A DNA stretch of 64,000 nt, from contig NZ_CP076060.1 in assembly GCF_018729255.1 (NCBI RefSeq), positions 1,612,001 through 1,676,000 on the forward strand. The letters are read 5' to 3'. The position numbers and the translations under genes were made by a program. Positions 1 to 64,000 of this stretch are shown one piece after another. The number at the start of each line of letters is the position of its first letter. Positions within the stretch are counted from its first letter, which is position 1. The notes under the pieces are model-generated. The model worked only from the letters and a program-made list of their open reading frames with translations. It was not told where the DNA came from and did no database searches. Origin of the DNA: Cupriavidus sp. EM10. Its GTDB lineage: Bacteria; Pseudomonadota; Gammaproteobacteria; Burkholderiales; Burkholderiaceae.

Positions 1-1
1 G

Positions 2-358
2 GCGCATGACTTCGTGACGCGGATCAAGGACAAGACCGGCCGCTGGCCAATGATCTACGGCGGCAACATGCTGCGCGACGCCGTGCAGGCACATGGCGCC
101 GACCCCATCCTCAAGAATTGCCCGCTCTGGTACGCACGGTACCGGGACCAGCCGGTTGGCATTCCGACCGACACCTGGCCGCACTTCACGCTCTGGCAAT
201 ACACCGACGGCCGATCCGGCCCGGTGCCGCACGCGTTTGCCGGCATGGCGGCCACCGATCGCGACTGCTATGTGGGGACCGAAGCGGACCTGAAGGCGAA
301 ATGGCCGTTTGCCGATTTCTTCAGGACGGCACCGGGCGCGAACGACCAGAATGGCTAG
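2..358 (+). CDS. GH25-family lysozyme, C-terminal part
   Basis: The frame is open from the window edge, so the N-terminus lies upstream. The visible 118 residues show the end of a GH25 (lysozyme-like muramidase) TIM barrel. RWPMIYGG is a late beta strand. A segment reading LWYARY followed by WPHFTLWQYTDG matches the family pattern in which the final strand carries WQY. It would cleave peptidoglycan glycan strands. Its last 8 bases overlap the next gene (ATGGCTAG), which suggests translational coupling with the lipoprotein hydrolase. The catalytic DxE region is outside the window, so activity cannot be judged. The family call is from recognition of these motifs. Confidence 0.75.
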   Translation, partial: AHDFVTRIKDKTGRWPMIYGGNMLRDAVQAHGADPILKNCPLWYARYRDQPVGIPTDTWPHFTLWQYTDGRSGPVPHAFAGMAATDRDCYVGTEADLKAKWPFADFFRTAPGANDQNG

Positions 359-2014
359 GGCACGTGCTCGCGGCCCGGGCCGGGTCGTGCCCGGCCTGAC
401 GGTGGTGGTGCTGCTCGCGTCGCTTCTGTTGGGCGCCTGCGCGCCGAACCGCGCGTATCGGAGCCAGTTGCTGGATCTGGGCGCCGATCAACGCTGCGAG
501 CGGGGCGGCGCCGCGCCGATGCCGGAACCGTGCGCCCATGTCTCGCCGGAGGCGGTGAAAGACCTCTACGAACTGCATTTCGTCGAGTTCGACGACCAGG
601 GCTGGCTGTTTCCCGATGCGCCGGCGAACCCAGAGGCAAGTGCGGCAGCAAGTACGGCGAGTGCGACGGCAGCCGAGGCGCTGTCCTTCGGGCCATCGCA
701 GCAGATCGACCGCGTGATGATGCGGCTGCGCGCCCTGCTGGACGACGGCAAGGACCTGAGCATCGTCGTCTTCGTGCATGGCTGGAAGCACAACGCCCAG
801 GCCGACGATGCCAACGTGCAGGAGTTCCGCGATTTGCTCGAAGCCGCCGGGGCCGAAGAGCGGGACCGGACCCTGCCGGGCGGCACGGCGCGCAGGGTCG
901 TGGGCATCTATGTGGCGTGGCGTGGCAAGTCATGGACCATACCGGACCCGGTGCTGAGCCTGACGTTCTGGGCGCGCAAGGAGGCCGCGCGGCGCGTCTC
1001 GGTCGGGTCGTCGCGCGAACTGTTCGCCCGGCTGCGTTCGCTGCGGACGCACTACAACGAGACGGTGGTGGTGGCGCCGGCTTCGGCGCCGGGGCAGGGG
1101 GCGGGGGAAATGCGCGGCCCGTTGTCGCGTTGCGGGCCCGGGCCGCCGAGCAGACCGGCGCATCGTCCGAGCAAGGGCCGCAACGCCCGCGCATCCGCAT
1201 GCTGATGATCGGCCACAGCTTCGGCGGACTGATCCTCTATGCCGCGATGTCGGGCTCGCTGATCGAGTCGCTGACCGCGCAGCGCGACCTGGCTGGCCTG
1301 GGCGTGGACGGGGAACTGGCCGAGCGCCCGGCCGACATGATCCTGCTGATCAATCCGGCCTTCGAGGCATCCCGCTATGAGTCGCTCTATCGCGTGTCGA
1401 ACGGTTACGCGCCCAGCCGTTTCCAGCCGCCGTTGCTGGTGTCGGTGACGTCGATCAAGGACTGGGCCACCGGCATCGCGTTCCCGATCGGCCGCTCGGT
1501 CAATACGCTTTTCGAGCGGGAAACGACGCCTGAGCAGGGCACGGCAATGAAGAAGACGCCGGGCCATATCGAGCAGTACCTGACACACCGGCTCCATGCG
1601 CACGTGCCGGCTGCATCGGGCGCATCGGGGTCGTCCGGTGAACCAGCCCCGGCCGACCCGTCCGGCGGGCGCTGCCCGGGCTGGAAATCCGAAGCCGAGC
1701 TGAAGGCATTGCACGGCAGCGAGCTAGGCCAGGCCGTGCGCCGCAACAAGCAGCTGGAAGCCGACAACACGGCGGCGTTCTTCCGCGAAAACCTTGCGCC
1801 CAGCCATCTGCTGAGGCCTGACTGGACCCGCACGTTCTGTGGCGGCAGCTACCTGACCATGGCCCGCAGCGGCGGCGATGCCAGGCAGGCCAACGCGCTG
1901 GTCTGGAATATCCAGGTGGACGGCGATGTCATCAGGAACCACGACGACGTGATGAACCCGGTGTTCCGGGCGTTCATGCGGCAGCTCTACACCGATGTAT
2001 CGACGCATCCGTGA
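351..2014 (+). CDS. Alpha/beta-hydrolase lipoprotein, split by one probable missing base
   Basis: ATG at 351 overlaps the preceding stop. It starts a lipoprotein signal ending LLLGAC (about residues 14-30). The first frame carries the hydrolase strand VVFVHGWKHNA (oxyanion region). The nucleophile elbow MIGHSFGGL lies in another frame. The switch falls in 1091-1110, a stretch of G4, G5 and G5 runs. One extra G at 1103-1107 gives 555 codons (554 residues) and joins the two halves. It is an exported, membrane-anchored serine hydrolase of unknown substrate; an esterase or lipase role is inferred. If the frameshift is real, the protein loses its catalytic serine. A strong hairpin follows the stop. 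Confidence 0.65.
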
Positions 2015-2030
2015 TCGGCGTTCGGCCAAA

Positions 2031-2062
2031 AAAATGCGACGCGGGTAGCCTCGTCGCATTTT
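2031..2062. terminator. Bidirectional intrinsic terminator
   Basis: A perfect 11-bp stem (AAAATGCGACG and its complement) closes a 10-base loop. It ends in a T run on either strand. It sits between the convergent hydrolase gene (+) and lipoprotein gene (-). Confidence 0.85.
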
Positions 2063-2105
2063 CTTTAAATCGGATGCCGGCGGAGGGCCGACCTTCGGCT
2101 ATGGA

Positions 2106-2857
2106 CTATTGGCCGGCAGGCTTTGCCGCCGAACCCGCCACCGGCGGCACAGTGGGAGCCGCCTGCTCCAGGAAGAAGGAACCGCGCAGCTTCGACGCCG
2201 CCGTACGCGTGCTTTCGTCGACGGCGCGCATCAGGTTTTCGTACTCGGGCGCCTGATCCCAATCGCCCATGGCGCTGGCCCGGACATCCACGCGTTCATA
2301 CCATTCGAGACGGTTGGTCGACAAATCGATCAGTTGCCCGGTCAGCGCGACGTAGCCCTCCGGCGCGCCGGTCGGCAGGAAGCCGTAGTAGGTCCGGACG
2401 GTGCCCAGCGAGCGTGCCGTCACCAGCAGCAGCTTGTCGGCCTTGTACTTTTTCGCCAGCGGTCGATAGTCGCGCAGCGCAACGCCTTCGCCCGAACCCT
2501 CGGTGTACTTGGGCATCGATTCCGTATCGATCGGCTCCGCGACCATCACCACCGGAATCTGGCGCGATGCCAGCCCTGGCGGAACGACTCGGGCAAGCCG
2601 CTCACCGTGGTGAAGTCCTGCTTCTGCAGCCGCTCCACGATGGCCTTGGCATTGGCGCGGTTGATCACGACGTCCAGCAATCCCTGGTTGCCCAGCATGA
2701 CCTGGCCCGGTTCGGGCAGCTTCTCGATGGCGATGGCCACCGGACGTTCCTTGTTGTCGAACAGCGCCCCGGTGGCGGGGATCGGCTTTTGCACCGTGGC
2801 GCAGCCTGCCAGAACGCTCGCGCCCAGTACCAGCGCGACCAGATAACGACGACCCAT
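2106..2857 (-). CDS. Lipoprotein of unknown function, split by one probable missing base
   Basis: It begins MGRRYLVALVLG with lipobox SVLAGC, so it is an outer- or inner-membrane lipoprotein. The N-terminal half reads to about 2577 and the C-terminal half (from ASRQIPVVMV to AAKPAGQ) continues in another frame. Changing CCC to CCCC at 2574-2576 joins them into 251 codons (250 residues). The C-terminal half resembles lipoproteins that assemble near transporters (GYVALTGQLIDL, then an EWYERVDV strand). No catalytic motif is visible. It is convergent with the hydrolase gene and divergent from the metallopeptidase gene. Function unknown. Confidence 0.6.
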
Positions 2858-3081
2858 CAGGTTCTCTCCTTATGTTGGGATAGATACCGGTCGGATATCG
2901 GCAGGCAGCCGGAAATCCACACCCCATCGAAGTGGGGTGCCGCAAGCGCCACCTCCGCACGTTGACGAGATCACGCATCAGCAAAACCCCCATTTGGCGG
3001 GGTGCCGATTTCGGCATGCGAGCCGTTATACGGATGCCGCGCAATGAAGGGGCGCGGTTGTCCATAACAAGGAGAAAATCC

Positions 3082-4799
3082 ATGCAGCGCTATTCGCGCA
3101 CTTTGTCGTTCCCGGGGTCGCTGGCATTGGCATTGCTGGCTTCGGCCGTCCTGTCCGCTTGCGGAGGCGGCGGTGACGGCGGATCACCTGCCGCCCAATC
3201 CACCACGACGGCGGCCAATGCGCCGGCTGCCGGGGCGCCGGCAGGCCCGGCCGACAAGCCCGTCGCCACCGTCGCACCCGCCTGTTCCGGCTGCGCGGCC
3301 GTGGATGCGAACACCTATGCCGGCAGTGGCATCGGCGTCTGGCAAAGCACCAACGCCACGGCAGCCCCGGTGGACCTGCCTATCAGCATCAAGGGCCTGG
3401 CCGGCCAGGACGTGACGCTCGTCTTCACCAACCCGACCGGTACGGTCCAGACGATGCCGACGGTGCCGCTGACGGCGTCGTACTTCCCGACGGTTGCATC
3501 CAGCGCCCTCCAGCCGGACGACGGCACCGAGGCCGTCAAGCGCCGCATCGCGGACTTCAACCGGGATGGATGGCAGGCGATGGCGGGAGTACGGGGCAGC
3601 GGCCCGAACAGCGCCGTGTACGGCGGCCAGCCCACGCTGAGCGCCGCCGCCGCGTACGCGCCCGGCGATACCCGGACGTGGTACCACTCGAACAACACGC
3701 CGCACCTGGCGCAGCTGATTCGCCAGGACACCGTGGCGTCCGACGGCACCGTCGTCAATTTCTGGGTCGAAGTGTCGGAATTCGGCACCGGCAAGGTGAC
3801 GCAGGCGATCGTCGATGCGCTCTACGCCGGGTTCGTGCCCAGCGGCAAGATCTACGACATGCTGAAATCGATGGGCGGCAAGGTCTGGGGTCCGCACAAC
3901 TACAGCAACCTGATCAGCGGTTCGGTGGCGCAGCCGGTCGATATCGTGATCCTGAACTTCGACAACAACACCACGCCGTTCGGCATGGTCGGGTACTTCT
4001 ATGCGCGCAATGCGATCAAGAACGATCCGACCAACAATCCGTACAGCAACGATTCCGTGTCGCTGTACCTGGATTCGGAAACGCTGTACCTGGGCGGGGC
4101 GGCAGGCATGAAGGCGATGCTCCTGACGATGGCGCACGAGGGCATGCACATGCAGAACTTCTATCGCCGCGCCGTGGTGCCGACACCGTCCTATGCCTTC
4201 GCCACGTGGCTGGAAGAAGCATCGGCGATGATGATGGAGGACTTTGCGAGCCAGTCGATCGACCCGACGTACAACGCCATCCGCGACGTGCGGTTCAAGG
4301 ACTACATCGGCTACAAGGCAGGGTCGTACAACTGCAGCCTGCTGACGTGGGACCCGTTCGGCGCGGCGTGCGACAGCTATTCGGTGTCTGGCTCGTTCGG
4401 CGGATTCCTGGATCGCCAGCTCGGCCTGGCGTTCTACAAGCACCTGCTGACGAACTTCAGCAGCACCGATTCCGTGGCGGTGCTGGACGCATCGATCCGC
4501 TCGGTCGCGCCCGATTCCAGCCTGGGCGAGCAGCTGCGCCGCTTTGCCGCCACGTCGGGGGCGCTGATGAAGGCGCCCAGCCCTGCCGGGTTGGCTTCCC
4601 GGCACGCGCCGAAGGCGGCTTCACCATGCCGGTGATCGATCCGCAGGCGCTGCTGGCCAGCCGCACGCTGACGCAGTCGGTGCCGTCGGTGCTGCAGCCG
4701 TACGGCAGCCTGCCCGTGGTGCGCAAGGCAGTGAATGGCACGTATGGCGAGACGATCAAGGTGCCGGCCAACTCGACGCTGTCTGTCGTGATCCAATAA
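3082..4799 (+). CDS. Secreted zinc metallopeptidase lipoprotein (M30/hyicolysin-like), split by one probable missing base
   Basis: ATG at 3082 follows a good ribosome site (AAGGAGAAAATCC). The signal peptide ends in lipobox LSAC followed by a Gly-rich linker. The zinc motif is HEGMH (about residue 352), with a downstream glutamate in WLEEASAMM (about residue 377), the gluzincin arrangement seen in family M30. Near the end the frame changes: GGG to GGGG at 4588-4590 restores the C-terminal part (GFPARAEGGFTMP through LSVVIQ) and gives 572 residues. It probably degrades proteins at the cell surface. No pro-region boundary can be assigned. Confidence 0.72.
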
Positions 4800-4841
4800 T
4801 GGCCACGGGGCGGCGGATGCCGCCCCATTCCTGTGAGATCC

Positions 4842-5152
4842 ATGCAGAAGATCGTACTTTCCGTATTCGTGGCCCTGAGCCTGGCGGCTTGCGCGGGGCG
4901 GCCACCAACCCGCCGACGCAAAAGCTGGAGGGCGAGATCCAGATCAAGGGCAATGAGCCATTTCCGACCGTCATGCTGGAGACGGCGGGCCATGACACCT
5001 GGGAACTGGTCGGGATGCCGATGGACGAGGCGCGGGCGCTGGCCGGGCGCCGGGTCAAGGTGCAAGGCACCGTGATCCGCGCGCCCGGGCCTGGGGTGTT
5101 CCTGCCGTCCGTGCGGGTGATTGGCACTCCGGGCACCCCCGGCACGCCATGA
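4842..5152 (+). CDS. Small lipoprotein, split by one probable missing base
   Basis: It starts MQKIVLSVFVALSLAAC, a signal peptide with lipobox. The downstream part (ATNPPTQKLEGEIQIKG onward) is in another frame. GGGG to GGGGG at 4895-4898 gives ACAGAATNPP and a 103-residue protein. The mature part looks like a small beta-sheet domain (VKVQGTVIRAPG), similar in feel to OB-fold periplasmic proteins, but no family was recognised. It may be co-transcribed with the metallopeptidase, 42 bases upstream. A strong terminator follows. Confidence 0.55.
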
Positions 5153-5153
5153 A

Positions 5154-5185
5154 AAAAAGCGACGAGGCAAGCCTCGTCGCTTTTT
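5154..5185. terminator. Bidirectional intrinsic terminator
   Basis: The stem GCGACGAGGC pairs perfectly across a very short loop and is flanked by an A run on the left and a T run on the right. It serves the small lipoprotein gene (+) and gdhA (-). Its stem is close in sequence to the hairpin at 2031-2062. Confidence 0.85.
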
Positions 5186-5211
5186 CTTGAGCGGAGGGCA
5201 GGGTCGATCGA

Positions 5212-6555
5212 TCAGATCACGCCCTGCGCCAGCATGGCGTCGGCCACCTTGACGAAGCCGGCGATATTGGCGCCTTCCACGTAGTTGATGAAGCCGTCGT
5301 CCTTCTGGCCATAGTGGATGCAGTTGCCATGGATGTCCTTCATGATGGCATGCAGTTTCTCGTCGATTTCCGCGTGGTGCCAGGCCATGCGCATCGCGTT
5401 CTGCGACATTTCCAGGCCCGACGTGGCCACGCCGCCCGCATTGCTGGCCTTGCCCGGCGCGTAAAGGATGCGCGCGGCCAGGAAGCGATCGACGGCATCG
5501 AGTGTCGACGGCATGTTGGCGCCCTCGGCCACGCAGAACACGCCGTTCGACAGCAGGCGCTCGGCGTCGTGGCCGTCCAGCTCGTTCTGGGTGGCGCAGG
5601 GCAGTGCGACGTCGGCGGGCACATGCCACGGCGTCTTGCCGGCCTCGAATCGCAGGTCGTGCTGGGCAGCGAAGTCGGCCAGGCGTCCGCGCGTTTCGTT
5701 CTTGAACGTCATCAGCGCGGCCAATTGTTCGCTGTCCATGCCCTGCGGATAGTGCAGCACGCCGCCGGAGTCCGACACCGTCAGCACCTTGGCGCCCAGC
5801 TCGATAGCCTTTTCGGCGGCGTATTGCGCGACATTGCCCGAGCCCGACAGCAGCACGCGCAGCCCGTTGAAGTCGCGCCCGCGCCGATGCAGCATCTCCT
5901 GCGCGAAGTACACGGTGCCGTAGCCGGTGGCCTCGGGGCGCATCAGGCTGCCGCCAAAGGCCAGGCCCTTGCCCGTGAACACGCAGGCGGACTGGTTCGA
6001 CAGCTTCTTCATCATGCCTGCCATGAAGCCCACCTCGCGGGCGCCCACGCCGATATCGCCGGCCGGCACGTCGGTGTCGGGGCCCAGGTGGCGGTGCAGT
6101 TCGGCAATCAGCGCCTGGCAGAAGCGCATTACCTCGGCGTCGGACTTGCCCTTGGGATCGAAGTCCGATCCGCCCTTGCCGCCGCCCATCGGCAGCGTGG
6201 TCAGGGCGTTCTTGAAGGTCTGCTCGAACCCCAGGAACTTCAGCACCGACAGGTTCACGGTCGGGTGGAAACGCATGCCGCCCTTGTACGGGCCGATGGC
6301 CGAGCTGTGCTGCACCCGGAAGGCGCGATTGACCTGCACCTGGCCACGATCGTCGGTCCATGCCACGCGGAACTGGATCACGCGCTCGGGTTCCACCAGC
6401 CGCTCGAGCAGCGCCTGGTCGCCGTAGCGCGGATTGCGCTCGACGAACGGCCACAAGGTCATCATGACCTCCTTCACGGCCTGGAAGAATTCGGGCTGGT
6501 TGGGGTCACGCCGGGAGACCCCGGCCAGGAAGGATTCGAGGGATTGGAAAGTCAC
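5212..6555 (-). CDS. gdhA: Glutamate dehydrogenase, NADP-type
   Basis: The 447-residue protein is full length for the hexameric bacterial NADP-dependent enzyme (2-oxoglutarate + NH4+ to glutamate). Visible signatures are GPYKGGMRFHP (about residue 90), PMGGGKGGSDFDPKGK with the catalytic lysine region, and a Rossmann segment LLSGSGNVAQYAAEKA. The C-terminal SNAGGVATSGLEMSQNA is also typical. The best start is a GTG at 6555, because the in-frame sequence just upstream is closed by a stop. It is cytoplasmic and works in nitrogen assimilation. It is transcribed alone. Confidence 0.96.
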   Translation of the reverse strand: MTFQSLESFLAGVSRRDPNQPEFFQAVKEVMMTLWPFVERNPRYGDQALLERLVEPERVIQFRVAWTDDRGQVQVNRAFRVQHSSAIGPYKGGMRFHPTVNLSVLKFLGFEQTFKNALTTLPMGGGKGGSDFDPKGKSDAEVMRFCQALIAELHRHLGPDTDVPAGDIGVGAREVGFMAGMMKKLSNQSACVFTGKGLAFGGSLMRPEATGYGTVYFAQEMLHRRGRDFNGLRVLLSGSGNVAQYAAEKAIELGAKVLTVSDSGGVLHYPQGMDSEQLAALMTFKNETRGRLADFAAQHDLRFEAGKTPWHVPADVALPCATQNELDGHDAERLLSNGVFCVAEGANMPSTLDAVDRFLAARILYAPGKASNAGGVATSGLEMSQNAMRMAWHHAEIDEKLHAIMKDIHGNCIHYGQKDDGFINYVEGANIAGFVKVADAMLAQGVI

Positions 6556-6964
6556 GATGTCTCAGTCTTGTCTTCGGATGCGATGTGTGGCGCCTGCGCC
6601 TTGCTGCGAGCGTGGCCAGGGCACTTGTCCCGGATGGCGCGTCGGATAGGCGCCGTGGCATGCAGTCCTGTTGGGAGCCCGCGCCTCCAGAGGCACGGGA
6701 ATGGGCGGATGCCGTCAATGTCCAGACATTGAGGCTTGTGGCTGCATGTCTCGAACAGGCTCGAAGCTTAGCACCAGAATGGGGCGAAACCCATCGAAAA
6801 CATGATGCCTTCGTCATGCGGAACAGGGTCGTAGCAGGGCCGGGAGCGGTTGCAAGCGAGGCAATGTGGACAAGTCGTGGCAGGCGCGCTCCGGCCGGAA
6901 AGCGCGCCGCAATCGCGTGCTAGCATGGGGCTCTTTGCCGCACCGCACCACGCTTATCTACCCC
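6556..6964. other. Intergenic region between gdhA and the J-domain gene
   Basis: About 400 bases between divergent genes. No supported open frame, RNA gene or strong palindrome was seen. It should hold both promoters. Confidence 0.5.
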
Positions 6965-7534
6965 ATGACCACGCTCTACGCGACGCTTGGCGTCGAGCCC
7001 GACGCCACCCTGGACGAGATCAAGCGCGCCTATCGTCGCGCGGCCATGAAGTGGCATCCGGACCGGAATCCCGGCCGCGAAGCCGATGCCCATGCCGCCT
7101 TCCAGCAGATCCGCGACGCCTATTCGATCCTGTCCGATGCCGGGCAGCGCCAGGTCTACGACGACGTGTTCGCTCGCGAAATGCGCCGCTGGGAGGCCGA
7201 GCACGCCGCCGAGATGGAGACCGAGCAGGCCCGGGAGCGCGAGGCGCAGGAGGCCTCCCGCCGTGCAGCGCAGGAGCACTACGAAAAGATGGTGGCCATC
7301 GCCATGCGCTTTGCCGACTACGGCCATGGCCGCGACGTGCTGTTCGGCGTACTGCTGGGCCGCGACTGCGAGCCCGAACTGGCCGGCCGCATCGCCGACA
7401 GCGTGTGGGCGTTGCACGAGTCGCGCAAGCCGGCCGCCGAGCCGGAGACTGCCGAACATGCCACCGCTGCCGGCGCCGACAAGCCCGGCAGCGCCTTCGA
7501 AACATTCTGGGATGGCCTGTTCAGGTTCCGCTGA
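6965..7534 (+). CDS. J-domain (DnaJ-like) protein
   Basis: ATG at 6965 opens directly into a J domain: TTLYATLGVEPDATLDEIKRA, then the HPD motif in KWHPDRNPG, ending at QRQVYDD (residues 3-70). The rest (to 189) is a charged alpha-helical region rich in Glu, Arg and Ala, probably coiled coil, without the Gly/Phe or zinc-finger regions of true DnaJ. It should stimulate an Hsp70 ATPase on a specific client that cannot be named. It stands alone, before a terminator that serves the opposite strand. Confidence 0.85.
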   Translation: MTTLYATLGVEPDATLDEIKRAYRRAAMKWHPDRNPGREADAHAAFQQIRDAYSILSDAGQRQVYDDVFAREMRRWEAEHAAEMETEQAREREAQEASRRAAQEHYEKMVAIAMRFADYGHGRDVLFGVLLGRDCEPELAGRIADSVWALHESRKPAAEPETAEHATAAGADKPGSAFETFWDGLFRFR

Positions 7535-7535
7535 C

Positions 7536-7565
7536 CAAAAAAAACCGCGCCCCTGGGGACGCGGT
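7536..7565 (-). terminator. Intrinsic terminator
   Basis: The stem ACCGCG-CCCC / GGGG-CGCGGT has a run of eight A on its left, so it ends transcription on the minus strand after the small periplasmic gene. Confidence 0.7.
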
Positions 7566-7618
7566 ACAAGTCTCATCTCGCTGAGAACAAAGCAGAAAAG
7601 AAGCAGGGAGCAGGCAGA

Positions 7619-7921
7619 TCAGGCGCTGTGTGCCGGCGGGGCGGAGACGCCCGTGCGGTCGCGGCCGGCGATGGTGCGGGCCCCGTCGGTGTATGGGTCG
7701 GGCTTGCGCGTGCCATAGGCGCCCTGGCTGTAGACGTCGCGCTTTTCCAGGACATTGGCGCCTTCGGTAAAGACGTCGCGCTTGCCGTTGTGCATGGTGT
7801 AGCCATAGCGGTCGCCATCGACGCCGCGGTCTTGCATGCCGTGGCCCGATTGGGCGGCGGCCAGCGTACAGGCGCAGAGCATCGTGGCGGCAAGCAGGGA
7901 TTTGATCGTGTAGTTGTGCAT
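7619..7921 (-). CDS. Small secreted protein, function unknown
   Basis: Start chosen at MHNYTIKSLLAATM, which gives a clean signal peptide ending LAAAQS (about residue 24). The longer frame upstream has no signal. The mature part (about 76 residues) contains a repeating theme of KRDVFTEGANVLEKRDVYSQG, two similar 14-residue blocks, and is otherwise low in hydrophobics. Proteins like this are common in Cupriavidus and close relatives, but no function is known to me. It lies downstream of the FUSC gene on the same strand, 160 bases away. Confidence 0.6.
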   Translation of the reverse strand: MHNYTIKSLLAATMLCACTLAAAQSGHGMQDRGVDGDRYGYTMHNGKRDVFTEGANVLEKRDVYSQGAYGTRKPDPYTDGARTIAGRDRTGVSAPPAHSA

Positions 7922-8054
7922 TTCTATCTTCAACGGATTGGTTGGACGACGCGGCCGGTGGGGGTGGGGATGGACGCGCCGTCCGGGCGCCTTGTGGGCG
8001 GTGCCACATCGGAGTGGTGCGGCACGGGACGAAGTGTAGGGCGGCCAACGCATT

Positions 8055-8098
8055 CCTGCGATGATTTAAAAATCCGCTGCTCAGTCGTTTTTTTCATG
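8055..8098 (+). repeat. Imperfect repeat, copy 1 (FUSC 3' end)
   Basis: About 44 bases with ATGATTTAAAAATCC, TCAGTCG and TTCATG in the same order and spacing as copy 2 at 10039-10081, roughly 75% identical. It covers the FUSC stop codon and lies upstream of the small secreted protein gene. Confidence 0.5.
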
Positions 8099-9964
8099 TG
8101 AATGCAACGTGACGCCAAGCACCACGAGTGCGCACTGAACGTCGGCCGCCAGAGCGCGATCGTGCAACGGGGCCAATTGCGTCAGCGATGTTGCAATCCA
8201 GTCCTGTAGGGCGGGCGGCGGCTGCACGGCGTGGCGGGCCCGTATCTGCGCACGGAAATGCCGGGCCACGATGCCCAGCACGCGGCGCACCGGCTTGCGG
8301 GCCGCGACGGGCAGCGAGGGTAATGCGCGCTGCAGGGCCAGCGTGCAATAGCCGATCTGCAACTCGGTGAATCCGTCCGACGCCAGCCGGCCGCCGCTGG
8401 CGCCAAGGCGGGGCATCAACTGCCCCAGCCGGTCCAGCATCCGCGCGCCGACGCGGGTATGGGCGTCTGCGCCGCGCCAGGTGGCGGCGCGCGCCAGATC
8501 CTGCCAGCTGGCGCGAATCAGCCGTTGGGCGGCCACATGCGCGCCAAACGGACGGGCCAGCATGGCCCACAACGGCGCGAACAGCATCGCGGCGGCATTC
8601 GCCAGGTTCGTATTGAACAGGCCGATGAAGTTGGCGTCGTAGACGGTCTGCACGTTGGCAAATGACGCGGTATTGACCGACAGCAGCATGGCAATCAGGT
8701 TGAAGCCGGGCCGCTGGATCAGCACGCCGATGCCCAGGTACGGGATCGACAGCATGCCCGCCAGCGTCTCGAACGTCTGCGCGTGCGGCACCACCAGGAA
8801 CAGGTAGAACGACGAGATCAGCAGGCAGATCGTGGCCCAGCGGACAAACGACCGGGCCACCGGGCGTGGTTCGTCGATGGTGGCGAAGAAGCAGCAGGCG
8901 ATGGCCGACACGGCGACCGGGCCGCCGCCATCCTCCCAGCCCGAGAAAATCCACAACAAGCCCGCGCAGAACACGGCCAGCCCCGCCGATACCGCGCCGA
9001 ACACCAGCATGGCGTGGTCGTGGTGCAGGGTATCGTCTCCGGCCTCCGGATCCGCGATTTCGCTTTTTTGCGATGTGGCGGGCAGCGCGTCCGAACGGTC
9101 GGCGATCCGCTGCTGCAAGTCATCGCAGGCGCGCATCAGCAAGGCATGCCGGGTGTTCAGCAGGGCGGCGGCCTGCTCCAGCGCGGCGCGCGGCAGCCAG
9201 GGCGCGCGGGTATCGCGCAACGCCTGGAGTACGCTCTCCAGGCCGGACAGCACCGGCATCAGCCGCGACATGCGGCCACGCAGCGCGCGTGCATGATCCA
9301 CGGTCTGGCGGCTTTCGATGTCGAACGACAGATGCACGATCAACTGGTCCAGCGCCAGCATGTCGGCCGCCAGGCGGTGCCGGCTGGCCACCGCGCGAGG
9401 GTTGGCCGCGCCGATATCGCGCGCCCAGGCCGCCGCGTCGTCCAGCCAGACCCGCGCCCGTTCACGCAGCGCCGGTGCCACCTTGGCCGGGAACACGATG
9501 GCTCCGACCAGGCTCGCGCAGACGATGCCGATCACGATTTCCTCGATGCGGGCCACCGCGATATCGAAGATGTCGGCCGGCTGCATCACGGCGGGCAGCG
9601 CGACGATGGGCAGGGTATAGGCGGCAAGCAGAAACACATAGCTGCGCGGCGATCGCTGCAGTTGCGACAGGTAGACCAGCGCCATGATCCACAGCGCGAT
9701 GGCGCCCATCAGCACGATCGGCATGTTCACCAGTTGCGGCACGGTAATCACGGCCGCCATCGCGCCAAGCACGGTGCCGGCCACGCGATAGGCCGCCTTG
9801 GAGCGCGTGGCGCCCGTCAGCGGGTTGGAGACGAAGTAGACGGTGGCCATCGCCCAGTAGGGGCGCGGCAGGCCGAACGACAGTGCGATGTAGAGCGCCA
9901 GCATCGCGGCAGCGAATGCCTTCAGCGAAAACAGCCACTGTCGGGCATGCGGCCAGCTAGCCAT
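8081..9964 (-). CDS. FUSC-family aromatic-acid/efflux membrane protein
   Basis: Start chosen at MASWPHARQW (9964); the upstream 27 codons read as leader junk. 627 residues in the classical duplicated layout: an N-terminal block of about five helices (from LKAFAAAMLALYIALS), a cytoplasmic region rich in Arg and Leu (about 180-330), then a second helix block (from HAMLVFGAVSAGLAVF) and a cytoplasmic tail. This is the YccS/AaeB architecture, which with small membrane-fusion partners exports aromatic acids or other toxic anions. No partner adaptor is adjacent. It is divergent from a LysR regulator, the usual arrangement for inducible export. Confidence 0.85.
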   Translation of the reverse strand: MASWPHARQWLFSLKAFAAAMLALYIALSFGLPRPYWAMATVYFVSNPLTGATRSKAAYRVAGTVLGAMAAVITVPQLVNMPIVLMGAIALWIMALVYLSQLQRSPRSYVFLLAAYTLPIVALPAVMQPADIFDIAVARIEEIVIGIVCASLVGAIVFPAKVAPALRERARVWLDDAAAWARDIGAANPRAVASRHRLAADMLALDQLIVHLSFDIESRQTVDHARALRGRMSRLMPVLSGLESVLQALRDTRAPWLPRAALEQAAALLNTRHALLMRACDDLQQRIADRSDALPATSQKSEIADPEAGDDTLHHDHAMLVFGAVSAGLAVFCAGLLWIFSGWEDGGGPVAVSAIACCFFATIDEPRPVARSFVRWATICLLISSFYLFLVVPHAQTFETLAGMLSIPYLGIGVLIQRPGFNLIAMLLSVNTASFANVQTVYDANFIGLFNTNLANAAAMLFAPLWAMLARPFGAHVAAQRLIRASWQDLARAATWRGADAHTRVGARMLDRLGQLMPRLGASGGRLASDGFTELQIGYCTLALQRALPSLPVAARKPVRRVLGIVARHFRAQIRARHAVQPPPALQDWIATSLTQLAPLHDRALAADVQCALVVLGVTLHSHEKND

Positions 9965-10038
9965 GATGGGGATGCGCCGGCAGGGTGGCCGACGGTTGGG
10001 GGCGTGGGACTGGCAGTGTAGTCGTCTGGCATAGATTC

Positions 10039-10081
10039 CCTGCATGATTTAAAATTCGCGGGTTCAGTCGAAATATTCATG
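10039..10081 (+). promoter_or_regulatory. Repeat copy 2 in the FUSC-LysR intergenic region, possible LysR box
   Basis: ATGATTTAAAATTCG and CGAAATATTCAT form an imperfect dyad, with T-N11-A spacing possible. It sits just before the LysR start and upstream of FUSC. A diverged copy is at 8055-8098. The regulatory role is inferred from position. Confidence 0.45.
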
Positions 10082-10092
10082 AGAGGCCAGCC

Positions 10093-10983
10093 ATGCCCAT
10101 CGACATCCGCGCGTTGCGTTACTTCGTCGAGACCGCGCGCCTGAAGAGCTTTACCCAGGCGGCATCGTCGCTCTACGTCACGCAATCGACCATCAGCAAG
10201 ATGGTCAAGCAGCTGGAGGACGAGGTTGGCCAGCCGCTGCTGATCCGCGAAGGCAAGTCGGTGCGGCTGACCGATGTGGGCCGGGTGGTCTATGACCGGG
10301 GCCAGGAGGCGCTGGGCGTGGTGCATCGGCTCACGCTGGAAGTGTCGGATCTGTCATCCCTCGGGCGCGGCCAACTGACGGTGGGCATTCCGCCGATGGT
10401 CAACCTCTTCTTCTCGCCGGCCGTCAGCGCGTTCCGCAAGCGGTATCCGAACCTGCAATTGACGCTGTCGGAGCACGGCGGCCAGGTAGTCGAACAACAA
10501 GTGGCGAATGGCGAACTTGAGGTGGGCGCCACTGTGCTGCCGGGCGACACCGGCCTGGCGCTGGAAACGCGGCAATTCGCAAAATATCCAATCTGGGCCG
10601 TCGGCCCCCATCGCGCCGCCTGGGCCAGCAGCCGCACCGTGACGCTCGAAGCGCTGCGCGACGAGCCGCTGGTCATGCTGACCGACGAGTTCTCGCTGAC
10701 GCGCAAGCTGCGGCAGGCGTTTCTGGAGGCGCGCATCGAGCCGCACGTGGTGGCGCAAAGCGGCCACTGGGATTTCCTGGCGTCGATGGCTACCGCCGGA
10801 CTGGGCACCACCTTCCTGCCCGAGCCGCTGCTCAAGCGCCTGGAAACCCGCGACAAGCTGGCCGTGGCCCGCCTGACCGAGCCCACCATGGACTGGGCGC
10901 TGGCCCATATCTGGTCGCCGGGACGCTACCTGTCGCACGCCGCCCGGGCGTGGCTGGAGGTTTGCGAGGAGGTAATGGGATAG
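10093..10983 (+). CDS. LysR-family transcriptional regulator
   Basis: 296 residues, normal for the family. The N-terminal winged helix includes ALRYFVETARLKSFTQAA and SSLYVTQSTISKMVKQLE (residues 5-50). The rest is a periplasmic-binding-like effector domain beginning GQLTVGIPP (about residue 95). It is divergent from the FUSC exporter, which it most likely controls. The effector is unknown; aromatic acids are a guess based on the exporter. Confidence 0.93.
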   Translation: MPIDIRALRYFVETARLKSFTQAASSLYVTQSTISKMVKQLEDEVGQPLLIREGKSVRLTDVGRVVYDRGQEALGVVHRLTLEVSDLSSLGRGQLTVGIPPMVNLFFSPAVSAFRKRYPNLQLTLSEHGGQVVEQQVANGELEVGATVLPGDTGLALETRQFAKYPIWAVGPHRAAWASSRTVTLEALRDEPLVMLTDEFSLTRKLRQAFLEARIEPHVVAQSGHWDFLASMATAGLGTTFLPEPLLKRLETRDKLAVARLTEPTMDWALAHIWSPGRYLSHAARAWLEVCEEVMG

Positions 10984-11090
10984 CGGGGGGGGGTGGCGTG
11001 GCAGGCTGGGCCGCGTGTCAGACCCCGACCGATAGCCTGCCTGCAGTCCAGCCACTAGGCTTCCATCAAGCAGCACATGGGAGCCTGACG

Positions 11091-12062
11091 ATGCAGCAGA
11101 CGCAGCAGACGCAGCAGTCGCCGCAGACGGTGGCGGAACGACGATCGATCCGCAGCTTCGCGCGCTTGCTGCGCGACACGGTTTCGGCATGGCTGGACGA
11201 CTATGCGCCCAGCATGGGCGCCGCGCTCGCCTACTACACGGTGTTCTCGGTGGCGCCCCTGCTGCTGATCGTGATTGCCGTGGCGGGACTGGTCTATGGC
11301 GACGAGGCCGCGCGCGGCGCGGTGGTCGAGCAGATCGGCGGCCTGGTCGGCTTGGAGGGGGCCAAGGCCATCGAAAGCATGCTGATCTCGCTCAGCTCAC
11401 CGGCCAAGGGGTCGCTCACGGCGATCCTGAGTACCGTGACCCTGTTCGTGGGCGCCACGACGGTGTTTGCCGAACTTCAGGACGCGCTGGACCGCATCTG
11501 GCGCGTGCCCGAACGCAATAAGCCGTCGGGCATCTGGGAACTGCTGCGCGGCCGCGTGCTGTCGTTCGGCATGATCCTCGGCATCGGCTTCCTGCTGATC
11601 GTCTCGCTGGTGGCCAGCGCGGCGCTGGCGGCCATTGGCCGGTACTGGTCGCCGATGCTGGGGGAGGGCGAGTTGCTGGGCCACCTGCTCGACATGGGGC
11701 TGAGCTTCGCGCTGGTGACCGTGGTGTTCGCGATGATCTACAAGATCATGCCGCACGCTGCGGTGCGGTGGCCGGACGTCTGGCTGGGCGCCATCGTCAC
11801 GTCCGTACTGTTCACGGTGGGCAAGCTGCTGATCGGCCTGTATATCGGCAAGACTGGCGTGGCCAGCGGCTACGGCGCGGCCGGCTCGCTGGTGGTGGTG
11901 CTGGTATGGGTCTATTACTCGGCCCAAATCTTCCTGCTGGGGGCGGAGTTCACGTGGCTGTATGCCAACCGGTTCGGTTCGCTGCGGGCGCGGAACGATG
12001 CCGCCAGCGAGGCCACGGCACCAAAGAGAAAAGACGAGGCGCCCAAGGACCCGCCGCACTGA
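11091..12062 (+). CDS. YihY/BrkB-family inner-membrane protein
   Basis: Start set at MQQTQQTQQSPQ (11091). The longer frame overlaps the LysR end and lacks homology. 323 residues with a cytoplasmic N-terminus and about six membrane helices. Family signs are ALAYYTVFSVAPLLLI (about residue 48), VFAELQDALDRIWRVPE and the last helix VLVWVYYSAQIFLLGAEFT. The name ribonuclease BN once given to this family is a misnomer; the role remains unclear. A short Lys/Glu/Pro-rich tail ends the protein. Confidence 0.9.
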   Translation: MQQTQQTQQSPQTVAERRSIRSFARLLRDTVSAWLDDYAPSMGAALAYYTVFSVAPLLLIVIAVAGLVYGDEAARGAVVEQIGGLVGLEGAKAIESMLISLSSPAKGSLTAILSTVTLFVGATTVFAELQDALDRIWRVPERNKPSGIWELLRGRVLSFGMILGIGFLLIVSLVASAALAAIGRYWSPMLGEGELLGHLLDMGLSFALVTVVFAMIYKIMPHAAVRWPDVWLGAIVTSVLFTVGKLLIGLYIGKTGVASGYGAAGSLVVVLVWVYYSAQIFLLGAEFTWLYANRFGSLRARNDAASEATAPKRKDEAPKDPPH

Positions 12063-12071
12063 CCGGTTCTT

Positions 12072-13238
12072 CTACCGCGCCCGCAGCGCATCCACGATAT
12101 TGAGCCGCGACGCCCGCAGCGCCGGCAGGAAGCCGCCGATCAGGCCCATCGCCATCGAGAACAGCAGCGTCTTGACGATGATGGCCGGCGTCAGCACGAA
12201 GCGGAACGACAGGTCGGCAAAGGTCTGGAAGTTCGTGGTCGAGAACGACGCGAACTGCATCAGCGACGCGCAGAGCAGCCCGGCGATGCCGCCCACCAGC
12301 CCCAGCAGCACCGCTTCGATCAGGAAGGCCATCAGCACGTTGGTACGCTGGAAGCCCAGCGCGCGCAGCGTGCCGATCTCCCCCACGCGGTTGGCCACCG
12401 ACGCGTACATCGTGATCATGGCCCCGATCATGGCCGCCACCGAGAAGATGGTCGTCAGCGTCAGCCCCAGGATATTGATGAAGGCGGACAGCGCCTTGGA
12501 CTGGTCGCTGTAGAACTGCTGTTCGCGCTTGGCCTCGTTGGCCAGGCGCGGGTCGACGTCGATATCGGTGCGGAACCTGTCGAATGCGTCGGTATTGGCC
12601 AGCCGCAGCACCATCGACGAATAACTGCCCCGGCGGAACGACTGCATGAGCTGGTCCACATCGCCCCAGATCTCGGAATCGAAACCACTGCCTCCGGCAT
12701 CGAAATGGCCCACCACGGTCCAGTCGCGCTGGGCGAAACGCAGGTGATCGCCGATGCGCACGTTGCCGTAGCCTTTTGCAATGCTGCTGCCGACGATAAT
12801 TTCCGACGATCCCGGCTTGAACACGCGCCCCGCGGTCAGCCGCACCTGCGGCCGCAGCGGCACGCCCAGCGGCGACACGCCCCGGATCACCACGTTCGAC
12901 GGCGTGGTGTAGCCGGTCTTGGTCAGCGAGATCAGCACCACGGCCTCGCGCGAGGCCATCGGGCGGCCCTCGGGCGTCATGGCGATGGACGGATACATTT
13001 CCAGCGCGGCCGCCTGGTCGCGCGAGATCGCGCTCTGGATCTCGGTCTCGGCCCCCTTGCGGATCACCACCACGTTGTCGCGCTCGCCAGTGGTCACCAG
13101 CGTCTGCTTCAGCCCGGCATCGAGCATCAGCATGGTCGCGAAGACGAATACCACCAGCGCCAGCCCGCCGGCCGTCAGCGCCGTGGTCAGGCGCCGGGCC
13201 CAGACGTTGCGGGCAATGTAGTGGAGCGGGATGACCAT
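12072..13238 (-). CDS. ABC exporter permease (MacB/FtsX type), second permease
   Basis: 388 residues with one N-terminal helix (TTALTAGGLALVVFVFATM), a large periplasmic domain (about 50-265) and three C-terminal helices, with the FtsX signature EIGTLRALGFQRTNVLMAF. The last helix ends at ALRASRLNIVDALRA, typical of MacB permeases. It is the last gene of the operon adaptor-ATPase-permease-permease, 15 bases after the previous permease. With its partner it should form the heterodimeric membrane part of a mechanotransmission-type exporter working with the periplasmic adaptor. Confidence 0.9.
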   Translation of the reverse strand: MVIPLHYIARNVWARRLTTALTAGGLALVVFVFATMLMLDAGLKQTLVTTGERDNVVVIRKGAETEIQSAISRDQAAALEMYPSIAMTPEGRPMASREAVVLISLTKTGYTTPSNVVIRGVSPLGVPLRPQVRLTAGRVFKPGSSEIIVGSSIAKGYGNVRIGDHLRFAQRDWTVVGHFDAGGSGFDSEIWGDVDQLMQSFRRGSYSSMVLRLANTDAFDRFRTDIDVDPRLANEAKREQQFYSDQSKALSAFINILGLTLTTIFSVAAMIGAMITMYASVANRVGEIGTLRALGFQRTNVLMAFLIEAVLLGLVGGIAGLLCASLMQFASFSTTNFQTFADLSFRFVLTPAIIVKTLLFSMAMGLIGGFLPALRASRLNIVDALRAR

Positions 13239-13253
13239 ATCGACGAAATCCCG

Positions 13254-14408
13254 TCAGCCGATGGCCCGCAGGCCCTCGACAATGCGCACCCGGGCGGCCT
13301 GCACCGCCGGCACGATCGCCGCCGCCAGCCCCACCACCAGCGCGCAGCCCGCCTGCATCGCCATGGTCTCGTGCGAGACCGTGAACACCGGGAACACCCC
13401 GCCCACCGCCTGCTTGAAGAACCGGGCCGCCGGGGGCGTCAATAACATGCCCAGCGCACCGCCAAACGCGCTGATGATCATCGATTCGCCAAAAACCAGC
13501 AGCGACAGGAATCCCGGGCCAAATCCCAGCGCTTTCAGCGTCGCATATTCGGTGATGCGCTCGCGGGCGCTCATGGCCATGGCATTGGCCATTACGGCCA
13601 TCACGATGACGATCACCACATAGGACACCACGCGGATGGCCGCGATGATCTGGTTCGACATCGCAACAAAGCCAAGCTGGAAGGCCTGCTCGGTCTCGGT
13701 CAGTGTCTCGGCTAGTGAATTCTTGAAAACGTTGTCGACGGCCCGCGAGATGGCGGCGGCGTTGTCGGGGTTGTCGACCCCCAGGATAAAGACGCCCACC
13801 TGGTCGGCCTGCCGGGGATTCTTCTTGCGCACGGTCTCGTTCAGGTAGTCCCAGTGGAACACCATCTGGCGCGTGATCGTGCTTTCGTCGCGGCCGTCCA
13901 TGATGCCGCGTACCACGAAATCCCAGGTGCCGGCGTAGATCGTGCCCTTGATCGGGATGACGTCGCCGACCTTGAAGCCATACAGGTCGGCCAGCTGGCG
14001 GCCCACCAGCGCGCCCCGGCGGTCGCGCTGATAGTCGGCGCGCTGCGCGGGCGGGACGATGAACTCGGGATACAGGTCGAGGTAGTTGTCCGAGACGGCA
14101 AACTGGGCAAAGAAGTTCTTGGGGTCGCGGTAGACGCCGCCGAACCAGTTCGAGCGCGCCACCTGGGTCACGCCGTCGACGCCCTTGATCCGGTATTCGT
14201 AGTTGAGCGGCAACGCAAACGTCAGCGAAATCGCGTTGCGGGTGACCAGCCGGGCGTTGGACGCCGCCGAGGCGCCCGCATACCAGGCATCGACCACGGT
14301 CTGCAACAGGCCGTAGGCCAGCACCGCGATCACCAGGCCCAGCACGGTCAGCGCCGTGCGCAGCTTGTGGCGCATGGCGTTGCGGGCGATCAGCTTGGGC
14401 AGGTACAT
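13254..14408 (-). CDS. ABC exporter permease (MacB/FtsX type), first permease
   Basis: 384 residues, built like its neighbour: N-terminal helix (RTALTVLGLVIAVLAYGLL), periplasmic domain, then three helices with EYATLKALGFGPGFLSLLVF. The periplasmic domains of the two permeases differ in sequence, so a heterodimer is likely. It begins 22 bases after the ATPase stop. Substrate unknown. Confidence 0.9.
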   Translation of the reverse strand: MYLPKLIARNAMRHKLRTALTVLGLVIAVLAYGLLQTVVDAWYAGASAASNARLVTRNAISLTFALPLNYEYRIKGVDGVTQVARSNWFGGVYRDPKNFFAQFAVSDNYLDLYPEFIVPPAQRADYQRDRRGALVGRQLADLYGFKVGDVIPIKGTIYAGTWDFVVRGIMDGRDESTITRQMVFHWDYLNETVRKKNPRQADQVGVFILGVDNPDNAAAISRAVDNVFKNSLAETLTETEQAFQLGFVAMSNQIIAAIRVVSYVVIVIVMAVMANAMAMSARERITEYATLKALGFGPGFLSLLVFGESMIISAFGGALGMLLTPPAARFFKQAVGGVFPVFTVSHETMAMQAGCALVVGLAAAIVPAVQAARVRIVEGLRAIG

Positions 14409-14430
14409 GGACGGATGGCAGGCGGTGGGT

Positions 14431-15153
14431 TCAGGCGCGCCGCTCGCTCAGGAGCAGTTCGCCTTTTTCCAGGTGGACCAGCGACTTGGCGGCTTCGGCC
14501 GCATGGGCGTCGTGCGTGACCATGATGATGGTCTTGCCCACGTCCGCATTGAGCCGCTGCAGCATCGCCAGGATATCGGTGGCCGAATTACGATCCAGGT
14601 CGCCCGTGGGTTCGTCGGCCACGATCAGCGTCGGATCGGTAATCAGCGCCCGGGCAATCGCCACGCGCTGCTGCTGGCCGCCAGACAGCTCGGTTGGATA
14701 GTGGTCCATGCGGTCGGCCAGCCCCACCATGCCCAGCACCATTTCCACGCGTTCACGCCGTTCCGCGCGGCCCAGCCGGGTCAGCATCAGCGGCAGTTCC
14801 ACGTTCTCGTAGGCGGTCAGCACCGGCATCAGGTTGTAGAACTGGAAGATGAAGCCCACGTGCGCGGCGCGCCAGTCGGCCAGCGAGGCCTCGGGCAGTT
14901 CCGAGATATCGACGCCGCCCACCAGCAACTGGCCGCTGTCGGGCCGGTCGATGCCGGCAATCAGGTTCAGCAGCGTGCTCTTGCCGGAGCCCGATGGCCC
15001 CATCAGCGCGATGAAGTCGCCGGCGGCGATATCGAGCGAGATATCCGACAGCACCGGCACGGTTTGCGCGCCGCGCTGGTACGACTTGGCCAGGTGGCGG
15101 ATCGACACCAGCGGGGTGCCAGGGGCGGCGGCGAGGTTGAGTGGCTCTGCCAT
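14431..15153 (-). CDS. ABC exporter ATP-binding protein (LolD/MacB type)
   Basis: 240 residues. Walker A GPSGSGKST (about residue 52), signature LSGGQQQR, and Walker B LIVADEPTGDLD are all intact. It lies 4 bases after the adaptor gene and before two permeases, so it powers the tripartite exporter. The sequence type is that of lipoprotein-releasing and MacB ATPases rather than importers. Confidence 0.93.
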   Translation of the reverse strand: MAEPLNLAAAPGTPLVSIRHLAKSYQRGAQTVPVLSDISLDIAAGDFIALMGPSGSGKSTLLNLIAGIDRPDSGQLLVGGVDISELPEASLADWRAAHVGFIFQFYNLMPVLTAYENVELPLMLTRLGRAERRERVEMVLGMVGLADRMDHYPTELSGGQQQRVAIARALITDPTLIVADEPTGDLDRNSATDILAMLQRLNADVGKTIIMVTHDAHAAEAAKSLVHLEKGELLLSERRA

Positions 15154-15157
15154 GGCA

Positions 15158-16365
15158 CTACTTCTTGGTGACAGTGACCCTGGCGCCGTCGGCCAGCTTG
15201 TCGGCCGGCGCCAGCACCACGGTCTCGCCGGGCTTCACGCCCTGCACGGCCTGCAGTTCGCCGATCTTGGGGCCGCGCGTGACCGGCACCTGCCGCACCT
15301 TGCCATCGGCCACCACGAACACCACGGCCTTGCCGTCGCGGTCGACCACGGCCGACGGCTGCACGGCGGTCAACGGCTTGTTGTCCTCGGGGGCACCGGC
15401 TTGGAGAGGAAGGCGATCTTGGCGCTCATGTCGGGCAGCACGCGCGGGTCGCGGTCGACAAAGCGGATCTTGACCAGCACCGTGGCCTTGGAGCGGTCCA
15501 CGGTCGGCACGATGCGCGATACCCGCCCGGCCATGCGCAGGTTGGGCAGCGCGTCGAGCAAAATCTCGCACGGCTGCTCCACGGTGATCCTGGCGATATT
15601 CGACTCGGCCACGTCGGCTTCCACTTCCAGCGTGTCCATGTCGGCAATGGTCACGATGGCGCCCTTCGTGTCGGCAGCGGCCGAGAACGGCGTGATGTTG
15701 TCGCCGACGTTGGCGTGCTTGATCAGCACCACGCCGTCGAACGGGGCGCGGATCACGGTCTGCTCGACCGACACCTCCGCCGCCCGGGCGTTGGCCTTGG
15801 ACGATGCAATCGACGCCTGGGCGTTGCTGATCGACGCCCGCGCCTTGTTATAGCGGGCCAGGTCTGCGTCGTACTGCTGCTTCGAGATGGCCTTGGGCTC
15901 CAGCAGCATCTCCGAGCGCTTCAGGTTGACCTCGGCATCGCGCAGTTCGGCCTGCTGCAGCTGCAGGTTGGCCTCGGCCACCTGTACCTGGGCGCGGGCC
16001 TGCGCGGCCGACGCCTCCACGTCGCGGCTTTCCACGCGGGCAATGATCTCGTCCTTCTTGACGCGCGAGCCTTCCAGCACGCCCAGCCATTCGAGCCGGC
16101 CCTGGGCCTTCGATGCCACGGCGGCCTTGCGCTGCGGCACCACGTAGCCCGTGGCGTTCAGCAGCGTGTAGTTCTGGGACGGGTAGGCCGCCGTGACTGT
16201 GGTGGTTTCCACGGGCTTCGGCCCGGCCAGCCGGACGCCCACGCCAACCAGCCCCAGCACGATCACCGCGATGATCGCGTAACGCACCCAGCGGCGGCGC
16301 CGGCGCGGCGCGGGCGCCATGGCGCTGCGGTCGATTTTCAGCTTGCTCAGGTCTTGGTCAGCCAA
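15158..16365 (-). CDS. Periplasmic adaptor (HlyD/MacA type), split by one probable missing base
   Basis: A TTG start at 16365 leads into an Arg-rich cytoplasmic start and one membrane helix (WVRYAIIAVIVLGLVGVGV). Then comes a lipoyl/barrel-sandwich strand (NYTLLNATGYVVPQRKA), a long Ala/Gln/Lys helical hairpin (about 100-190) and a beta-barrel (IRAPFDGVVL). The membrane-proximal C-terminal domain is in another frame. One added base in the G5-CACC-GG stretch at 15389-15399 joins them, giving 402 residues. It heads the exporter operon. An outer-membrane TolC partner is not encoded here. Confidence 0.82.
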
Positions 16366-16437
16366 TTTGGGAACCGTTTCGTTGCGGTATGCAGAAAAAG
16401 GCTCCCAGTATAGCGACTGTGCAAGGCACCGCCGCCG

Positions 16438-17850
16438 TTACAGCAGCTTGCCTGGATTCATGATGCCGCTGGGGTCGAAGACCTGCTTGATGGCGCGCAT
16501 CAGCCGCAGCTCCAGCGGGTCCTTCAGGGCCAGGAACGCATCGCGCTTGAGCTGGCCGATGCCGTGCTCGGCGCTGATGCTGCCGTTGTAGCGCGCCACT
16601 TCCTCCATCACCTCGTCGCTGACGGCCTTGCCGTCGCCAAGCGCCCATTTCGGGTCGGCGCCAAGCGGGCGCGACAGGTTGTAGTGCAGGTTGCCGTCCC
16701 CGAAATGGCCGAAGATAAACGGCCGGATGCCCTGGTACCGCGCGTGCAGGCGGGCTTCCATCGACGCCATGAACGCGGGGATGCTTTCGATCGGCAGCGA
16801 CACGTCATGCTTCAGGTGCAAGCCGTCGGCGCGCTGCGCCTCGGAGATTTCCTCGCGCAGGCGCCACAGGCCCTGCAACTGGGCCAAGGAGGCGGAGACG
16901 GCGGCGTCCAGGCACAGCCCCTGTTCCAGCGCGTCGCCGATGACCGATTCCAGCAGCGCGTTCAGCACATCCTCGGACGCCGTATCGGCGATTTCCAGCA
17001 GCACATAGGCCGGATGGCGCTCGGAGAAGGGCGCCTGGACGTTTTCGGCGTGGGTCAGCACCAGGTCCAGGCACTCGCCGGTGAAGAACTCGTAGGCCTG
17101 GAGCCGGGCCCCGCACCGGGCGAACAGCAGCGAATACAGCTCCAGCGCCTGCTGCGACGACTCCACGGCGGCCAGCACCACGGCACGCGAATCGGCGCGC
17201 GGCGACAGGCGCAGCGCGGCGGCAGTGATGATGCCCAGCGTGCCTTCCGATCCGATCAGCAGCTGCTTGAGGTCGTAGCCGGTGTTGTCCTTGCGCAGCG
17301 TGCGCAGGCCGTGAAAGACCTCGCCGTTGGGCAGCACCGCTTCCACGCCCAGCACCAGCTCGCGCGTCATGCCATAGCGCACCACGTTCACGCCGCCGGC
17401 GTTGGTGGCCAGGTTGCCACCGATCTGGCAGGAATCCTCGGCCGCCAGCGACAGCGGGAACAGCCGGTCGTTGTCCTCGGCGGCGCGGCGCAGGTTGCCC
17501 AGGATGCAGCCCGCCTCGGCCACCATCGTGTTGGCGATGGTGTCGATCGAGCGGATCTTGTCCATGCGGTCGAGGCTGATCACCACGTTGGCGGGACTAT
17601 TGCCCGGGGCGGCGCCCCCGCACAGCCCGGTATTGCCGCCGCGCGGCACCACGGGCACGCCGGCCTGCTGGCACAGCGCCAGCGCCTGGGCCACCTGTTC
17701 GGTCGTGCGTGGCCGCACCACGGCCTGTGCGTGACCCTTGTACAGGCCCCGCCAGTCGGACAGAAAGGGCGCCACGTCGTCAGGCGCGGTGGCAACCACC
17801 TCGGGGCCAAGAGCTTCGGTCAGGCGTTGGGCGAATGCGGTATCGAACAT
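16438..17850 (-). CDS. FAD-binding oxidase (GlcD/D-lactate dehydrogenase type)
   Basis: 470 residues. The N-terminal PCMH-type FAD domain shows VPRGGNTGLCGGA and QIGGNLATNAGGVNVVRYG. The C-terminal FAD-oxidase domain ends in GSISAEHGIGQLKR and FDPSGIMNPGKLL. The family oxidises 2-hydroxy acids such as D-lactate, glycolate or D-2-hydroxyglutarate; the exact substrate cannot be read. The neighbouring GntR/FadR regulator, 33 bases downstream on the same strand, may sense that substrate. Confidence 0.88.
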   Translation of the reverse strand: MFDTAFAQRLTEALGPEVVATAPDDVAPFLSDWRGLYKGHAQAVVRPRTTEQVAQALALCQQAGVPVVPRGGNTGLCGGAAPGNSPANVVISLDRMDKIRSIDTIANTMVAEAGCILGNLRRAAEDNDRLFPLSLAAEDSCQIGGNLATNAGGVNVVRYGMTRELVLGVEAVLPNGEVFHGLRTLRKDNTGYDLKQLLIGSEGTLGIITAAALRLSPRADSRAVVLAAVESSQQALELYSLLFARCGARLQAYEFFTGECLDLVLTHAENVQAPFSERHPAYVLLEIADTASEDVLNALLESVIGDALEQGLCLDAAVSASLAQLQGLWRLREEISEAQRADGLHLKHDVSLPIESIPAFMASMEARLHARYQGIRPFIFGHFGDGNLHYNLSRPLGADPKWALGDGKAVSDEVMEEVARYNGSISAEHGIGQLKRDAFLALKDPLELRLMRAIKQVFDPSGIMNPGKLL

Positions 17851-17883
17851 GATCGGCTTCGGTAAATGGAGAATTTGGCGGAA

Positions 17884-18579
17884 TTACGACAGGCGCAGCG
17901 GCAGGCCAAGACGGCCGGCGGCATTGCGCAGGTGCTCGGTAGCGCGCTGGCGGGCCAGGTCGGCGTCGCGCGCGCGGATGGCATCGAAGATCGCCACGTG
18001 CTCGGCATGCACGCGAGCCGGCAGGCCCGGCTGGCGGCTGGAATGGACGCGCGCGGTGCGCACCGCCTGGTGCAGTTGCAGGTTCATGTACTGCAGCAGT
18101 TGCAGGTAATACGGATTGTGCGTGGCAGTGGCGATGGCGATATGGAACTGGATGTCAGGCTCCACGCCATGGTCGGGATCGTCGATCCGGGCGGCAATGG
18201 CATCGAGCAAGGCGGCCATGCGATCGACATCGGCACTGGTGCGATGCCGCGCCGCCATGGCGGCTGCCGCGCTTTCCAGGTCGATCCGCAATTCGAAGAT
18301 GGCGGCCAGATCGGTGGCGTCGGCGTTGCCCGCCAGCCGGAAACCGTTGTCGCTGACGCGCGAGCGCACGGTGCTGCCCAGCCCCTGGCGGCTCTCGATC
18401 ATCCCTTGCGAGCGGAGGTTCTCGGTCACCTCGCGGATCACCGCCGCACTGACGCCGTAGCGCTCGGCCAGCTGCTTGCCCGTAGGCAGTCGTGCGCCGA
18501 CCGGAAAGGTCCCGTCGGCAATCTCGCCGCGCAATTGCTGGATGACCCGCTCGGTCAGGGTGATTGGCCTCGTTTGCAT
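17884..18579 (-). CDS. GntR-family (FCD domain) regulator
   Basis: 231 residues with an N-terminal winged helix (LPTGKQLAERYGVSAAVIREV, about 31-51) and an all-helical FCD effector domain containing the metal-binding pattern D-x3-H (DIQFHIAIA) and a later His (VHAEHVAIFDAI). LldR- and PdhR-like proteins of this type sense organic acids. It is upstream of the FAD oxidase on the same strand, with its stop 34 bases before that gene's start, so it probably controls oxidation of a hydroxy acid and its own expression. Confidence 0.88.
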   Translation of the reverse strand: MQTRPITLTERVIQQLRGEIADGTFPVGARLPTGKQLAERYGVSAAVIREVTENLRSQGMIESRQGLGSTVRSRVSDNGFRLAGNADATDLAAIFELRIDLESAAAAMAARHRTSADVDRMAALLDAIAARIDDPDHGVEPDIQFHIAIATATHNPYYLQLLQYMNLQLHQAVRTARVHSSRQPGLPARVHAEHVAIFDAIRARDADLARQRATEHLRNAAGRLGLPLRLS

Positions 18580-18666
18580 AGGCCAGCACCTTACGCTTTT
18601 CTGGTTATATGAAAACTAGGTAGAAACCCTTGATTCATGAATCGGGGCGGTGGTGCGTCTGCTTTC

Positions 18667-18700
18667 GCCCTCTCCCAGTATGGGCAGTATGGGAGAGGGC
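18667..18700. terminator. Strong hairpin downstream of the AhpD-like gene
   Basis: A perfect 11-bp stem (GCCCTCTCCCA) with a 12-base loop. No T run follows on either strand, so it may stabilise or end the minus-strand transcript without being a classical terminator. Confidence 0.5.
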
Positions 18701-18732
18701 GGCGAATCCAAAAAGCAGGAGCAGAAAGCCGG

Positions 18733-19191
18733 TTACATCCCCGGCGGCGGGTTCAGGGGGACCTGGTTGCGCAGGCTCAGGTTCATCACGTTCCAGGCGC
18801 GGATGGCGGCCACCGTGTAGCAAAGCTGCGTGATCTCTTCCTCGCTGAAGTGCTCGCGCAGTTCCGGGTAAGCAGCGTCGGTGTCGTCGCGATGGGGCAG
18901 GGCGTTCATGGCTTCGGCCCAGCCCAGCGCGGCGCGTTCGCGGGCGTCGAAGAACGGGGCCTCGCGCCAGCCGGCGATGGCGTTCGCGTGACGCGGGTCC
19001 ATGCCCTGCTTGATCAGGTCGCGCCAGTGCATGTCGATGCAAAGGCCGCATCCATTCAACTGCGACACGCGCAGCTGCACCATTTCGACCAGGAGTTCGC
19101 CAAGCGAACTCTTCTTGCACGATTGCGAGAGCGCAATCAGGGCCTTCTGGCTGGTCTGGGCTAGCGGGAAGAAATTGAGACGTGCGGACAT
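18733..19191 (-). CDS. AhpD-like (carboxymuconolactone decarboxylase fold) protein
   Basis: Start chosen at MSARLNFFPLAQ (19191). 152 residues. The redox motif is in LVEMVQLRVSQLNGCGLCID followed by MHW, matching the E-x7-C-x2-C-x3-H pattern of peroxidase-active AhpD proteins. The C-terminal helix LCYTVAAIRAWNVMNLSL is also typical. Probably a thiol peroxidase-type defence protein, cytoplasmic. It is monocistronic. Confidence 0.85.
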   Translation of the reverse strand: MSARLNFFPLAQTSQKALIALSQSCKKSSLGELLVEMVQLRVSQLNGCGLCIDMHWRDLIKQGMDPRHANAIAGWREAPFFDARERAALGWAEAMNALPHRDDTDAAYPELREHFSEEEITQLCYTVAAIRAWNVMNLSLRNQVPLNPPPGM

Positions 19192-19324
19192 GCGGATCAC
19201 CTTTTCGTCAGATAAGTCGGATTTCAGGAAACGCGGATGCGGGCAAATTGCATCCGCTTGTCCATAAGACGAGCGGCGAAACGCCGTTGTGACAGGTTTT
19301 CCGAAAAATTTTTCGTCCGTGCCG

Positions 19325-20488
19325 TCAGAGCTTGCCCTCGATGGCCTTGCGCTCGCGCCACATTTCCTGCACGAACGGGTCGTTGATGCCATACAGCCCG
19401 TGGCCCTTGCGCATGATCAGGTTGGTGGCCATCAGTTCGTTGACCACCGGCTGGGCTTCTTCCACCTTGACCTCGCGGCCGATGGCTTTGGAATAGGCCA
19501 CCGCCGCATCGGCGGAAAACAGCCCCCGTGCGTCGCCTTCAGCCGAGGCAATCCGGTCGAAGATGGCCGTGGCCAGGCCGCCCAGCTGTTCCAGCTTCAT
19601 CAGCTCGATATCGGCCGCCGCCGAGCGCAGCGTGTTGGCGATCATCGGCAGGTGCTCGTCGGGATTGCTGCCGGGCGGCAAGTGGAAATGCAGCTGGCGC
19701 AGCGCCTTGATCATTTCCTCGGGCCGGTTGCCCAGGGTCTGGAATGCCTTCACGGCCACGTCCAGCGAGGGCTGGGCGGTAAAGCCCTCGGCCGACAGCC
19801 GCTCCAGCAGATAGGCCACGTACTCCTTGTCCAGCACCGGATAGGCCACCGACGTGGCGCCGGTGAATGCCTGATTGCGCCGCGCCGTCAGTTCGCCGAC
19901 CAGCGCCCGATGCGATCCCGTGCCGACAAACAGAAAGTGGCCCAGCGTCTTCGGCCGGGGATTGATGGCGTCACGGGCGGCCTTCAGCGCCAGCAACATC
20001 TGGTTGCCTTCCTCGGACGTAATTGCGTGCTGCACCTCATCGACGATCAGCACGACGTCGGTGCGGCCCTGGTCCACCACCTCGCGCAGCGCCTGGGCCA
20101 GCGTGGCGCCGCCGGGTTCGCCCAGCGTGTCGAGCTTGAAGCCGAACTTGAAGCCAAGCGCGCCGATATCGGCACCGGCCAGCCGGCGCAGCTTGCGCGC
20201 GGCGCTGGCCGGCAGCGATTCCAGTTCAGACAGCTTTTCGCGGATCGCATCGCGGATCAGGGTGGCCGGGCTGCGCTGGGTATCGCTCCACAGATCCACG
20301 TAGATGACGATGGCGCCCAGGTCTTCCAGCGCGGGAATCAGGTCGTTGATCAGGAAGGTGGTCTTGCCGATGCGCCGCAGCCCCGACAGAAACAAGCCGG
20401 AACGTAGCCCTTCGTCCAGAACGCTGGGATACAGCAGTTGCCGCGCCATCTGGCGGGCGAGGGCTGGGCGCTTGTAGACGTAACTCAT
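19325..20488 (-). CDS. Standalone ATPase (AAA/STAND-like) with C-terminal winged helix
   Basis: 387 residues. Walker A is SGLRRIGKTTFL (about residue 36) and Walker B is VVLIVDEVQHAI (about residue 146). A sensor-like LFVGTGSHRALVG follows. The C-terminal part (about 310-387) reads as a winged helix (EAQPVVNELMATNLIMRKG, then LYGINDPFVQEMW). This is the layout of the archaeal-type ATPases also found in bacteria, sometimes with toxin-antitoxin or mobile functions. Two perfect palindromes lie 16-50 bases upstream of the start, so it is probably tightly repressed, perhaps by itself. Confidence 0.7.
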   Translation of the reverse strand: MSYVYKRPALARQMARQLLYPSVLDEGLRSGLFLSGLRRIGKTTFLINDLIPALEDLGAIVIYVDLWSDTQRSPATLIRDAIREKLSELESLPASAARKLRRLAGADIGALGFKFGFKLDTLGEPGGATLAQALREVVDQGRTDVVLIVDEVQHAITSEEGNQMLLALKAARDAINPRPKTLGHFLFVGTGSHRALVGELTARRNQAFTGATSVAYPVLDKEYVAYLLERLSAEGFTAQPSLDVAVKAFQTLGNRPEEMIKALRQLHFHLPPGSNPDEHLPMIANTLRSAAADIELMKLEQLGGLATAIFDRIASAEGDARGLFSADAAVAYSKAIGREVKVEEAQPVVNELMATNLIMRKGHGLYGINDPFVQEMWRERKAIEGKL

Positions 20489-20503
20489 CGGGGTTTAGGC
20501 TGA

Positions 20504-20538
20504 ATTATTGGATTCCAATAATTATAGGATTCCTATAA
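20504..20538. promoter_or_regulatory. Two tandem palindromic operators with GGATTCC core
   Basis: ATTATTGGATTCCAATAAT (20504-20522) and TTATAGGATTCCTATAA (20522-20538) are both perfect odd palindromes centred on the T of GGATTCC. Their centres are 17 bases apart. They occupy the promoter position for the ATPase gene on the minus strand. The binding protein is not known. Confidence 0.7.
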
Positions 20539-20626
20539 ATCGAAGTAAAAGGGGCGGTGAGACGCCGCTCGATAAAAGTGCATTGGAGAGCGCTTCCAGG
20601 CCCTTTCCCACGGTAGCTGCCGGGTT

Positions 20627-22363
20627 CTATCGGGTCTCTTTTATGGCCGATGGCACGGCGCCGGCATCGTCCAGGCGCACGTCGCGCAGCGACGCAGTCG
20701 CCTTGGCGATGGCGCGCGACAGTCGCGCGATTTCGTTCAGATGTTCGATCATGTCGTTGGCCAGGCGGAAGTTGGCCACGTCCTCGGGGCTGCGAAGATG
20801 CAGTTCCGTCATGATGCTCTGGCGCGCCGTGGCAGCCATCGCTTCGAGTTCCGGCTTGGCGGCGACGATGCGGGCCACGGCTTCGACGTCGGGATGCACC
20901 ACCGTATTGACCGCGCTTTCGAGCTGCCCGATGACTGCCGTGGCAAACGTCATGGTTTCCCCATTGCGCAGGCGGTCCAGGCGGCCGGCATCGGCGCCGT
21001 GCGACAGGCGGCGCTGGCTCAGCGCCAGCATGCTCGTGGTGGCCACTTCGCGGATGGCATCGAGCGTGGCCGCGATGCGGGTCAGGTCCACCATCTGGTG
21101 GCTTTCGTCCTCGCCGTCATTGCCATCCGACAACTGCCCGATATAGCCCAGCACCGCCGTGCTCAGCGATTCGGCCGCCTGGTCCTGGCCGGCGATGGCC
21201 ACCACATCCTGCGCCGTGCCGCGTACGGCAATATCAGCGCTGCGTTCGACCAGCCCTTGCACCCGCCGGCCCAGCCTGGCCAGCTCCAGTTGCACGCGGG
21301 CGATGCCCAGCGCGGGCATGTCGAGCAGGGCGTCATCGAGATAGCGCGGCGCGCCCGGGTCGTGCAGCGTCTTGCGCGTGACGGGCGCGATGCGGTGGGC
21401 CAGCCGGCCGATGGGCCCGGTGAACCAGATCAGGATCGCCGTGCTGAACACGCTGAAGACGGTATGGGCGTTGGCGGCCTGGCGCGGCGTTTCGGCGGCC
21501 AGCCGGGCGGCGCCGGTCAGTTCCGGCGCGCTGGGCGACACCATCCGAACGAAGTCCGCGAACTGCGGGATGATGAACGCAAAGAACAGCACGCCCAGCA
21601 CGTTGAACAGCAGGTGAACGATGCCCACCTGCGTGGCCTCGGCGTTCTTGCCGATGGCCGCCAGCAGCGCGGTGCCGCAGGTGCCGACGTTGGCGCCCAG
21701 GATCAGCGCGATGCCCGATTCCAGCGGAATCAGCCCCTGGCTGCCCAGCGCGATCACAATGGCCAGCGTGGCGGCCGAACTTTGCACGATGGCCGTGAAG
21801 ATGGCGCCAATCACGATACCCAGCAGCGGATTGCGCATGTCCTGCATCGCCGCGATAAATGGTTGGAAGTCGCGCAGCGGCCGTGTGGCATTTCCCATGA
21901 ACTCGATGCCCAGGAACAGCAGCCCCAGGCCCAGCAGCACGCCGCCCAGCTGGCGCAACAGTTCCTGTTTGGCAAAGCCGTGCAGCAGGAATCCCAGCCC
22001 CAGCAGGAACGGCGTGATCGCGGAAATGTTGAAGGCGATGATCTGGGCCGTCAGCGTGGAGCCGATATTGGCGCCCATGATCACCGGGATAGACTGGGCC
22101 AGCGTCATCAGCCCCGCCGAGACAAAGCCGACCAGCAGGACCGTGGTGATGGTGGACGAATTGAGCAGCGCCGTGATGCCTGCCCCGGCCAGCACCCCGC
22201 GCCAGCGGCTGGCCGTCAGCGTGCCCAGCAGCGATTGCAGCCGCGCCCCGGCAATCGCCTTGAGGCCGCCGGTCATGCAATCCAGCCCGTACAGGAACAA
22301 GGCCAGGCCGCCCACCAGCAGGCCGACGATTTCAAGCAGGTTCAGCGAGGCACCGGGCTGCAT
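20627..22363 (-). CDS. Na/Pi-cotransporter family protein (YjbB type)
   Basis: Start set at MQPGASLNLLEI (22363). 578 residues. Two repeated halves of the PF02690 type are visible: ITALLNSSTITTVLLVGFVS and TAIVQSSAATLAIVIALGSQ, each with a QSS/NSS motif, and GANVGTCGTALLAAIGK. The C-terminal third is a soluble PhoU-like helical domain (about 340-578). It should move phosphate, outward in E. coli YjbB. It is divergent from the beta-lactamase gene. Confidence 0.88.
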   Translation of the reverse strand: MQPGASLNLLEIVGLLVGGLALFLYGLDCMTGGLKAIAGARLQSLLGTLTASRWRGVLAGAGITALLNSSTITTVLLVGFVSAGLMTLAQSIPVIMGANIGSTLTAQIIAFNISAITPFLLGLGFLLHGFAKQELLRQLGGVLLGLGLLFLGIEFMGNATRPLRDFQPFIAAMQDMRNPLLGIVIGAIFTAIVQSSAATLAIVIALGSQGLIPLESGIALILGANVGTCGTALLAAIGKNAEATQVGIVHLLFNVLGVLFFAFIIPQFADFVRMVSPSAPELTGAARLAAETPRQAANAHTVFSVFSTAILIWFTGPIGRLAHRIAPVTRKTLHDPGAPRYLDDALLDMPALGIARVQLELARLGRRVQGLVERSADIAVRGTAQDVVAIAGQDQAAESLSTAVLGYIGQLSDGNDGEDESHQMVDLTRIAATLDAIREVATTSMLALSQRRLSHGADAGRLDRLRNGETMTFATAVIGQLESAVNTVVHPDVEAVARIVAAKPELEAMAATARQSIMTELHLRSPEDVANFRLANDMIEHLNEIARLSRAIAKATASLRDVRLDDAGAVPSAIKETR

Positions 22364-22465
22364 GGCGATAGACCTGTCAGGACCGAGAAGCTGCCATTGT
22401 AGGTGGCATCGGTCCGGCGGCCTACAATGCGATCCTCGCCTCCATCCTGCGCCTTTGCTCCACCG

Positions 22466-23713
22466 ATGAATCCCGCCTCCAGCCTGTTCCGCCGCCTTGC
22501 CATCCGTCGTCCGATGTGGGTCGGACTGTCCGCGCTGGGCCTTGCCGCGCAGGCATATGCGGCGACGGCCGCCCTTGCTGCCAGTCCCACCGCCCACTCT
22601 GCCGCCTCCGATGCCGATGCGATCCAGCAAGCCGTCGATGCCGCCGTGCGGCCCGTGATGGCCCGCTACAAGGTGCCTGGCATGGCGGTGGCCGTTACCG
22701 CCGCCGGCCAGCATCGCGTGTTCAACTATGGTGTGGCGTCGCGGCAAGGTAACCAGCCGGTGACCGACGACACCCTGTTCGAGATCGGATCGGTCAGCAA
22801 GACGTTTACGGCGACGCTGGCCGCGTGGGCGCAGGCGCGCGGGGTCCTTTCGCTAGATGACAAGGCCACCCGCTACCTGCCGACGCTTGCCGGCAGCGCG
22901 TTCGACCGTATCAGCCTGCTGGAACTGGGCACCTACACGGCGGGCGGGCTGCCGCTGCAGGTGCCTGAGACGGTCAACACCATGCCGCAGATGATCGAAT
23001 GGCTGCGCAACTGGGAGCCGCAGGCCGCGCCGGGCACGCAGCGGCGGTATTCGAACGTCAGCATTGGCCTGTTCGGCCTGGCGACGGCACAAGCGCTGGG
23101 TACTTCCTTCGCAAGCGCGATGGCAGGGCAGTTGATCCCGAAGCTCGGGCTGACCCATTCCTGGATCCAGGTGCCGGGCGCCCAGATGGCGCACTACGCC
23201 TGGGGCTACAAGGACGACAAGCCCGTCCGGGCATCGGCCGGTGTCTTCGATGGCCAGGCCTACGGCATCAAGACCACCGCCGCCGACATGATCCGCTACG
23301 TCGAAGCCAATATCGACGGCAGCACCGTACCCGACCCGACGCTGCGGCAGGCGCTGGCGGCCACGCATGCGGGGTACTTCAGGGTGGGCGGGATGACGCA
23401 GGGGCTGGGATGGGAACGCTACGGCTGGCCCGTGACGCTCGACGCGCTGCAGGCCGGCAACGACGCCAGCATGGTCCTCGACGCGCAGGCCGTGGAGCGG
23501 ATCGACCCGCCACAGCCGGCGCCGGCCGATGCGCTGATCAACAAGACCGGCTCGACCAATGGCTTTGGCGCCTACGTCGCGTTCGTGCCGGGCCGGCGGA
23601 TCGGCGTGGTGATGCTGGCCAATCGCAACCTGCCGATTCCGGCGCGCGTGGAGGCCGGGTACGCGATCCTGCAGGCGCTGGATGCCGCCGGCGCGAGGCA
23701 GCCAGCCCGGTAG
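22466..23713 (+). CDS. Class C beta-lactamase (AmpC type)
   Basis: Start at 22466 gives an exported protein of 415 residues with signal region ending near AAQAYAATA. Active-site motifs are intact: SVSK (about residue 109), YSN (about 195) and KTG in LINKTGSTNGFG (about 360). The strand VAFVPGRRIGVVMLANR is characteristic of AmpC. It acts in the periplasm on beta-lactams, or it may be a related DD-peptidase. No AmpR-type LysR regulator is beside it, so inducible control is not evident. A hairpin follows the stop. Confidence 0.9.
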   Translation: MNPASSLFRRLAIRRPMWVGLSALGLAAQAYAATAALAASPTAHSAASDADAIQQAVDAAVRPVMARYKVPGMAVAVTAAGQHRVFNYGVASRQGNQPVTDDTLFEIGSVSKTFTATLAAWAQARGVLSLDDKATRYLPTLAGSAFDRISLLELGTYTAGGLPLQVPETVNTMPQMIEWLRNWEPQAAPGTQRRYSNVSIGLFGLATAQALGTSFASAMAGQLIPKLGLTHSWIQVPGAQMAHYAWGYKDDKPVRASAGVFDGQAYGIKTTAADMIRYVEANIDGSTVPDPTLRQALAATHAGYFRVGGMTQGLGWERYGWPVTLDALQAGNDASMVLDAQAVERIDPPQPAPADALINKTGSTNGFGAYVAFVPGRRIGVVMLANRNLPIPARVEAGYAILQALDAAGARQPAR

Positions 23714-23731
23714 GCCCATCGGCCAAAAAAG

Positions 23732-23759
23732 AACCCGCCTGACGCGAATCAGACGGGTT
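23732..23759. terminator. Hairpin terminator after the beta-lactamase gene
   Basis: AACCCG and CGGGTT arms plus an inner CTGA/TCAG pair. Flanked by six A on the left and TT on the right. Confidence 0.65.
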
Positions 23760-24034
23760 TGCAGGGGGAGGTTAAACAGGACGGGTCAAAGTCCTGAGAT
23801 GAAGCTTAGAGTGAGGCACATGCATCGGCTGTAGGCGTTTGTCTGATTTTGTATTTCTGGCATTTTGCGCGCAACTTCAGCCGCGGAATGCAGCGTGTGC
23901 ATGGCTTGGCCCTCAGGGATTGTCGCGCTGGCAATTTCGCCACGCCCGGGATAGCATGCCGCTCTATGCAACCAGTTGCATGTTTTTGCGTTGCATAAAG
24001 CCTGCTGCACGATTCCCATCCCGAGGAGACCCGC

Positions 24035-24469
24035 ATGGAAGTTCAAGGCCTGACCCCCGCTGCGCAACAGACGCTGGCAGCCTGGCACAAGCTGCTGGCA
24101 AGCAATGCGATGGAAGAACTGGATCCGCTGCTGTCCGACCGCATCATGTTCCGCTCGCCCGTGGCGCATACGCCATATCCGGGGCGCGCTGCCATCAAGC
24201 TCGTACTGAAGACCGTGAATACGGTGTTCCAGAACTTCACCTATCACCGGATGTTCGCCACCGACGATGGCAAGAGCGCGGTACTGGAGTTCAGCGCCGA
24301 AGTCGATGGCAAGGCGCTGAAGGGCATCGACATGCTGCGTTTCGACGATGCCGGCAAGATCGAGGAATTCGAGGTCATGGTCCGCCCCATGTCCGGCCTG
24401 CAGGCGCTGGCCGAAGCGATGGGCGCCAGGCTTGCCACCCGGAAGGCCGTGCTGTCGGGCGCGGAATAA
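24035..24469 (+). CDS. NTF2/SnoaL-like fold protein
   Basis: 144 residues, MEVQGLTPAAQQTLAAWHKL, with a typical alpha-plus-beta cone: LLSDRIMFRSPVAHTPYPGR, then VLEFSAEVDGKALKGIDML and FDDAGKIEEFEVMVRP. This matches small NTF2-like polyketide-cyclase-fold proteins. Function unknown. A ribosome site (GAGGAG) precedes the ATG. It stands alone. Confidence 0.75.
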   Translation: MEVQGLTPAAQQTLAAWHKLLASNAMEELDPLLSDRIMFRSPVAHTPYPGRAAIKLVLKTVNTVFQNFTYHRMFATDDGKSAVLEFSAEVDGKALKGIDMLRFDDAGKIEEFEVMVRPMSGLQALAEAMGARLATRKAVLSGAE

Positions 24470-24507
24470 GCCTGGAAGGCCGGGCGTCCGATTGCTGGCT
24501 GGGCCGG

Positions 24508-25125
24508 TCAGGCTTTGACCGGCGCGGCGGCCGACGGGCCGCGCAGATCAAGCGTGACCACTCGCAGCGTGGGATCGTCCGGACAGACCGTATCGGCGAA
24601 GCCTAGGCGATGCGCCAGCCCGCGCATGCCGCGGTTGGCCGATAGCACATAGCCTTCCATCATGCCGAAGCCGGCGGCCCGCGCCAGCTCGATCAGAGTC
24701 CGCATCAGCAGGCTGCCCAGGCCGGTCGATTGCCAGCCATCGAGCACGGTCACCGCGAACTCGCACGCATCGCGGCCCGGCAGCCCCACATACCGCGCGC
24801 CGCCTACCAGGTGCCCGCTTTCGGCATGGCCGGCCACGGCGGCCAGCGTGCAGTCCCGCCCCGGCACCGGGTGCACCACGTCGTCGAGCAGTGCCTCGGG
24901 CAGGTCGTGCATGGCCGCCATGAAGCGCGTGTAGCGCGAGTCGTCGGACAGCAACGAGAACGCTTCGAGAATGCCCGCCTTGTCGTCCTCGCGGATCTTG
25001 CGCAGCACCACGGGCTGTCCGTTGCGCAGGGTGGTATGCATCGGCAGTCGGGGCAGGGCGGTGGGGTTGGCGTCGGTCGGCACGGTGCAGGCCCGCAGTG
25101 GAGGGGAACGATGGCGTGATGTCAT
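24508..25125 (-). CDS. GNAT-family acetyltransferase
   Basis: Start taken at MTSRHRSPPLRAC (25125); a shorter start at MHTTLRNGQPVVLR (25041) is equally possible. The acetyl-CoA-binding segment is in VLDGWQSTGLGSLLMRTLIE (pattern Q/R-x2-G-x-G/A with one change) and the last helix region is MEGYVLSANRGMRGLAHRLG. N-terminal VLRKIREDDKAGILEAFSLL is a common GNAT start. Substrate unknown. It is divergent from the universal stress protein gene, so it may act in the same stress response. Confidence 0.8.
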   Translation of the reverse strand: MTSRHRSPPLRACTVPTDANPTALPRLPMHTTLRNGQPVVLRKIREDDKAGILEAFSLLSDDSRYTRFMAAMHDLPEALLDDVVHPVPGRDCTLAAVAGHAESGHLVGGARYVGLPGRDACEFAVTVLDGWQSTGLGSLLMRTLIELARAAGFGMMEGYVLSANRGMRGLAHRLGFADTVCPDDPTLRVVTLDLRGPSAAAPVKA

Positions 25126-25213
25126 GGTAGGCAACCCCGTGCCGGGGCGCCAACCCCCTCTGATCTTGCAGTATGCTCGCCACAGTTCGATCCATTCTGG
25201 AAAGGAGCGTCCG

Positions 25214-25651
25214 ATGACCGTAGTCGTGCTGGCGATCGATGGGTCCGCCCACAGCCACACCGCCACCTCGTGGGTGGCCTCCACCGGGGCGCTGGCGGCG
25301 CCCCGCATCGTTCATCTGGTCCATGTCTCGCCGATGCTCGGGCGCACCGGGTTCGGCACGGTCGACTTCGAGCAGGAAAACCGCGAGCAGGCCCGGCAGG
25401 CGTTCGAGGCCGCGCACCGCATCCTGGATGGCCGGACCGACGGCATCCACCAACACTGGCTGCGTGGCGACGCCGTCGAATCCATCGTGGGCTTTGCCGC
25501 CGAACAGAATGCCGACCTGCTGGTGGTGGGCGCCAAGGGCGTCGGCCCGCTCAAGGCGGCACTGACCGGGTCGGTGGTGTCGAAGGTGGTCGCCCAGTCG
25601 ACGGTACCTACCGTCGTCATCAATTCGCCGGACCCTGACGCGGCGCCCTGA
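25214..25651 (+). CDS. Universal stress protein (UspA family)
   Basis: 145 residues, a single Usp domain. It begins MTVVVLAIDGSAHS and carries the ATP-binding G-x2-G-x9-G-S/T pattern as GAKGVGPLKAALTGSVVSKV. Ribosome site AAAGGAG is 8 bases upstream. Cytoplasmic. It is divergent from the GNAT gene. A regulated promoter for the next operon begins 50 bases after its stop. Confidence 0.9.
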   Translation: MTVVVLAIDGSAHSHTATSWVASTGALAAPRIVHLVHVSPMLGRTGFGTVDFEQENREQARQAFEAAHRILDGRTDGIHQHWLRGDAVESIVGFAAEQNADLLVVGAKGVGPLKAALTGSVVSKVVAQSTVPTVVINSPDPDAAP

Positions 25652-25702
25652 GCCGATACGCGGCGGCCCGGCGTATTGGCGAAATCCCTGTATCGGTTCT
25701 CC

Positions 25703-25756
25703 TTGACATAGTCGGGCGCGGCGCGTTGAATACGCAAACTGAACAGTGATCAGTTT
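25703..25756 (+). promoter_or_regulatory. Promoter with TetR-type operator for the carotenoid-oxygenase operon
   Basis: TTGACA (25703-25708), 17 bases, then TTGAAT (25726-25731). Just downstream is a dyad with 7-bp arms AAACTGA (25736-25742) and TCAGTTT (25750-25756) across ACAGTGA. A repressor there would block start of transcription. The TetR encoded last in the operon is the natural candidate. Confidence 0.65.
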
Positions 25757-25771
25757 GAACGAGGGGGCAGC

Positions 25772-27216
25772 GTGGAGACAGGTCAGGAAGCCTTGCAGGC
25801 GCCGCAGAAGACGCCAGACAGCATCTGGACGAACGGCAACTACGCGCCGGTGACCCGGGAGATCGAGGCAACCGGCCTGAAGGTCCGTGGCCAGTTGCCT
25901 CGGGAACTGACCGGCACCCTGTATCGGAACGGGCCAAATCCCCATTTCCCGATGGCGTCGACCCACTGGTTCGGCGGCGACGGGATGATTCACGCCATCG
26001 CGCTGGCCGACGGCGCCGCCGCGTATCGCAACCGCTGGGTCCGCACGCCCAAGTGGCGCGACGAAGACAAGGCGGGCCGGGCGCTGTTCCGGGCCTTCGC
26101 GGGCAAGCTGCCCGACGCGCCGGAGTGGGTGGGCGACGACCGCGGCGTGGCCAACACGAATATCGTCTGGCACGGCCAGCGCTTGCTGGCGCTGGAAGAA
26201 GCCCACCGGCCCACGCACATGACCCCCGACACGCTGGAAACGTTGGGCTATGCCGACTACGGCCCGCTGCAAGGCCCGTTCACGGCCCATCCGAAGGTCG
26301 ATCCGCAGACCGGCGAAATGTTCTTTTTCGGATACAACGCCGATGGCCCGCTGACTGCCGCCATGACAACCGGCACCATCGGTCCCGATGCCCGCCTGAC
26401 CCGCCATCTCAAGTTCGAGACGCCATACTGCAGCATGGTCCACGACTTCATGATGACCACGCGGCACCTGCTGTTTCCGGTGCTGCCGCTGACCGGCAGC
26501 CGCGAGCGTCTGGACAAAGGGCTACCGCCCTATGCCTTCGAGGCCGACCGGCCGGCGATGATCGGCATCATGCGGCGCGACGCACCGTTGGCGGCGCTGC
26601 GCTGGTTTCAGGGCCCGTCGTGCTACGTGTTCCACGCGCTGAATGCGTGGGAAGAGGGCGATACGATTTACGCCGATGTCATGGTCTACGACGAGGCGCC
26701 GCTGTTTCCACGCCCTGACGGCTCGCCCGGCGACCGGTCGCGCCAGCTGGCCTACCTGACACGCTGGACGTTCGACCTGGCCGATGGCCGCGACAGCTTC
26801 TGCAGCCAGCGCCTGTGCGACATCCCGGGCGAATTCCCGCGCATCGACGACCGCCTGGCCGGCCGCCAGCATCGGCACGGCTGGTTTGCCGCGTCCGTGC
26901 CCGCAGAGAATCCCGCGGAGAATCCCGAGCAGGGGAGCGCAGCGGCATCGTCCATGTCGATGCGAGGACGGGTGCCACGCGTACGCTCTGGCTGCCGTCG
27001 GGCGATGCCACCTCGGAGCCGGTGTTCGCCCCGCGCGGCCCGGCCGAGGGCGATGGCTGGCTGCTGGCCGTGGTCTGGCGCGCGCAGTCAAACACCAGCG
27101 AACTGCTGGTGATCGACGCGCTGGATGTCGAGGCAGGGCCGGTGGCCGCGGTGGAAATGCCGCAACGCGTGCCATTCGGCTTCCACGGCAACTGGGTGGA
27201 AGGAGCGGGCGCATGA
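25772..27216 (+). CDS. Carotenoid oxygenase (RPE65/lignostilbene dioxygenase family), split by one probable missing base
   Basis: GTG start at 25772 behind GAGGGGG. 481 residues after adding one G in GGGG at 26932-26935. The four iron-binding histidines can be placed: FTAHPKVDP, SMVHDFMMT, YVFHALNAWEEGD and, after the frame switch, VPFGFHGNW. The entry motif RNGPNPHFP and HWFGGDGMIHAI are also family signatures. The enzyme cleaves a C=C bond of a carotenoid or stilbene with O2. Its last four bases overlap the next gene (ATGA). A TetR-type operator precedes it. Confidence 0.85.
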
Positions 27217-27800
27217 CCAGGATGCTGCGGGTGGCGGTGCCGGTCATCGTCGATACGCTGGGCGTGCTGGTCTTTGCGGTGCTCATGGCCCTGCATGTGG
27301 ACGTGCGCATAGCCACGCTGGCCGGGCTGGGCGTGGCGCTGGCCGTGGTCGGCCGGGAAATCGTCGGTCGGCGCCGCGTGGCGGTGCTGCAGTGGATCAG
27401 CCTGGCGTCGGTGGTGGTGTCGTCGATCGCCACATGGGTGACTTCCGATCCGCGCTTCGTGATGGCCAAGCCGAGCATCCTGTTCCTGGTGATTGGCATC
27501 GTCATGCTGCGCGGCGGCTGGATGAACCGCTATGTGCCGCCGGCGATTGCGCCGCGCGTCGGGCCGGAGATGACGGTCTTCGGCTATGTGTGGGCGGCGC
27601 TGATGCTGGTATCGGCCGTGCTGAACGCGGTGGTGGCGATCTGGCATCCGGGCGCCTGGCCGGCCTTTATCGCGATCTACCCGGCGGTGTCCAAGGGTGT
27701 GCTGTTCTGCATCCAGTACGCCGTGGTGAAGGCCGCGCTGCGCAGGCGGCCGGCCGCCGACGCCGCCGAGACGGCGCTGGACGGGCAGGCGGCGCTCTAG
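27213..27800 (+). CDS. Inner-membrane protein, YciB/IspZ-like
   Basis: 195 residues with about six membrane helices (VDTLGVLVFAVLMAL, GVALAVVGREIVG, WISLASVVVSSIATWVT, and others). The pattern FVMAKPSILFLVIGIVML and a late IYPAVSKGVLFCIQY recall the YciB/IspZ septation-protein family, which has a lysine in the same place. ATGA overlap with the carotenoid oxygenase implies coupled translation. In this context it may be a membrane partner or transporter for the apocarotenoid or stilbene substrate, but that is inference. Confidence 0.6.
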   Translation: MTRMLRVAVPVIVDTLGVLVFAVLMALHVDVRIATLAGLGVALAVVGREIVGRRRVAVLQWISLASVVVSSIATWVTSDPRFVMAKPSILFLVIGIVMLRGGWMNRYVPPAIAPRVGPEMTVFGYVWAALMLVSAVLNAVVAIWHPGAWPAFIAIYPAVSKGVLFCIQYAVVKAALRRRPAADAAETALDGQAAL

Positions 27801-27850
27801 CCCCTGCGCCCCTGTAGCATGGAGCCCTTGATCCACGGCAGCACCCTGGC

Positions 27851-28543
27851 ATGACCCAGCAATCCCCCACGGGCCGGCAGCCCCGGCCCCGCAAGACGCC
27901 CACCGGCGCGGCGACCAAGCCGGAAGGGCAGTGGCACCATGGCGATCTGCGCGCGTCGCTGATCGCCTGGGGCCTGCATCTGATCGATACCGAAGGCGCC
28001 GCCGCCATGAGCATGCGCACGGCGGCCAAGCTGGCAGGCGTGTCGCCCGGCGCGCCATCGCACCATTTCCAGGATCGCAACGGCCTGCTGGCCGCCATCG
28101 CCGCCCAGGCTTTTCGGGAGCTCAGGCACTTCAAGAGCGAACGCGCCGCCCGCCTGCCCCATGCCACGCCGGCCGATCGGCTGCGCGGGCTGCTGGTGGG
28201 CTATGCGGAGTTTGCCCACACCTATCCGGCGCGCTTTCACCTGATGTTCGGCCCCGGCGTGGAGCGCCGCAGCGACTATCCCGAACTGACCCAGGCCGCC
28301 GGCGATTCGTTCTCGCGCGTGCGCGAAGCCGTCACCGCGTGCCTGGCGGGCCGGGCGCCGACCCATCTTTCGGAAGAACAACTGGCCTTCGCGGTCTGGA
28401 TCGCCGCCCACGGCCTGGCCACGGTCACCGCCACCCATACGCGTATTTCGGCCGTGTCGGCAGAGCCGCTCGATATCGACCAGATGGCCGGCGTGGTGGC
28501 GGAATTCTGTTTGCAGGCATTAGGCGCATGTAGCCGTCCATAA
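27851..28543 (+). CDS. TetR-family repressor
   Basis: 230 residues. The helix-turn-helix is AAKLAGVSPGAPSHHFQDRN (about 56-75), preceded by HHGDLRASLIAWG. The C-terminal effector domain contains FAVWIAAHGLATV, the WHG-type pattern. It is the third gene of the operon, 50 bases after the membrane protein, and probably represses the promoter at 25703-25756. The inducer may be the oxygenase substrate. Confidence 0.9.
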   Translation: MTQQSPTGRQPRPRKTPTGAATKPEGQWHHGDLRASLIAWGLHLIDTEGAAAMSMRTAAKLAGVSPGAPSHHFQDRNGLLAAIAAQAFRELRHFKSERAARLPHATPADRLRGLLVGYAEFAHTYPARFHLMFGPGVERRSDYPELTQAAGDSFSRVREAVTACLAGRAPTHLSEEQLAFAVWIAAHGLATVTATHTRISAVSAEPLDIDQMAGVVAEFCLQALGACSRP

Positions 28544-28732
28544 TGCCGTGGACATTTTCCCGTCCTTTGCATGTATCTGGTTTCATGCATTACGCGTTTC
28601 GTGGGGTATTCACCGCACGGGATTAATGCCGTAATGCACGCCGGGTCCGGGGCGTCTTGCCAGATGCTCCATTGCGAATACATTGCGAATCCATCGCAAT
28701 AAAAAACTAAAATACGAAACCACAGGGAAAAC

Positions 28733-29515
28733 ATGCGAGCCATCGCCATCGCGCTGATCTGCGCGAGTAGCGTTTTTGCGGGTTGTGCATCCATTGTCAG
28801 CGGTACTAACCAGGTGGTTTCAGTCGAAACCCGCGACCATGACCGGCCGCAAGCCGGCGCAACCTGCAAGCTGACCAATAGCAAGGGCGTGTACTACGTC
28901 ACCACGCCAGGCACCGTCACCATCCATCGCGCCTACGGCGACATGAACGTCCGGTGCGACAAGGATGGGCAGGACCCGGGCCTGGCCACCGTGAAGTCCA
29001 CGACCAAGGCCATGGCCTTCGGCAACATCCTTATCGGTGGCGCGGTCGGGGTGGTGGTGGACACCACCTCGGGCGCGGCCTATGACTACCCCGAACTGAT
29101 CACGGTGCGCATGGGCACCAATTCGATCGTCAGCATTCCGACCACCGCCAATGGCATCGGGCATGTCGAAGTATCGTTGCCAGCGGCCACCGGTTATGCC
29201 GACGCGGCCAATGTCGACGCCGTTCCCTGTTTACGCGCCCGCAACGGCTACGCTACATACCGGGATCGCAAGGCGCCCAAGGCTTTCGTGCTGGCCGACG
29301 GCGGCCACTATGCGTTCTGGAGCAATCATCCCAATTCGATTGAAAAAGCCATGGCACGCTGCCGGGAAATGCGTTTCAGCAATTGCCGCCTCTACGCCTA
29401 TGACGACGTCGTGGTGTGGGAACGCAATTTCGCGCTGACGCCGGAAGATCCGCCCGAAGGTGATTACAGAAACCGGGCGCTGAGCCGCTCGGAAAATCAG
29501 CCATCCCCGCCATAA
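28733..29515 (+). CDS. Lipoprotein of unknown function
   Basis: 260 residues starting MRAIAIALICASSVFAGC, a clean lipobox. The N-terminal part, SIVSGTNQVVSVETRDHDRP with KLTNSKGVYYVTTPGTVTI, resembles small lipoproteins that occur beside surface systems. A Gly-rich hydrophobic strip (GNILIGGAVGVVVDTTSG) sits near residue 100. The C-terminal 100 residues carry three Cys. No known domain recognised. It ends at a strong bidirectional terminator shared with katG. Confidence 0.65.
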   Translation: MRAIAIALICASSVFAGCASIVSGTNQVVSVETRDHDRPQAGATCKLTNSKGVYYVTTPGTVTIHRAYGDMNVRCDKDGQDPGLATVKSTTKAMAFGNILIGGAVGVVVDTTSGAAYDYPELITVRMGTNSIVSIPTTANGIGHVEVSLPAATGYADAANVDAVPCLRARNGYATYRDRKAPKAFVLADGGHYAFWSNHPNSIEKAMARCREMRFSNCRLYAYDDVVVWERNFALTPEDPPEGDYRNRALSRSENQPSPP

Positions 29516-29520
29516 CGATA

Positions 29521-29551
29521 AAGGGCGCCGATTCTCTAAATCGGCGCCCTT
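29521..29551. terminator. Strong hairpin between convergent genes
   Basis: A perfect 13-bp stem (AAGGGCGCCGATT) with a 5-base loop separates the lipoprotein gene from katG. Confidence 0.8.
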
Positions 29552-29567
29552 CATACCCGGCGCTGAC

Positions 29568-31940
<2,373 letters not shown>

Positions 31941-32096
31941 TCAACAACATGTGAGCTTTGCAATCGACGCGATAGGGCGTCGCTATGGCGTGCGACCCAT
32001 CGCGATTGGGGTTAGCACCGACCATTTGCCGTGGTGCGTGACCTATAGTTCCGGTACCTCGGACCACTGCGGCGGCTGCGCCGGGAGGCTGCAATC

Positions 32097-32597
32097 ATGA
32101 CCATGGCGACGAAGCTGGCACGATGCCTGAGCAGGACGGAGAGCCGGTTCGAGACCGTGCGGCGCCCCGGCCGGGCTGGCTGGCCCGGGTGGCCCCCGAC
32201 CCTGGCCGACGGGGCCGCAATGCCGGCGCGCAGCATTCCCGCCGACCGGCTGGCCCGCACCGTACTGCTCGAGGACGACAAGGGCTACCTGGCTGCTGTC
32301 ATCCCGGCCAGCCACCACCTGAAACTGGCTGAACTACGAGAGCAGACGGGCCGCCAGCTGACCTATGCGCATGCCGATGGCGTGCGCGAGGTGTTCCGCG
32401 ACTGCGACCTGCAGGCGCTGCCGCCGGTCGGCACGGCCTACGGCACGCTGACGTGGATCGACGACAGCCTCCTATCCCACGAAGACGTCTACTTCGAGGC
32501 AGGCGACCGCGAAGCGCTGGTCCACATGAAAGTCGACGATTTCCTGCGACTGATGACAGACGCGCGGCGTGGGCATTTCGCACATCGGGTGATGTAG
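32097..32597 (+). CDS. YbaK/ProX-domain protein (aminoacyl-tRNA deacylase-like)
   Basis: 166 residues. After a short N-terminal extension it carries ARTVLLEDDKGYLAAVIPAS, ELREQTGRQLTYAHADGVRE and DLQALPPVGTAYG, the YbaK/EbsC fold that hydrolyses mischarged tRNAs. The family lysine is present (HHLKLAEL). A tail GDREALVHMKVDDFLRLM completes the fold. Exact aminoacyl-tRNA specificity cannot be told. Confidence 0.82.
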   Translation: MTMATKLARCLSRTESRFETVRRPGRAGWPGWPPTLADGAAMPARSIPADRLARTVLLEDDKGYLAAVIPASHHLKLAELREQTGRQLTYAHADGVREVFRDCDLQALPPVGTAYGTLTWIDDSLLSHEDVYFEAGDREALVHMKVDDFLRLMTDARRGHFAHRVM

Positions 32598-32929
32598 GTG
32601 CGGGCGGGGGCCGCCCGTTGCCTTCAGCGGATATGTTGCGTATAAGGCGCTCCATGCTGTGCCTTCACCGGCCTCACGTCTAAAAAAGAAACACAACCGC
32701 GCCTGCGTCACGTTGCGCGCGGGCGCGTCCCGATCCAACGATTTCCTCCGCGACGCCATCGATTCAAATTGGCAGATGCTGTGACGGCAAACAAATTAAA
32801 GGTTTGTTTGTGTTGAGACATTTAATTCACTAATGTCAAAAGTGTGAATTGACCCAGGTCAGCCACCGCCGTAACGTGCGCCGTTGATGCATTCCGATGT
32901 CGACCGGTCCACTGCCGGAGGGGGTAGCG
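32598..32929. promoter_or_regulatory. Autotransporter upstream region with two inverted repeats
   Basis: This gap is more AT-rich than its neighbours. It contains CAAACAAA (32788-32795) facing TTTGTTTG (32803-32810) across 7 bases, and AATTCAC (32824-32830) facing GTGAATT (32844-32850) across 13 bases. Both are positioned to control the autotransporter. Confidence 0.5.
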
Positions 32930-35900
32930 ATGATCCATTGGCTGACGTTGCGCGCGCGCTGGGCCTTGCCGCCCACCTGTTCTGTCGGCGCACTCACGCT
33001 TTGCTTCAACCTGCCGGTGTTTGCCCAGCAACTGGTCGTGAATAACACCACCGTGACCACTGCGGACCGGACCCTGACCAGCCGCAATCAGGCCGGGCGC
33101 GACAGCTCGGCCATCTATGTCACGGGGGCCAGCGCCAACCTGACTGGCACCAACCTCAACGCGACATCGACGGTGAACTCGGCGTCCGCGCTGGCGGCGC
33201 TGAGTGGCGGCACGGCCGAGCTGACGGGCGGCAGCCTGACCGTGCAGGGCGGAAGCGATACGTCCTACGCGGCATTGGCGCGTGACGCCGGCACGTCCGT
33301 CACGCTGAACAACGTCCGGGTGTCCAGCAACCTGTCGACCGCTGTCGTCGCCAACCTGGCAGGCAGCATCACGATGAAGGGCGGGGCGATCTCACTGACC
33401 CAGTCGTCCGGTACCGCCGTGGCCGTCGGCCTGTTTGCGCAGGGCAATTTGCGCGTCAGCGCGGACGGCACATCCATTACCACCACGGGCGCGAATCTGC
33501 GCGGCGCATCGTCGCAGAGTTCCTTCATGCAGTTGTCCAATCTCTCCATCAGCGTCAATGGCGTGCAGTCATTTGGCATCTATGCCGACCGCCTGAACGC
33601 CGGCGGGCCTGCGGGCGATGTGCTGACAGGGACCGGCCTCGTCGTCCGCACCGTGGGCAGCCAGTCGAACGGCGTGCGGGTGATTACCGGTGCATCGGCC
33701 ACATTTCGCGATCTCGATGTCGGCACCCAGGGCGACGATGCCACGGGCGTCCACGCCGGACTTGGCGCGACGGTGAACGTCACCGGCAAACTGGCCATCA
33801 CGACCACCGGCGCGCGTGCGTATGGCGCTTCCGCCAATGGCGTGCTGGACGGGGGCGGCCCGGCCGCGCTGAATATGGACGCGACGGGCACGATTGCCAC
33901 GTCCGGCCTCCAGGCGCACGGCATTCTGGCGCGCGCGGGCGGCGTGGCCACCGTCAACGGCGTAACCGTCACGACGCAAGGTGTCAATGCGGCCGCGCTT
34001 GCCGCACGCGAGTCGACGATGTCGGTCAACAACGCCACGCTTTCCAGCGCGCAGGGCGTCGGCGCGCTGGTGGTTGGCAACAGCAGTGTCTCGCTTGCCC
34101 GGAGCCAACTGACATCGTCTGGCCACGGCATCAGCGTGGCCGCCACGAGCGGCCTGATCAACGCCCCAGACCCCGAGATTCCCGATGGCAGTACGCAGCC
34201 CGTAACGCCCGGCGCCGTGGCGCCCGCCACGCGCAACACGGTGGTGGTGCAGGGTGGGCGCATCAACGCGGGCGGCGATCTGGTGCGCGTTGACAGCACC
34301 AATGCGGATATCACGCTGTCGAGCGGGTTGCAGGCCGCCACGGCCACGGGACGGCTGCTCAACGTGGTGTCGACGGGATCGGCCCGCAGCAACGTCAACC
34401 TGACGCTCGATGCCGTGACCCTGTCGGGCGATATCGTGGCCGACAGCAACAGCACGGTACAGGGCTATCTGAGAAACGGCACCGTGCTGACCGGCAAGAT
34501 CGACCCGGTCAGCCTGGACATCGACGGCACCAGCCGCTGGAACATGAGCGCCAATTCCCAGCTCGGCAACCTGAACATGGCGAGTGGCGCGCTGGTCCAG
34601 TTCCAGCCGCCCGTGGCGGGCGTCTTCAAGACGCTGATGGTGCAAGGGGCGCTGGCCGGCAATGGCACCATCGCGCTGAACACGGTGCTGGCCTCGGACG
34701 GCGCGGCGAGCGACAAGGTGGTGATCAGCGGCGGTACCGCCTCGGGCGCCACGGCCCTGCGTATTGCCAATGCCGGTGGCACCGGGGCGCTAACCACCGC
34801 CAACGGCATTCAGGTGGTGGATGCCGTCAGCGGTGGCACCACTGCTGCCGGGTCCTTCGTGCTGGACGGGCGCGCGGTGGCCGGGCCGTACGAATACCGG
34901 CTGTTTCGCGGGAGTACCGACGGATCGAATGCCGATGCCTGGTACCTGCGCTCGGAGCAGACGCCGGTGCCGCCGGTGCCGCCAACGCCTCCCGACCCGC
35001 CCCGGCCGCTGTACCGGCCCGAGATCGCTGCCTATCTGGCCAACCAGCATCTGGCCGGAGAGATGTTCGTACACAGCCTGCACGACCGGCTGGGCGAGCC
35101 GCAGTATCTGGAAGGCCAGGGCTTCAATGCGGGACAGGACAAGCCCCGCTCCGGCTGGCTGCGCGTGGTGGGCAACTGGCAGGGCAGCAAGAGCGCGGAT
35201 GGCGTGTTCAAGGCCAGCACCAACTCCTTCCTGCTGCACGGCGGCGCGGAACTGGCCAAATGGCAGGTATTCGGGGGTGCCGACCGCGCGCATGCCGGGT
35301 TGATGGGTAGCTACGGCTATGCCAACACCAACGCGACGGCGCAGGGCAATCCGTTCACGGCAAAGGGGACGGTGGAAGGGTGGAGCGCAGGCGCCTACGG
35401 CACGTGGTACCAGAACGACGAACGCAAGCTCGGCGCATATGTGGATACGTGGTTCCAGTACGGCTGGTTTACCAACCATGTCGATGGCCAGTACTTGCCT
35501 TCGGTTCGCTACAACGCGCAGGGCTGGGCGGTGTCCGGCGAGACCGGCTACGCGGTGCCGATGCGCAACGACTGGGTGGCCGAGCCACAGGGGCAGGTGA
35601 TCTACGTGGGCTACAACGAGTCCGATATCACGGAGCCCAACGGTACCCGTGTCACGGGAGCAAATTCGCATGGCTGGATCACGCGCCTTGGCGCACGCTT
35701 TCATCGCACGTTCCTGCGCCAGGACGATCGCAAGCTCCAGCCGTACGTCACGCTGAACTGGTGGCACACCAGCGTCAGCAGCAACATCTCGTTCAATGAC
35801 CTGCCGCTGGGCAGCATGTACCCGCAGAACCGCTACGAGCTGAAGCTCGGGCTGAATGCCGACCTGGGCAAGCGCTGGACCGGCTGGACCAACGTGTCTG

Positions 35901-35965
35901 GCGCGTGGGGCGCGCAGAGCTTCTACCAATATGCCGTGCGTGCCGGGATCAAGTACGCATGGTAA
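32930..35965 (+). CDS. Type V autotransporter (pertactin-like passenger)
   Basis: Start at MIHWLTLRARW (32930), 6 bases behind GGAGGGGG, chosen over 32897. 1011 residues. Signal peptide ends PVFAQQ. Residues 35-700 form a Gly/Thr/Ser/Asn-rich beta-helix passenger with many short imperfect repeats (such as TTGANLRGASS and ATVNGVTVTTQGVNAAALAA). A proline linker (PVPPVPPTPPDPPRP) precedes the transporter domain, which starts RPEIAAYLANQHLAGEMFVH and ends in the expected YQYAVRAGIKYAW. It should place an adhesin-like passenger on the cell surface. Confidence 0.92.
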   Translation: MIHWLTLRARWALPPTCSVGALTLCFNLPVFAQQLVVNNTTVTTADRTLTSRNQAGRDSSAIYVTGASANLTGTNLNATSTVNSASALAALSGGTAELTGGSLTVQGGSDTSYAALARDAGTSVTLNNVRVSSNLSTAVVANLAGSITMKGGAISLTQSSGTAVAVGLFAQGNLRVSADGTSITTTGANLRGASSQSSFMQLSNLSISVNGVQSFGIYADRLNAGGPAGDVLTGTGLVVRTVGSQSNGVRVITGASATFRDLDVGTQGDDATGVHAGLGATVNVTGKLAITTTGARAYGASANGVLDGGGPAALNMDATGTIATSGLQAHGILARAGGVATVNGVTVTTQGVNAAALAARESTMSVNNATLSSAQGVGALVVGNSSVSLARSQLTSSGHGISVAATSGLINAPDPEIPDGSTQPVTPGAVAPATRNTVVVQGGRINAGGDLVRVDSTNADITLSSGLQAATATGRLLNVVSTGSARSNVNLTLDAVTLSGDIVADSNSTVQGYLRNGTVLTGKIDPVSLDIDGTSRWNMSANSQLGNLNMASGALVQFQPPVAGVFKTLMVQGALAGNGTIALNTVLASDGAASDKVVISGGTASGATALRIANAGGTGALTTANGIQVVDAVSGGTTAAGSFVLDGRAVAGPYEYRLFRGSTDGSNADAWYLRSEQTPVPPVPPTPPDPPRPLYRPEIAAYLANQHLAGEMFVHSLHDRLGEPQYLEGQGFNAGQDKPRSGWLRVVGNWQGSKSADGVFKASTNSFLLHGGAELAKWQVFGGADRAHAGLMGSYGYANTNATAQGNPFTAKGTVEGWSAGAYGTWYQNDERKLGAYVDTWFQYGWFTNHVDGQYLPSVRYNAQGWAVSGETGYAVPMRNDWVAEPQGQVIYVGYNESDITEPNGTRVTGANSHGWITRLGARFHRTFLRQDDRKLQPYVTLNWWHTSVSSNISFNDLPLGSMYPQNRYELKLGLNADLGKRWTGWTNVSGAWGAQSFYQYAVRAGIKYAW

Positions 35966-36012
35966 GGATGCAGCGTCCTGAAGCTCCGGGTTCCCAATCT
36001 TGCGGCGGCTTT

Positions 36013-36444
36013 CTAGATCATCTTTTTCATCGACGGCGCGGAGTGAAGCGCATAGTTTCGGCTCTCATAGAACGAAACCGCTTCTGGTCTCGCATCGAGA
36101 AATATGGCATTCATGTCGCGTACACGTGCGTCGGCTTCGGCGTAGTTCATCAGGGCGTGACCTGCACCGCTTCCTCGCGCTTCCGACAACACCACCAGAT
36201 CATCGATGTGCAGATATGCCCCGCGAGCTAACGTGTGGACTGGCCGCATTCCCATGACGCCTATAATTTCGCCGTCCTTGAACGCCCCGACCAACTCGTA
36301 CCCGGAATACGATTGTCGGCAGGTTCGTCTGAGAAACTCGGCTTCGTCAAGCGCGCGCAATTGAGCGATAACCGGGAAGGCTTGCGGCCATTCGGCTGGT
36401 GAAAGCCGTCGTACGTTTATAGCGGCGCAGCGACTCGTGTTCAT
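36013..36444 (-). CDS. GNAT-family acetyltransferase
   Basis: Start set at MNTSRCAAINVRRL (36444). 143 residues. The CoA-binding pattern is LVVLSEARGSGAGHALMNYA (R-G-S-G-A-G), preceded by YLHIDDL. The end IFLDARPEAVSFYESRNYAL is the usual GNAT strand-helix with FYE. Substrate unknown. It lies convergent to the autotransporter and close to the prophage left end. Confidence 0.82.
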   Translation of the reverse strand: MNTSRCAAINVRRLSPAEWPQAFPVIAQLRALDEAEFLRRTCRQSYSGYELVGAFKDGEIIGVMGMRPVHTLARGAYLHIDDLVVLSEARGSGAGHALMNYAEADARVRDMNAIFLDARPEAVSFYESRNYALHSAPSMKKMI

Positions 36445-36549
36445 GGACCATTTGAGTTTTGAGTGGAGTCGAAATTCTTGCACATAGCCGATAGTTTGCG
36501 CTCCCGGCCATGTTCGGTCCTGAACGGGGCGAGGCCGCTATGCGTCGTA

Positions 36550-36589
36550 GGACATTCTGATCTGGCTGGAAGCGGACATTCTGGTTTGG
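36550..36589 (+). repeat. Two-copy 16-base motif outside the prophage left end
   Basis: GGACATTCTGATCTGG (36550) and GGACATTCTGGTTTGG (36574) are 14/16 identical and 24 bases apart. No transposase is near. Confidence 0.45.
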
Positions 36590-36603
36590 CCCTTACAACC
36601 TGT

Positions 36604-36631
36604 CGTGCGCATAATCTATCAACTGTTTAGC
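36604..36631 (+). repeat. Left attachment site (dif-like, attL)
   Basis: XerC arm CGTGCGCATAA, centre TCTATC, then a weak XerD-like arm AACTGTTTAGC. The XerC arm matches the E. coli dif arm (GGTGCGCATAA) in 10 of 11 positions. The centre is identical to that of the right site at 43795-43822. Confidence 0.85.
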
Positions 36632-36635
36632 GCAT

Positions 36636-36678
36636 AAAAAAGACCCGGAGAGCCGCATCAGCAAAGGCTTTCCGGGTC
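36636..36678 (-). terminator. Intrinsic terminator at the prophage left end
   Basis: GACCCGGA (36642) pairs with TCCGGGTC (36671) with an inner AGCC/GGCT extension. Six A on its left become a U run on the minus strand, so it stops leftward phage transcription just inside attL. Confidence 0.8.
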
Positions 36679-36723
36679 GATTAGGATAGTGGACAAAACG
36701 TACAACAGCAGTCCACAGGGTCC

Positions 36724-36924
36724 ATGTCAATTCGCACAGCAGCACGCCACGTTTTTCCCTCAGAATTCGCAGCAGCTACCGCAGGTTTCCCAGAAGAAGT
36801 TATAGCACATTGGACGGGTAGACACGTCCGAACAATTCGGCGTTGGCAAGCTGGCCAGCGACCCGTGCCACGATGGGCCTACGACCTCGTTTTATTCCGC
36901 ACCCGCCAACTTGAGCTATTCTGA
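36724..36924 (+). CDS. Small phage HTH protein
   Basis: 66 residues. EEVIAHWTGRHVRTIRRWQA looks like a helix-turn-helix, followed by GQRPVPRWAYDLVLFRTRQL. Small proteins of this kind occur in Xanthomonas and Ralstonia inoviruses as putative regulators. It runs opposite to the structural genes and lies beside the left attachment site. Confidence 0.6.
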   Translation: MSIRTAARHVFPSEFAAATAGFPEEVIAHWTGRHVRTIRRWQAGQRPVPRWAYDLVLFRTRQLELF

Positions 36925-36950
36925 CGCCCGCCAACAAACCGGGATGCAGA

Positions 36951-37160
36951 ATGGGGATCTACGACCGCGATTGGTGGAGGGAGCGCTATAACCAGCGCAC
37001 CAACCACGACGAGAAGAAAGACGCCGAATGGCGTCAGCCAGTGCCAAAGGCCGAACGCCGAAGCACGAGCCTACGCCCGTCACCAGTTGGCGCCATCCTC
37101 GTATGGCTGGCCCTATTCCTGGCCGTTTTCATCGGCGTCAAATCGATTCTTCGAATGTAG
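36951..37160 (+). CDS. Small phage membrane protein
   Basis: 69 residues: a charged N-terminus (YDRDWWRERYNQ), then one membrane helix (GAILVWLALFLAVFIGV) near the C-terminus. 26 bases after the HTH gene and likely co-transcribed. Its end overlaps the end of the convergent rep gene by 23 bases. Function unknown. Confidence 0.5.
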   Translation: MGIYDRDWWRERYNQRTNHDEKKDAEWRQPVPKAERRSTSLRPSPVGAILVWLALFLAVFIGVKSILRM

Positions 37161-38001
37161 GCATGACAGGACCACAGAAACGTGGTCCTGTAGCGAGCCA
37201 GAATGAACCATTCTTCGCACTGATGTGGGCAACCAAGTCATCGAGCCCCGCAACGCCTTCCAGATAGCTCAGAACCGGTTTTAGCGCCTCGTACATCGAC
37301 TCATAGCCGATGGACGTGCCCCATGTCGCCTTTTCCGGCACGACGATACCGCGCGACGTCCAGTAGCGCTTCGAATTCAATTCGTGCTCGCTGACATCCT
37401 TGCTGATGTACTTCGAAATATAGGCAGCGAGGCGGTGGCCTTCCCACTGCTTGCCGTTGTTCCGCTTCGAATCTGAACGCCCCGGGTTGCGAATATGGCA
37501 ATAGCCGTTGCCCTTGCCACCAAGAACACGATTCCAGACCGCGATAGCGAGGCGCAGAGCCGTTTTTCCATGCACGGCGATATGCAGATGCCATGCGCCC
37601 CGTTTTTGGCGCTCAGGAACGGCCACGTATTCGAATTCACGATGCTTGCGCATGCCACGCCGGAAAGCGTCAAAGAGCGCAGCGAACTTGTCCAGATCGG
37701 TAATGCATTCGCGGGTCGACAGCGTCAGCATGCGGTCAGCGCAGATGGACTTGCAACGCAGCCTGATCGACTGAACAGAACGACGCGCCGACCGTTCCTG
37801 ATTCGTTTCCTTGTGTTCTGACTCGCCCCGCGCCGCAACCTTGTTGCCTTCGGCGAGCCACAGATCACGCTTTCGCCATGCCGTTGTCGGGAAGCCCGAA
37901 ATCTCGACCTGGCCCCCTTGCATGTGTCGCACCCGAACGGCGAGCCCTTCACGATAAACCTCGCCAGCCTGCCAATCATGACCTACCATAGCGTTGTCCA
38001 T
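37138..38001 (-). CDS. Rolling-circle replication initiator (HUH type)
   Basis: 287 residues. The metal-binding HUH motif is WHLHIAVHGK (about residue 150). The catalytic tyrosine helix is AAYISKYISKDV (about residue 205), the Y-x3-Y form also found in inovirus and microvirus initiators. The N-terminal half has SLRLRCKSICADRMLTL-type strands. It should nick the double-stranded replicative form at the plus origin. It lies downstream of zot by 169 bases that contain strong hairpins. Confidence 0.82.
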   Translation of the reverse strand: MDNAMVGHDWQAGEVYREGLAVRVRHMQGGQVEISGFPTTAWRKRDLWLAEGNKVAARGESEHKETNQERSARRSVQSIRLRCKSICADRMLTLSTRECITDLDKFAALFDAFRRGMRKHREFEYVAVPERQKRGAWHLHIAVHGKTALRLAIAVWNRVLGGKGNGYCHIRNPGRSDSKRNNGKQWEGHRLAAYISKYISKDVSEHELNSKRYWTSRGIVVPEKATWGTSIGYESMYEALKPVLSYLEGVAGLDDLVAHISAKNGSFWLATGPRFCGPVMPTFEESI

Positions 38002-38170
38002 AGAGATTCCCTATCAAAGTTGATTTGTGGACCGCGCCCGGAACAGTTGCCGCTGTTGCCGGGTTTTTCTTTGGGCCTTGTCCTAGGCCGCGTGCTGCTG
38101 TTCCGTTAAGTGTTCCTGATACAAGTAAGCGCGGCCGCCGCGCCGGGCGCCGGCCTGCGGCCGGCACCCG
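38002..38170. promoter_or_regulatory. Hairpin-rich region between zot and rep
   Basis: One hairpin (38037-38063) has CCCGG and AACAG arms with a single bulge and is followed by five T on the plus strand. A second (38149-38165) has a 7-bp GC stem, GCCGGCC with loop TGC. They could be a terminator and an origin element. The assignment is inferred. Confidence 0.45.
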
Positions 38171-39246
38171 TCACGCCGGTCCACGCTTGAGGCTCCGCCG
38201 AACGATTGCGATCTGATCTTTGACGGAAGGAAGGGAAGGGCGCACAGGGCCACCAGCAGCCACGACACGCGCCCGCACGCGATTCGTTTGCACCTGTTGA
38301 CGTGCAAGCACCTCGAATAGCTTCTGACGCTTCTGCGGGCTCAGCTCGCGGGCATACACCGCCGCGACCATCGCCCGATCTTTCACAGACCATGAGCCAA
38401 CCGAGGGCTGGGCAAACTTCCGGCACCAATTGACCACCCGCCAGCCGATGGGCACGACCGGAGGATGCTTATAGCCTTCGAGGTGCCAATGCGAGAGGTA
38501 GCAGAACGTGCCATGCGGATAGAACTCTTGAAACACCTGCGTGGTGTCGTACGCCTTGTGAATGTTCCCGCCGCGGAACACCCAGCGGTCAGCCACCATC
38601 CCGAGGGATCGCATCCGAGGCGCATCACGCCGATATGGAAACGTGGGAACTGCCCTTGAAACTGGCCAGCAGTGATCAGCCGCGTTAGCGCCGACACGCC
38701 GGGAATCTTGATCTTGTCCAGGCGATGGAACCGGACGCAGTACTCGATAAACGATTCCCGCAGTTGCTTGTCGACCTGCGTAATGTTTTGCATCAGATAG
38801 AACACGTCCCAGCCGAATTTGCGGCCATGCGCGAGCCAGTCAAGCACCGGAGCACGCGACGGATCCTGAAACGAGCGCGAATTCAGCCACGTGCCCATCT
38901 CGTCAAGCACCAACAGGCCGTTGTCATTTTCATCGAAGCCGTCAGCGATCACCGGATCGGTTGTGCCGATGCACTGTCCATACGTGACGCTCTTCGGGTT
39001 CTTGTCCACGATCGGTTCGAACTTGATGTTCGGGTTGCCAGAGCCGAGCGAGAACAAGTCATTGGCCGTCGGCTTGTCCCTAAGCCGAATGACATATGCC
39101 CGCGAGTGAGCGGGCATCAGGTGTTCCATATGGATATTCAGATTGGTCGCGACACGTTTGCCAGCACGCAACCGAGCCTGAATCTGTCGTACGGCGCCGG
39201 AGCTTTTGCCGGTGCCTTTCTTCCCGGTCAGCGCATAGTCACTCAT
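38171..39246 (-). CDS. zot: Zot-like phage assembly ATPase (pI), split by one probable missing base
   Basis: Start MSDYALTGKKGTGKSSGAVR (39246). Walker A is TGKKGTGKSS (about residue 7) and Walker B is NGLLVLDEMGTWL (about residue 104). The frame changes after VMRLG; one base added at CC 38615-38616 joins it to MRSLGMVADRWVFRGGN and gives 358 residues. The C-terminal part has a putative membrane-proximal stretch and a basic tail. pI/Zot powers virion extrusion through the inner membrane. The ATG overlaps the preceding stop (ATGA). Confidence 0.85.
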
Positions 39247-39359
39247 TGCAGAGCCTTCCGCGCCATCAGGTATTTGCCGACACGGATCATCAGCAGACCG
39301 ACCGCGCCTAGCACCACACCCGCACCGACCACCACGCCACAAACAAATTCCGCAGCCAT
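39243..39359 (-). CDS. Tiny phage membrane protein (38 residues)
   Basis: MAAEFVCGVVVGAGVVLGAV then a single basic tail (RVGKYLMARKALQ). One membrane helix. Its ATG overlaps the stop of the 79-residue gene (TGATG) and its stop overlaps the zot start (ATGA). Both couplings argue that it is translated. Confidence 0.6.
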   Translation of the reverse strand: MAAEFVCGVVVGAGVVLGAVGLLMIRVGKYLMARKALQ

Positions 39360-39598
39360 CATTCCCCCTTAGAGAACGTCAGCAGAGCGCCGACGAAGAT
39401 CAACAGCAGCCCAACGAGCAACAGACTCCCGCCGAGCGTTTGGTACGAGACGCACCACGATGTGCCGGTCTGTTGATCGATCATGAACAGCCCGCGATTC
39501 ACGCGGCATGCCTGGGCGGCCTTCAGCAAGTAATCCGCGAGCAGCACACACACAGCAGCGAGCACAGCAACGCGAATGGCGATCTTTCCTCTTTCCAT
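39359..39598 (-). CDS. Small phage membrane protein (79 residues)
   Basis: Two membrane helices, IAIRVAVLAAVCVLLADYLL and GGSLLLVGLLLIFVGALLTF, with a short loop holding two Cys. 10 bases after the pVI-like gene. Probably a minor virion or assembly component. Confidence 0.6.
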   Translation of the reverse strand: MERGKIAIRVAVLAAVCVLLADYLLKAAQACRVNRGLFMIDQQTGTSWCVSYQTLGGSLLLVGLLLIFVGALLTFSKGE

Positions 39599-39608
39599 TT
39601 TTGACCCC

Positions 39609-39947
39609 TCACACCATCTTGATCAGTTGATCGAGAATCTTTTTCTTCCACACGTACAACGATGCGCCGGTGGCCACCGCGAGCCAGCACGAAATAGAGA
39701 TCATCGTGACGCCGTTGAACACAAGCCCCCAGCCCATTTTGAAGAACGGGCCGAGCGTGCTACCCAACGGGGCCGAAGGCACGCACGAATTGATGCACGT
39801 CATCACCAGCGAGTAGGTAGCGAACAGCAGCCCGAGCGTGATAGCCACGATGGCAAGAACCCACGCCTTTTTGATGTCGAAAAATTTCAGGAAGACTTTG
39901 ACCAGAAAGTCAAAGAGCATCAGCAGCAGACCGGAGAGGATTGGCAT
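39609..39947 (-). CDS. Minor coat protein, pVI-like
   Basis: Start at MPILSGLLLMLFDFLVKVFL (39947). 112 residues with three membrane helices (the second AWVLAIVAITLGLLFATYSL, the third TMISISCWLAVATGASLYVW) and a Lys-rich end. This size, layout and position between the attachment protein and the pI/Zot ATPase match gene VI of filamentous phages. It follows the attachment gene by 2 bases. Confidence 0.7.
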   Translation of the reverse strand: MPILSGLLLMLFDFLVKVFLKFFDIKKAWVLAIVAITLGLLFATYSLVMTCINSCVPSAPLGSTLGPFFKMGWGLVFNGVTMISISCWLAVATGASLYVWKKKILDQLIKMV

Positions 39948-39949
39948 CG

Positions 39950-41455
39950 TTACACCTTCACAGCTTCGCGCACGACTTGCACAGAATCGACCAGGACATA
40001 CAGCGCCACGCCGAACGCCATTACATCCTTCAGCAGGTAGTAGTAGGTACAGATATCGACGGGCAACATGCCGCCCGCCACGCCCGGAATCTGCGGGTTC
40101 TCGCACGTCTCGCTGGCAAAAGTGGGGAAGACGTTGAACAGCGAAAAGATGTGCACGCTGTCGTGCTTCTGATCGACCGTAGACAGCGTATCGTTCGCGG
40201 CCTGCTGCACGCCCGAGAGCCGCGAATCCATATCCGCTGATCGTTGCTGCAATTCGGTATCCACATCGGACTGCGTCCGCGTGCCGGTTTCGTCGATCTT
40301 GCACGCTGGCTTATTCGGGAGGCCACACGTTTCTACCTCGACCTTGGCGGGCTCTTGCCCTTTCGCTGGCGCGCCCGATTCCGTGGTTGTTTCCTGAGTC
40401 TTTGTCCCGTCTGGATTGGTAGTGGTAGTGGTGCAAGTCCGCGCTACGGACAAGGGACTTTCTTTTGACGATGATGTGTCCGAATTCGGCGTAGCGGTGT
40501 AGGTGCAAGTGGTCTGCTTCTTTGTGGTCTTGCCATCGGCCGTCGTGCTGGTTTCCGGCCCAACATCCGTCACCGTACCCGAACCGATCAACTCAGCCGT
40601 TTGCGCCAATGCATCCGCCCACTCTTGATTCTTCTGCGTCTGGTCTTCGAACCCATAGACCTGCTCTTGGACATACGGGTTGCCCTTTAGGCCGTTCTTC
40701 CACGCTTCGAGAATGTCCGCAGCCGTCGCAGGCACCAAGTCAGCAGGAGGCGGGTTCTGGACAGTTTGAGGAAAGAAGAAAATGTAGTAGCCAGCCGCCG
40801 CCGGGTTACAAATGCCATCAGCCGTCAGGGTCGAACCGTTATAGCCCGCCGGCGGCGTGATCTGCCCCGGTGGCTTACCTGTCGCTGTGTACCAACCCCA
40901 GAGCTTGTTACCGCTATAGGTGAAGTAGCCGTATGTGCTCTGATCTCTCGCAAGATCGGCGCACTTCAGATTCGTCGACGACCCCGGCTGGCCACTCCGC
41001 TTGCACCATGTGCCATCAAGGCACTTTTCCAAGCCGTAGTTGATCAGCAGCGACGCACCAATTGTCGCCATAGCCGGAAGGGAAACCGCACGAGCAGCGA
41101 GCGCCGCCACGTCCATCAAACGCTTTTCCTTCAGCGCGATTGTGCCGATCCTGCGTCCACCATTGAGGATGTCCATCGTGCTGTTCGAATTCATCTGCAG
41201 CCCCGAGGCACTGCCAGCCACCACGCGAGACATCGTGCGCTGATAGCTATAGTCCGCCTGGGCGGCGCCTGAGAGTTGCGCATACGCCGGAGCCACCACC
41301 AGAAGCGACGCGAGCACAGAAACCAGCATCAGCACCGGAGCCATCAGCAGATCAAACACGATCCAAGGGAGCGCCAGCACGCGAGATAGTGAGCCGGATG
41401 GGGCAGGGAGGCGCCGCAGGATCGCGAGCAAGAGAGATGAGGGGAGTGGGCGCAT
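39950..41455 (-). CDS. Phage attachment protein (pIII/TspB-like)
   Basis: 501 residues. Signal segment LVSVLASLLVVAPAYAQ (about 43-59). A cysteine-containing N-terminal domain (about 60-230) is followed by a Thr/Ser/Lys/Glu-rich linker (residues 300-370, for example TTTTTNPDGTKTQETTTES). A second Cys domain and a C-terminal membrane anchor (LLKDVMAFGVALYVLVDSVQ) end the protein. This is the pIII layout; the TspB-like family in Neisseria prophages is built the same way. It should bind the host pilus or receptor. Confidence 0.78.
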   Translation of the reverse strand: MRPLPSSLLLAILRRLPAPSGSLSRVLALPWIVFDLLMAPVLMLVSVLASLLVVAPAYAQLSGAAQADYSYQRTMSRVVAGSASGLQMNSNSTMDILNGGRRIGTIALKEKRLMDVAALAARAVSLPAMATIGASLLINYGLEKCLDGTWCKRSGQPGSSTNLKCADLARDQSTYGYFTYSGNKLWGWYTATGKPPGQITPPAGYNGSTLTADGICNPAAAGYYIFFFPQTVQNPPPADLVPATAADILEAWKNGLKGNPYVQEQVYGFEDQTQKNQEWADALAQTAELIGSGTVTDVGPETSTTADGKTTKKQTTCTYTATPNSDTSSSKESPLSVARTCTTTTTNPDGTKTQETTTESGAPAKGQEPAKVEVETCGLPNKPACKIDETGTRTQSDVDTELQQRSADMDSRLSGVQQAANDTLSTVDQKHDSVHIFSLFNVFPTFASETCENPQIPGVAGGMLPVDICTYYYLLKDVMAFGVALYVLVDSVQVVREAVKV

Positions 41456-41886
41456 ATGAAAGTGAAATCGTTTGTGCCAAACGATTCCCCTTTCACATGC
41501 TGTCGGGCCGCGTCAGCGAGGGAATCGGGACCCTTGTGGTGTTCGCATACGGCTGTGAAATCGTTTGTGCCAAACGATTCCGCATCCGTACGCTGTGATG
41601 CGCTGCCAGCACTGGCCGGCTGAGGCTGTGCTTAGGGGTGAAGAATCAATTGTTCCAATTGATTCCCCACCCCTAAGCACGGTCTGCGGTCCTAGCGGAC
41701 TGCGGTGGGAGGCATGTGGATATATGGACAGCCCTACGGGTTCGCCGCTCTTCGGCCTATGGACAACGGGTGGAAAACGATACTGCCGTTTCCCACCCGT
41801 TGCCCACAGGCACGCGGCCTGCCCACATACCCACAAGCCGCGACAAGCTGGGGTTGAGATATCGCTTTGACCCGCAACCCTTGCTG
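41456..41886. promoter_or_regulatory. Phage intergenic region with packaging and origin hairpins
   Basis: No gene was found in these 431 bases. At least five hairpins are present. AATCGTTTG/CAAACGATT occurs twice (41466-41486 and 41559-41579) within a 27-base direct repeat. A long one at 41628-41680 has a 13-bp outer stem (GTGCTTAGGGGTG) and a 9-bp inner stem. Another at 41764-41802 has a 10-bp stem plus 5 bp. GGGTTG (41851) faces CAACCC (41875). Filamentous phages hold the packaging signal and replication origins in such a region. Confidence 0.75.
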
Positions 41887-42036
41887 TCAGCGATGGCCCG
41901 GCAATCGCGTACTTGAGAACGCGCACCAGTCCATAGGCTGGCAGGCGATCCGGTCCGCCTGGGCATCCAGCACCGTGCCGCACGCCGTGAGGCAGAGCAC
42001 GAGCCCCGCGAGCAGCGCGACACGGTAGGCCCGCAT
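41887..42036 (-). CDS. Tiny phage lipoprotein (49 residues)
   Basis: MRAYRVALLAGLVLCLTACG is a full signal peptide with lipobox LTAC. The mature part of about 30 residues has two further Cys. It begins 3 bases after the coat gene stop, so it belongs to the same operon. It could be exported to the envelope. A role in superinfection exclusion or extrusion is a guess. Confidence 0.6.
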   Translation of the reverse strand: MRAYRVALLAGLVLCLTACGTVLDAQADRIACQPMDWCAFSSTRLPGHR

Positions 42037-42039
42037 GGC

Positions 42040-42294
42040 TTACTTCGCCTTGCCGAAGGCCTTTTTCATCATGGCGATGCCCCACCATGCGCCAGCCGCG
42101 ATCACCGCCACCGACAGCGCAGCCGTGGTGTAGGTCGTCACCTTGGCCGACAGACCGTTGATGGCGTCCAGACCCGGATCGCCGGAGCTTTGCGCCATCG
42201 CTTGACCAGCCATCAGAGCCGTACCCACAGCCACAGCGCCGATACGCGCCGACTTTTGCTTGGCCGCGATGGCCAGTTGCTTCACCTTGTGCAT
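42040..42294 (-). CDS. Major coat protein (pVIII-like)
   Basis: Start MHKVKQLAIAAKQK (42294) has GGGAG 5 bases upstream. 84 residues: a basic signal peptide ending GQAMAQS (about 35), a short acidic head (SSGDPGLDAINGL), one membrane helix (AALSVAVIAAGAWWGIAMM) and a basic C-terminus (KKAFGKAK) that would contact DNA. This is the classical pVIII pattern. Confidence 0.88.
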   Translation of the reverse strand: MHKVKQLAIAAKQKSARIGAVAVGTALMAGQAMAQSSGDPGLDAINGLSAKVTTYTTAALSVAVIAAGAWWGIAMMKKAFGKAK

Positions 42295-42346
42295 ATGCAC
42301 TCCCGTCATTGGAAACGGTGGAGAGGGTCCACCAGCCCTTACAGCC

Positions 42347-42448
42347 TCAATCCAGCACTTCGAATGCCCGAGTTGCTGTCCTGATCCAGAAGCCCGAGGC
42401 GTATCCCATCCCCCACGCCATCAGGCAAAACCCAATCACCGCTGTCAT
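42347..42448 (-). CDS. Tiny phage membrane protein (33 residues)
   Basis: MTAVIGFCLMAWGMGYASGF, one membrane helix, then a short basic tail. Its ATG overlaps the stop of the 39-residue gene (ATGA). It lies just upstream of the coat gene, where gene VII/IX type minor coat genes are found. Confidence 0.5.
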   Translation of the reverse strand: MTAVIGFCLMAWGMGYASGFWIRTATRAFEVLD

Positions 42449-42564
42449 AGCGACCCCGTTATGTCGTTCCAGAGCTTCACCACCAGCGCCAGCCCTACGC
42501 GATACAGCACCGCCAGCAGCACGTATGCCCACCAGTTCGCGAAGAGGCTACCTAAGGCGTCCAC
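42445..42564 (-). CDS. Tiny phage membrane protein (39 residues, GTG start)
   Basis: VDALGSLFANWWAYVLLAVL, with one helix continuing to LALVVKLWNDITGSL. No ATG is available in frame, so a GTG at 42564 is used. It overlaps the upstream 29-residue gene by 17 bases and the downstream gene by 4. Confidence 0.45.
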   Translation of the reverse strand: MDALGSLFANWWAYVLLAVLYRVGLALVVKLWNDITGSL

Positions 42565-42637
42565 CGATGAACCCCGCCGCGAACATCAGACACAGCACGC
42601 AATAAAAGAGCAGTTGCCCGTTTTCCAGTCCGTACAT
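42548..42637 (-). CDS. Tiny phage membrane protein (29 residues)
   Basis: MYGLENGQLLFYCVLCLMFA with GFIGGRLR at the end, one helix. ATG overlaps the previous stop (TGATG). Size and context are like pVII or pIX. Confidence 0.5.
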   Translation of the reverse strand: MYGLENGQLLFYCVLCLMFAAGFIGGRLR

Positions 42638-42750
42638 CACGACCCCCACACATCCCCGAGCATTTCAGATGCCATCCAGTCCGCCGCCCGTATGCCCAGG
42701 CGTACTGCGACCGTGACCCCAAAAACCACACACAGCGTTAGCGCCAGCAT
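42637..42750 (-). CDS. Tiny phage membrane protein (37 residues)
   Basis: MLALTLCVVFGVTVAVRLGI followed by an acidic end. ATG overlaps the previous stop (TGATG) and its own stop overlaps the next ATG. Confidence 0.5.
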   Translation of the reverse strand: MLALTLCVVFGVTVAVRLGIRAADWMASEMLGDVWGS

Positions 42751-42914
42751 CACAGCCCCCGCTTGAGGCCCCGAAGCATCACCACGCTCGCCACCACAAC
42801 GCCCACCACCAGCAGCACGCACAGCGCCATCTCTACATTCGGGTCAAGGGGAGGGGACGGCTTCGAATCCGCACCAGCCCAGTAACCGATCAACAGCCCG
42901 ATCAAGAAATCCAT
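42750..42914 (-). CDS. Small phage membrane protein (54 residues)
   Basis: MDFLIGLLIGYWAGADSKPS, a proline-rich loop, then a second helix (MALCVLLVVGVVVASVVML) and a basic tail. First of the ladder of overlapping tiny genes between ssb and coat. Confidence 0.55.
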   Translation of the reverse strand: MDFLIGLLIGYWAGADSKPSPPLDPNVEMALCVLLVVGVVVASVVMLRGLKRGL

Positions 42915-42996
42915 AACGACCCCTCGTTTACGAAAAATTGGCCGTCTTTCCGGCCTGTCACCCGCAAATCATCGTTGCAGGACACGAGGGGTTTTC

Positions 42997-43308
42997 TTAC
43001 GCTGCGGCTGTGGCCGGAGTCTTCGCGTTTGCCGCCGGACGACCGAACGGCACCAGCGCAACGACACGGAAATCGAGGTTGCCGTTGCCATCGGCAAAGG
43101 GAGCCAATTCCGTGATGTATTCACCCGGCTGGGTGTTCTTCATGTGTTCAGGCACCTTGAGGCGAGCCACGAACACGTCTTCGATCATCTTGCCGTCCTC
43201 TTCGCGAGCAGACGTGACCAGCATTTGCGCCGAATAGGTAGTGCCCGACTTGCCATCGAACGACCAGTCCTTGCGGTTGATCACAAAAACTTGTGCCTTG
43301 AATTTCAT
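42997..43308 (-). CDS. ssDNA-binding protein (pV-like)
   Basis: 103 residues beginning MKFKAQVFVINRKDWSFDGK. A small beta-barrel pattern (YSAQMLVTSAREEDGKMIED, then FVARLKVPEH) fits the inovirus pV type of single-strand-binding protein, which coats phage DNA before packaging and limits replication. An Ala-rich tail ends it. First gene of the leftward operon. Confidence 0.72.
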   Translation of the reverse strand: MKFKAQVFVINRKDWSFDGKSGTTYSAQMLVTSAREEDGKMIEDVFVARLKVPEHMKNTQPGEYITELAPFADGNGNLDFRVVALVPFGRPAANAKTPATAAA

Positions 43309-43375
43309 GGTTTCCCCTCGTTACGTTTTGACACCCGGCCATCCCGGGCCACGGTTTACGCGGCGTTGTTAACCG

Positions 43376-43445
43376 CCTACACTTGCGGTGAAGCATCTCA
43401 CCCTGCGACATGTCACATCTCGTGAACTGTCACAACAAGTGTAGG
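43376..43445. promoter_or_regulatory. Phage control region between ssb and repressor
   Basis: CCTACACTTG (43376-43385) is repeated inverted as CAAGTGTAGG (43436-43445). Between them lie GGTGA/TCACC (43387) and two direct TGTCAC copies (43411, 43429). These are likely operators controlling both divergent promoters. Confidence 0.6.
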
Positions 43446-43454
43446 AGTCACAGA

Positions 43455-43742
43455 ATGAGAAGTACAATCGAAATTCTTGATCGGGCGAAGGGTGCCAATA
43501 GTGATTATTGGGTCGCTCAACAAGTGGGCTCGAAACCCAACGTGGTAAGCATGTGGCGCAAGCGCGGACATGTCGGCCCGGACGCGATCATCAAGCTTTG
43601 CGAAATGGCGAAGGTGCCTGTAGCCAAAGGGCTAGCGCTTTGCGCATGGGAGACGGTGAGCGATCCCGAGTTGCGCGCCAAGGTGGAACACGCAGTGTCT
43701 TTTAATAAGGCCCGCAGAGCCAAGAAACTGAGCTTCGCGTAA
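43455..43742 (+). CDS. Phage repressor-like HTH protein
   Basis: ATG at 43455 behind TAGGAG. 95 residues. The helix-turn-helix is YWVAQQVGSKPNVVSMWRKR (about 19-38), then PDAIIKLCEMAKVPVAKGLA. Divergent from ssb and the structural operon, so it probably represses lytic expression. It is close to attR. Confidence 0.75.
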   Translation: MRSTIEILDRAKGANSDYWVAQQVGSKPNVVSMWRKRGHVGPDAIIKLCEMAKVPVAKGLALCAWETVSDPELRAKVEHAVSFNKARRAKKLSFA

Positions 43743-43758
43743 GCGAGGCTTGCCCTGC

Positions 43759-43790
43759 GGGCTGGCTGATTCCTGGGGATCAGTCAGCCC
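43759..43790. terminator. Hairpin after the phage repressor
   Basis: GGGCTG-G-CTGAT pairs with ATCAG-T-CAGCCC (12 bp with one G-T pair) around an 8-base loop. No T run follows. Confidence 0.5.
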
Positions 43791-43794
43791 AGAC

Positions 43795-43822
43795 AATGCG
43801 TATAATCTATCTTATGTTAAAT
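43795..43822 (+). repeat. Right attachment site (dif-like, attR)
   Basis: Phage-side XerC-like arm AATGCGTATAA, centre TCTATC, and XerD arm TTATGTTAAAT, which is identical to the E. coli dif XerD arm. Taking the XerC arm of attL and the XerD arm of attR rebuilds a near-perfect host dif site. Confidence 0.88.
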
Positions 43823-44042
43823 ATGTGAACCACCAATTTTCCCGCATTCCCCCTCTGAGTCGAAAGACGCAAAACTATGTTTGATCGCGACGTAAATACG
43901 TGTCCGAATGCTCTTCGGCTCATACGCGCCAAAACAAACATACTTTTTCATTTGCATCCCTTACTGCCCACAGTTTTGTTATCGGCCGAATGCCTTCGAC
44001 CCGTGCGATGATGTCCAACGCATACGTGCCGCAGGAGTTTAC

Positions 44043-45133
44043 ATGGCCGCTCAAGAAGATGGGCTAAGCATCTCACCGTTTCCTTCTTCCCTGAGGGATC
44101 TCCGAACTCTATGCCAACCAGGGCATCCTTGCGATCCCGTCGATCGCGCTTTACATGATGGCGCGTATCAGGAGCTGGGGACTGTACTGCAGTGGCTGTC
44201 TGGATTTGCTACCCATGCTACGGAGCGTGCCTATGAGAAGGAAGTCCATAGGTTTTACTGCTGGGCGCTCTTCATCGATCGAAAGCTGTTGGCCGAAATC
44301 ACCCCGTCAGACCTAGACTTCTATGATGCATTTCTCCGGGATCCTCCAGACTCCTGGTGCGGAATGCGCAATCGGCGTCGTACTGCCGGAGATTGGCGGC
44401 CGTTCGAGGGAGCTTTGTCGGACGCGAGCTGCTCATTCGCATTTCGCGTCTTGGAAAGTTTATTTTCGTTTCTGGTCGATTTCCGGCACATCCAATATAA
44501 CCTCTTCCGCGAGCGACGAATCCGTCGGAAGAAAAGTGCCATGGGATCCACAAAGCCCTCGAGATCCCTGCCCCTTTTGTCGTTTGTTCGATTACTCCGA
44601 GAGCTCGAGTTAGAGTGCGAGAAGTTTCCAGTCGGACATCCAGCGCATGACGAGGCCGAGCGGATGCTCTTCGTAATTCGGTTCATGGGAAACACTGGCA
44701 TCCGCGGGGAGGAGTTGGCCTGTATCCGCCTGTCCGATTTGTTTTGCTACAAGTCACCAAGCTCCGGAGATGAAACGTGGTCGCTTTCTTTAAGGAACGC
44801 GAGCGGGCAGCAGGCAAGGAAGATTGTCCTGAATCCTTCGGCCAAGTATGCCATTTACAGATACTTGGCGGCACGTGGTATCCACATTCCTCCTCCTCCG
44901 TCAGCAACGCCCTTGGTATCCCGGCTCCACGGAGACGAGCAAGCTGTTCCTTTAGGCCGGGACTCAATCTATGGAATAGTAAAAAACGCCGTGAACCTCG
45001 TTGCCGACAGGATCGAACACAAAATCCGGATGAAGCTGCCCGTTTTAGGAAGGCAACTCCCCATTGGTTGAGGGTCACGTATCGTCGAATGAACGTAGAT
45101 TCTCGGCAAATGTCTACGCAATCCCAAGGATGA
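44043..45133 (+). pseudogene. Decayed tyrosine recombinase
   Basis: Core-binding region: TERAYEKEVHRFYCWALFID, then DWRPFEGALSDASCSFAFRV, which resembles the intact recombinase at 60342. The first catalytic Arg is in GNTGIRGEELACIRL. A frame change near CCC 45039-45041 leads to KATPHWLRVTYRRM (HxxR), and the frame stops soon after at 45133. The second His/Trp and the catalytic Tyr are missing, so it is inactive even if the frame change is an undercall. It sits directly outside attR. Confidence 0.7.
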
Positions 45134-45508
45134 GTGCTTAGCTTACGGCATATCGGCACCGCTGCACCCGCCCAGGGCACCACCATTCGGCATATGGATA
45201 CGCGAATAGTCTCGGCATCGTTGTCACTGGCTGGGTTACCGGCTATACGAGCCTGTGGAGTGTTGTGCCGCCGCCAACTAGCGCTGAATCTGAAAATCCT
45301 CTAACTGCTATTTCTCGTTCACACATCGCGCCACGCTCGAGTGCTCAGGTTCGCCTTCAGCGCAATTCTGAGCCATAGAGACGAACAAAAGCCCGCTTGC
45401 GCGGGCTTTTGGCGGCCACCAATGAGACATTGGGGTGGCCTCGTAGGCTAGGCCTGCTTCCATTATGCCATCGCGAAGCAGGGCTTCATCTATCTCGCAG
45501 ACGGGGGC
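45134..45508. other. Relic region without a supported gene
   Basis: It follows the dead recombinase. Only a terminator hairpin is recognisable: AAAAGCCCGC pairs perfectly with GCGGGCTTTT around TTGC (45387-45410). No intact gene ends there today. Confidence 0.55.
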
Positions 45509-45600
45509 AGATTCCAACTGCCGCCGATAGCCTGAAGATGGGCCGCACTGCCAAGGCAGCCAATTGCCTGGCGGTCACGGCAAAGCGTCGGTGGACGCGA
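45509..45600 (+). pseudogene. Fragment of a D-Ala-D-Ala carboxypeptidase gene
   Basis: About 70 bases (45527-45596) match 52562-52632 at roughly 90%, covering the KTG-motif region. Here it reads LKMGRTAKAANCLAVTAKR; the intact gene reads LKTGHTAKAGYCLAVTAKR. KTG has become KMG and the rest of the gene is missing. The following 257 bases, to 45857, hold nothing recognised. Confidence 0.7.
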
Positions 45601-45857
45601 GCAGAACGCTTATGATTGACTACTAGCCACGCATTGCTGCCACGATATCAGCGGATTGCCAAATGCACGTGCGTCATTCATGCGCAACGTATAGGTGATG
45701 CGACGAAAGCTGGCCTGCCCTGCCCTACGCGTTGACCCGTCGCCGTCCTATTAGCTTGCCGTTGCCGGTGACACCGTGACGTTTGTGAGCGCTTTCGCAT
45801 TTGGCTGATGAACGACGAAGCCGGTTCTGCAATAGAGCGCTCCGATCGCGGGCGGCT

Positions 45858-48800
45858 CTATCGCGCCGCCCTCCCGGCCAATGCAATTCCCGTTTCTAAG
45901 CCATGCTCCAGCACGTTGAGAAATTCAGCCTTGTCTTCCCTGGGAATCTCTCGTGTAGCGGGATACGGCGAGGTATAAGCAAACAACATGTCCGCTACTT
46001 GCCGCAACCATCGGGCAAAGCCCTCGCGCATTCCTGTGACGTTATCCTTTCTGCGAAACAAGCCATTGGCGATAAATTTCACGAACTCTACAACTGCGCC
46101 GTACTGCATGGACACGTTTGGCATTCCTTGAATCAGGTCGCGCGCTAGGCCGATCGCGTACCGGCGATTGAGCGCGGTTGCGAGGTGGGTGGCAACAAAT
46201 TCAAGCGTCCGCGCCGCCATCTGCGGCTGCTGGAGTCCCCAAAAGACGTCATCTGCATGAAGGGCGAAAACGGTGCGATTGTGCAGCGCCGAGTTGAGGG
46301 CGAACTCTGCGTGATCACCACGTGAGATCTTGCCGTCCTGCAAGCCCTTCATCGCCACGAGATAGGGGAACACACCCTTGATACCAAACACTCCATAGAC
46401 CCAGTTCCTAAGGCGTTCATCCACCGAGAACAAGGCTGCCCCCTTTTCGAGGCACAACGCGAGCGCGTCATAGGTATCTGTATCGAGAAGATCCTTTAGA
46501 AGGATGAGTTCGTGAGGCATTTGCTCCGGCCCATACACCGGGCAAACTTCGCAGTGTTCGTCCATTAGCCTCAATGCTTCGGTATATTGGCTTGCCTTCC
46601 ACTTGCGAGCCTCTTCCGTGATAGGCAAGAATGCGAACTGCCCATCTATATCGGCCGCATGTCCCTCTGCGCGAGAATCCAACGCCTCGACTTCCGCTTG
46701 TTTGAATCGATCGTAGGTCCCCGGCAAACATACACCCGTGGCAACACTGAGAGAAGATCACCCTGTCCAAAGCGGACAAGTTCAGCCAGCGTGAGCGCGT
46801 CCATCACAACGGGGAACGATTGGTCGAGCAACAATGCACTTGCGGCCTCAAGCTCTGGCGCTGTGGTGACACCACTTGCGAGCGGAGGGTTGCGCTGGTC
46901 CCAACTGAAGACCATTTGCATGCCGTCGGCGCCGAGCATTTGCGCACACAAGCCAAGCGGAAGCTTGCTCTCGGCGTATTGCTCCATTACCGATTTGCTA
47001 CGTTGCGTTTGCGCCTTGAGTCGGTCATGGATGGGCGAGACATCCAGGTTCCCATCCTCTTTCTCGGTCAGGCTGAAGAGCTGCAGACCAGGCGCGGGTT
47101 CTAGCGATTTCGACAAGAGTTCGTGCGCGTACTCGCCCAGTCCTTGATGAGCATCACTGATCTCACGAATCGTGAAATTGCGAACATCGAACGTTCCCTC
47201 GATGTCAACGGTGTCGCCGCATGCCAGTCCTAGCATCGTTTTCGCCAGCGGGCTGTCCGCAGCAAGGAATCTCGCAGATTTCGGCAGATCCGTCATGCCT
47301 GCAGGATCGATCACGATTTTTACGATGCTCCTGTCCGCGCCCTCAAGCGTCACCATGGAGCCAGGCCTCACCTCCGGAAAGTGTGTTCTACCGTGTCTGG
47401 CTCGGTGACCGATCAAAACTCCCATTAGATAGGAGGAGGCGGCACTGACGTCGTCCATGTTCGAGCGGAACATGCGATAAAGCCGCGCGTACCCGACCTC
47501 TGGCTTGCCATACTGCAACTCTGCCGCCGCCAAGTGCGCGATCTGCTTCAGGGTCCCCGTAAGACGCTCGGGCGCCTCGCTGAAGGCGTTTCGGATTTGT
47601 GCGGGTGGTCTGGTATGAAGAACAACTTGGTACCAAAAGACCCATGCTTCCGCCCGCTCTGGATGGGCCTCGCGATGCAGTCTCGCAAGCAGTTCGAGCT
47701 GGCTCCAGTCATTGGCTTCTTGTGCGACGCCCATCGCTAGGCGGCGGAAGGCGTCATCTGAAAGCCATTCGGGTGGCACTTTTTCCAGGAGGTCTTTTGA
47801 CTTTCGCCGGTACCCACCAAACAATAGGGCACGCAGTCGTCGCGTCTGAATTGGTAGGCTGCGGCCGCTGGGGTCCACCGACTCCAAGAGGCCGACGGCG
47901 TCGGAGAACTGATCGGCGCGAATCAAAATATCCGCGACGATCAGACGCTCGCGCGAACTCGAATGGGTGGAGACTCGCTTCTTTATGACCTCGACAAACC
48001 GGAGCGCTTCGCTGTCACGGCCGGCATTGAGCATCAGCCCCGCAAAGGCGCTGAGTGTAATCAGATCAAGGCCATCAGCGGGCGTCTCACTGACTTCCTT
48101 GACCACCTTTTCGGATTGGCCGGAGTTGCACGCGCACACCATTTCAAGCAGCTTGACAACCGGTTTCTCGTCCGGCGCATGCTCGCGCAATGCGTGAGTG
48201 ATGCGAGCAAATGCCTCGGACTCGCCTCGGTTTGCGGCCGTTTCGGCCGCAAGGAGCAATCCGTCTTCGTCCAGCGCATTGAGGTGGGCTATGGAAAATT
48301 TAACAAGATCCTCGTGCCGGCGGAGGAAGAGCAAGGATCCGATGTGTAGGGCGGCCACGTTATCGGCATACTCAGGAATTTCCGTTTCGATTCGCTCGCA
48401 TATGGCGAGCGCCACGCCAGGCTTGCCGGTTAGCATGTGGGCAAGCGCCACGTGCGAGGCAGCTTCGGCCCTGTGCTGGCTATTTTCGATCCGCCATAGT
48501 TCTGTTGCCGCAGGCTCGAACGCGGCGATTACCTCATCGAGACCCTCACGCAAATCTTCGGCGTAGGCGTCGAAGTCCGCGGAAATCCCGTCCTTTCCTG
48601 CGACGCTAACGATGATGCCTGCGGCCCCTTTGCGGGTGAAAAGGCCTGCATCCTTTGCGCGTAAAGCTCGCCGTGCGTAGGTTACCGCCAAGTCGCTCTG
48701 TTGCCGATAAAAGGCGTAGGCCATCATTTGCAGCGCATCTGCTTCTTCTCTGAAGCGCGCCGGCAATTCGGCTTCCGTCAAGTCCTCGTTCTCGCAGATT

Positions 48801-49747
48801 CGAGCATTGGTAGCCGCTAGCCAAACATGGAGCGAAAGCGGGAATAGGCCTAGCAGGCGTGCCCCTTCAGCGTTGGCAAGCTTGAGGTCTCCCTGGATGA
48901 TATGCGCTCGGATTTTGTTAGCGGCGATGCGCTCGTCATCCCAAAACAGGTCATAGGCACGTAGAAACCACTCAGCAGCGACCTCCTCACGATTCTGTTG
49001 CCAGTGTGCAATGCCATTCTGAAGAGTCCAGCGCGCCTTCTGATGTCTGTCGAAGCTCGCGATCTCGGTTTCGAGAGTGGCAAGCAACTCCTGCGCAGCC
49101 TGAAATTTCAGGCCGCGCAGCAGGTCGTTCACCTTGTCAAGCTGCCTCGTCACAAGCCCATTCGGTGAATCTGTCCGACCTGTAGGCAACATCTGCAATA
49201 GTGCCGCCTTGAATGTTGCTTCCATCGTCGCAGGCATGGCAGCGATCTGCGCCCCAGTCCTTTCTCCCTGCTCACGTAGCACCGCAATGGCACCGCCCGC
49301 GCTGTTTGGGGAGTATTTCGGATGCAATGCGTCGTATCGTTGGATGTGGTTGCATATCTCGGTCCACGATTCCACTTCGACCAAGAATTGGCCATTGGCC
49401 TGCCGAAGGTCGCTGACTTCCTGTGCGTGCTTGACGAGCGCCGTGTCGCTTGCAGCTGTCGTGGCAATTATGAGGCGGACAATCTTCCAACCCGCCGCGT
49501 CGGCCGCGGCAACCTCATCATCAATTGTCTTGGTGGTCACCCCGCCATCGACATACCGCTTGCACTGGATGCCAATTCGACCGGCTCTTGATGTAACGAA
49601 AATGTCTACACCGCCCTGCTTCTGCCCTGATCTGCCGTTCCTCTTTGGAGTCGGATCGTCGAACACGACACCGTAGACATCCGTGCACATGTTTTCGAAG
49701 CTGTCAGCATTCGTTGGCTTTGAGATCTCGATCTCGAACGCGCGCAT
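45858..49747 (-). CDS. Putative defence protein: PD-(D/E)XK nuclease, TPR array, GreA/B-C-like and PIN domains; split by one probable missing base
   Basis: Start MRAFEIEISKPTNADSFENM (49747) behind AAAGG. One base added at 46719-46724 (tgCCgggg) joins VYVC to PGTYDRFKQAE and gives 1296 residues. Residues about 14-110 look like a restriction-type nuclease: GGVDIFVTSRAGRIGIQCKR has the D-x(n)-QxK signature. About 190-780 is helical TPR-like repeat. About 793-865 resembles the GreA/GreB C-terminal domain (GSMVTLEGADRS, then DSPLAKTMLGLACGDTVDI). About 977-1125 is PIN-like (FPVVMDALTLAEL, then YDALALCLEKGAALFSVDER). It is alone, between a dead recombinase and a LysR gene. Function in phage defence is inferred. 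Confidence 0.65.
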
Positions 49748-49863
49748 TCTGTAGGCCTTTCTAGTTCTGTGTCGACGGATGACCCTTGCAACCATTCCGC
49801 GGTCATTGCTTCCCCGCATTCTGCCAACAGGTCCCAGCGACTCCCCTTCCCTTCGCCGCTTGT

Positions 49864-50799
49864 TCAGACTGGAGCATCATCTTCGACGTGTTCACACGAT
49901 GAAGTATTGTCCAATGACTGCCACAGGTCTTGCAGCGTAGGGTTGGCGTTGGCAATCGCCCGGTAGCACCTGATTTCCAATTGAGCAGTCCAGGTGTCGT
50001 GGCCCGCCTGGACGAGGCGTCCCGCTGCGATCTCCTCCGCAACCGCGCTTACCGGTAACCACGCAACGCCGTATCGCTCGACCACCATCTTCATCAGCAA
50101 CATCGCCATGTCCGCCTCGTAGCAGCTACGCAGATGGTACGGTGCGTCGGCGCTGTTCAAGATCATATCGACAACGCGTCCCATGAATGTCGTGGCCGTG
50201 TACGCGAGGTACGGGAGCGGAGCGTCGGTCGTGCCCGGCAGCGAAAAGATCGGTTTGCCGCGGTCGTCTGGCGCAGATACAGGGATGAAATCCTCATGGC
50301 CTAACGTGATGCCGGCGAACTTGTCGCGGTCGAGCAGGATCGGCACGAGTGGATGGTGATAGCCGATCATCAAGTCGCAACTGCCTTCAGCCAATGCGAC
50401 GACGGCATCGTGAACGTTCGCTGCGACGACTCGCGCATTGAAATCACCGGTTTGTTGGTGGAACTGCTTCAACCACCTTGGCAAGAACGTCAACGAGAGC
50501 GTATGGCCGGCGGCGATCTGGATGGAACGGCCTGGCATCTTTGCCTCCTGGCGCAGTTCCGAACGCAGTTCCGTAATGGCACCGACGGATTCTTTGCTTT
50601 GCTCGCAGAACCTGCGGCCAGCAGGCGTCAATTCGACCGGGTAGGTGCCTCGGTCTACCAATTCGACGCCAACCCAATCTTCCAGCGACTTTACGCGTCG
50701 AGAAAGTGCTGATTGCGTAACAAATCGGAGCTCTGAGGCCCGGGAGAAGCTGTGCGTCTGTTCGATCGCCAAAAGATCTTCGATCCACTTCAGTTGCAT
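49864..50799 (-). CDS. LysR-family regulator
   Basis: 311 residues. Helix-turn-helix: LLAIEQTHSFSRASELRFVT and QSALSRRVKSLEDWVGV (residues 9-45). The effector domain starts RSIQIAAGHTLSLTF. It is divergent from the aspA/racemase chimera. A perfect dyad in the gap fits a LysR box. In related bacteria such a regulator accompanies aspartate ammonia-lyase and racemase genes; that association is from memory. Confidence 0.92.
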   Translation of the reverse strand: MQLKWIEDLLAIEQTHSFSRASELRFVTQSALSRRVKSLEDWVGVELVDRGTYPVELTPAGRRFCEQSKESVGAITELRSELRQEAKMPGRSIQIAAGHTLSLTFLPRWLKQFHQQTGDFNARVVAANVHDAVVALAEGSCDLMIGYHHPLVPILLDRDKFAGITLGHEDFIPVSAPDDRGKPIFSLPGTTDAPLPYLAYTATTFMGRVVDMILNSADAPYHLRSCYEADMAMLLMKMVVERYGVAWLPVSAVAEEIAAGRLVQAGHDTWTAQLEIRCYRAIANANPTLQDLWQSLDNTSSCEHVEDDAPV

Positions 50800-50949
50800 T
50801 TGGCACCTCTTTGCCGCTGAGGGTCACACGTACCCAAGTGGGCAGCCGAACGCCCACGTAAACCCCATGTATGGACCGAAAACGCAAGAAATAAGCGAAT
50901 CCTGATCATCAAAGTACAGCATAAAGTGCGCTATGTGGCGCTCCAAGCA

Positions 50950-50974
50950 AAACTATTCTGGTATGGAATAGTTT
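50950..50974. promoter_or_regulatory. LysR-type operator
   Basis: Perfect 9-bp arms AAACTATTC and GAATAGTTT across TGGTATG, containing a T-N11-A core. It lies between the divergent LysR and aspA' genes. Confidence 0.7.
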
Positions 50975-51054
50975 CAATTTACATCCTCATAAAGTGGATT
51001 CCATTGCGCTCCTAGAATCCGGTTGGCAAACAAGGCGCACTGATGAGGAATGCG

Positions 51055-51836
51055 ATGGCTATTCAACAAGATTTCAAGGGAACGCGGCGCGAGCATGACT
51101 TGCTTGGCTACCGCGAGGTGCCGGCAGACGCGTACTACGGCATTCATACGCTGAGGGCACTGGAGAACTTCCCGATCACTGGCGACCCAATCTCGCGTCC
51201 AAGGACCAGGATCACATTAAGATGGTCGTGGAGCAGAATCCGCAAATCCCGGATCGCACGGCAAATCTGCTGCGCCACGAAGCGGACCCGACAGTTGCAC
51301 TCTACGCAACCTGCAAACGTCTGGAATCTGAGGGGGCAAACGCCATTGCGATCCCCTGCAATACCGCCCATGCGTATGTTGAGCGGATTCAGCCGCATCT
51401 CTCGATTCCGATCGTCAACATGCTGACGGAAACCATCGGACACATCGTCGGCAAGTATGGAAAGGGAACGAAAGTTGGACTTCTTGCGACGTCGGGCACG
51501 GTGGAGAGTCGGGTATATCACGATGCTGCCGCAGGGCAGCTAGAACTGATCACACCGTCGCCCGACTTCCAGGCGATGGTGATGGAGGCAATCTATGGCC
51601 CGACAGGCGTGAAGGCTGGCTACACGCAGGGGCACTGTGCAGCGTCGCTTCGGGCAGCCATCGAGCACCTCCAAAATAAGGGTGCGCAAGTCCAGATCCT
51701 CGGCTGCACCGAACTCCCGCTCGTTTTCTCGCAGACCGACAGCTTCCCGGTCGGAAGCGCGAGCGTCGCACTAGTGGACCCAACTGATGTCCTTGCAAAA
51801 CGGTGCGTCCAGCTAGCGTCCTCCGCCCAGGCGTAG
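51055..51836 (+). pseudogene. Deletion chimera: aspartate ammonia-lyase 5' end joined to aspartate-racemase 3' part
   Basis: The first 45-50 codons ([20 protein letters not shown], then [12 protein letters not shown]) are the N-terminus of aspartase AspA. Near 51186-51195 the sequence becomes an Asp/Glu racemase: [20 protein letters not shown], with both catalytic cysteines in IPCNTAHAY and ILGCTELPLV. The racemase lacks its first 60 or so residues. As given, the two parts are in different frames; one extra C at CCC 51186-51188 would fuse them into 260 residues. Aspartase activity is lost and racemase activity is doubtful. Confidence 0.75.
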
Positions 51837-51899
51837 TCACCTACACAATGCTCTCCTCGAGGCGGCCTCACGCCTCGGCCCACGCACGACAGTTCATTG

Positions 51900-52738
51900 A
51901 TGCCTTTTTTGCGCTTCACTCGTTTTCTTGCCGCCTCGGCATTTGCTTTCGGCGCCCTCCCCTCCCCGCAACGGCCGCGCAGGCTCCACAGATTGCAGCA
52001 CGCTCTTACATTTTGCTCGACAGCGGCTCGCATCGCGTCATGCTCGAGAAGAATGCTGACGAGCGTCTACAGCCCGCGTCGCTAACTAAAATGATGACAG
52101 CCTACGTCGTGCTTGACGCCCTGAAGGCGAGCACGATCAAGTGGGAACAGTTGGTGCGTGTGGAGGCCAGCGACCTTGCTCATGTGGGCGGCGACGAGGC
52201 AACCATGCGCCTCCAGGCCGGCCAGATCATCAGCATTCAGGACCTACTGACGGGTCTCATTGTTGTCTCAGCAAACGATGCGGCAATGGTCCTGGCCCGT
52301 ACGGTCGCCGGGTCGGAGGACGCATTTCTAGGGAAAATGAACGATTACGCCAATCGTCTAGGGCTGAGTGCCAGTCACTTCGCCACCCCTTCCGGCATTA
52401 CCACGCCAAACCACTACTCGACTGCCCGAGACATTGCCCACCTGTCGGTGCGCTTGACGGAGGATTTTCCGGTCTACCTGGCCTTCTCCGCTCAGCGGGA
52501 TTTCAGCTATGGCAGCTTCACCAGACACAACAAGAATCGGCTGCTGGACGATCCAACTATCGATGGCCTGAAGACGGGCCATACTGCCAAGGCAGGCTAT
52601 TGCCTGGCGGTCACGGCAAAGCGCTCGGTGGCCAAGGGCAAAGCGATGCGACGTGTTTTCGCTGTGGTTCTCGGCGCACCCTCCAACGATGGGCGCTTCG
52701 TCGCGGGCAGGCAACTGATCGATTACGGCTTTCATTGA
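51900..52738 (+). CDS. D-alanyl-D-alanine carboxypeptidase/endopeptidase (S11), split by one probable missing base
   Basis: ATG at 51900. The signal peptide (MPFLRFTRFLAASAFAFGAL) is in one frame and the enzyme in another. CCCC to CCCCC at 51964-51967 joins them (PSPATAAQAP), giving 279 residues. Active-site motifs are SLTK (in QPASLTKMMTAY), SAN (VVSANDAAM) and KTG (GLKTGHTAKAG). The PBP5-type C-terminal beta domain is missing, as in PBP7/PbpG. It trims peptidoglycan peptides in the periplasm. A fragment of the same gene lies at 45509-45600. Confidence 0.85.
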
Positions 52739-53377
52739 GCCCGCTGCGGCTCTGAGCCGCTCGTCGCTGGGGATGGTCAACGGCAAGCAGCGGTATAGCC
52801 CTCTGACTGCATGTTGTGCCGGCGTATGGGGCGCGCAATGCGAAGCACGAGAACTCCAGGTCGCCGTTGACGGGAGTTTGTGTAATTCCTGGCACGTTAA
52901 GACTCTCCCTCACTAGCGGGTTGACGATGCTCACCCCTGCGCTTGGCGAGCGTGATGCGAACCGGTGCCGGGGCAAACGCAGTCTCATGCCGGATGCGCT
53001 AACTCCCTTTGCCCTGCGCCCGCGCGACGTCGGCTTCGCCGGCACACTTCTCCCATACTCATTCCACCACGCTGTCAGCGCCTCCATCGTGGCCCCAAGC
53101 CGCGCGCCTTTGCCGTGATCTCGTACTCGACGCGCGGCGGCACCTCAGCAAACACCGTGCGCGATATTAGGCCATCCGCCTCCAATTCACGAAGCTGTGC
53201 CGTCAACATGTGCTGAGTGATCCCCGGTATGGCCTTGCGCAGTTCCCCAAAGCGATAGATCCGCTGGTTGAGCAGCCACATGATTTCCAGCTTCCACTTT
53301 CCCGACAGTAGCGCAAATGCCCGGCGCATTTCCTCGTGCATGTTGATCTCATCGCCGCCATTAGTCTTCTTTTCCAT
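52611..53377 (-). CDS. HxlR-family regulator, split by one probable missing base, with abnormal C-terminal extension
   Basis: Start MEKKTNGGDEINMHEEM (53377). The HxlR winged helix is clear: LLSGKWKLEIMWLLNQRIYR, GITQHMLTAQLRELEADGLI. One G added in the run at 53093-53096 (plus-strand CCCC) restores the usual ending GATMEALTAWWNEYG. Beyond that the frame stays open for about 150 unrelated residues and runs antisense into the carboxypeptidase end. The native stop was probably lost, or a second error hides it. It is divergent from the DoxX/SDR genes it may control. Confidence 0.65.
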
Positions 53378-53469
53378 ACTAACCACCAGTTTTCATCCTA
53401 CTTGCTGACTTTTAGCTTAGACGACATTCTGTTGCGTGTCGATGCAATCCCCCAGCTTTAGGAAACCTC

Positions 53470-53873
53470 ATGACTCAAAGTTACGTGTACTGGATCAGCA
53501 CGGCGCTGCTCTCCTTGCTCTATCTCGCTTCCGCGACGATGTATTTAGCCAAACGGGCTTGGGTTGTCCAGGCACTTACAGACCTTGGCTATCCCGGCTA
53601 TCTCGTACCGTTTCTCACTGCGGTAAAGCTCCTGGGCGTGGCCGCCATTTTGGCGCGCGTCAGCGCGCCGCTAAGCGACCTGGCCTACGCCGGCATGTTT
53701 TATCACCTGCTGCTGTCTGGTTTGGCTCACCTTGGCGTCCGTGAACTGAGAGGTGCGCTGCCTGCGGTAGTCGGCGTTGTGCTGCTCGTTTCGTCGTTCG
53801 CAACACAGAACATCGCTCGCGAGACCCCGTCCCCTACGCTCCATTTGCGGAGCGCCAAACATCCCTCAACTAA
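53470..53873 (+). CDS. DoxX-like membrane protein, split by one probable missing base
   Basis: MTQSYVYWISTALLSLLYLA, four membrane helices, DoxX-like pattern (FLTAVKLLGVAAILA; MFYHLLLSGLAHLGV). CCCC to CCCCC at 53831-53834 gives the natural end SPYAPFAERQTSLN and 134 residues, stopping 12 bases before the SDR gene. Proteins like this often pair with HxlR regulators and redox enzymes, as here. Confidence 0.75.
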
Positions 53874-53885
53874 CGGAGATCAACC

Positions 53886-54616
53886 ATGGCTCGACTCAAC
53901 GGAAAAGTCGCGATCATCACTGGTGCCAGCCGCGGCATCGCAAAACTGTTTGCCGCAGAAGGCGCCAAAGTGGCCGTTCTTTCGCGCACCCTGGCCAATG
54001 TGGATGCGGTCGTTGCCGACATTCGCGCTGATGGCGGAACGGCAATCGGCGCGCTTTGCGACATCGCCAATGCCGGCGAGATTAAGGCAGCGGTGGATAA
54101 AGTCGTCGCTACCTATGGCGGGATCGACATCCTCGTCAACAATGCCTTCGACTCATCCGCGCCGTTCTCTTCCATTACCGATCTGTCGACGGAACAGTTG
54201 CAGCGCAATTTCGAGATGGGACCGATTGCGTATCTGCGGACGATGCAGGCGGCGTACCCCTACCTCAAGGCGAGCGGTGAAGGACGTGTCATCAACTTCG
54301 GCTCAATGGCTGGTGTCCTGGGCTTGGTGGGATATGGTCCGTACAACATGGCCAAAGAGGCAGTGCGCGCTCTCACCCGCACCGCTGCCCGTGAGTGGGG
54401 CCCCGACAAGATCACGGTGAATAATGTACTGCCGGTGGCCGAGACATGGGGTCCGGAAACCAACGTCCCTCCGCCGACCAACCCGCTCGGCCGCTATGGT
54501 TCGCCGGAAGACGATATTGCGCCTGTCGTCCTGTTCTTGGCGAGTAAGGATGCCCAGTTTTTGACCGGATACAGCCTTACCCCGACGGCGGCTCGATCAT
54601 CGACAGCGCTCGATAG
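53886..54616 (+). CDS. Short-chain dehydrogenase with damaged glycine motif, split by one probable missing base
   Basis: MARLNGKVAIITGASRGIAK: the usual SDR sequence continues GRAIAKLF after RGI, so four residues (12 bases) including the third glycine of TGxxxGxG are missing. Later motifs are normal: ILVNNAF, active-site Ser in FGSMAG and YNMAK. Near the end CCCC to CCCCC at 54580-54583 restores the common ending GYSLTPDGGSIIDSAR and a stop at 54616 (243 residues). Cofactor binding is probably impaired. Downstream of DoxX. Confidence 0.75.
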
Positions 54617-54714
54617 CTCGGAGCAACTGTCCGTGGTTCGAACACGTATGCAATGCTATCAAATTTGATCGGGCCACTAGCACCTGAGGCTGTGAAGCGG
54701 CAATTGAGAGAGAG

Positions 54715-55352
54715 ATGAAAGTTACCCTTTTCGGAGCGACCGGGAAACCGGGCCATCCCTTGTAAACGAGGGCCTGCAGCGCGGCTTCGAACTCACCGTC
54801 TTTGCACGTTCCAGCAGTAAGTTTGAGAACGCCAATGTGCAGATTGTCCGAGGCGAGTTTACCGATATTGACTTGTTGCGAGACGCAATCCGTGGATCAG
54901 ATGCGGTGCTTTCGGCGCTGGGCCCTGCCAGGCAGCCACACCCGAAAGGTATGCCAATCACTACGGCGACCCGGGCAATCATCTCAGCGATGGAACGCGA
55001 GCAGGTGAAGCGGTTCATCGCGGTCTCGACCGGGACAGCCGCTGATCCTGGCGATGATTTCGACCTCAAGATCTGGCTGCCTGCCGCAATCATCAAGTTC
55101 GCGATGCCAAGTGCTTACGAAGATATGATCGGACTTGCAAGAGCGATCCGTATCTCGTCGCTTGATTGGACAATGGTTCGAGCGGCTGTATTGAAGAATC
55201 GCCACGCCGCGGAGCAACTCAACGTCGGCTTGTATGGTCACGCCAAGCATTCGCTGACGGTCGCCCGTGAAGACTTGGCCAAATTCATGTTTGATCAAAT
55301 TGCGAACCACGATTTCGTTCGCCGGGCTCCCGGAATCAGCACCCGACAATGA
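54715..55352 (+). CDS. NmrA-like NAD(P)-binding oxidoreductase, split by one probable missing base
   Basis: It begins MKVTLFGATGK; one base added at GGGAAACC (54742-54749) gives GATGKTGPSLVNEGLQRGFE, the Rossmann GxxGxxG motif. The rest (VQIVRGEFTDIDLLRDAIRG, AVLSALGPA, and FIAVSTGTAADPGDD) matches atypical SDR/NmrA-type proteins that sense or reduce. 212 residues. Last of the HxlR-linked cluster. Confidence 0.7.
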
Positions 55353-55610
55353 CTTCGGGGAGGAGACCGCTAAGCGCTTAACTGCCCGGCCCAGTGTTCA
55401 TGAACGCTGATTTTCCGTCCTGCTTACAAAGCGGTAAAACACATCGATTTCCGGGACTGTTGGGAGTTGCACCGCCTTTCAGTCACGAACTGGACTCTCG
55501 GCGCATGAATGATGAGCGACCAAGAGTGTCGTACGGGACGGCGGCATTTGACGTCGGTGAAGGGCGCCTCCTACGGCCGTTCTCGTCAGTCCACAGCGCT
55601 GCCTCGAACT

Positions 55611-56340
55611 CTAATGGATGGCCTCGGCACGCAGCAGCTTCCACGTGCCAATTTGGTGGTCGAATACGGCCCCATCGGGAGCCACCGCAGATCGCACATC
55701 CCAAAATTGATACCGGTCTGCCTTCCCGCCGATGGCGATAGTTTGTCCGCGGGCAATGCTCGCGCCCTTCACCAACAAATGCCGGGTAATGATTCCGACA
55801 ACATTCGCACAGTTTGGGATTTCGGCCGGGGCACTGACTTCCTTCATCCCAAAATTATGCATACCGCAACTATAGGCACCGCTGCCGGCCCCATCGACCG
55901 TCACGACAAACGCCCGAAGAATCCCATCGACGCCCTCGCTCGCGAAGTCCAGCCATTTTTGCGGCGTATGGGCAATGCCGACGTGCTCGACGAGCACACC
56001 CAGCGCCCCAGCTTGAACCACAGCGCTTGCCGCAGCCATCAGATGCATCATCCGATGCAAACTGCCCCCGCGCCCTTGATAATGACGCACGACGCGTGCT
56101 GCCTCACTGCACGCATCTCGCTGGTGTCGTGCCAGTGCAGACCAAAACACCAAAAATCCAGCACGGTATTCCTACGACGTCCTTTCCGAAACTCGATGAG
56201 GACGCTCTCCCCGTGTGCAAATCCGTGAGCATGCCGTCAACAAGACGATACTTTGGCGCTTGAGAACTTAGCGCGGATAGAAATTCGGCACGGGAGACCC
56301 ACGCGCCCGGAAGGGAAAGAACAACGAGAGAGTTTTGCAT
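55611..56340 (-). pseudogene. DUF4261-like gene with a frame change
   Basis: N-terminal part MQNSLVVLSLPGAWVSRAEF to about 56110, then another frame with ALGVLVEHVGIAHTPQKWLD, MHNFGMKEVSAPAEI and KGASIARGQTIAIGG, which recall the DUF4261 family. Unlike the other split genes, joining needs one base removed or two added, so genuine decay is more likely. Function unknown. Confidence 0.45.
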
Positions 56341-56497
56341 CGGACGGCTACATGAAAGTTGTCGAAGCGGCGGCGGAGCGATGCTCGTCACATACCAACT
56401 TCGATTTGATCTAATCGACAAAGCAAGGCGTCGGTTAGCCAGGACAGGAAAGCGCACCATCCGCCGTGTGAGAGACCCTGGCCGTCAGGCGTATCGA

Positions 56498-57022
56498 TCA
56501 GCCACCCGACGACTGGCCCGGCGCGCAATCGAGTTGCCACCGTAGCCATCGACGGAGAGGCACCGTGAACTCCGACGGCACGTCGTCAAGGCGGATGTAT
56601 TCTTCGGGTTCAGATTTGATGGTTTGCAGTCCGCCCGGCAACCAATTCGCCAATGCGCAGTGTCGTTGCGCTGGTGTCGACGTTCGTTCCTCCCTCGGAG
56701 GATCTTCGTAACCTACGGTCACCGCCGTCACGCAATCTTCGCAACTGAGCGCACCATCATTCTTTGCGCGTTGGATGTTGCGCAGAATCTCCTGCGTGCG
56801 AAGAAACTGGCGCTCGGAAATCTCCCGGGTCGCCCGGAGCCGGCGATTCGCCCGGTACAACGTTTCCAGCGGGTAGCGTTGGGCGAGTTGGACCACATCA
56901 AACAGGGTCGGACGCGCGAGGATGATAGGGATTTCCGCCGGGGTGCCGCGCAGTTTGGGGTTGGACCATAGGTGTGCACCCGCGCGAAACGCCAGGTCTC
57001 GGAATACAAATTTTTCAGCCAT
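56498..57022 (-). CDS. Island protein of unknown function (174 residues)
   Basis: Start MAEKFVFRDLAFRAGAHLWS (57022). Mostly helical, charged: RYPLETLYRANRRLRATREI, QILRNIQRAK-like segments, and a CEDC pair (ALSCEDCVTA). No family recognised. Third gene of a compact minus-strand group HAD, 107-residue protein, this one. Confidence 0.55.
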   Translation of the reverse strand: MAEKFVFRDLAFRAGAHLWSNPKLRGTPAEIPIILARPTLFDVVQLAQRYPLETLYRANRRLRATREISERQFLRTQEILRNIQRAKNDGALSCEDCVTAVTVGYEDPPREERTSTPAQRHCALANWLPGGLQTIKSEPEEYIRLDDVPSEFTVPLRRWLRWQLDCAPGQSSGG

Positions 57023-57050
57023 GGTACCCTCCCAGCAACTCGAAACCGTC

Positions 57051-57374
57051 TTAGATCGACTCGCGCGATAGCACGGTGCCCTGCGGCACGTCCTCCGAAC
57101 GATGCATCGTGCGCTTAACCGGTGCCACGACGCTAAGCGCCATGCCGACCAATTGCATTGGGCGAACGAGGTCCCGTTCCACATTGTCTAGCGATGCGAT
57201 GGTCCGGAACGTTGTGCGCGGCCCCGGGCCCCGCGCATCGAACTCGTCCATGACGATTCGGTAGGCACCGGTCACCAGCGAATCGCCCGCGATGTTCTCG
57301 ATCTCAAGCTGCCCAAGTGTTCGGCGGCAGTCTTCCTGTCCGTCTGGAATGAGTTCCACGGTCACGCGTAGCAT
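57051..57374 (-). CDS. Island protein of unknown function (107 residues)
   Basis: Start MLRVTVELIPDGQEDCRRTL (57374). A beta-rich small domain (IENIAGDSLVTGAYRIVMDE) and a hydrophobic C-terminal stretch (LVRPMQLVGMALSVVAPV). 5 bases after the HAD gene and 28 before the next. Proteins of this type recur on Burkholderiales islands, from memory. Confidence 0.55.
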   Translation of the reverse strand: MLRVTVELIPDGQEDCRRTLGQLEIENIAGDSLVTGAYRIVMDEFDARGPGPRTTFRTIASLDNVERDLVRPMQLVGMALSVVAPVKRTMHRSEDVPQGTVLSRESI

Positions 57375-57379
57375 GGTGT

Positions 57380-57910
57380 TCACTTCCCGCTGAGCGTGCT
57401 TGCGGCCATCCCCTGCAGTCGCTGGGTCAGGTCGCACCGTGTCGACGCGCTCGCAAGCCCCAGCGCCCCATCCGTCTCGACCAAGTGGTCGCGCAGCGCG
57501 ACGGGCCAGCCCTCGCTGTCGTCGTCGATGGCCAGCCAATGTTCGGCCCGCAGCCCAGATCGCGCAACGTATCGCGCGATCTGGGCATACCGCGTGAGTT
57601 CGCTGAACCAGCTCGCGTCGATGCGGTGCGCACCCTCATGGTGTCGCGCCATGGCCGAATGCCAAGTAGCGCCGATCACGCGCGCCTGCAACGCAGCGGG
57701 CAGATAGGCTTGGGTTCGGCTGAAGCTCTTGAGCACGCGCACCCACGACGTGGAGAGAACAATCTGGACCTGGGGATAGGGGGCGAGAGCTTCCACGAGA
57801 ATCGGCGCCCACATGAACAGCGAGCCTGCCGCACGCAATTGAGGCCGGCCATTGACCAGATAGGCCGCATCGGGGTGCAGAACACCGTCGTAGTCCAGAA
57901 ACAAAATCAT
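57380..57910 (-). CDS. HAD-superfamily protein
   Basis: Start MILFLDYDGVLHPDAAYLVN (57910), with the HAD nucleophile motif DYDGVLH. A later motif II-like strand is QIVLSTSWVRVLKSF and the acidic motif IV is WLAIDDDSEGWP. 176 residues with no cap domain. This is the HAD type found on mobile elements, sometimes with RNA-repair genes. It heads a three-gene group. Confidence 0.8.
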   Translation of the reverse strand: MILFLDYDGVLHPDAAYLVNGRPQLRAAGSLFMWAPILVEALAPYPQVQIVLSTSWVRVLKSFSRTQAYLPAALQARVIGATWHSAMARHHEGAHRIDASWFSELTRYAQIARYVARSGLRAEHWLAIDDDSEGWPVALRDHLVETDGALGLASASTRCDLTQRLQGMAASTLSGK

Positions 57911-58086
57911 CGTGCATCGTGTCGTTGCGCTGACGCAGGGCAATGCGTAGCCGCTCGTGCCTGCCGCCCAGATCCGCCGTTCGGCGGCAGGCCCTCTCGG
58001 TGCTATGCGCGCGGGGCGGCGATCGGTGTGCGCAGCAGTGTGACGCCGCGCGAAGCCCTTGGTTAAGGGCCGCTGCAAAGGCGGCA

Positions 58087-58204
58087 TTGTGTCTCAACGA
58101 CTACAGAATGAGAAGACCTTGACGCAAGAATATGTTCGGAAAGCCTTGTCTTTCATGGAAACGGCGAGCTTATATAGCAGGAAATATTGTGACTCAACGA
58201 CCAC
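58087..58204 (+). repeat. Direct repeat upstream of the XRE gene
   Basis: ATTGTGTCTCAACGACTAC (58087-58105) and ATTGTGACTCAACGACCAC (58186-58204), 17/19 identical, start points 99 bases apart. The gap 57911-58238 otherwise holds no gene. These may be operator sites for the XRE protein. Confidence 0.5.
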
Positions 58205-58238
58205 TGACAGATAAGGGAACGGTCCGCAATATGGACGC

Positions 58239-58502
58239 ATGTCCCGTGTCCATCAGCCCTCCGCTCGTGAATTGCTCGCCCTGAATATTCGGCGACTGCG
58301 CGCGGCCTATGCATGGACGCAGGAAGATCTGGCCTGGCAAGCGGACATGGACCGTTCGTTTCTGGCACACGTCGAAAGGGCGGCCCGCAATTTGTCGATC
58401 GACGTCATTGAACGGCTGGCGCTCGCCCTGGAAGTCCCGGTCGCGGAACTGTTTCGCGTGCCAGACGTGACGCCCCCGCGCAAGCGCGCCCCGCGTCATT
58501 GA
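58239..58502 (+). CDS. XRE-family HTH regulator
   Basis: 87 residues. LALNIRRLRAAYAWTQEDLA WQ, then SFLAHVERAARNLSIDVIER form a complete Cro/CI-type helix-turn-helix domain. Divergent from the HAD group, convergent with the H-NS-like gene. Direct repeats lie upstream. Confidence 0.85.
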   Translation: MSRVHQPSARELLALNIRRLRAAYAWTQEDLAWQADMDRSFLAHVERAARNLSIDVIERLALALEVPVAELFRVPDVTPPRKRAPRH

Positions 58503-58527
58503 GCCAGGGGCGTTTGGCGCAGATTCC

Positions 58528-58767
58528 TCAGTCGATCTGAAAGAATTCCGGCTGCTGTCCGGCGTTGATGGCCCGCTGAAACCAGTCGGGACGCTCCCTC
58601 GCCCATCCCAGGTTTGCCCTCGGCATTTTGCGGTAGCGTGGCCGTGCCGCTGTGGGCGCGAAACAGCCGGCCGCCAATAAATCGGCCAGTGTCAGGCCCG
58701 ATTGCGCCATCTTGATACGCACCCAGCGAATGGCGTCGGCGCGGGCAATCTCATGGGGCGCGTGCAT
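58528..58767 (-). CDS. Mini H-NS-like protein
   Basis: Start MHAPHEIARADAIRWVRIKM (58767). 79 residues. The linker segment MAQSGLTLADLLAAG and the DNA-binding pattern YRKMPRANLGWARERPDWFQ (compare YRDP-x-TWSGRGRxPxW of H-NS) are visible, but the N-terminal oligomerisation coil is nearly absent. It could act as an antagonist or modulator of full-length H-NS. It is 19 bases after kfrA. Confidence 0.65.
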   Translation of the reverse strand: MHAPHEIARADAIRWVRIKMAQSGLTLADLLAAGCFAPTAARPRYRKMPRANLGWARERPDWFQRAINAGQQPEFFQID

Positions 58768-58786
58768 GGGCGGTGGCTCGAAGCGG

Positions 58787-59818
58787 TTAGGCGGCGGCCT
58801 TGCGCCGTGCCCCGGATCGCACCTTGGCGCCGTCGCGCCAATTGCCCAGCAACTCGCGCGACAGGTCCCGTTCAGTCTCGGCACGCTCGGCCCGCCGGGT
58901 CATTTCTGCCAAGGCCTCCTGGGCGGCACCCAGTTGTTGCTGTCCGCTCTCCTGCGCGTCCTGCAGCGCCGCGCAACGTACCTGCGCCGCCTGCGCCTGG
59001 GCTTGCCAACTACCCAGCGCTTCGGCCGCGGCCACCGCTTCCTGCCGCTGCATGTCGCGCAAGCGATCCACCTCCACCCGCGCCGCATCGAGTCCCCGGT
59101 CACTCTGGCGCCGCGCCGTGCGTTCCTGGTCCAATTCCAGTTGGGCACGCCGCACGGCAGCGTCCCCGCGCGCCTCCATCGCTTCGAGTTGCTCGCGCAT
59201 GCGCTCCAGCTCCGCCAGGAAATCACTGCGCGCGGCGCCCGCCTGCTCGCGCGCCGCCAGCAGTTCGCTCTGCAAGGCCTCCCGGTGCGTCGATGCGGCT
59301 GCTTCGGCGCCGCGCGCCTGCGCCACCTGCTCCTGCAACTGGCGGCATTCAGCCCGCAACGCCTCGCGCTCGCGCTCGAGCGCGGTGAGCGCGGCTTGAG
59401 CGTCGGCGAAAGCCATCTGCGCGGCATCCCGCTCGGCCGCGACGACTTGCTCCTGCGCCTCTATGTCTTGGCGCGTCGCGGCGAGTTCGGCCAAGACGGC
59501 TTCGCCGGCGGCGCGCCAGATGGTCTGGACGGCGTCGGCAGCCACCTGCTTCAGGCTGTCGGGGAGATCGGGATGGTCAATCGTGACCCGCGAACGGGCG
59601 CGCAGGTCTTGCCAGAACTGCTGCAGCGCCTGGGCCGGCGTGCCCATGCTGCCCTTGCGCACCAGTTGATAGAGCTTGTTGGTGGTGGGCGTGATGCCGT
59701 AGCGAAAGAACAGCAGCCCGCACACCTCGCGGTAGAGCGTGCGCGTGTCGGCGTGAAGGTGCCGCAACTGCTCGACCTCGGCTTCGAGGCGAAGGGGATC
59801 TACAGCGTCTGGCGTCAT
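58787..59818 (-). CDS. kfrA: KfrA-like DNA-binding coiled-coil protein
   Basis: Start MTPDAVDPLRLEAEVEQL (59818), 7 bases after AAAGG; a start at 59839 is possible. 343 residues. An N-terminal domain (about 1-110; ITPTTNKLYQLVRKGSMGTP) precedes a very long Ala/Glu/Gln/Arg coiled coil (about 115-330) and a basic tail. This is the plasmid KfrA layout, in which the protein binds its own promoter and stabilises the replicon. Two perfect palindromes lie just upstream. Confidence 0.82.
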   Translation of the reverse strand: MTPDAVDPLRLEAEVEQLRHLHADTRTLYREVCGLLFFRYGITPTTNKLYQLVRKGSMGTPAQALQQFWQDLRARSRVTIDHPDLPDSLKQVAADAVQTIWRAAGEAVLAELAATRQDIEAQEQVVAAERDAAQMAFADAQAALTALEREREALRAECRQLQEQVAQARGAEAAASTHREALQSELLAAREQAGAARSDFLAELERMREQLEAMEARGDAAVRRAQLELDQERTARRQSDRGLDAARVEVDRLRDMQRQEAVAAAEALGSWQAQAQAAQVRCAALQDAQESGQQQLGAAQEALAEMTRRAERAETERDLSRELLGNWRDGAKVRSGARRKAAA

Positions 59819-59854
59819 GGTCGAGCACCTTTTGGACATTCAGAGTTAAATATT

Positions 59855-59920
59855 ACTACGTAATACGTAGTGGATAACAAGATTCGTGTAAAAGTTTAGA
59901 CATAAGTACGCTTATGTCTA
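59855..59920. promoter_or_regulatory. Two perfect palindromes upstream of kfrA
   Basis: ACTACGTAATACGTAGT (59855-59871), 8-bp arms. Then TAGACATAAG and its complement around TACG (59897-59920), 10-bp arms, overlapping a TATAAT (59919-59924) that faces the integrase. They are likely KfrA and recombinase or regulator binding sites. Confidence 0.7.
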
Positions 59921-59964
59921 TAATATTGGCTCGAATCGCCTCCCCACGCTGCCCCTGTCGGTAT

Positions 59965-60316
59965 GCATAAATTTGTGCCCTCTTTTTGCAGAATTTTGTT
60001 CCCGACCCCATGGGCACGCCTGGCTGGCGCGCTGGAGCGCACGCACCGGCGGCAGGCGCGGCGTGACTCGGCTAGCTTGCGTGGCACGCCTGACGGCGAA
60101 CGTCATCGCTTTGCGCAGCTGAATCCCGTCCATCGGATCGCCCCGCGCCGTCGGCGGGGTGAAGGCTGACGACGGACCGATGCGTTGGGGAAGGTACAAA
60201 ATTGCTTCAAGTGTCGGCTGGGGGAACAATTTCTTGCAGCGTTTCTCGACGCAATATTGTTACCATCGCCCTGCAATCGGCTTGCTGGCGTGCGACCAGC
60301 GGGAACAAATTTGTGC
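59965..60316. repeat. Iteron-like 16-base repeats between kfrA and the integrase
   Basis: Four copies of GCAnAAATTTGTTCCC-like sequence: plus strand at 59965 (GCATAAATTTGTGCCC) and 59988 (GCAGAATTTTGTTCCC), minus strand at 60222-60237 (GCAAGAAATTGTTCCC) and 60301-60316 (GCACAAATTTGTTCCC). Two shorter partial copies lie between (60193-60205, 60251-60264). The 420-base gap has no supported gene. Confidence 0.65.
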
Positions 60317-60341
60317 AAACCGACGCTTAGGCCGATACACC

Positions 60342-61567
60342 ATGGAACTGCTCCCGATTAAACCTTTGGATGGCCTGGCCGCCCCGCTTCCCACCCCGCT
60401 GGAGCGCCTGCGCCTGACCCCGGCGCTGTCCGGCGCGGCCGGCAGCAACCGCGCGCCCGCCAGCGCCACGCGGATCGCCGCGGCCGACGACCTGGCCGCC
60501 GTCACCGCCTGGCTCGCGCGCTATGCCGACAGCACCGCGACGCTCACCACTTATCGCCGCGAGGTGGAGCGGCTGATCCTGTGGACCGTGCTCCAGGTGG
60601 GCAAGCCCTTGTCCTCGCTGACGCACGAAGACCTGCTCGCCTACGAGCGCTTCCTCGCCGATCCGCAACCCGCCGCGCGCTGGGTGCTGGCCGGCAGCAA
60701 GAAGCTTGCACGCGGCCACCCCGACTGGCGCCCGTTTGCCGGGCCGCTGTCGCCGTCCAGCGTGCGCCACGCGATGGTGATCCTGAACGCGCTGTTCGCC
60801 TGGCTGACCGAGGCGGGCTACCTGGCCGGCAACCCGCTTGCCCTCGCCCGCCGCCGGCGCGCCCCCACCCGAGCGCGCATCACCCGCTATCTGAGCCACG
60901 ACCTGTGGGAAACGGTCAAAGACACCGTCGCGGCCATGCCGACCGAGACCGCGCGGGAACGCCGGCACGCCGCGCGCTGCCGGTGGGTGCTGACCGTGCT
61001 CTATCTGGGCGGCCTGCGCGCCTCCGAGCTGACGGCGACCCCCATGGGCGCGTTCTTCTGCCGGCGCGATGGCCAGGGCATCGAGCGCTGGTGGCTCGAG
61101 GTGACCGGCAAAGGCAACAAGACCCGGCTGGTGCCGGCGACCGACGAACTGATTGCCGAACTCGCGCGCTACCGTCGCGCCCACGACCTGCCGCCTACCC
61201 CGCAGTTCGGGGAGACGCGGCCACTGGTGCTGCCGGTGATTGGCAGAGAGGGTGGCGAGAAACCCCTGTCACGCGGCGCGCTGCACCTGATCCTGAAAGA
61301 GGTGTTTGGCATGGCCGCGGAGCGCCTGCGGGCGCGCGGGCCCGAGTGGGGGCGCAGGCCGCGGTGCTGGCCAGCGCCTCGGCCCACTGGCTGCGCCACA
61401 CCGCCGGCTCGCATATGACCGACCAGCAGGTCGACCTGCGTTATGTGCGCGACAACTTTGGGCACAGCTCGCTGTCGACGACGAGCGGCTATCTGCACAG
61501 CGAAGAGGATGCGCGGCACGAGGCCACGCAGGAGCGGCACCGCATCGGATGGATCAGGAAAGCATAA
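60342..61567 (+). CDS. Tyrosine recombinase/integrase, split by one probable missing base
   Basis: ATG at 60342, MELLPIKPLDGLAAPLPTPL. 408 residues after GGGGG to GGGGGG at 61348-61352. The core-binding part has TLTTYRREVERLILWTVLQV. Catalytic residues are all present: Arg in GGLRASELT, Lys in VTGKGNKTR, HxxR in SAHWLRHTAG, and His/Tyr in NFGHSSLSTTSGYLHSEED. It probably moves this island. Related by pattern to the dead copy at 44043-45133. Confidence 0.88.
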
Positions 61568-61655
61568 GGCGCGTCAGCACACCAAGCGAAGTGCATTTCC
61601 GCACCGATCTGGGATCGCATCAGAGATTGATGCCCAGCCTGATCGCAGGCCTCTA

Positions 61656-61991
61656 CTACTCTTCCAGCCAGGCGTGCTGTCGCCTGGCCGCGTCCTCGCC
61701 GATCTTGGCCGTATGGGCCGCTGCCTGTTCAAGCCAAGGCGCATGCGCCCTGGGAACGACCAGCATCGCCAAACCCAGTCCGTCCAACGCACGCAGGGCG
61801 TGCTCGAGATTGACGCCCTTGCCGTTCTCGAGCTTGGACAGCATGCCGACCGAGACCCCGCAATGTCTTGCCGCCTGGTCAATGGGCATCCTTTTCCCTG
61901 CCCGCGTTGCTCGAATGCGGTCGCCCAGTTGGTGAATGGTGCGAATCGTCGCACGCGACGGTGGCTTCGGATCAGGTAGTGGTCGTGGCAT
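61656..61991 (-). CDS. XRE-family regulator (HipB/HigA-like)
   Basis: 111 residues, HTH in IDQAARHCGVSVGMLSKLEN (about 36-55), then GKGVNLEHALRALDGLGLAM LVV, the pattern of HipB-type antitoxins. A C-terminal tail HTAKIGEDAARRQHAWLEE is also seen in these. No HipA or other toxin gene is adjacent, so it may be an orphan. Confidence 0.75.
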   Translation of the reverse strand: MPRPLPDPKPPSRATIRTIHQLGDRIRATRAGKRMPIDQAARHCGVSVGMLSKLENGKGVNLEHALRALDGLGLAMLVVPRAHAPWLEQAAAHTAKIGEDAARRQHAWLEE

Positions 61992-62044
61992 GGAGGTCGT
62001 TCTTGCAAAAGGAACACCAGCGTGGAGAGCGGTTTTCTGTGTTG

Positions 62045-62066
62045 TTTCACTATCGTGAAATTATAC
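62045..62066 (-). promoter_or_regulatory. Promoter/operator of the XRE gene
   Basis: TTTCAC and GTGAAA around TATC (62045-62060) directly follow a minus-strand TATAAT (62060-62065), the expected place for autorepression. Confidence 0.65.
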
Positions 62067-62452
62067 TCTCACAATGGCGGCCGGATGCCGGCAAAGATCT
62101 GCGCCTGCTAATAAGCACTTCGCAGAGGGTGGCAATTGCAGACACGGCATCGAAAGACCCCAGAAGAGACCGAACACTACGGTCCTGGACGCAACCTCCG
62201 TAGTCTCTACTGGGGCCAGGCCCCAACACCTTGACTGCTCTCGGGAGAGCTAGCGTTCTCTTCGCTGCGTCGGACCCGTCGCGATGAAAGGATGCTTAGA
62301 AAGCGGTGAAGCCCGTCAACGCGGATATCTCGCGCGTTGTCCGCAAGACCGGTATCAGGACAGGTGGAGGTTGATCGGTGCGAGTTTAACTTGATAGGAC
62401 TGGGTGAACGATGACCTCATGTCCACGCGTCGCGGGCGCTCAAAGTGAGCGC
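62067..62452. other. Intergenic region with small hairpins
   Basis: No supported gene in about 390 bases. ACTACGG (62177) faces CCGTAGT (62198), and TGGGGCC-A-GGCCCCA (62211-62225) is a perfect palindrome. It may mark the end of the island; no attachment repeat was found. Confidence 0.5.
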
Positions 62453-62860
62453 TCATCTCATGGAAGAGCGCGCATCATGTTTGTTGAGGAAGCACAACAG
62501 CGCTAGGCCGGTGAATGCCGCTGCTGCTTCGATTCCAAGCAACATTCGAACGAGATCATTTGGCCACCCGTCAGCGGAAATGCTGACCAGCCGCCCGAGC
62601 ACCAGGCCGCTGGTGAACACGACGTTGATCCACATCGAGGGCTTTCGCCACGCCTTCGAGAGTAGACCCAGGGCCAGCAACAGACTGATACCGAGATGCA
62701 TGCCACCGTAGTTGGCACGGATCTCATTGAAGGCATTCACCGAATGGGGTTGCATATCGAGGCCCGCCATTGCCGTAGCGGGGTCGTGAAACGTATGCAA
62801 GCCAATTAGCAGGAAAGCCAGTGCCGAAACGGCCAGGTATATTTGAGAGAGGCGATGCAT
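62453..62860 (-). CDS. DUF4345-type membrane protein
   Basis: Start MHRLSQIYLAVSALAFLLIG (62860). 135 residues with four membrane helices; NAFNEIRANYGGMHLGISLL and GLVLGRLVSISADG are typical of the DUF4345 family. 10 bases after the sterol-desaturase gene, so co-transcribed. Function unknown. Confidence 0.75.
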   Translation of the reverse strand: MHRLSQIYLAVSALAFLLIGLHTFHDPATAMAGLDMQPHSVNAFNEIRANYGGMHLGISLLLALGLLSKAWRKPSMWINVVFTSGLVLGRLVSISADGWPNDLVRMLLGIEAAAAFTGLALLCFLNKHDARSSMR

Positions 62861-62870
62861 GAGTTGGCTC

Positions 62871-63935
62871 TCAGGTAGCGGACGTTGACGGAGTGGGTGT
62901 CGACTCACTGCCGGTCGGCTCGTTCCTGTCCACCGTCCATGTGTGGATGGGTTCATGACCACGGCGCACCCATTCCGGCGGCCGCCACAGGTGTTGCAGT
63001 CGCTGCCACACGGGCCCCGGTGACATCACGTCACGCCACATGTCGACAAACTCGTGGAGATTCAGCACCAGGATATTGTAGGACTTAATCTGTTGGGTGA
63101 TGCCGTATTGCACCGTCTCCCGTTCTTCTTCGAAAGTGCCAAACATGCGATCGAAAATGATCAACATGCCACCGTAGTTCTTGTCGATATATTGGTCGTT
63201 TCGGCCATGATGGGCACGGTGATGGGACGGTGTATTGAAGATGTACTCAATCCAGCCAGGAAGGCGGCGGATCAGTTCGGTATGAATGAAATACTGATAG
63301 GACAGATTCACGGCCAGGATGAGTGCGACTGCGGCCGGCGGCACACCGAGGAGCACGGGAGGAAGGAAAAAGATGAAACTCCCAGCGACCACATTGAGCA
63401 TCGATTGTCGTGCCGCCGTAGTGAAGTTCATGTTCTCGCCGGTATGATGAACGACGTGCGCCGCCCAAAACCAGCGGATTCGATGGCTGGCGCGATGAAA
63501 CCAGTAGTAGCAGAACTCGACCGACAGAATGATTGGGAGAATGGTCCAACCGTCCACCGGGATATCAAACAAACGTTTTGAATATACCCACGCATAGATG
63601 GATCCTGTCACAAGAGCCACTCCCAGGGGCTCCATGATCTGGTAAGTGGTGCCCAATGCGATGTTCGCCCACACCTCTTTCCAGTTCAGTGTCGATTCGG
63701 CTCTACGCCTTCGATTGATCAGGGTCTCGAGACTGAATGCAATGATGAAGAGAGGAACCATGCTGAGCATGAACGCCTGCTTCCAATCCACGGACTTCCC
63801 AAATATGGAATGCAGCCAGTTCATCATATCGGACGGCAATTTAGACTCCTGTTCGCTTGGCTTGCCGACAGTTTGATCAAACTGGTGACCCTCCGCATTG
63901 ACAGTCCTCGACACTTTCTTGACACTTCGCGACAT
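62871..63935 (-). CDS. Fatty-acid hydroxylase/sterol-desaturase family protein
   Basis: 354 residues, four or five membrane helices. The di-iron histidine clusters are HRASH (about 167), HVVHH (about 180) and HRAHH (about 260), with a further His-containing region between. The family uses O2 to hydroxylate or desaturate lipids. Membrane protein. The N-terminus has 40 polar residues before the first helix (FMLSMVPLFIIAFSL). Divergent from a gene that begins at the right edge. Confidence 0.9.
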   Translation of the reverse strand: MSRSVKKVSRTVNAEGHQFDQTVGKPSEQESKLPSDMMNWLHSIFGKSVDWKQAFMLSMVPLFIIAFSLETLINRRRRAESTLNWKEVWANIALGTTYQIMEPLGVALVTGSIYAWVYSKRLFDIPVDGWTILPIILSVEFCYYWFHRASHRIRWFWAAHVVHHTGENMNFTTAARQSMLNVVAGSFIFFLPPVLLGVPPAAVALILAVNLSYQYFIHTELIRRLPGWIEYIFNTPSHHRAHHGRNDQYIDKNYGGMLIIFDRMFGTFEEERETVQYGITQQIKSYNILVLNLHEFVDMWRDVMSPGPVWQRLQHLWRPPEWVRRGHEPIHTWTVDRNEPTGSESTPTPSTSAT

Positions 63936-63951
63936 TGTTCATTGTCATCCC

Positions 63952-64000
63952 ATGTCCGCGCCCACCGCTTACTACGCCAGCACCTACGTGAACCTGCTTT
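63952..64000 (+). CDS. Start of a gene running off the right edge
   Basis: MSAPTAYYASTYVNLL is visible. Several FAD-dependent oxidoreductases begin with a similar YYA-TYVN segment. The call is weak because only 16 residues are present. TTGACA at 63919-63924 could be its -35. Confidence 0.35.
   Translation, partial: MSAPTAYYASTYVNLL

Follow-up and report, generated by a model that had tools for sequence, protein, structure and literature searches.

Kaur et al. (2021; PMC8195603), in the part of their report available to us, describe a predicted class of conflict systems in which a TPR-GreA/B-C-PIN core is joined to one of 13 interchangeable N-terminal effectors, a REase included, and which are mostly encoded by standalone genes. 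In the window, by which we mean the whole 64,000-nucleotide stretch from Cupriavidus sp. EM10 analysed here (source genome assembly of 6.66 Mb in 4 contigs), a minus-strand gene at 45751..49747 encodes a protein with the same domain order and the REase as its N-terminal effector and, judged by its sequence, is a new member of this class. The preliminary description of the locus had mentioned reports of TPR, GreA/B-C and PIN combined in conflict systems, and the paper just cited is such a report; the further suggestion that the architecture with an N-terminal nuclease might be new has to be dropped, REase being already among the published effectors. We found no architectural difference from the class as published, and what sets this gene apart is that a Tn7-like element carries it. 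The literature searched yielded no experiments on the REase-TPR-GreA/B-C-PIN architecture, and the gene studied here represents this predicted class as one uninterrupted gene, identical copies of which occur in named strains and make docking at RNA polymerase directly testable. The GAPS6b family (NCBIfam NF047936), which we take to be part of a two-gene system, matches the protein weakly and within the PIN region alone (E 0.0013), and membership was ruled out because its 16.6 bits fall far below the cut-off of 850; among 274 genomes of the bacterial class, weak matches to GAPS6b occurred in 22 and none rose above the cut-off. Avs4 (PDB 8dgf) is a STAND-type sensor with an N-terminal nuclease; no STAND-type domain was reported in the window protein.

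The carrier also has described counterparts. Transposons of the Tn5053 family, the "res site hunters", transpose near plasmid res sites bound by resolvases and thus likewise insert near a site-specific recombination site, whereas the target here is dif, a XerCD site. The dif site is found in most bacteria with circular chromosomes and serves the separation of replicated chromosomes. Insertion sequences of the IS1202 family occur beside dif and pdif (PMC10132070); as given in the part of that paper available, these are 1.5-kb elements lying 5 bp from the XerC site, in contrast to the Tn7-like element of at least 75 kb described below, which lies on the XerD side at a distance of 32-47 bp. A further counterpart is Tn6022 (Faure et al. 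2023, PMC10293859), which, according to the sections available, is also Tn7-like and pairs TniQ with TnsF, a tyrosine-recombinase derivative that has lost its catalytic pocket, has N-terminal zinc fingers, is operonic with tniQ and targets comM, acting through TniQ. Our element differs in having its recombinase gene at the end opposite tniQ and dif as the target in seven of seven copies.

Three globular domains of the protein (REase, GreA/B-C and PIN) are supported both by profiles and by the predicted structures of intact relatives. Together with a probable TPR array they are the domains that the preliminary description placed in one chain. The PD-(D/E)XK (Mrr/REase-like) nuclease spans residues 13-145 (49313..49711, minus strand), and its Asp48 (49604-49606) and Gln61-x-Lys63 (49559-49567) are invariant in all 25 aligned relatives. 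Predicted structures of the intact relatives support its REase fold; an alignment of the domain searched against PDB profiles returned a sole match, to an outer membrane lipoprotein (E 0.076). The Pfam families Mrr_cat, Mrr_cat_2, GreA_GreB and TPR_16 all match the first open-frame piece of the gene below their cut-offs. A probable helical TPR array follows at about residues 187-759 (47471..49189, minus strand; TPR_16 0.0035, below cut-off), and a TPR family is precomputed for 21 of 55 homologues. Residues 792-864 (47156..47374, minus strand) form a GreA/GreB C-terminal domain, of the kind that docks at RNA polymerase, which lies N-terminal to the PIN domain and has no accompanying match to a Gre N-terminal domain; by profile its PDB match is Gfh1 (2.2e-4), and the predicted structure agrees, with a good match to Gfh1/GreB. 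The PIN nuclease occupies about residues 976-1138 (46335..46822, minus strand), where Asp983 (46799-46801) and Asp1110 (46419-46421) are invariant in 35 of 35 aligned relatives. Pfam PF20698 "PIN-TPR-GreABC" is matched in the second open-frame piece at 45.7 bits (cut-off 27.8) and in three intact copies at 66.2 bits, and a PDB profile and a predicted structure support the PIN assignment as well. What remains (45751..46334, minus strand) is a C-terminal helical region of no named family, for which the AF2 model has low confidence only at the last 13 residues. NCBIfam gave sub-threshold matches only for the two window pieces, to Gre-type families and GapS6b, and PADLOC gave nothing convincing for them.

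The Tn7-like transposon occupies the last 20 kb of the window (43858..64000), and the defence gene lies near its left end as cargo. Its tip reads AGTC, a duplicated CTCTG lies just outside, and similarity to other copies ends sharply at 43858; the right end falls at about contig position 1733725 (about 121727 in window numbering), which makes the element about 77.9 kb long in this genome. Elements of 75-78 kb, larger in one host, were seen in seven Cupriavidus genomes, that of genome G045 being 75,242 bp with GAACA flanking both sides. The 5-bp target duplication is perfect in all seven copies and differs from copy to copy, and dif lies 32-47 bp from the same element end in every one, in the same orientation and with its XerD arm facing the element. 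In the source genome dif is at 43795..43822 (plus strand; XerD arm TTATGTTAAAT at 43812-43822), 35 bp from the left end; the other duplications and distances are CTGCT and 47 bp in G018, GAACA and 45 bp in G045, GATGC and 37 bp in G036, ATGCC and 37 bp in G042 (where the ends lie on two contigs), ACACT and 32 bp in G007, and TCAAC and 36 bp in C. campinensis MJ1. With at most three mismatches allowed, 14 dif-like sites were found in 13 chosen genomes (0-2 each) and none in the control, a count that leaves out the G045 dif because it has four mismatches. The right flanks of the copies share no similarity at E 1e-3, and the left flanks have short stretches in common around dif, in some pairs up to 129 bp at 73-89% identity. 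A search for terminal repeats found no 14-mer common to both 250-bp ends with up to three mismatches.

Read from these comparisons of ends, duplications and spacing, the element would be a dif-homing Tn7-like transposon, and dif is apparently a new target for Tn7-like elements. Tn7-like transposition at dif was not found in the literature searched, outside which most subscription journals lie; the word "dif" has no occurrence in PMC10293859, PMC8649781 or PMC11406308, and in the available part of PMC12907356 the mention of Tn7-like elements is a reference title. Over the element DNA to the right there are 0 mismatches in 63.6 kb against G045, which is classed as another species, and this points to a very recent transfer; G018 has 117 mismatches over a similar length (62.5 kb) and G036 has 57 over 56.3 kb. 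G007 has the same left 8 kb with the same TnsB 111 kb away, so its cargo must differ. If dif targeting is real, dif at the replication terminus would offer large elements a safe and near-universal home. Homing of this kind would be new, and it may point to ways of inserting large DNA at a defined position with no need for a guide RNA.

The putative transposition machinery is found at the far end of the element, where four genes of 204, 681, 343 and 442 aa are read, from their sequences, as TnsA-TnsB-TnsC-TniQ. The third matches AAA_22 (30.1 bits, cut-off 27) and the fourth, below the cut-off, TniQ (PF06527; 22.3 bits, 2.2e-4, cut-off 27); for TnsA and TnsB neither Pfam nor NCBIfam gave a match, and for TnsB the PDB gave none either. 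The D, DN and E motif, which we take to mark the residues of the DDE transposase TnsB, is kept in seven of seven aligned proteins, and tblastn placed the four genes in the same order at eight further loci of Cupriavidus and its family. More distant TnsB relatives, at about 40% identity, are present in G010, G044 (two copies), G055 and, as a second one, G018; four of these five have no dif-like site (at most three mismatches) on their contig, the fifth has one 119 kb away, and with the far ends of these elements not placed this speaks neither for nor against dif homing.

At the end that faces dif, beginning 50 bp inside it, lies a gene for a Xer-type tyrosine recombinase (43908..45141, plus strand). 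The preliminary description called it a dead recombinase, and the catalytic tyrosine is indeed missing; the gene, split in the window by two homopolymer gaps, is elsewhere one frame of 411 aa in the intact copies. Of the four relatives aligned with it, three retain the missing stretch, which is recognised by the motif of the catalytic tyrosine. The fold is assigned by sequence similarity, with 30-38% identity to other recombinases, an NCBIfam XerA match of 0.0033 that is far below cut-off and no Pfam match. From its position and its loss of the tyrosine we suspect that this protein may select the target by reading dif, as a counterpart of TnsF, and in the reading that we prefer TnsA-TnsB-TnsC-TniQ, perhaps with the recombinase as the reader, would direct the element to dif.

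There is a serious case, which may well prove correct even though we stop short of favouring it, that TniQ needs no partner to read dif or the XerCD-dif complex, the tyrosine-less recombinase being unrelated cargo. TniQ has 442 aa, and TniQ/TnsD proteins of more than 400 aa in dual loci are likely direct selectors according to the part of Faure et al. (PMC10293859) available; moreover, the recombinase gene sits opposite tniQ and is interrupted in G018, and its presence alone proves nothing because the family is common (179 of 299 genomes of the bacterial family at 1e-15). Against this stand the start of the gene 50 bp from the element end that faces dif and the loss of its catalytic stretch as in TnsF, together with genome G027, where a pair of such recombinases accompanies a tns operon related to this one, with dif within 20 kb. 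An attempt to define the ends of the G027 element was set aside, since the most promising pair of ends resembled a chance match and a search for an empty site was negative. The fuller proposal, that a Tn7-like family recruited a dead Xer-type recombinase as its dif selector, spreads nearly unchanged across Cupriavidus species and carries at that end a polymerase-docked two-nuclease defence protein, is one that we put forward tentatively and at somewhat less than even confidence.

For the protein itself we think it probable, with room for doubt, that it is an anti-phage sensor-effector of the TPR-GreA/B-C-PIN class carried as cargo of a dif-homing Tn7-like transposon. That a conflict or anti-phage role is the best prediction had been proposed in the preliminary description, and it accords with the published prediction (in the part available) and with defence genes near homologues. 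The domains, catalytic residues and intact copies come from sequence comparison, as do the transposon ends, the target duplications, the spacing to dif and the defence genes around homologues, and every functional step built on them, from the trigger through both cleavages to the reading of dif, we infer. According to this view, the protein would most likely be autoinhibited until infection, which the TPR scaffold may sense unless it docks a partner instead. The GreA/B-C domain would dock at the secondary channel of RNA polymerase (the beta' coiled coil), an inference from the domain's likeness to its namesakes; PIN could then cut RNA in contact with the polymerase or close to it, and DNA would fall to the N-terminal PD-(D/E)XK nuclease, so that the phage is stopped or the cell killed.

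Two other divisions of labour within the chain appear rather unlikely. The first makes the N-terminal nuclease the main effector and the GreA/B-C and PIN half a sensor of phage-stalled or reprogrammed polymerase, so that DNA would be degraded as it is by the N-terminal nuclease of Avs4-type proteins. The REase region is unmatched at 10 of 39 homologue loci, and the N-termini of these ten relatives match no Pfam family at E 0.05. The PIN Asp pair is invariant in 35 of 35 relatives with the ten REase-less members included, and therefore PIN catalysis is probably needed. The comparison with Avs4 is further weakened in that Pfam, searched up to E 1, gave no ATPase family for either window piece, unlike Avs4. 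The second, which we likewise regard as doubtful, is that PIN cuts tRNA or rRNA, with GreA/B-C as a regulatory or folding module only and RNA polymerase uninvolved. RNA-free RNase P proteins act on pre-tRNA and VapC-type PIN toxins act on tRNA, and it speaks for this reading both that such toxins have that target and that the PIN part matches RNA-free RNase P by profile (7og5, 1.6e-3). It sits poorly with the constancy of GreA/B-C in the core as published (PMC8195603, part available) and with the good match of that domain to Gfh1/GreB. We prefer a polymerase-docked sensor-effector in which both nucleases may act.

All of this presupposes a functional gene, and the letters of the window contain no single open frame for it, only two overlapping minus-strand ORFs of 1,057 aa (46646-49819) and 289 aa (45858-46727). 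Residues 1-1014 are 100% identical in five other Cupriavidus genomes, where they belong to a 1,375-codon open frame, and the unbroken gene of the relatives encodes 1,332 aa. The window copy is split by a homopolymer gap that falls within the PIN region, and its frame is shifted by another near the 3' end. The single chain that the preliminary description obtained by a one-base correction is thus a real polypeptide, as the five open copies attest, but one correction does not suffice: its 1296 residues are too few, and its 3' end at 45858 comes too early because of the second gap near the end of the gene, which reaches 45751. Over 43858-64000, G042 and G045 show no substitution against the window and 24 one-base gaps. 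G018, compared from 44949 to 64000, likewise has no substitutions; one of its 25 gaps borders an insertion that is its own. The alignment of G036 reaches 60185 and has 3 substitutions and a private 12-base insertion in addition to the common gaps, and G007, which matches to 51844, has 4 gaps and no substitution. Of the 24 gaps, 22 are common to four genomes and 2 to three, and all are bases absent from the window in homopolymer runs of 3-5. Because no substitution relative to the window is common to these genomes and yet they agree on 24 one-base homopolymer gaps, we conclude that the frame break is a sequencing artefact, most simply read as uncorrected homopolymer error. It is accordingly very improbable that the gene is a pseudogene yielding two inactive proteins, a reading that has the lack of a single open frame in its favour and is all but eliminated by this pattern of 24 deletions in 20 kb and by the five intact copies identical over residues 1-1014. 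Programmed frameshifting was also ruled out, since the five other copies are open without one.

Outside the transposon, on the other side of dif, lies a filamentous-phage-like prophage (36605..43822; genes named by eye), which runs from a XerC half-site at 36605-36620 to the full dif. The dif/prophage boundary noted in the preliminary description is thus real, although the Tn7-like transposon that begins at 43858 was missed. The presence of this prophage at the source dif is what might suggest that XerCD recombination, as for filamentous prophages, placed the element there, but this is hardly credible and was ruled out by the duplications and the variable offset of 32-47 bp from dif, and no second dif (up to five mismatches) was found in the stretches containing both ends of the source, G018 and G045 copies.

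The surroundings of homologues were surveyed at 35 of 39 loci, after removal of a short contig and of three Cupriavidus copies that were nearly identical, with at most two ORFs per side and ORFs above 900 aa removed (124 ORFs; one gene end approximate). Defence genes are present there: PADLOC (1e-5) matched 151 models on the 124 flanking ORFs, in a scan run without a control set, and among the 25 listed are Drt4 (1e-218), Drt6, an oligonucleotide (CBASS-type) cyclase with a 2TM effector, a type I MTase, QatD, HEC-05, PD-T7-5, ThsB, a dGTPase, bSEFIR (2 ORFs) and mad2 (2 ORFs). Any one Pfam family is present in at most 3 of these 124 ORFs, in keeping with a standalone gene, and the nearest genes in the window encode a LysR regulator and metabolic-looking proteins, not defence genes. 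The first open-frame piece is matched in 11 of 60 Cupriavidus genomes, the source genome counted and some matches being partial. The contig of a C. pauculus homologue at 77% identity (G028) has no dif-like site, and TnsB has no match in that genome; phage records gave one weak partial match to the protein. It was also matched in 53 plasmid records, and in 2 the match spans more than 80% of the protein.

The assembly of Cupriavidus sp. EM10 contains 24 homopolymer gaps in 20 kb of the window (43858-64000), and because of this density we suspect that other genes of the same assembly are falsely split as well. The gene for TnsB, which lies in the stretch to the right of the window, is also split in this genome.

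At the dif site of the window (43795-43822), phage lies on one side and the Tn7-like transposon on the other, the former being a filamentous-phage-like prophage (36605-43822) that is bounded by a XerC half-site at one end and by the full dif at the other. A transposase-like ORF adjoins dif in one of the compared genomes, G027, and DNA related to this ORF adjoins dif on its XerC side in several Cupriavidus (G036, G045, G055, G044 and G007). The IS1202 family is reported to target dif (PMC10132070), and the XerC-side transposase-like DNA would fit this family as a candidate match.

Less than 20 kb from dif, G027 also carries a more distant tns operon and two recombinases of the type found in the element (contig C2, 62984-81226; loci L145 and L146), one of which has the catalytic tyrosine motif. 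Related recombinases of 566-570 aa are encoded in two further compared genomes (L167 and L184 on G075:C18; L185 on G010:C171), with dif-like sites at about 0.5 kb and about 9.5 kb from them. In two of the 39 loci with homologues of the defence gene (L063 and L076; Massilia sp. Bi118 and Pseudomonas sp. NBRC 111124), a dif-like site showing 2 mismatches lies less than 10 kb from the gene; L058 is a third such locus, with a weaker site.

As for the other Cupriavidus copies of the element, about 1.3 kb of inserted DNA disrupts the recombinase gene in G018 (contig C1, approximately 2494290-2495615). Read by eye, the G045 copy carries P450-, dehydrogenase-, CoA-transferase- and TctC-like ORFs from about 6 to 68 kb from its left end, and its cargo looks catabolic.
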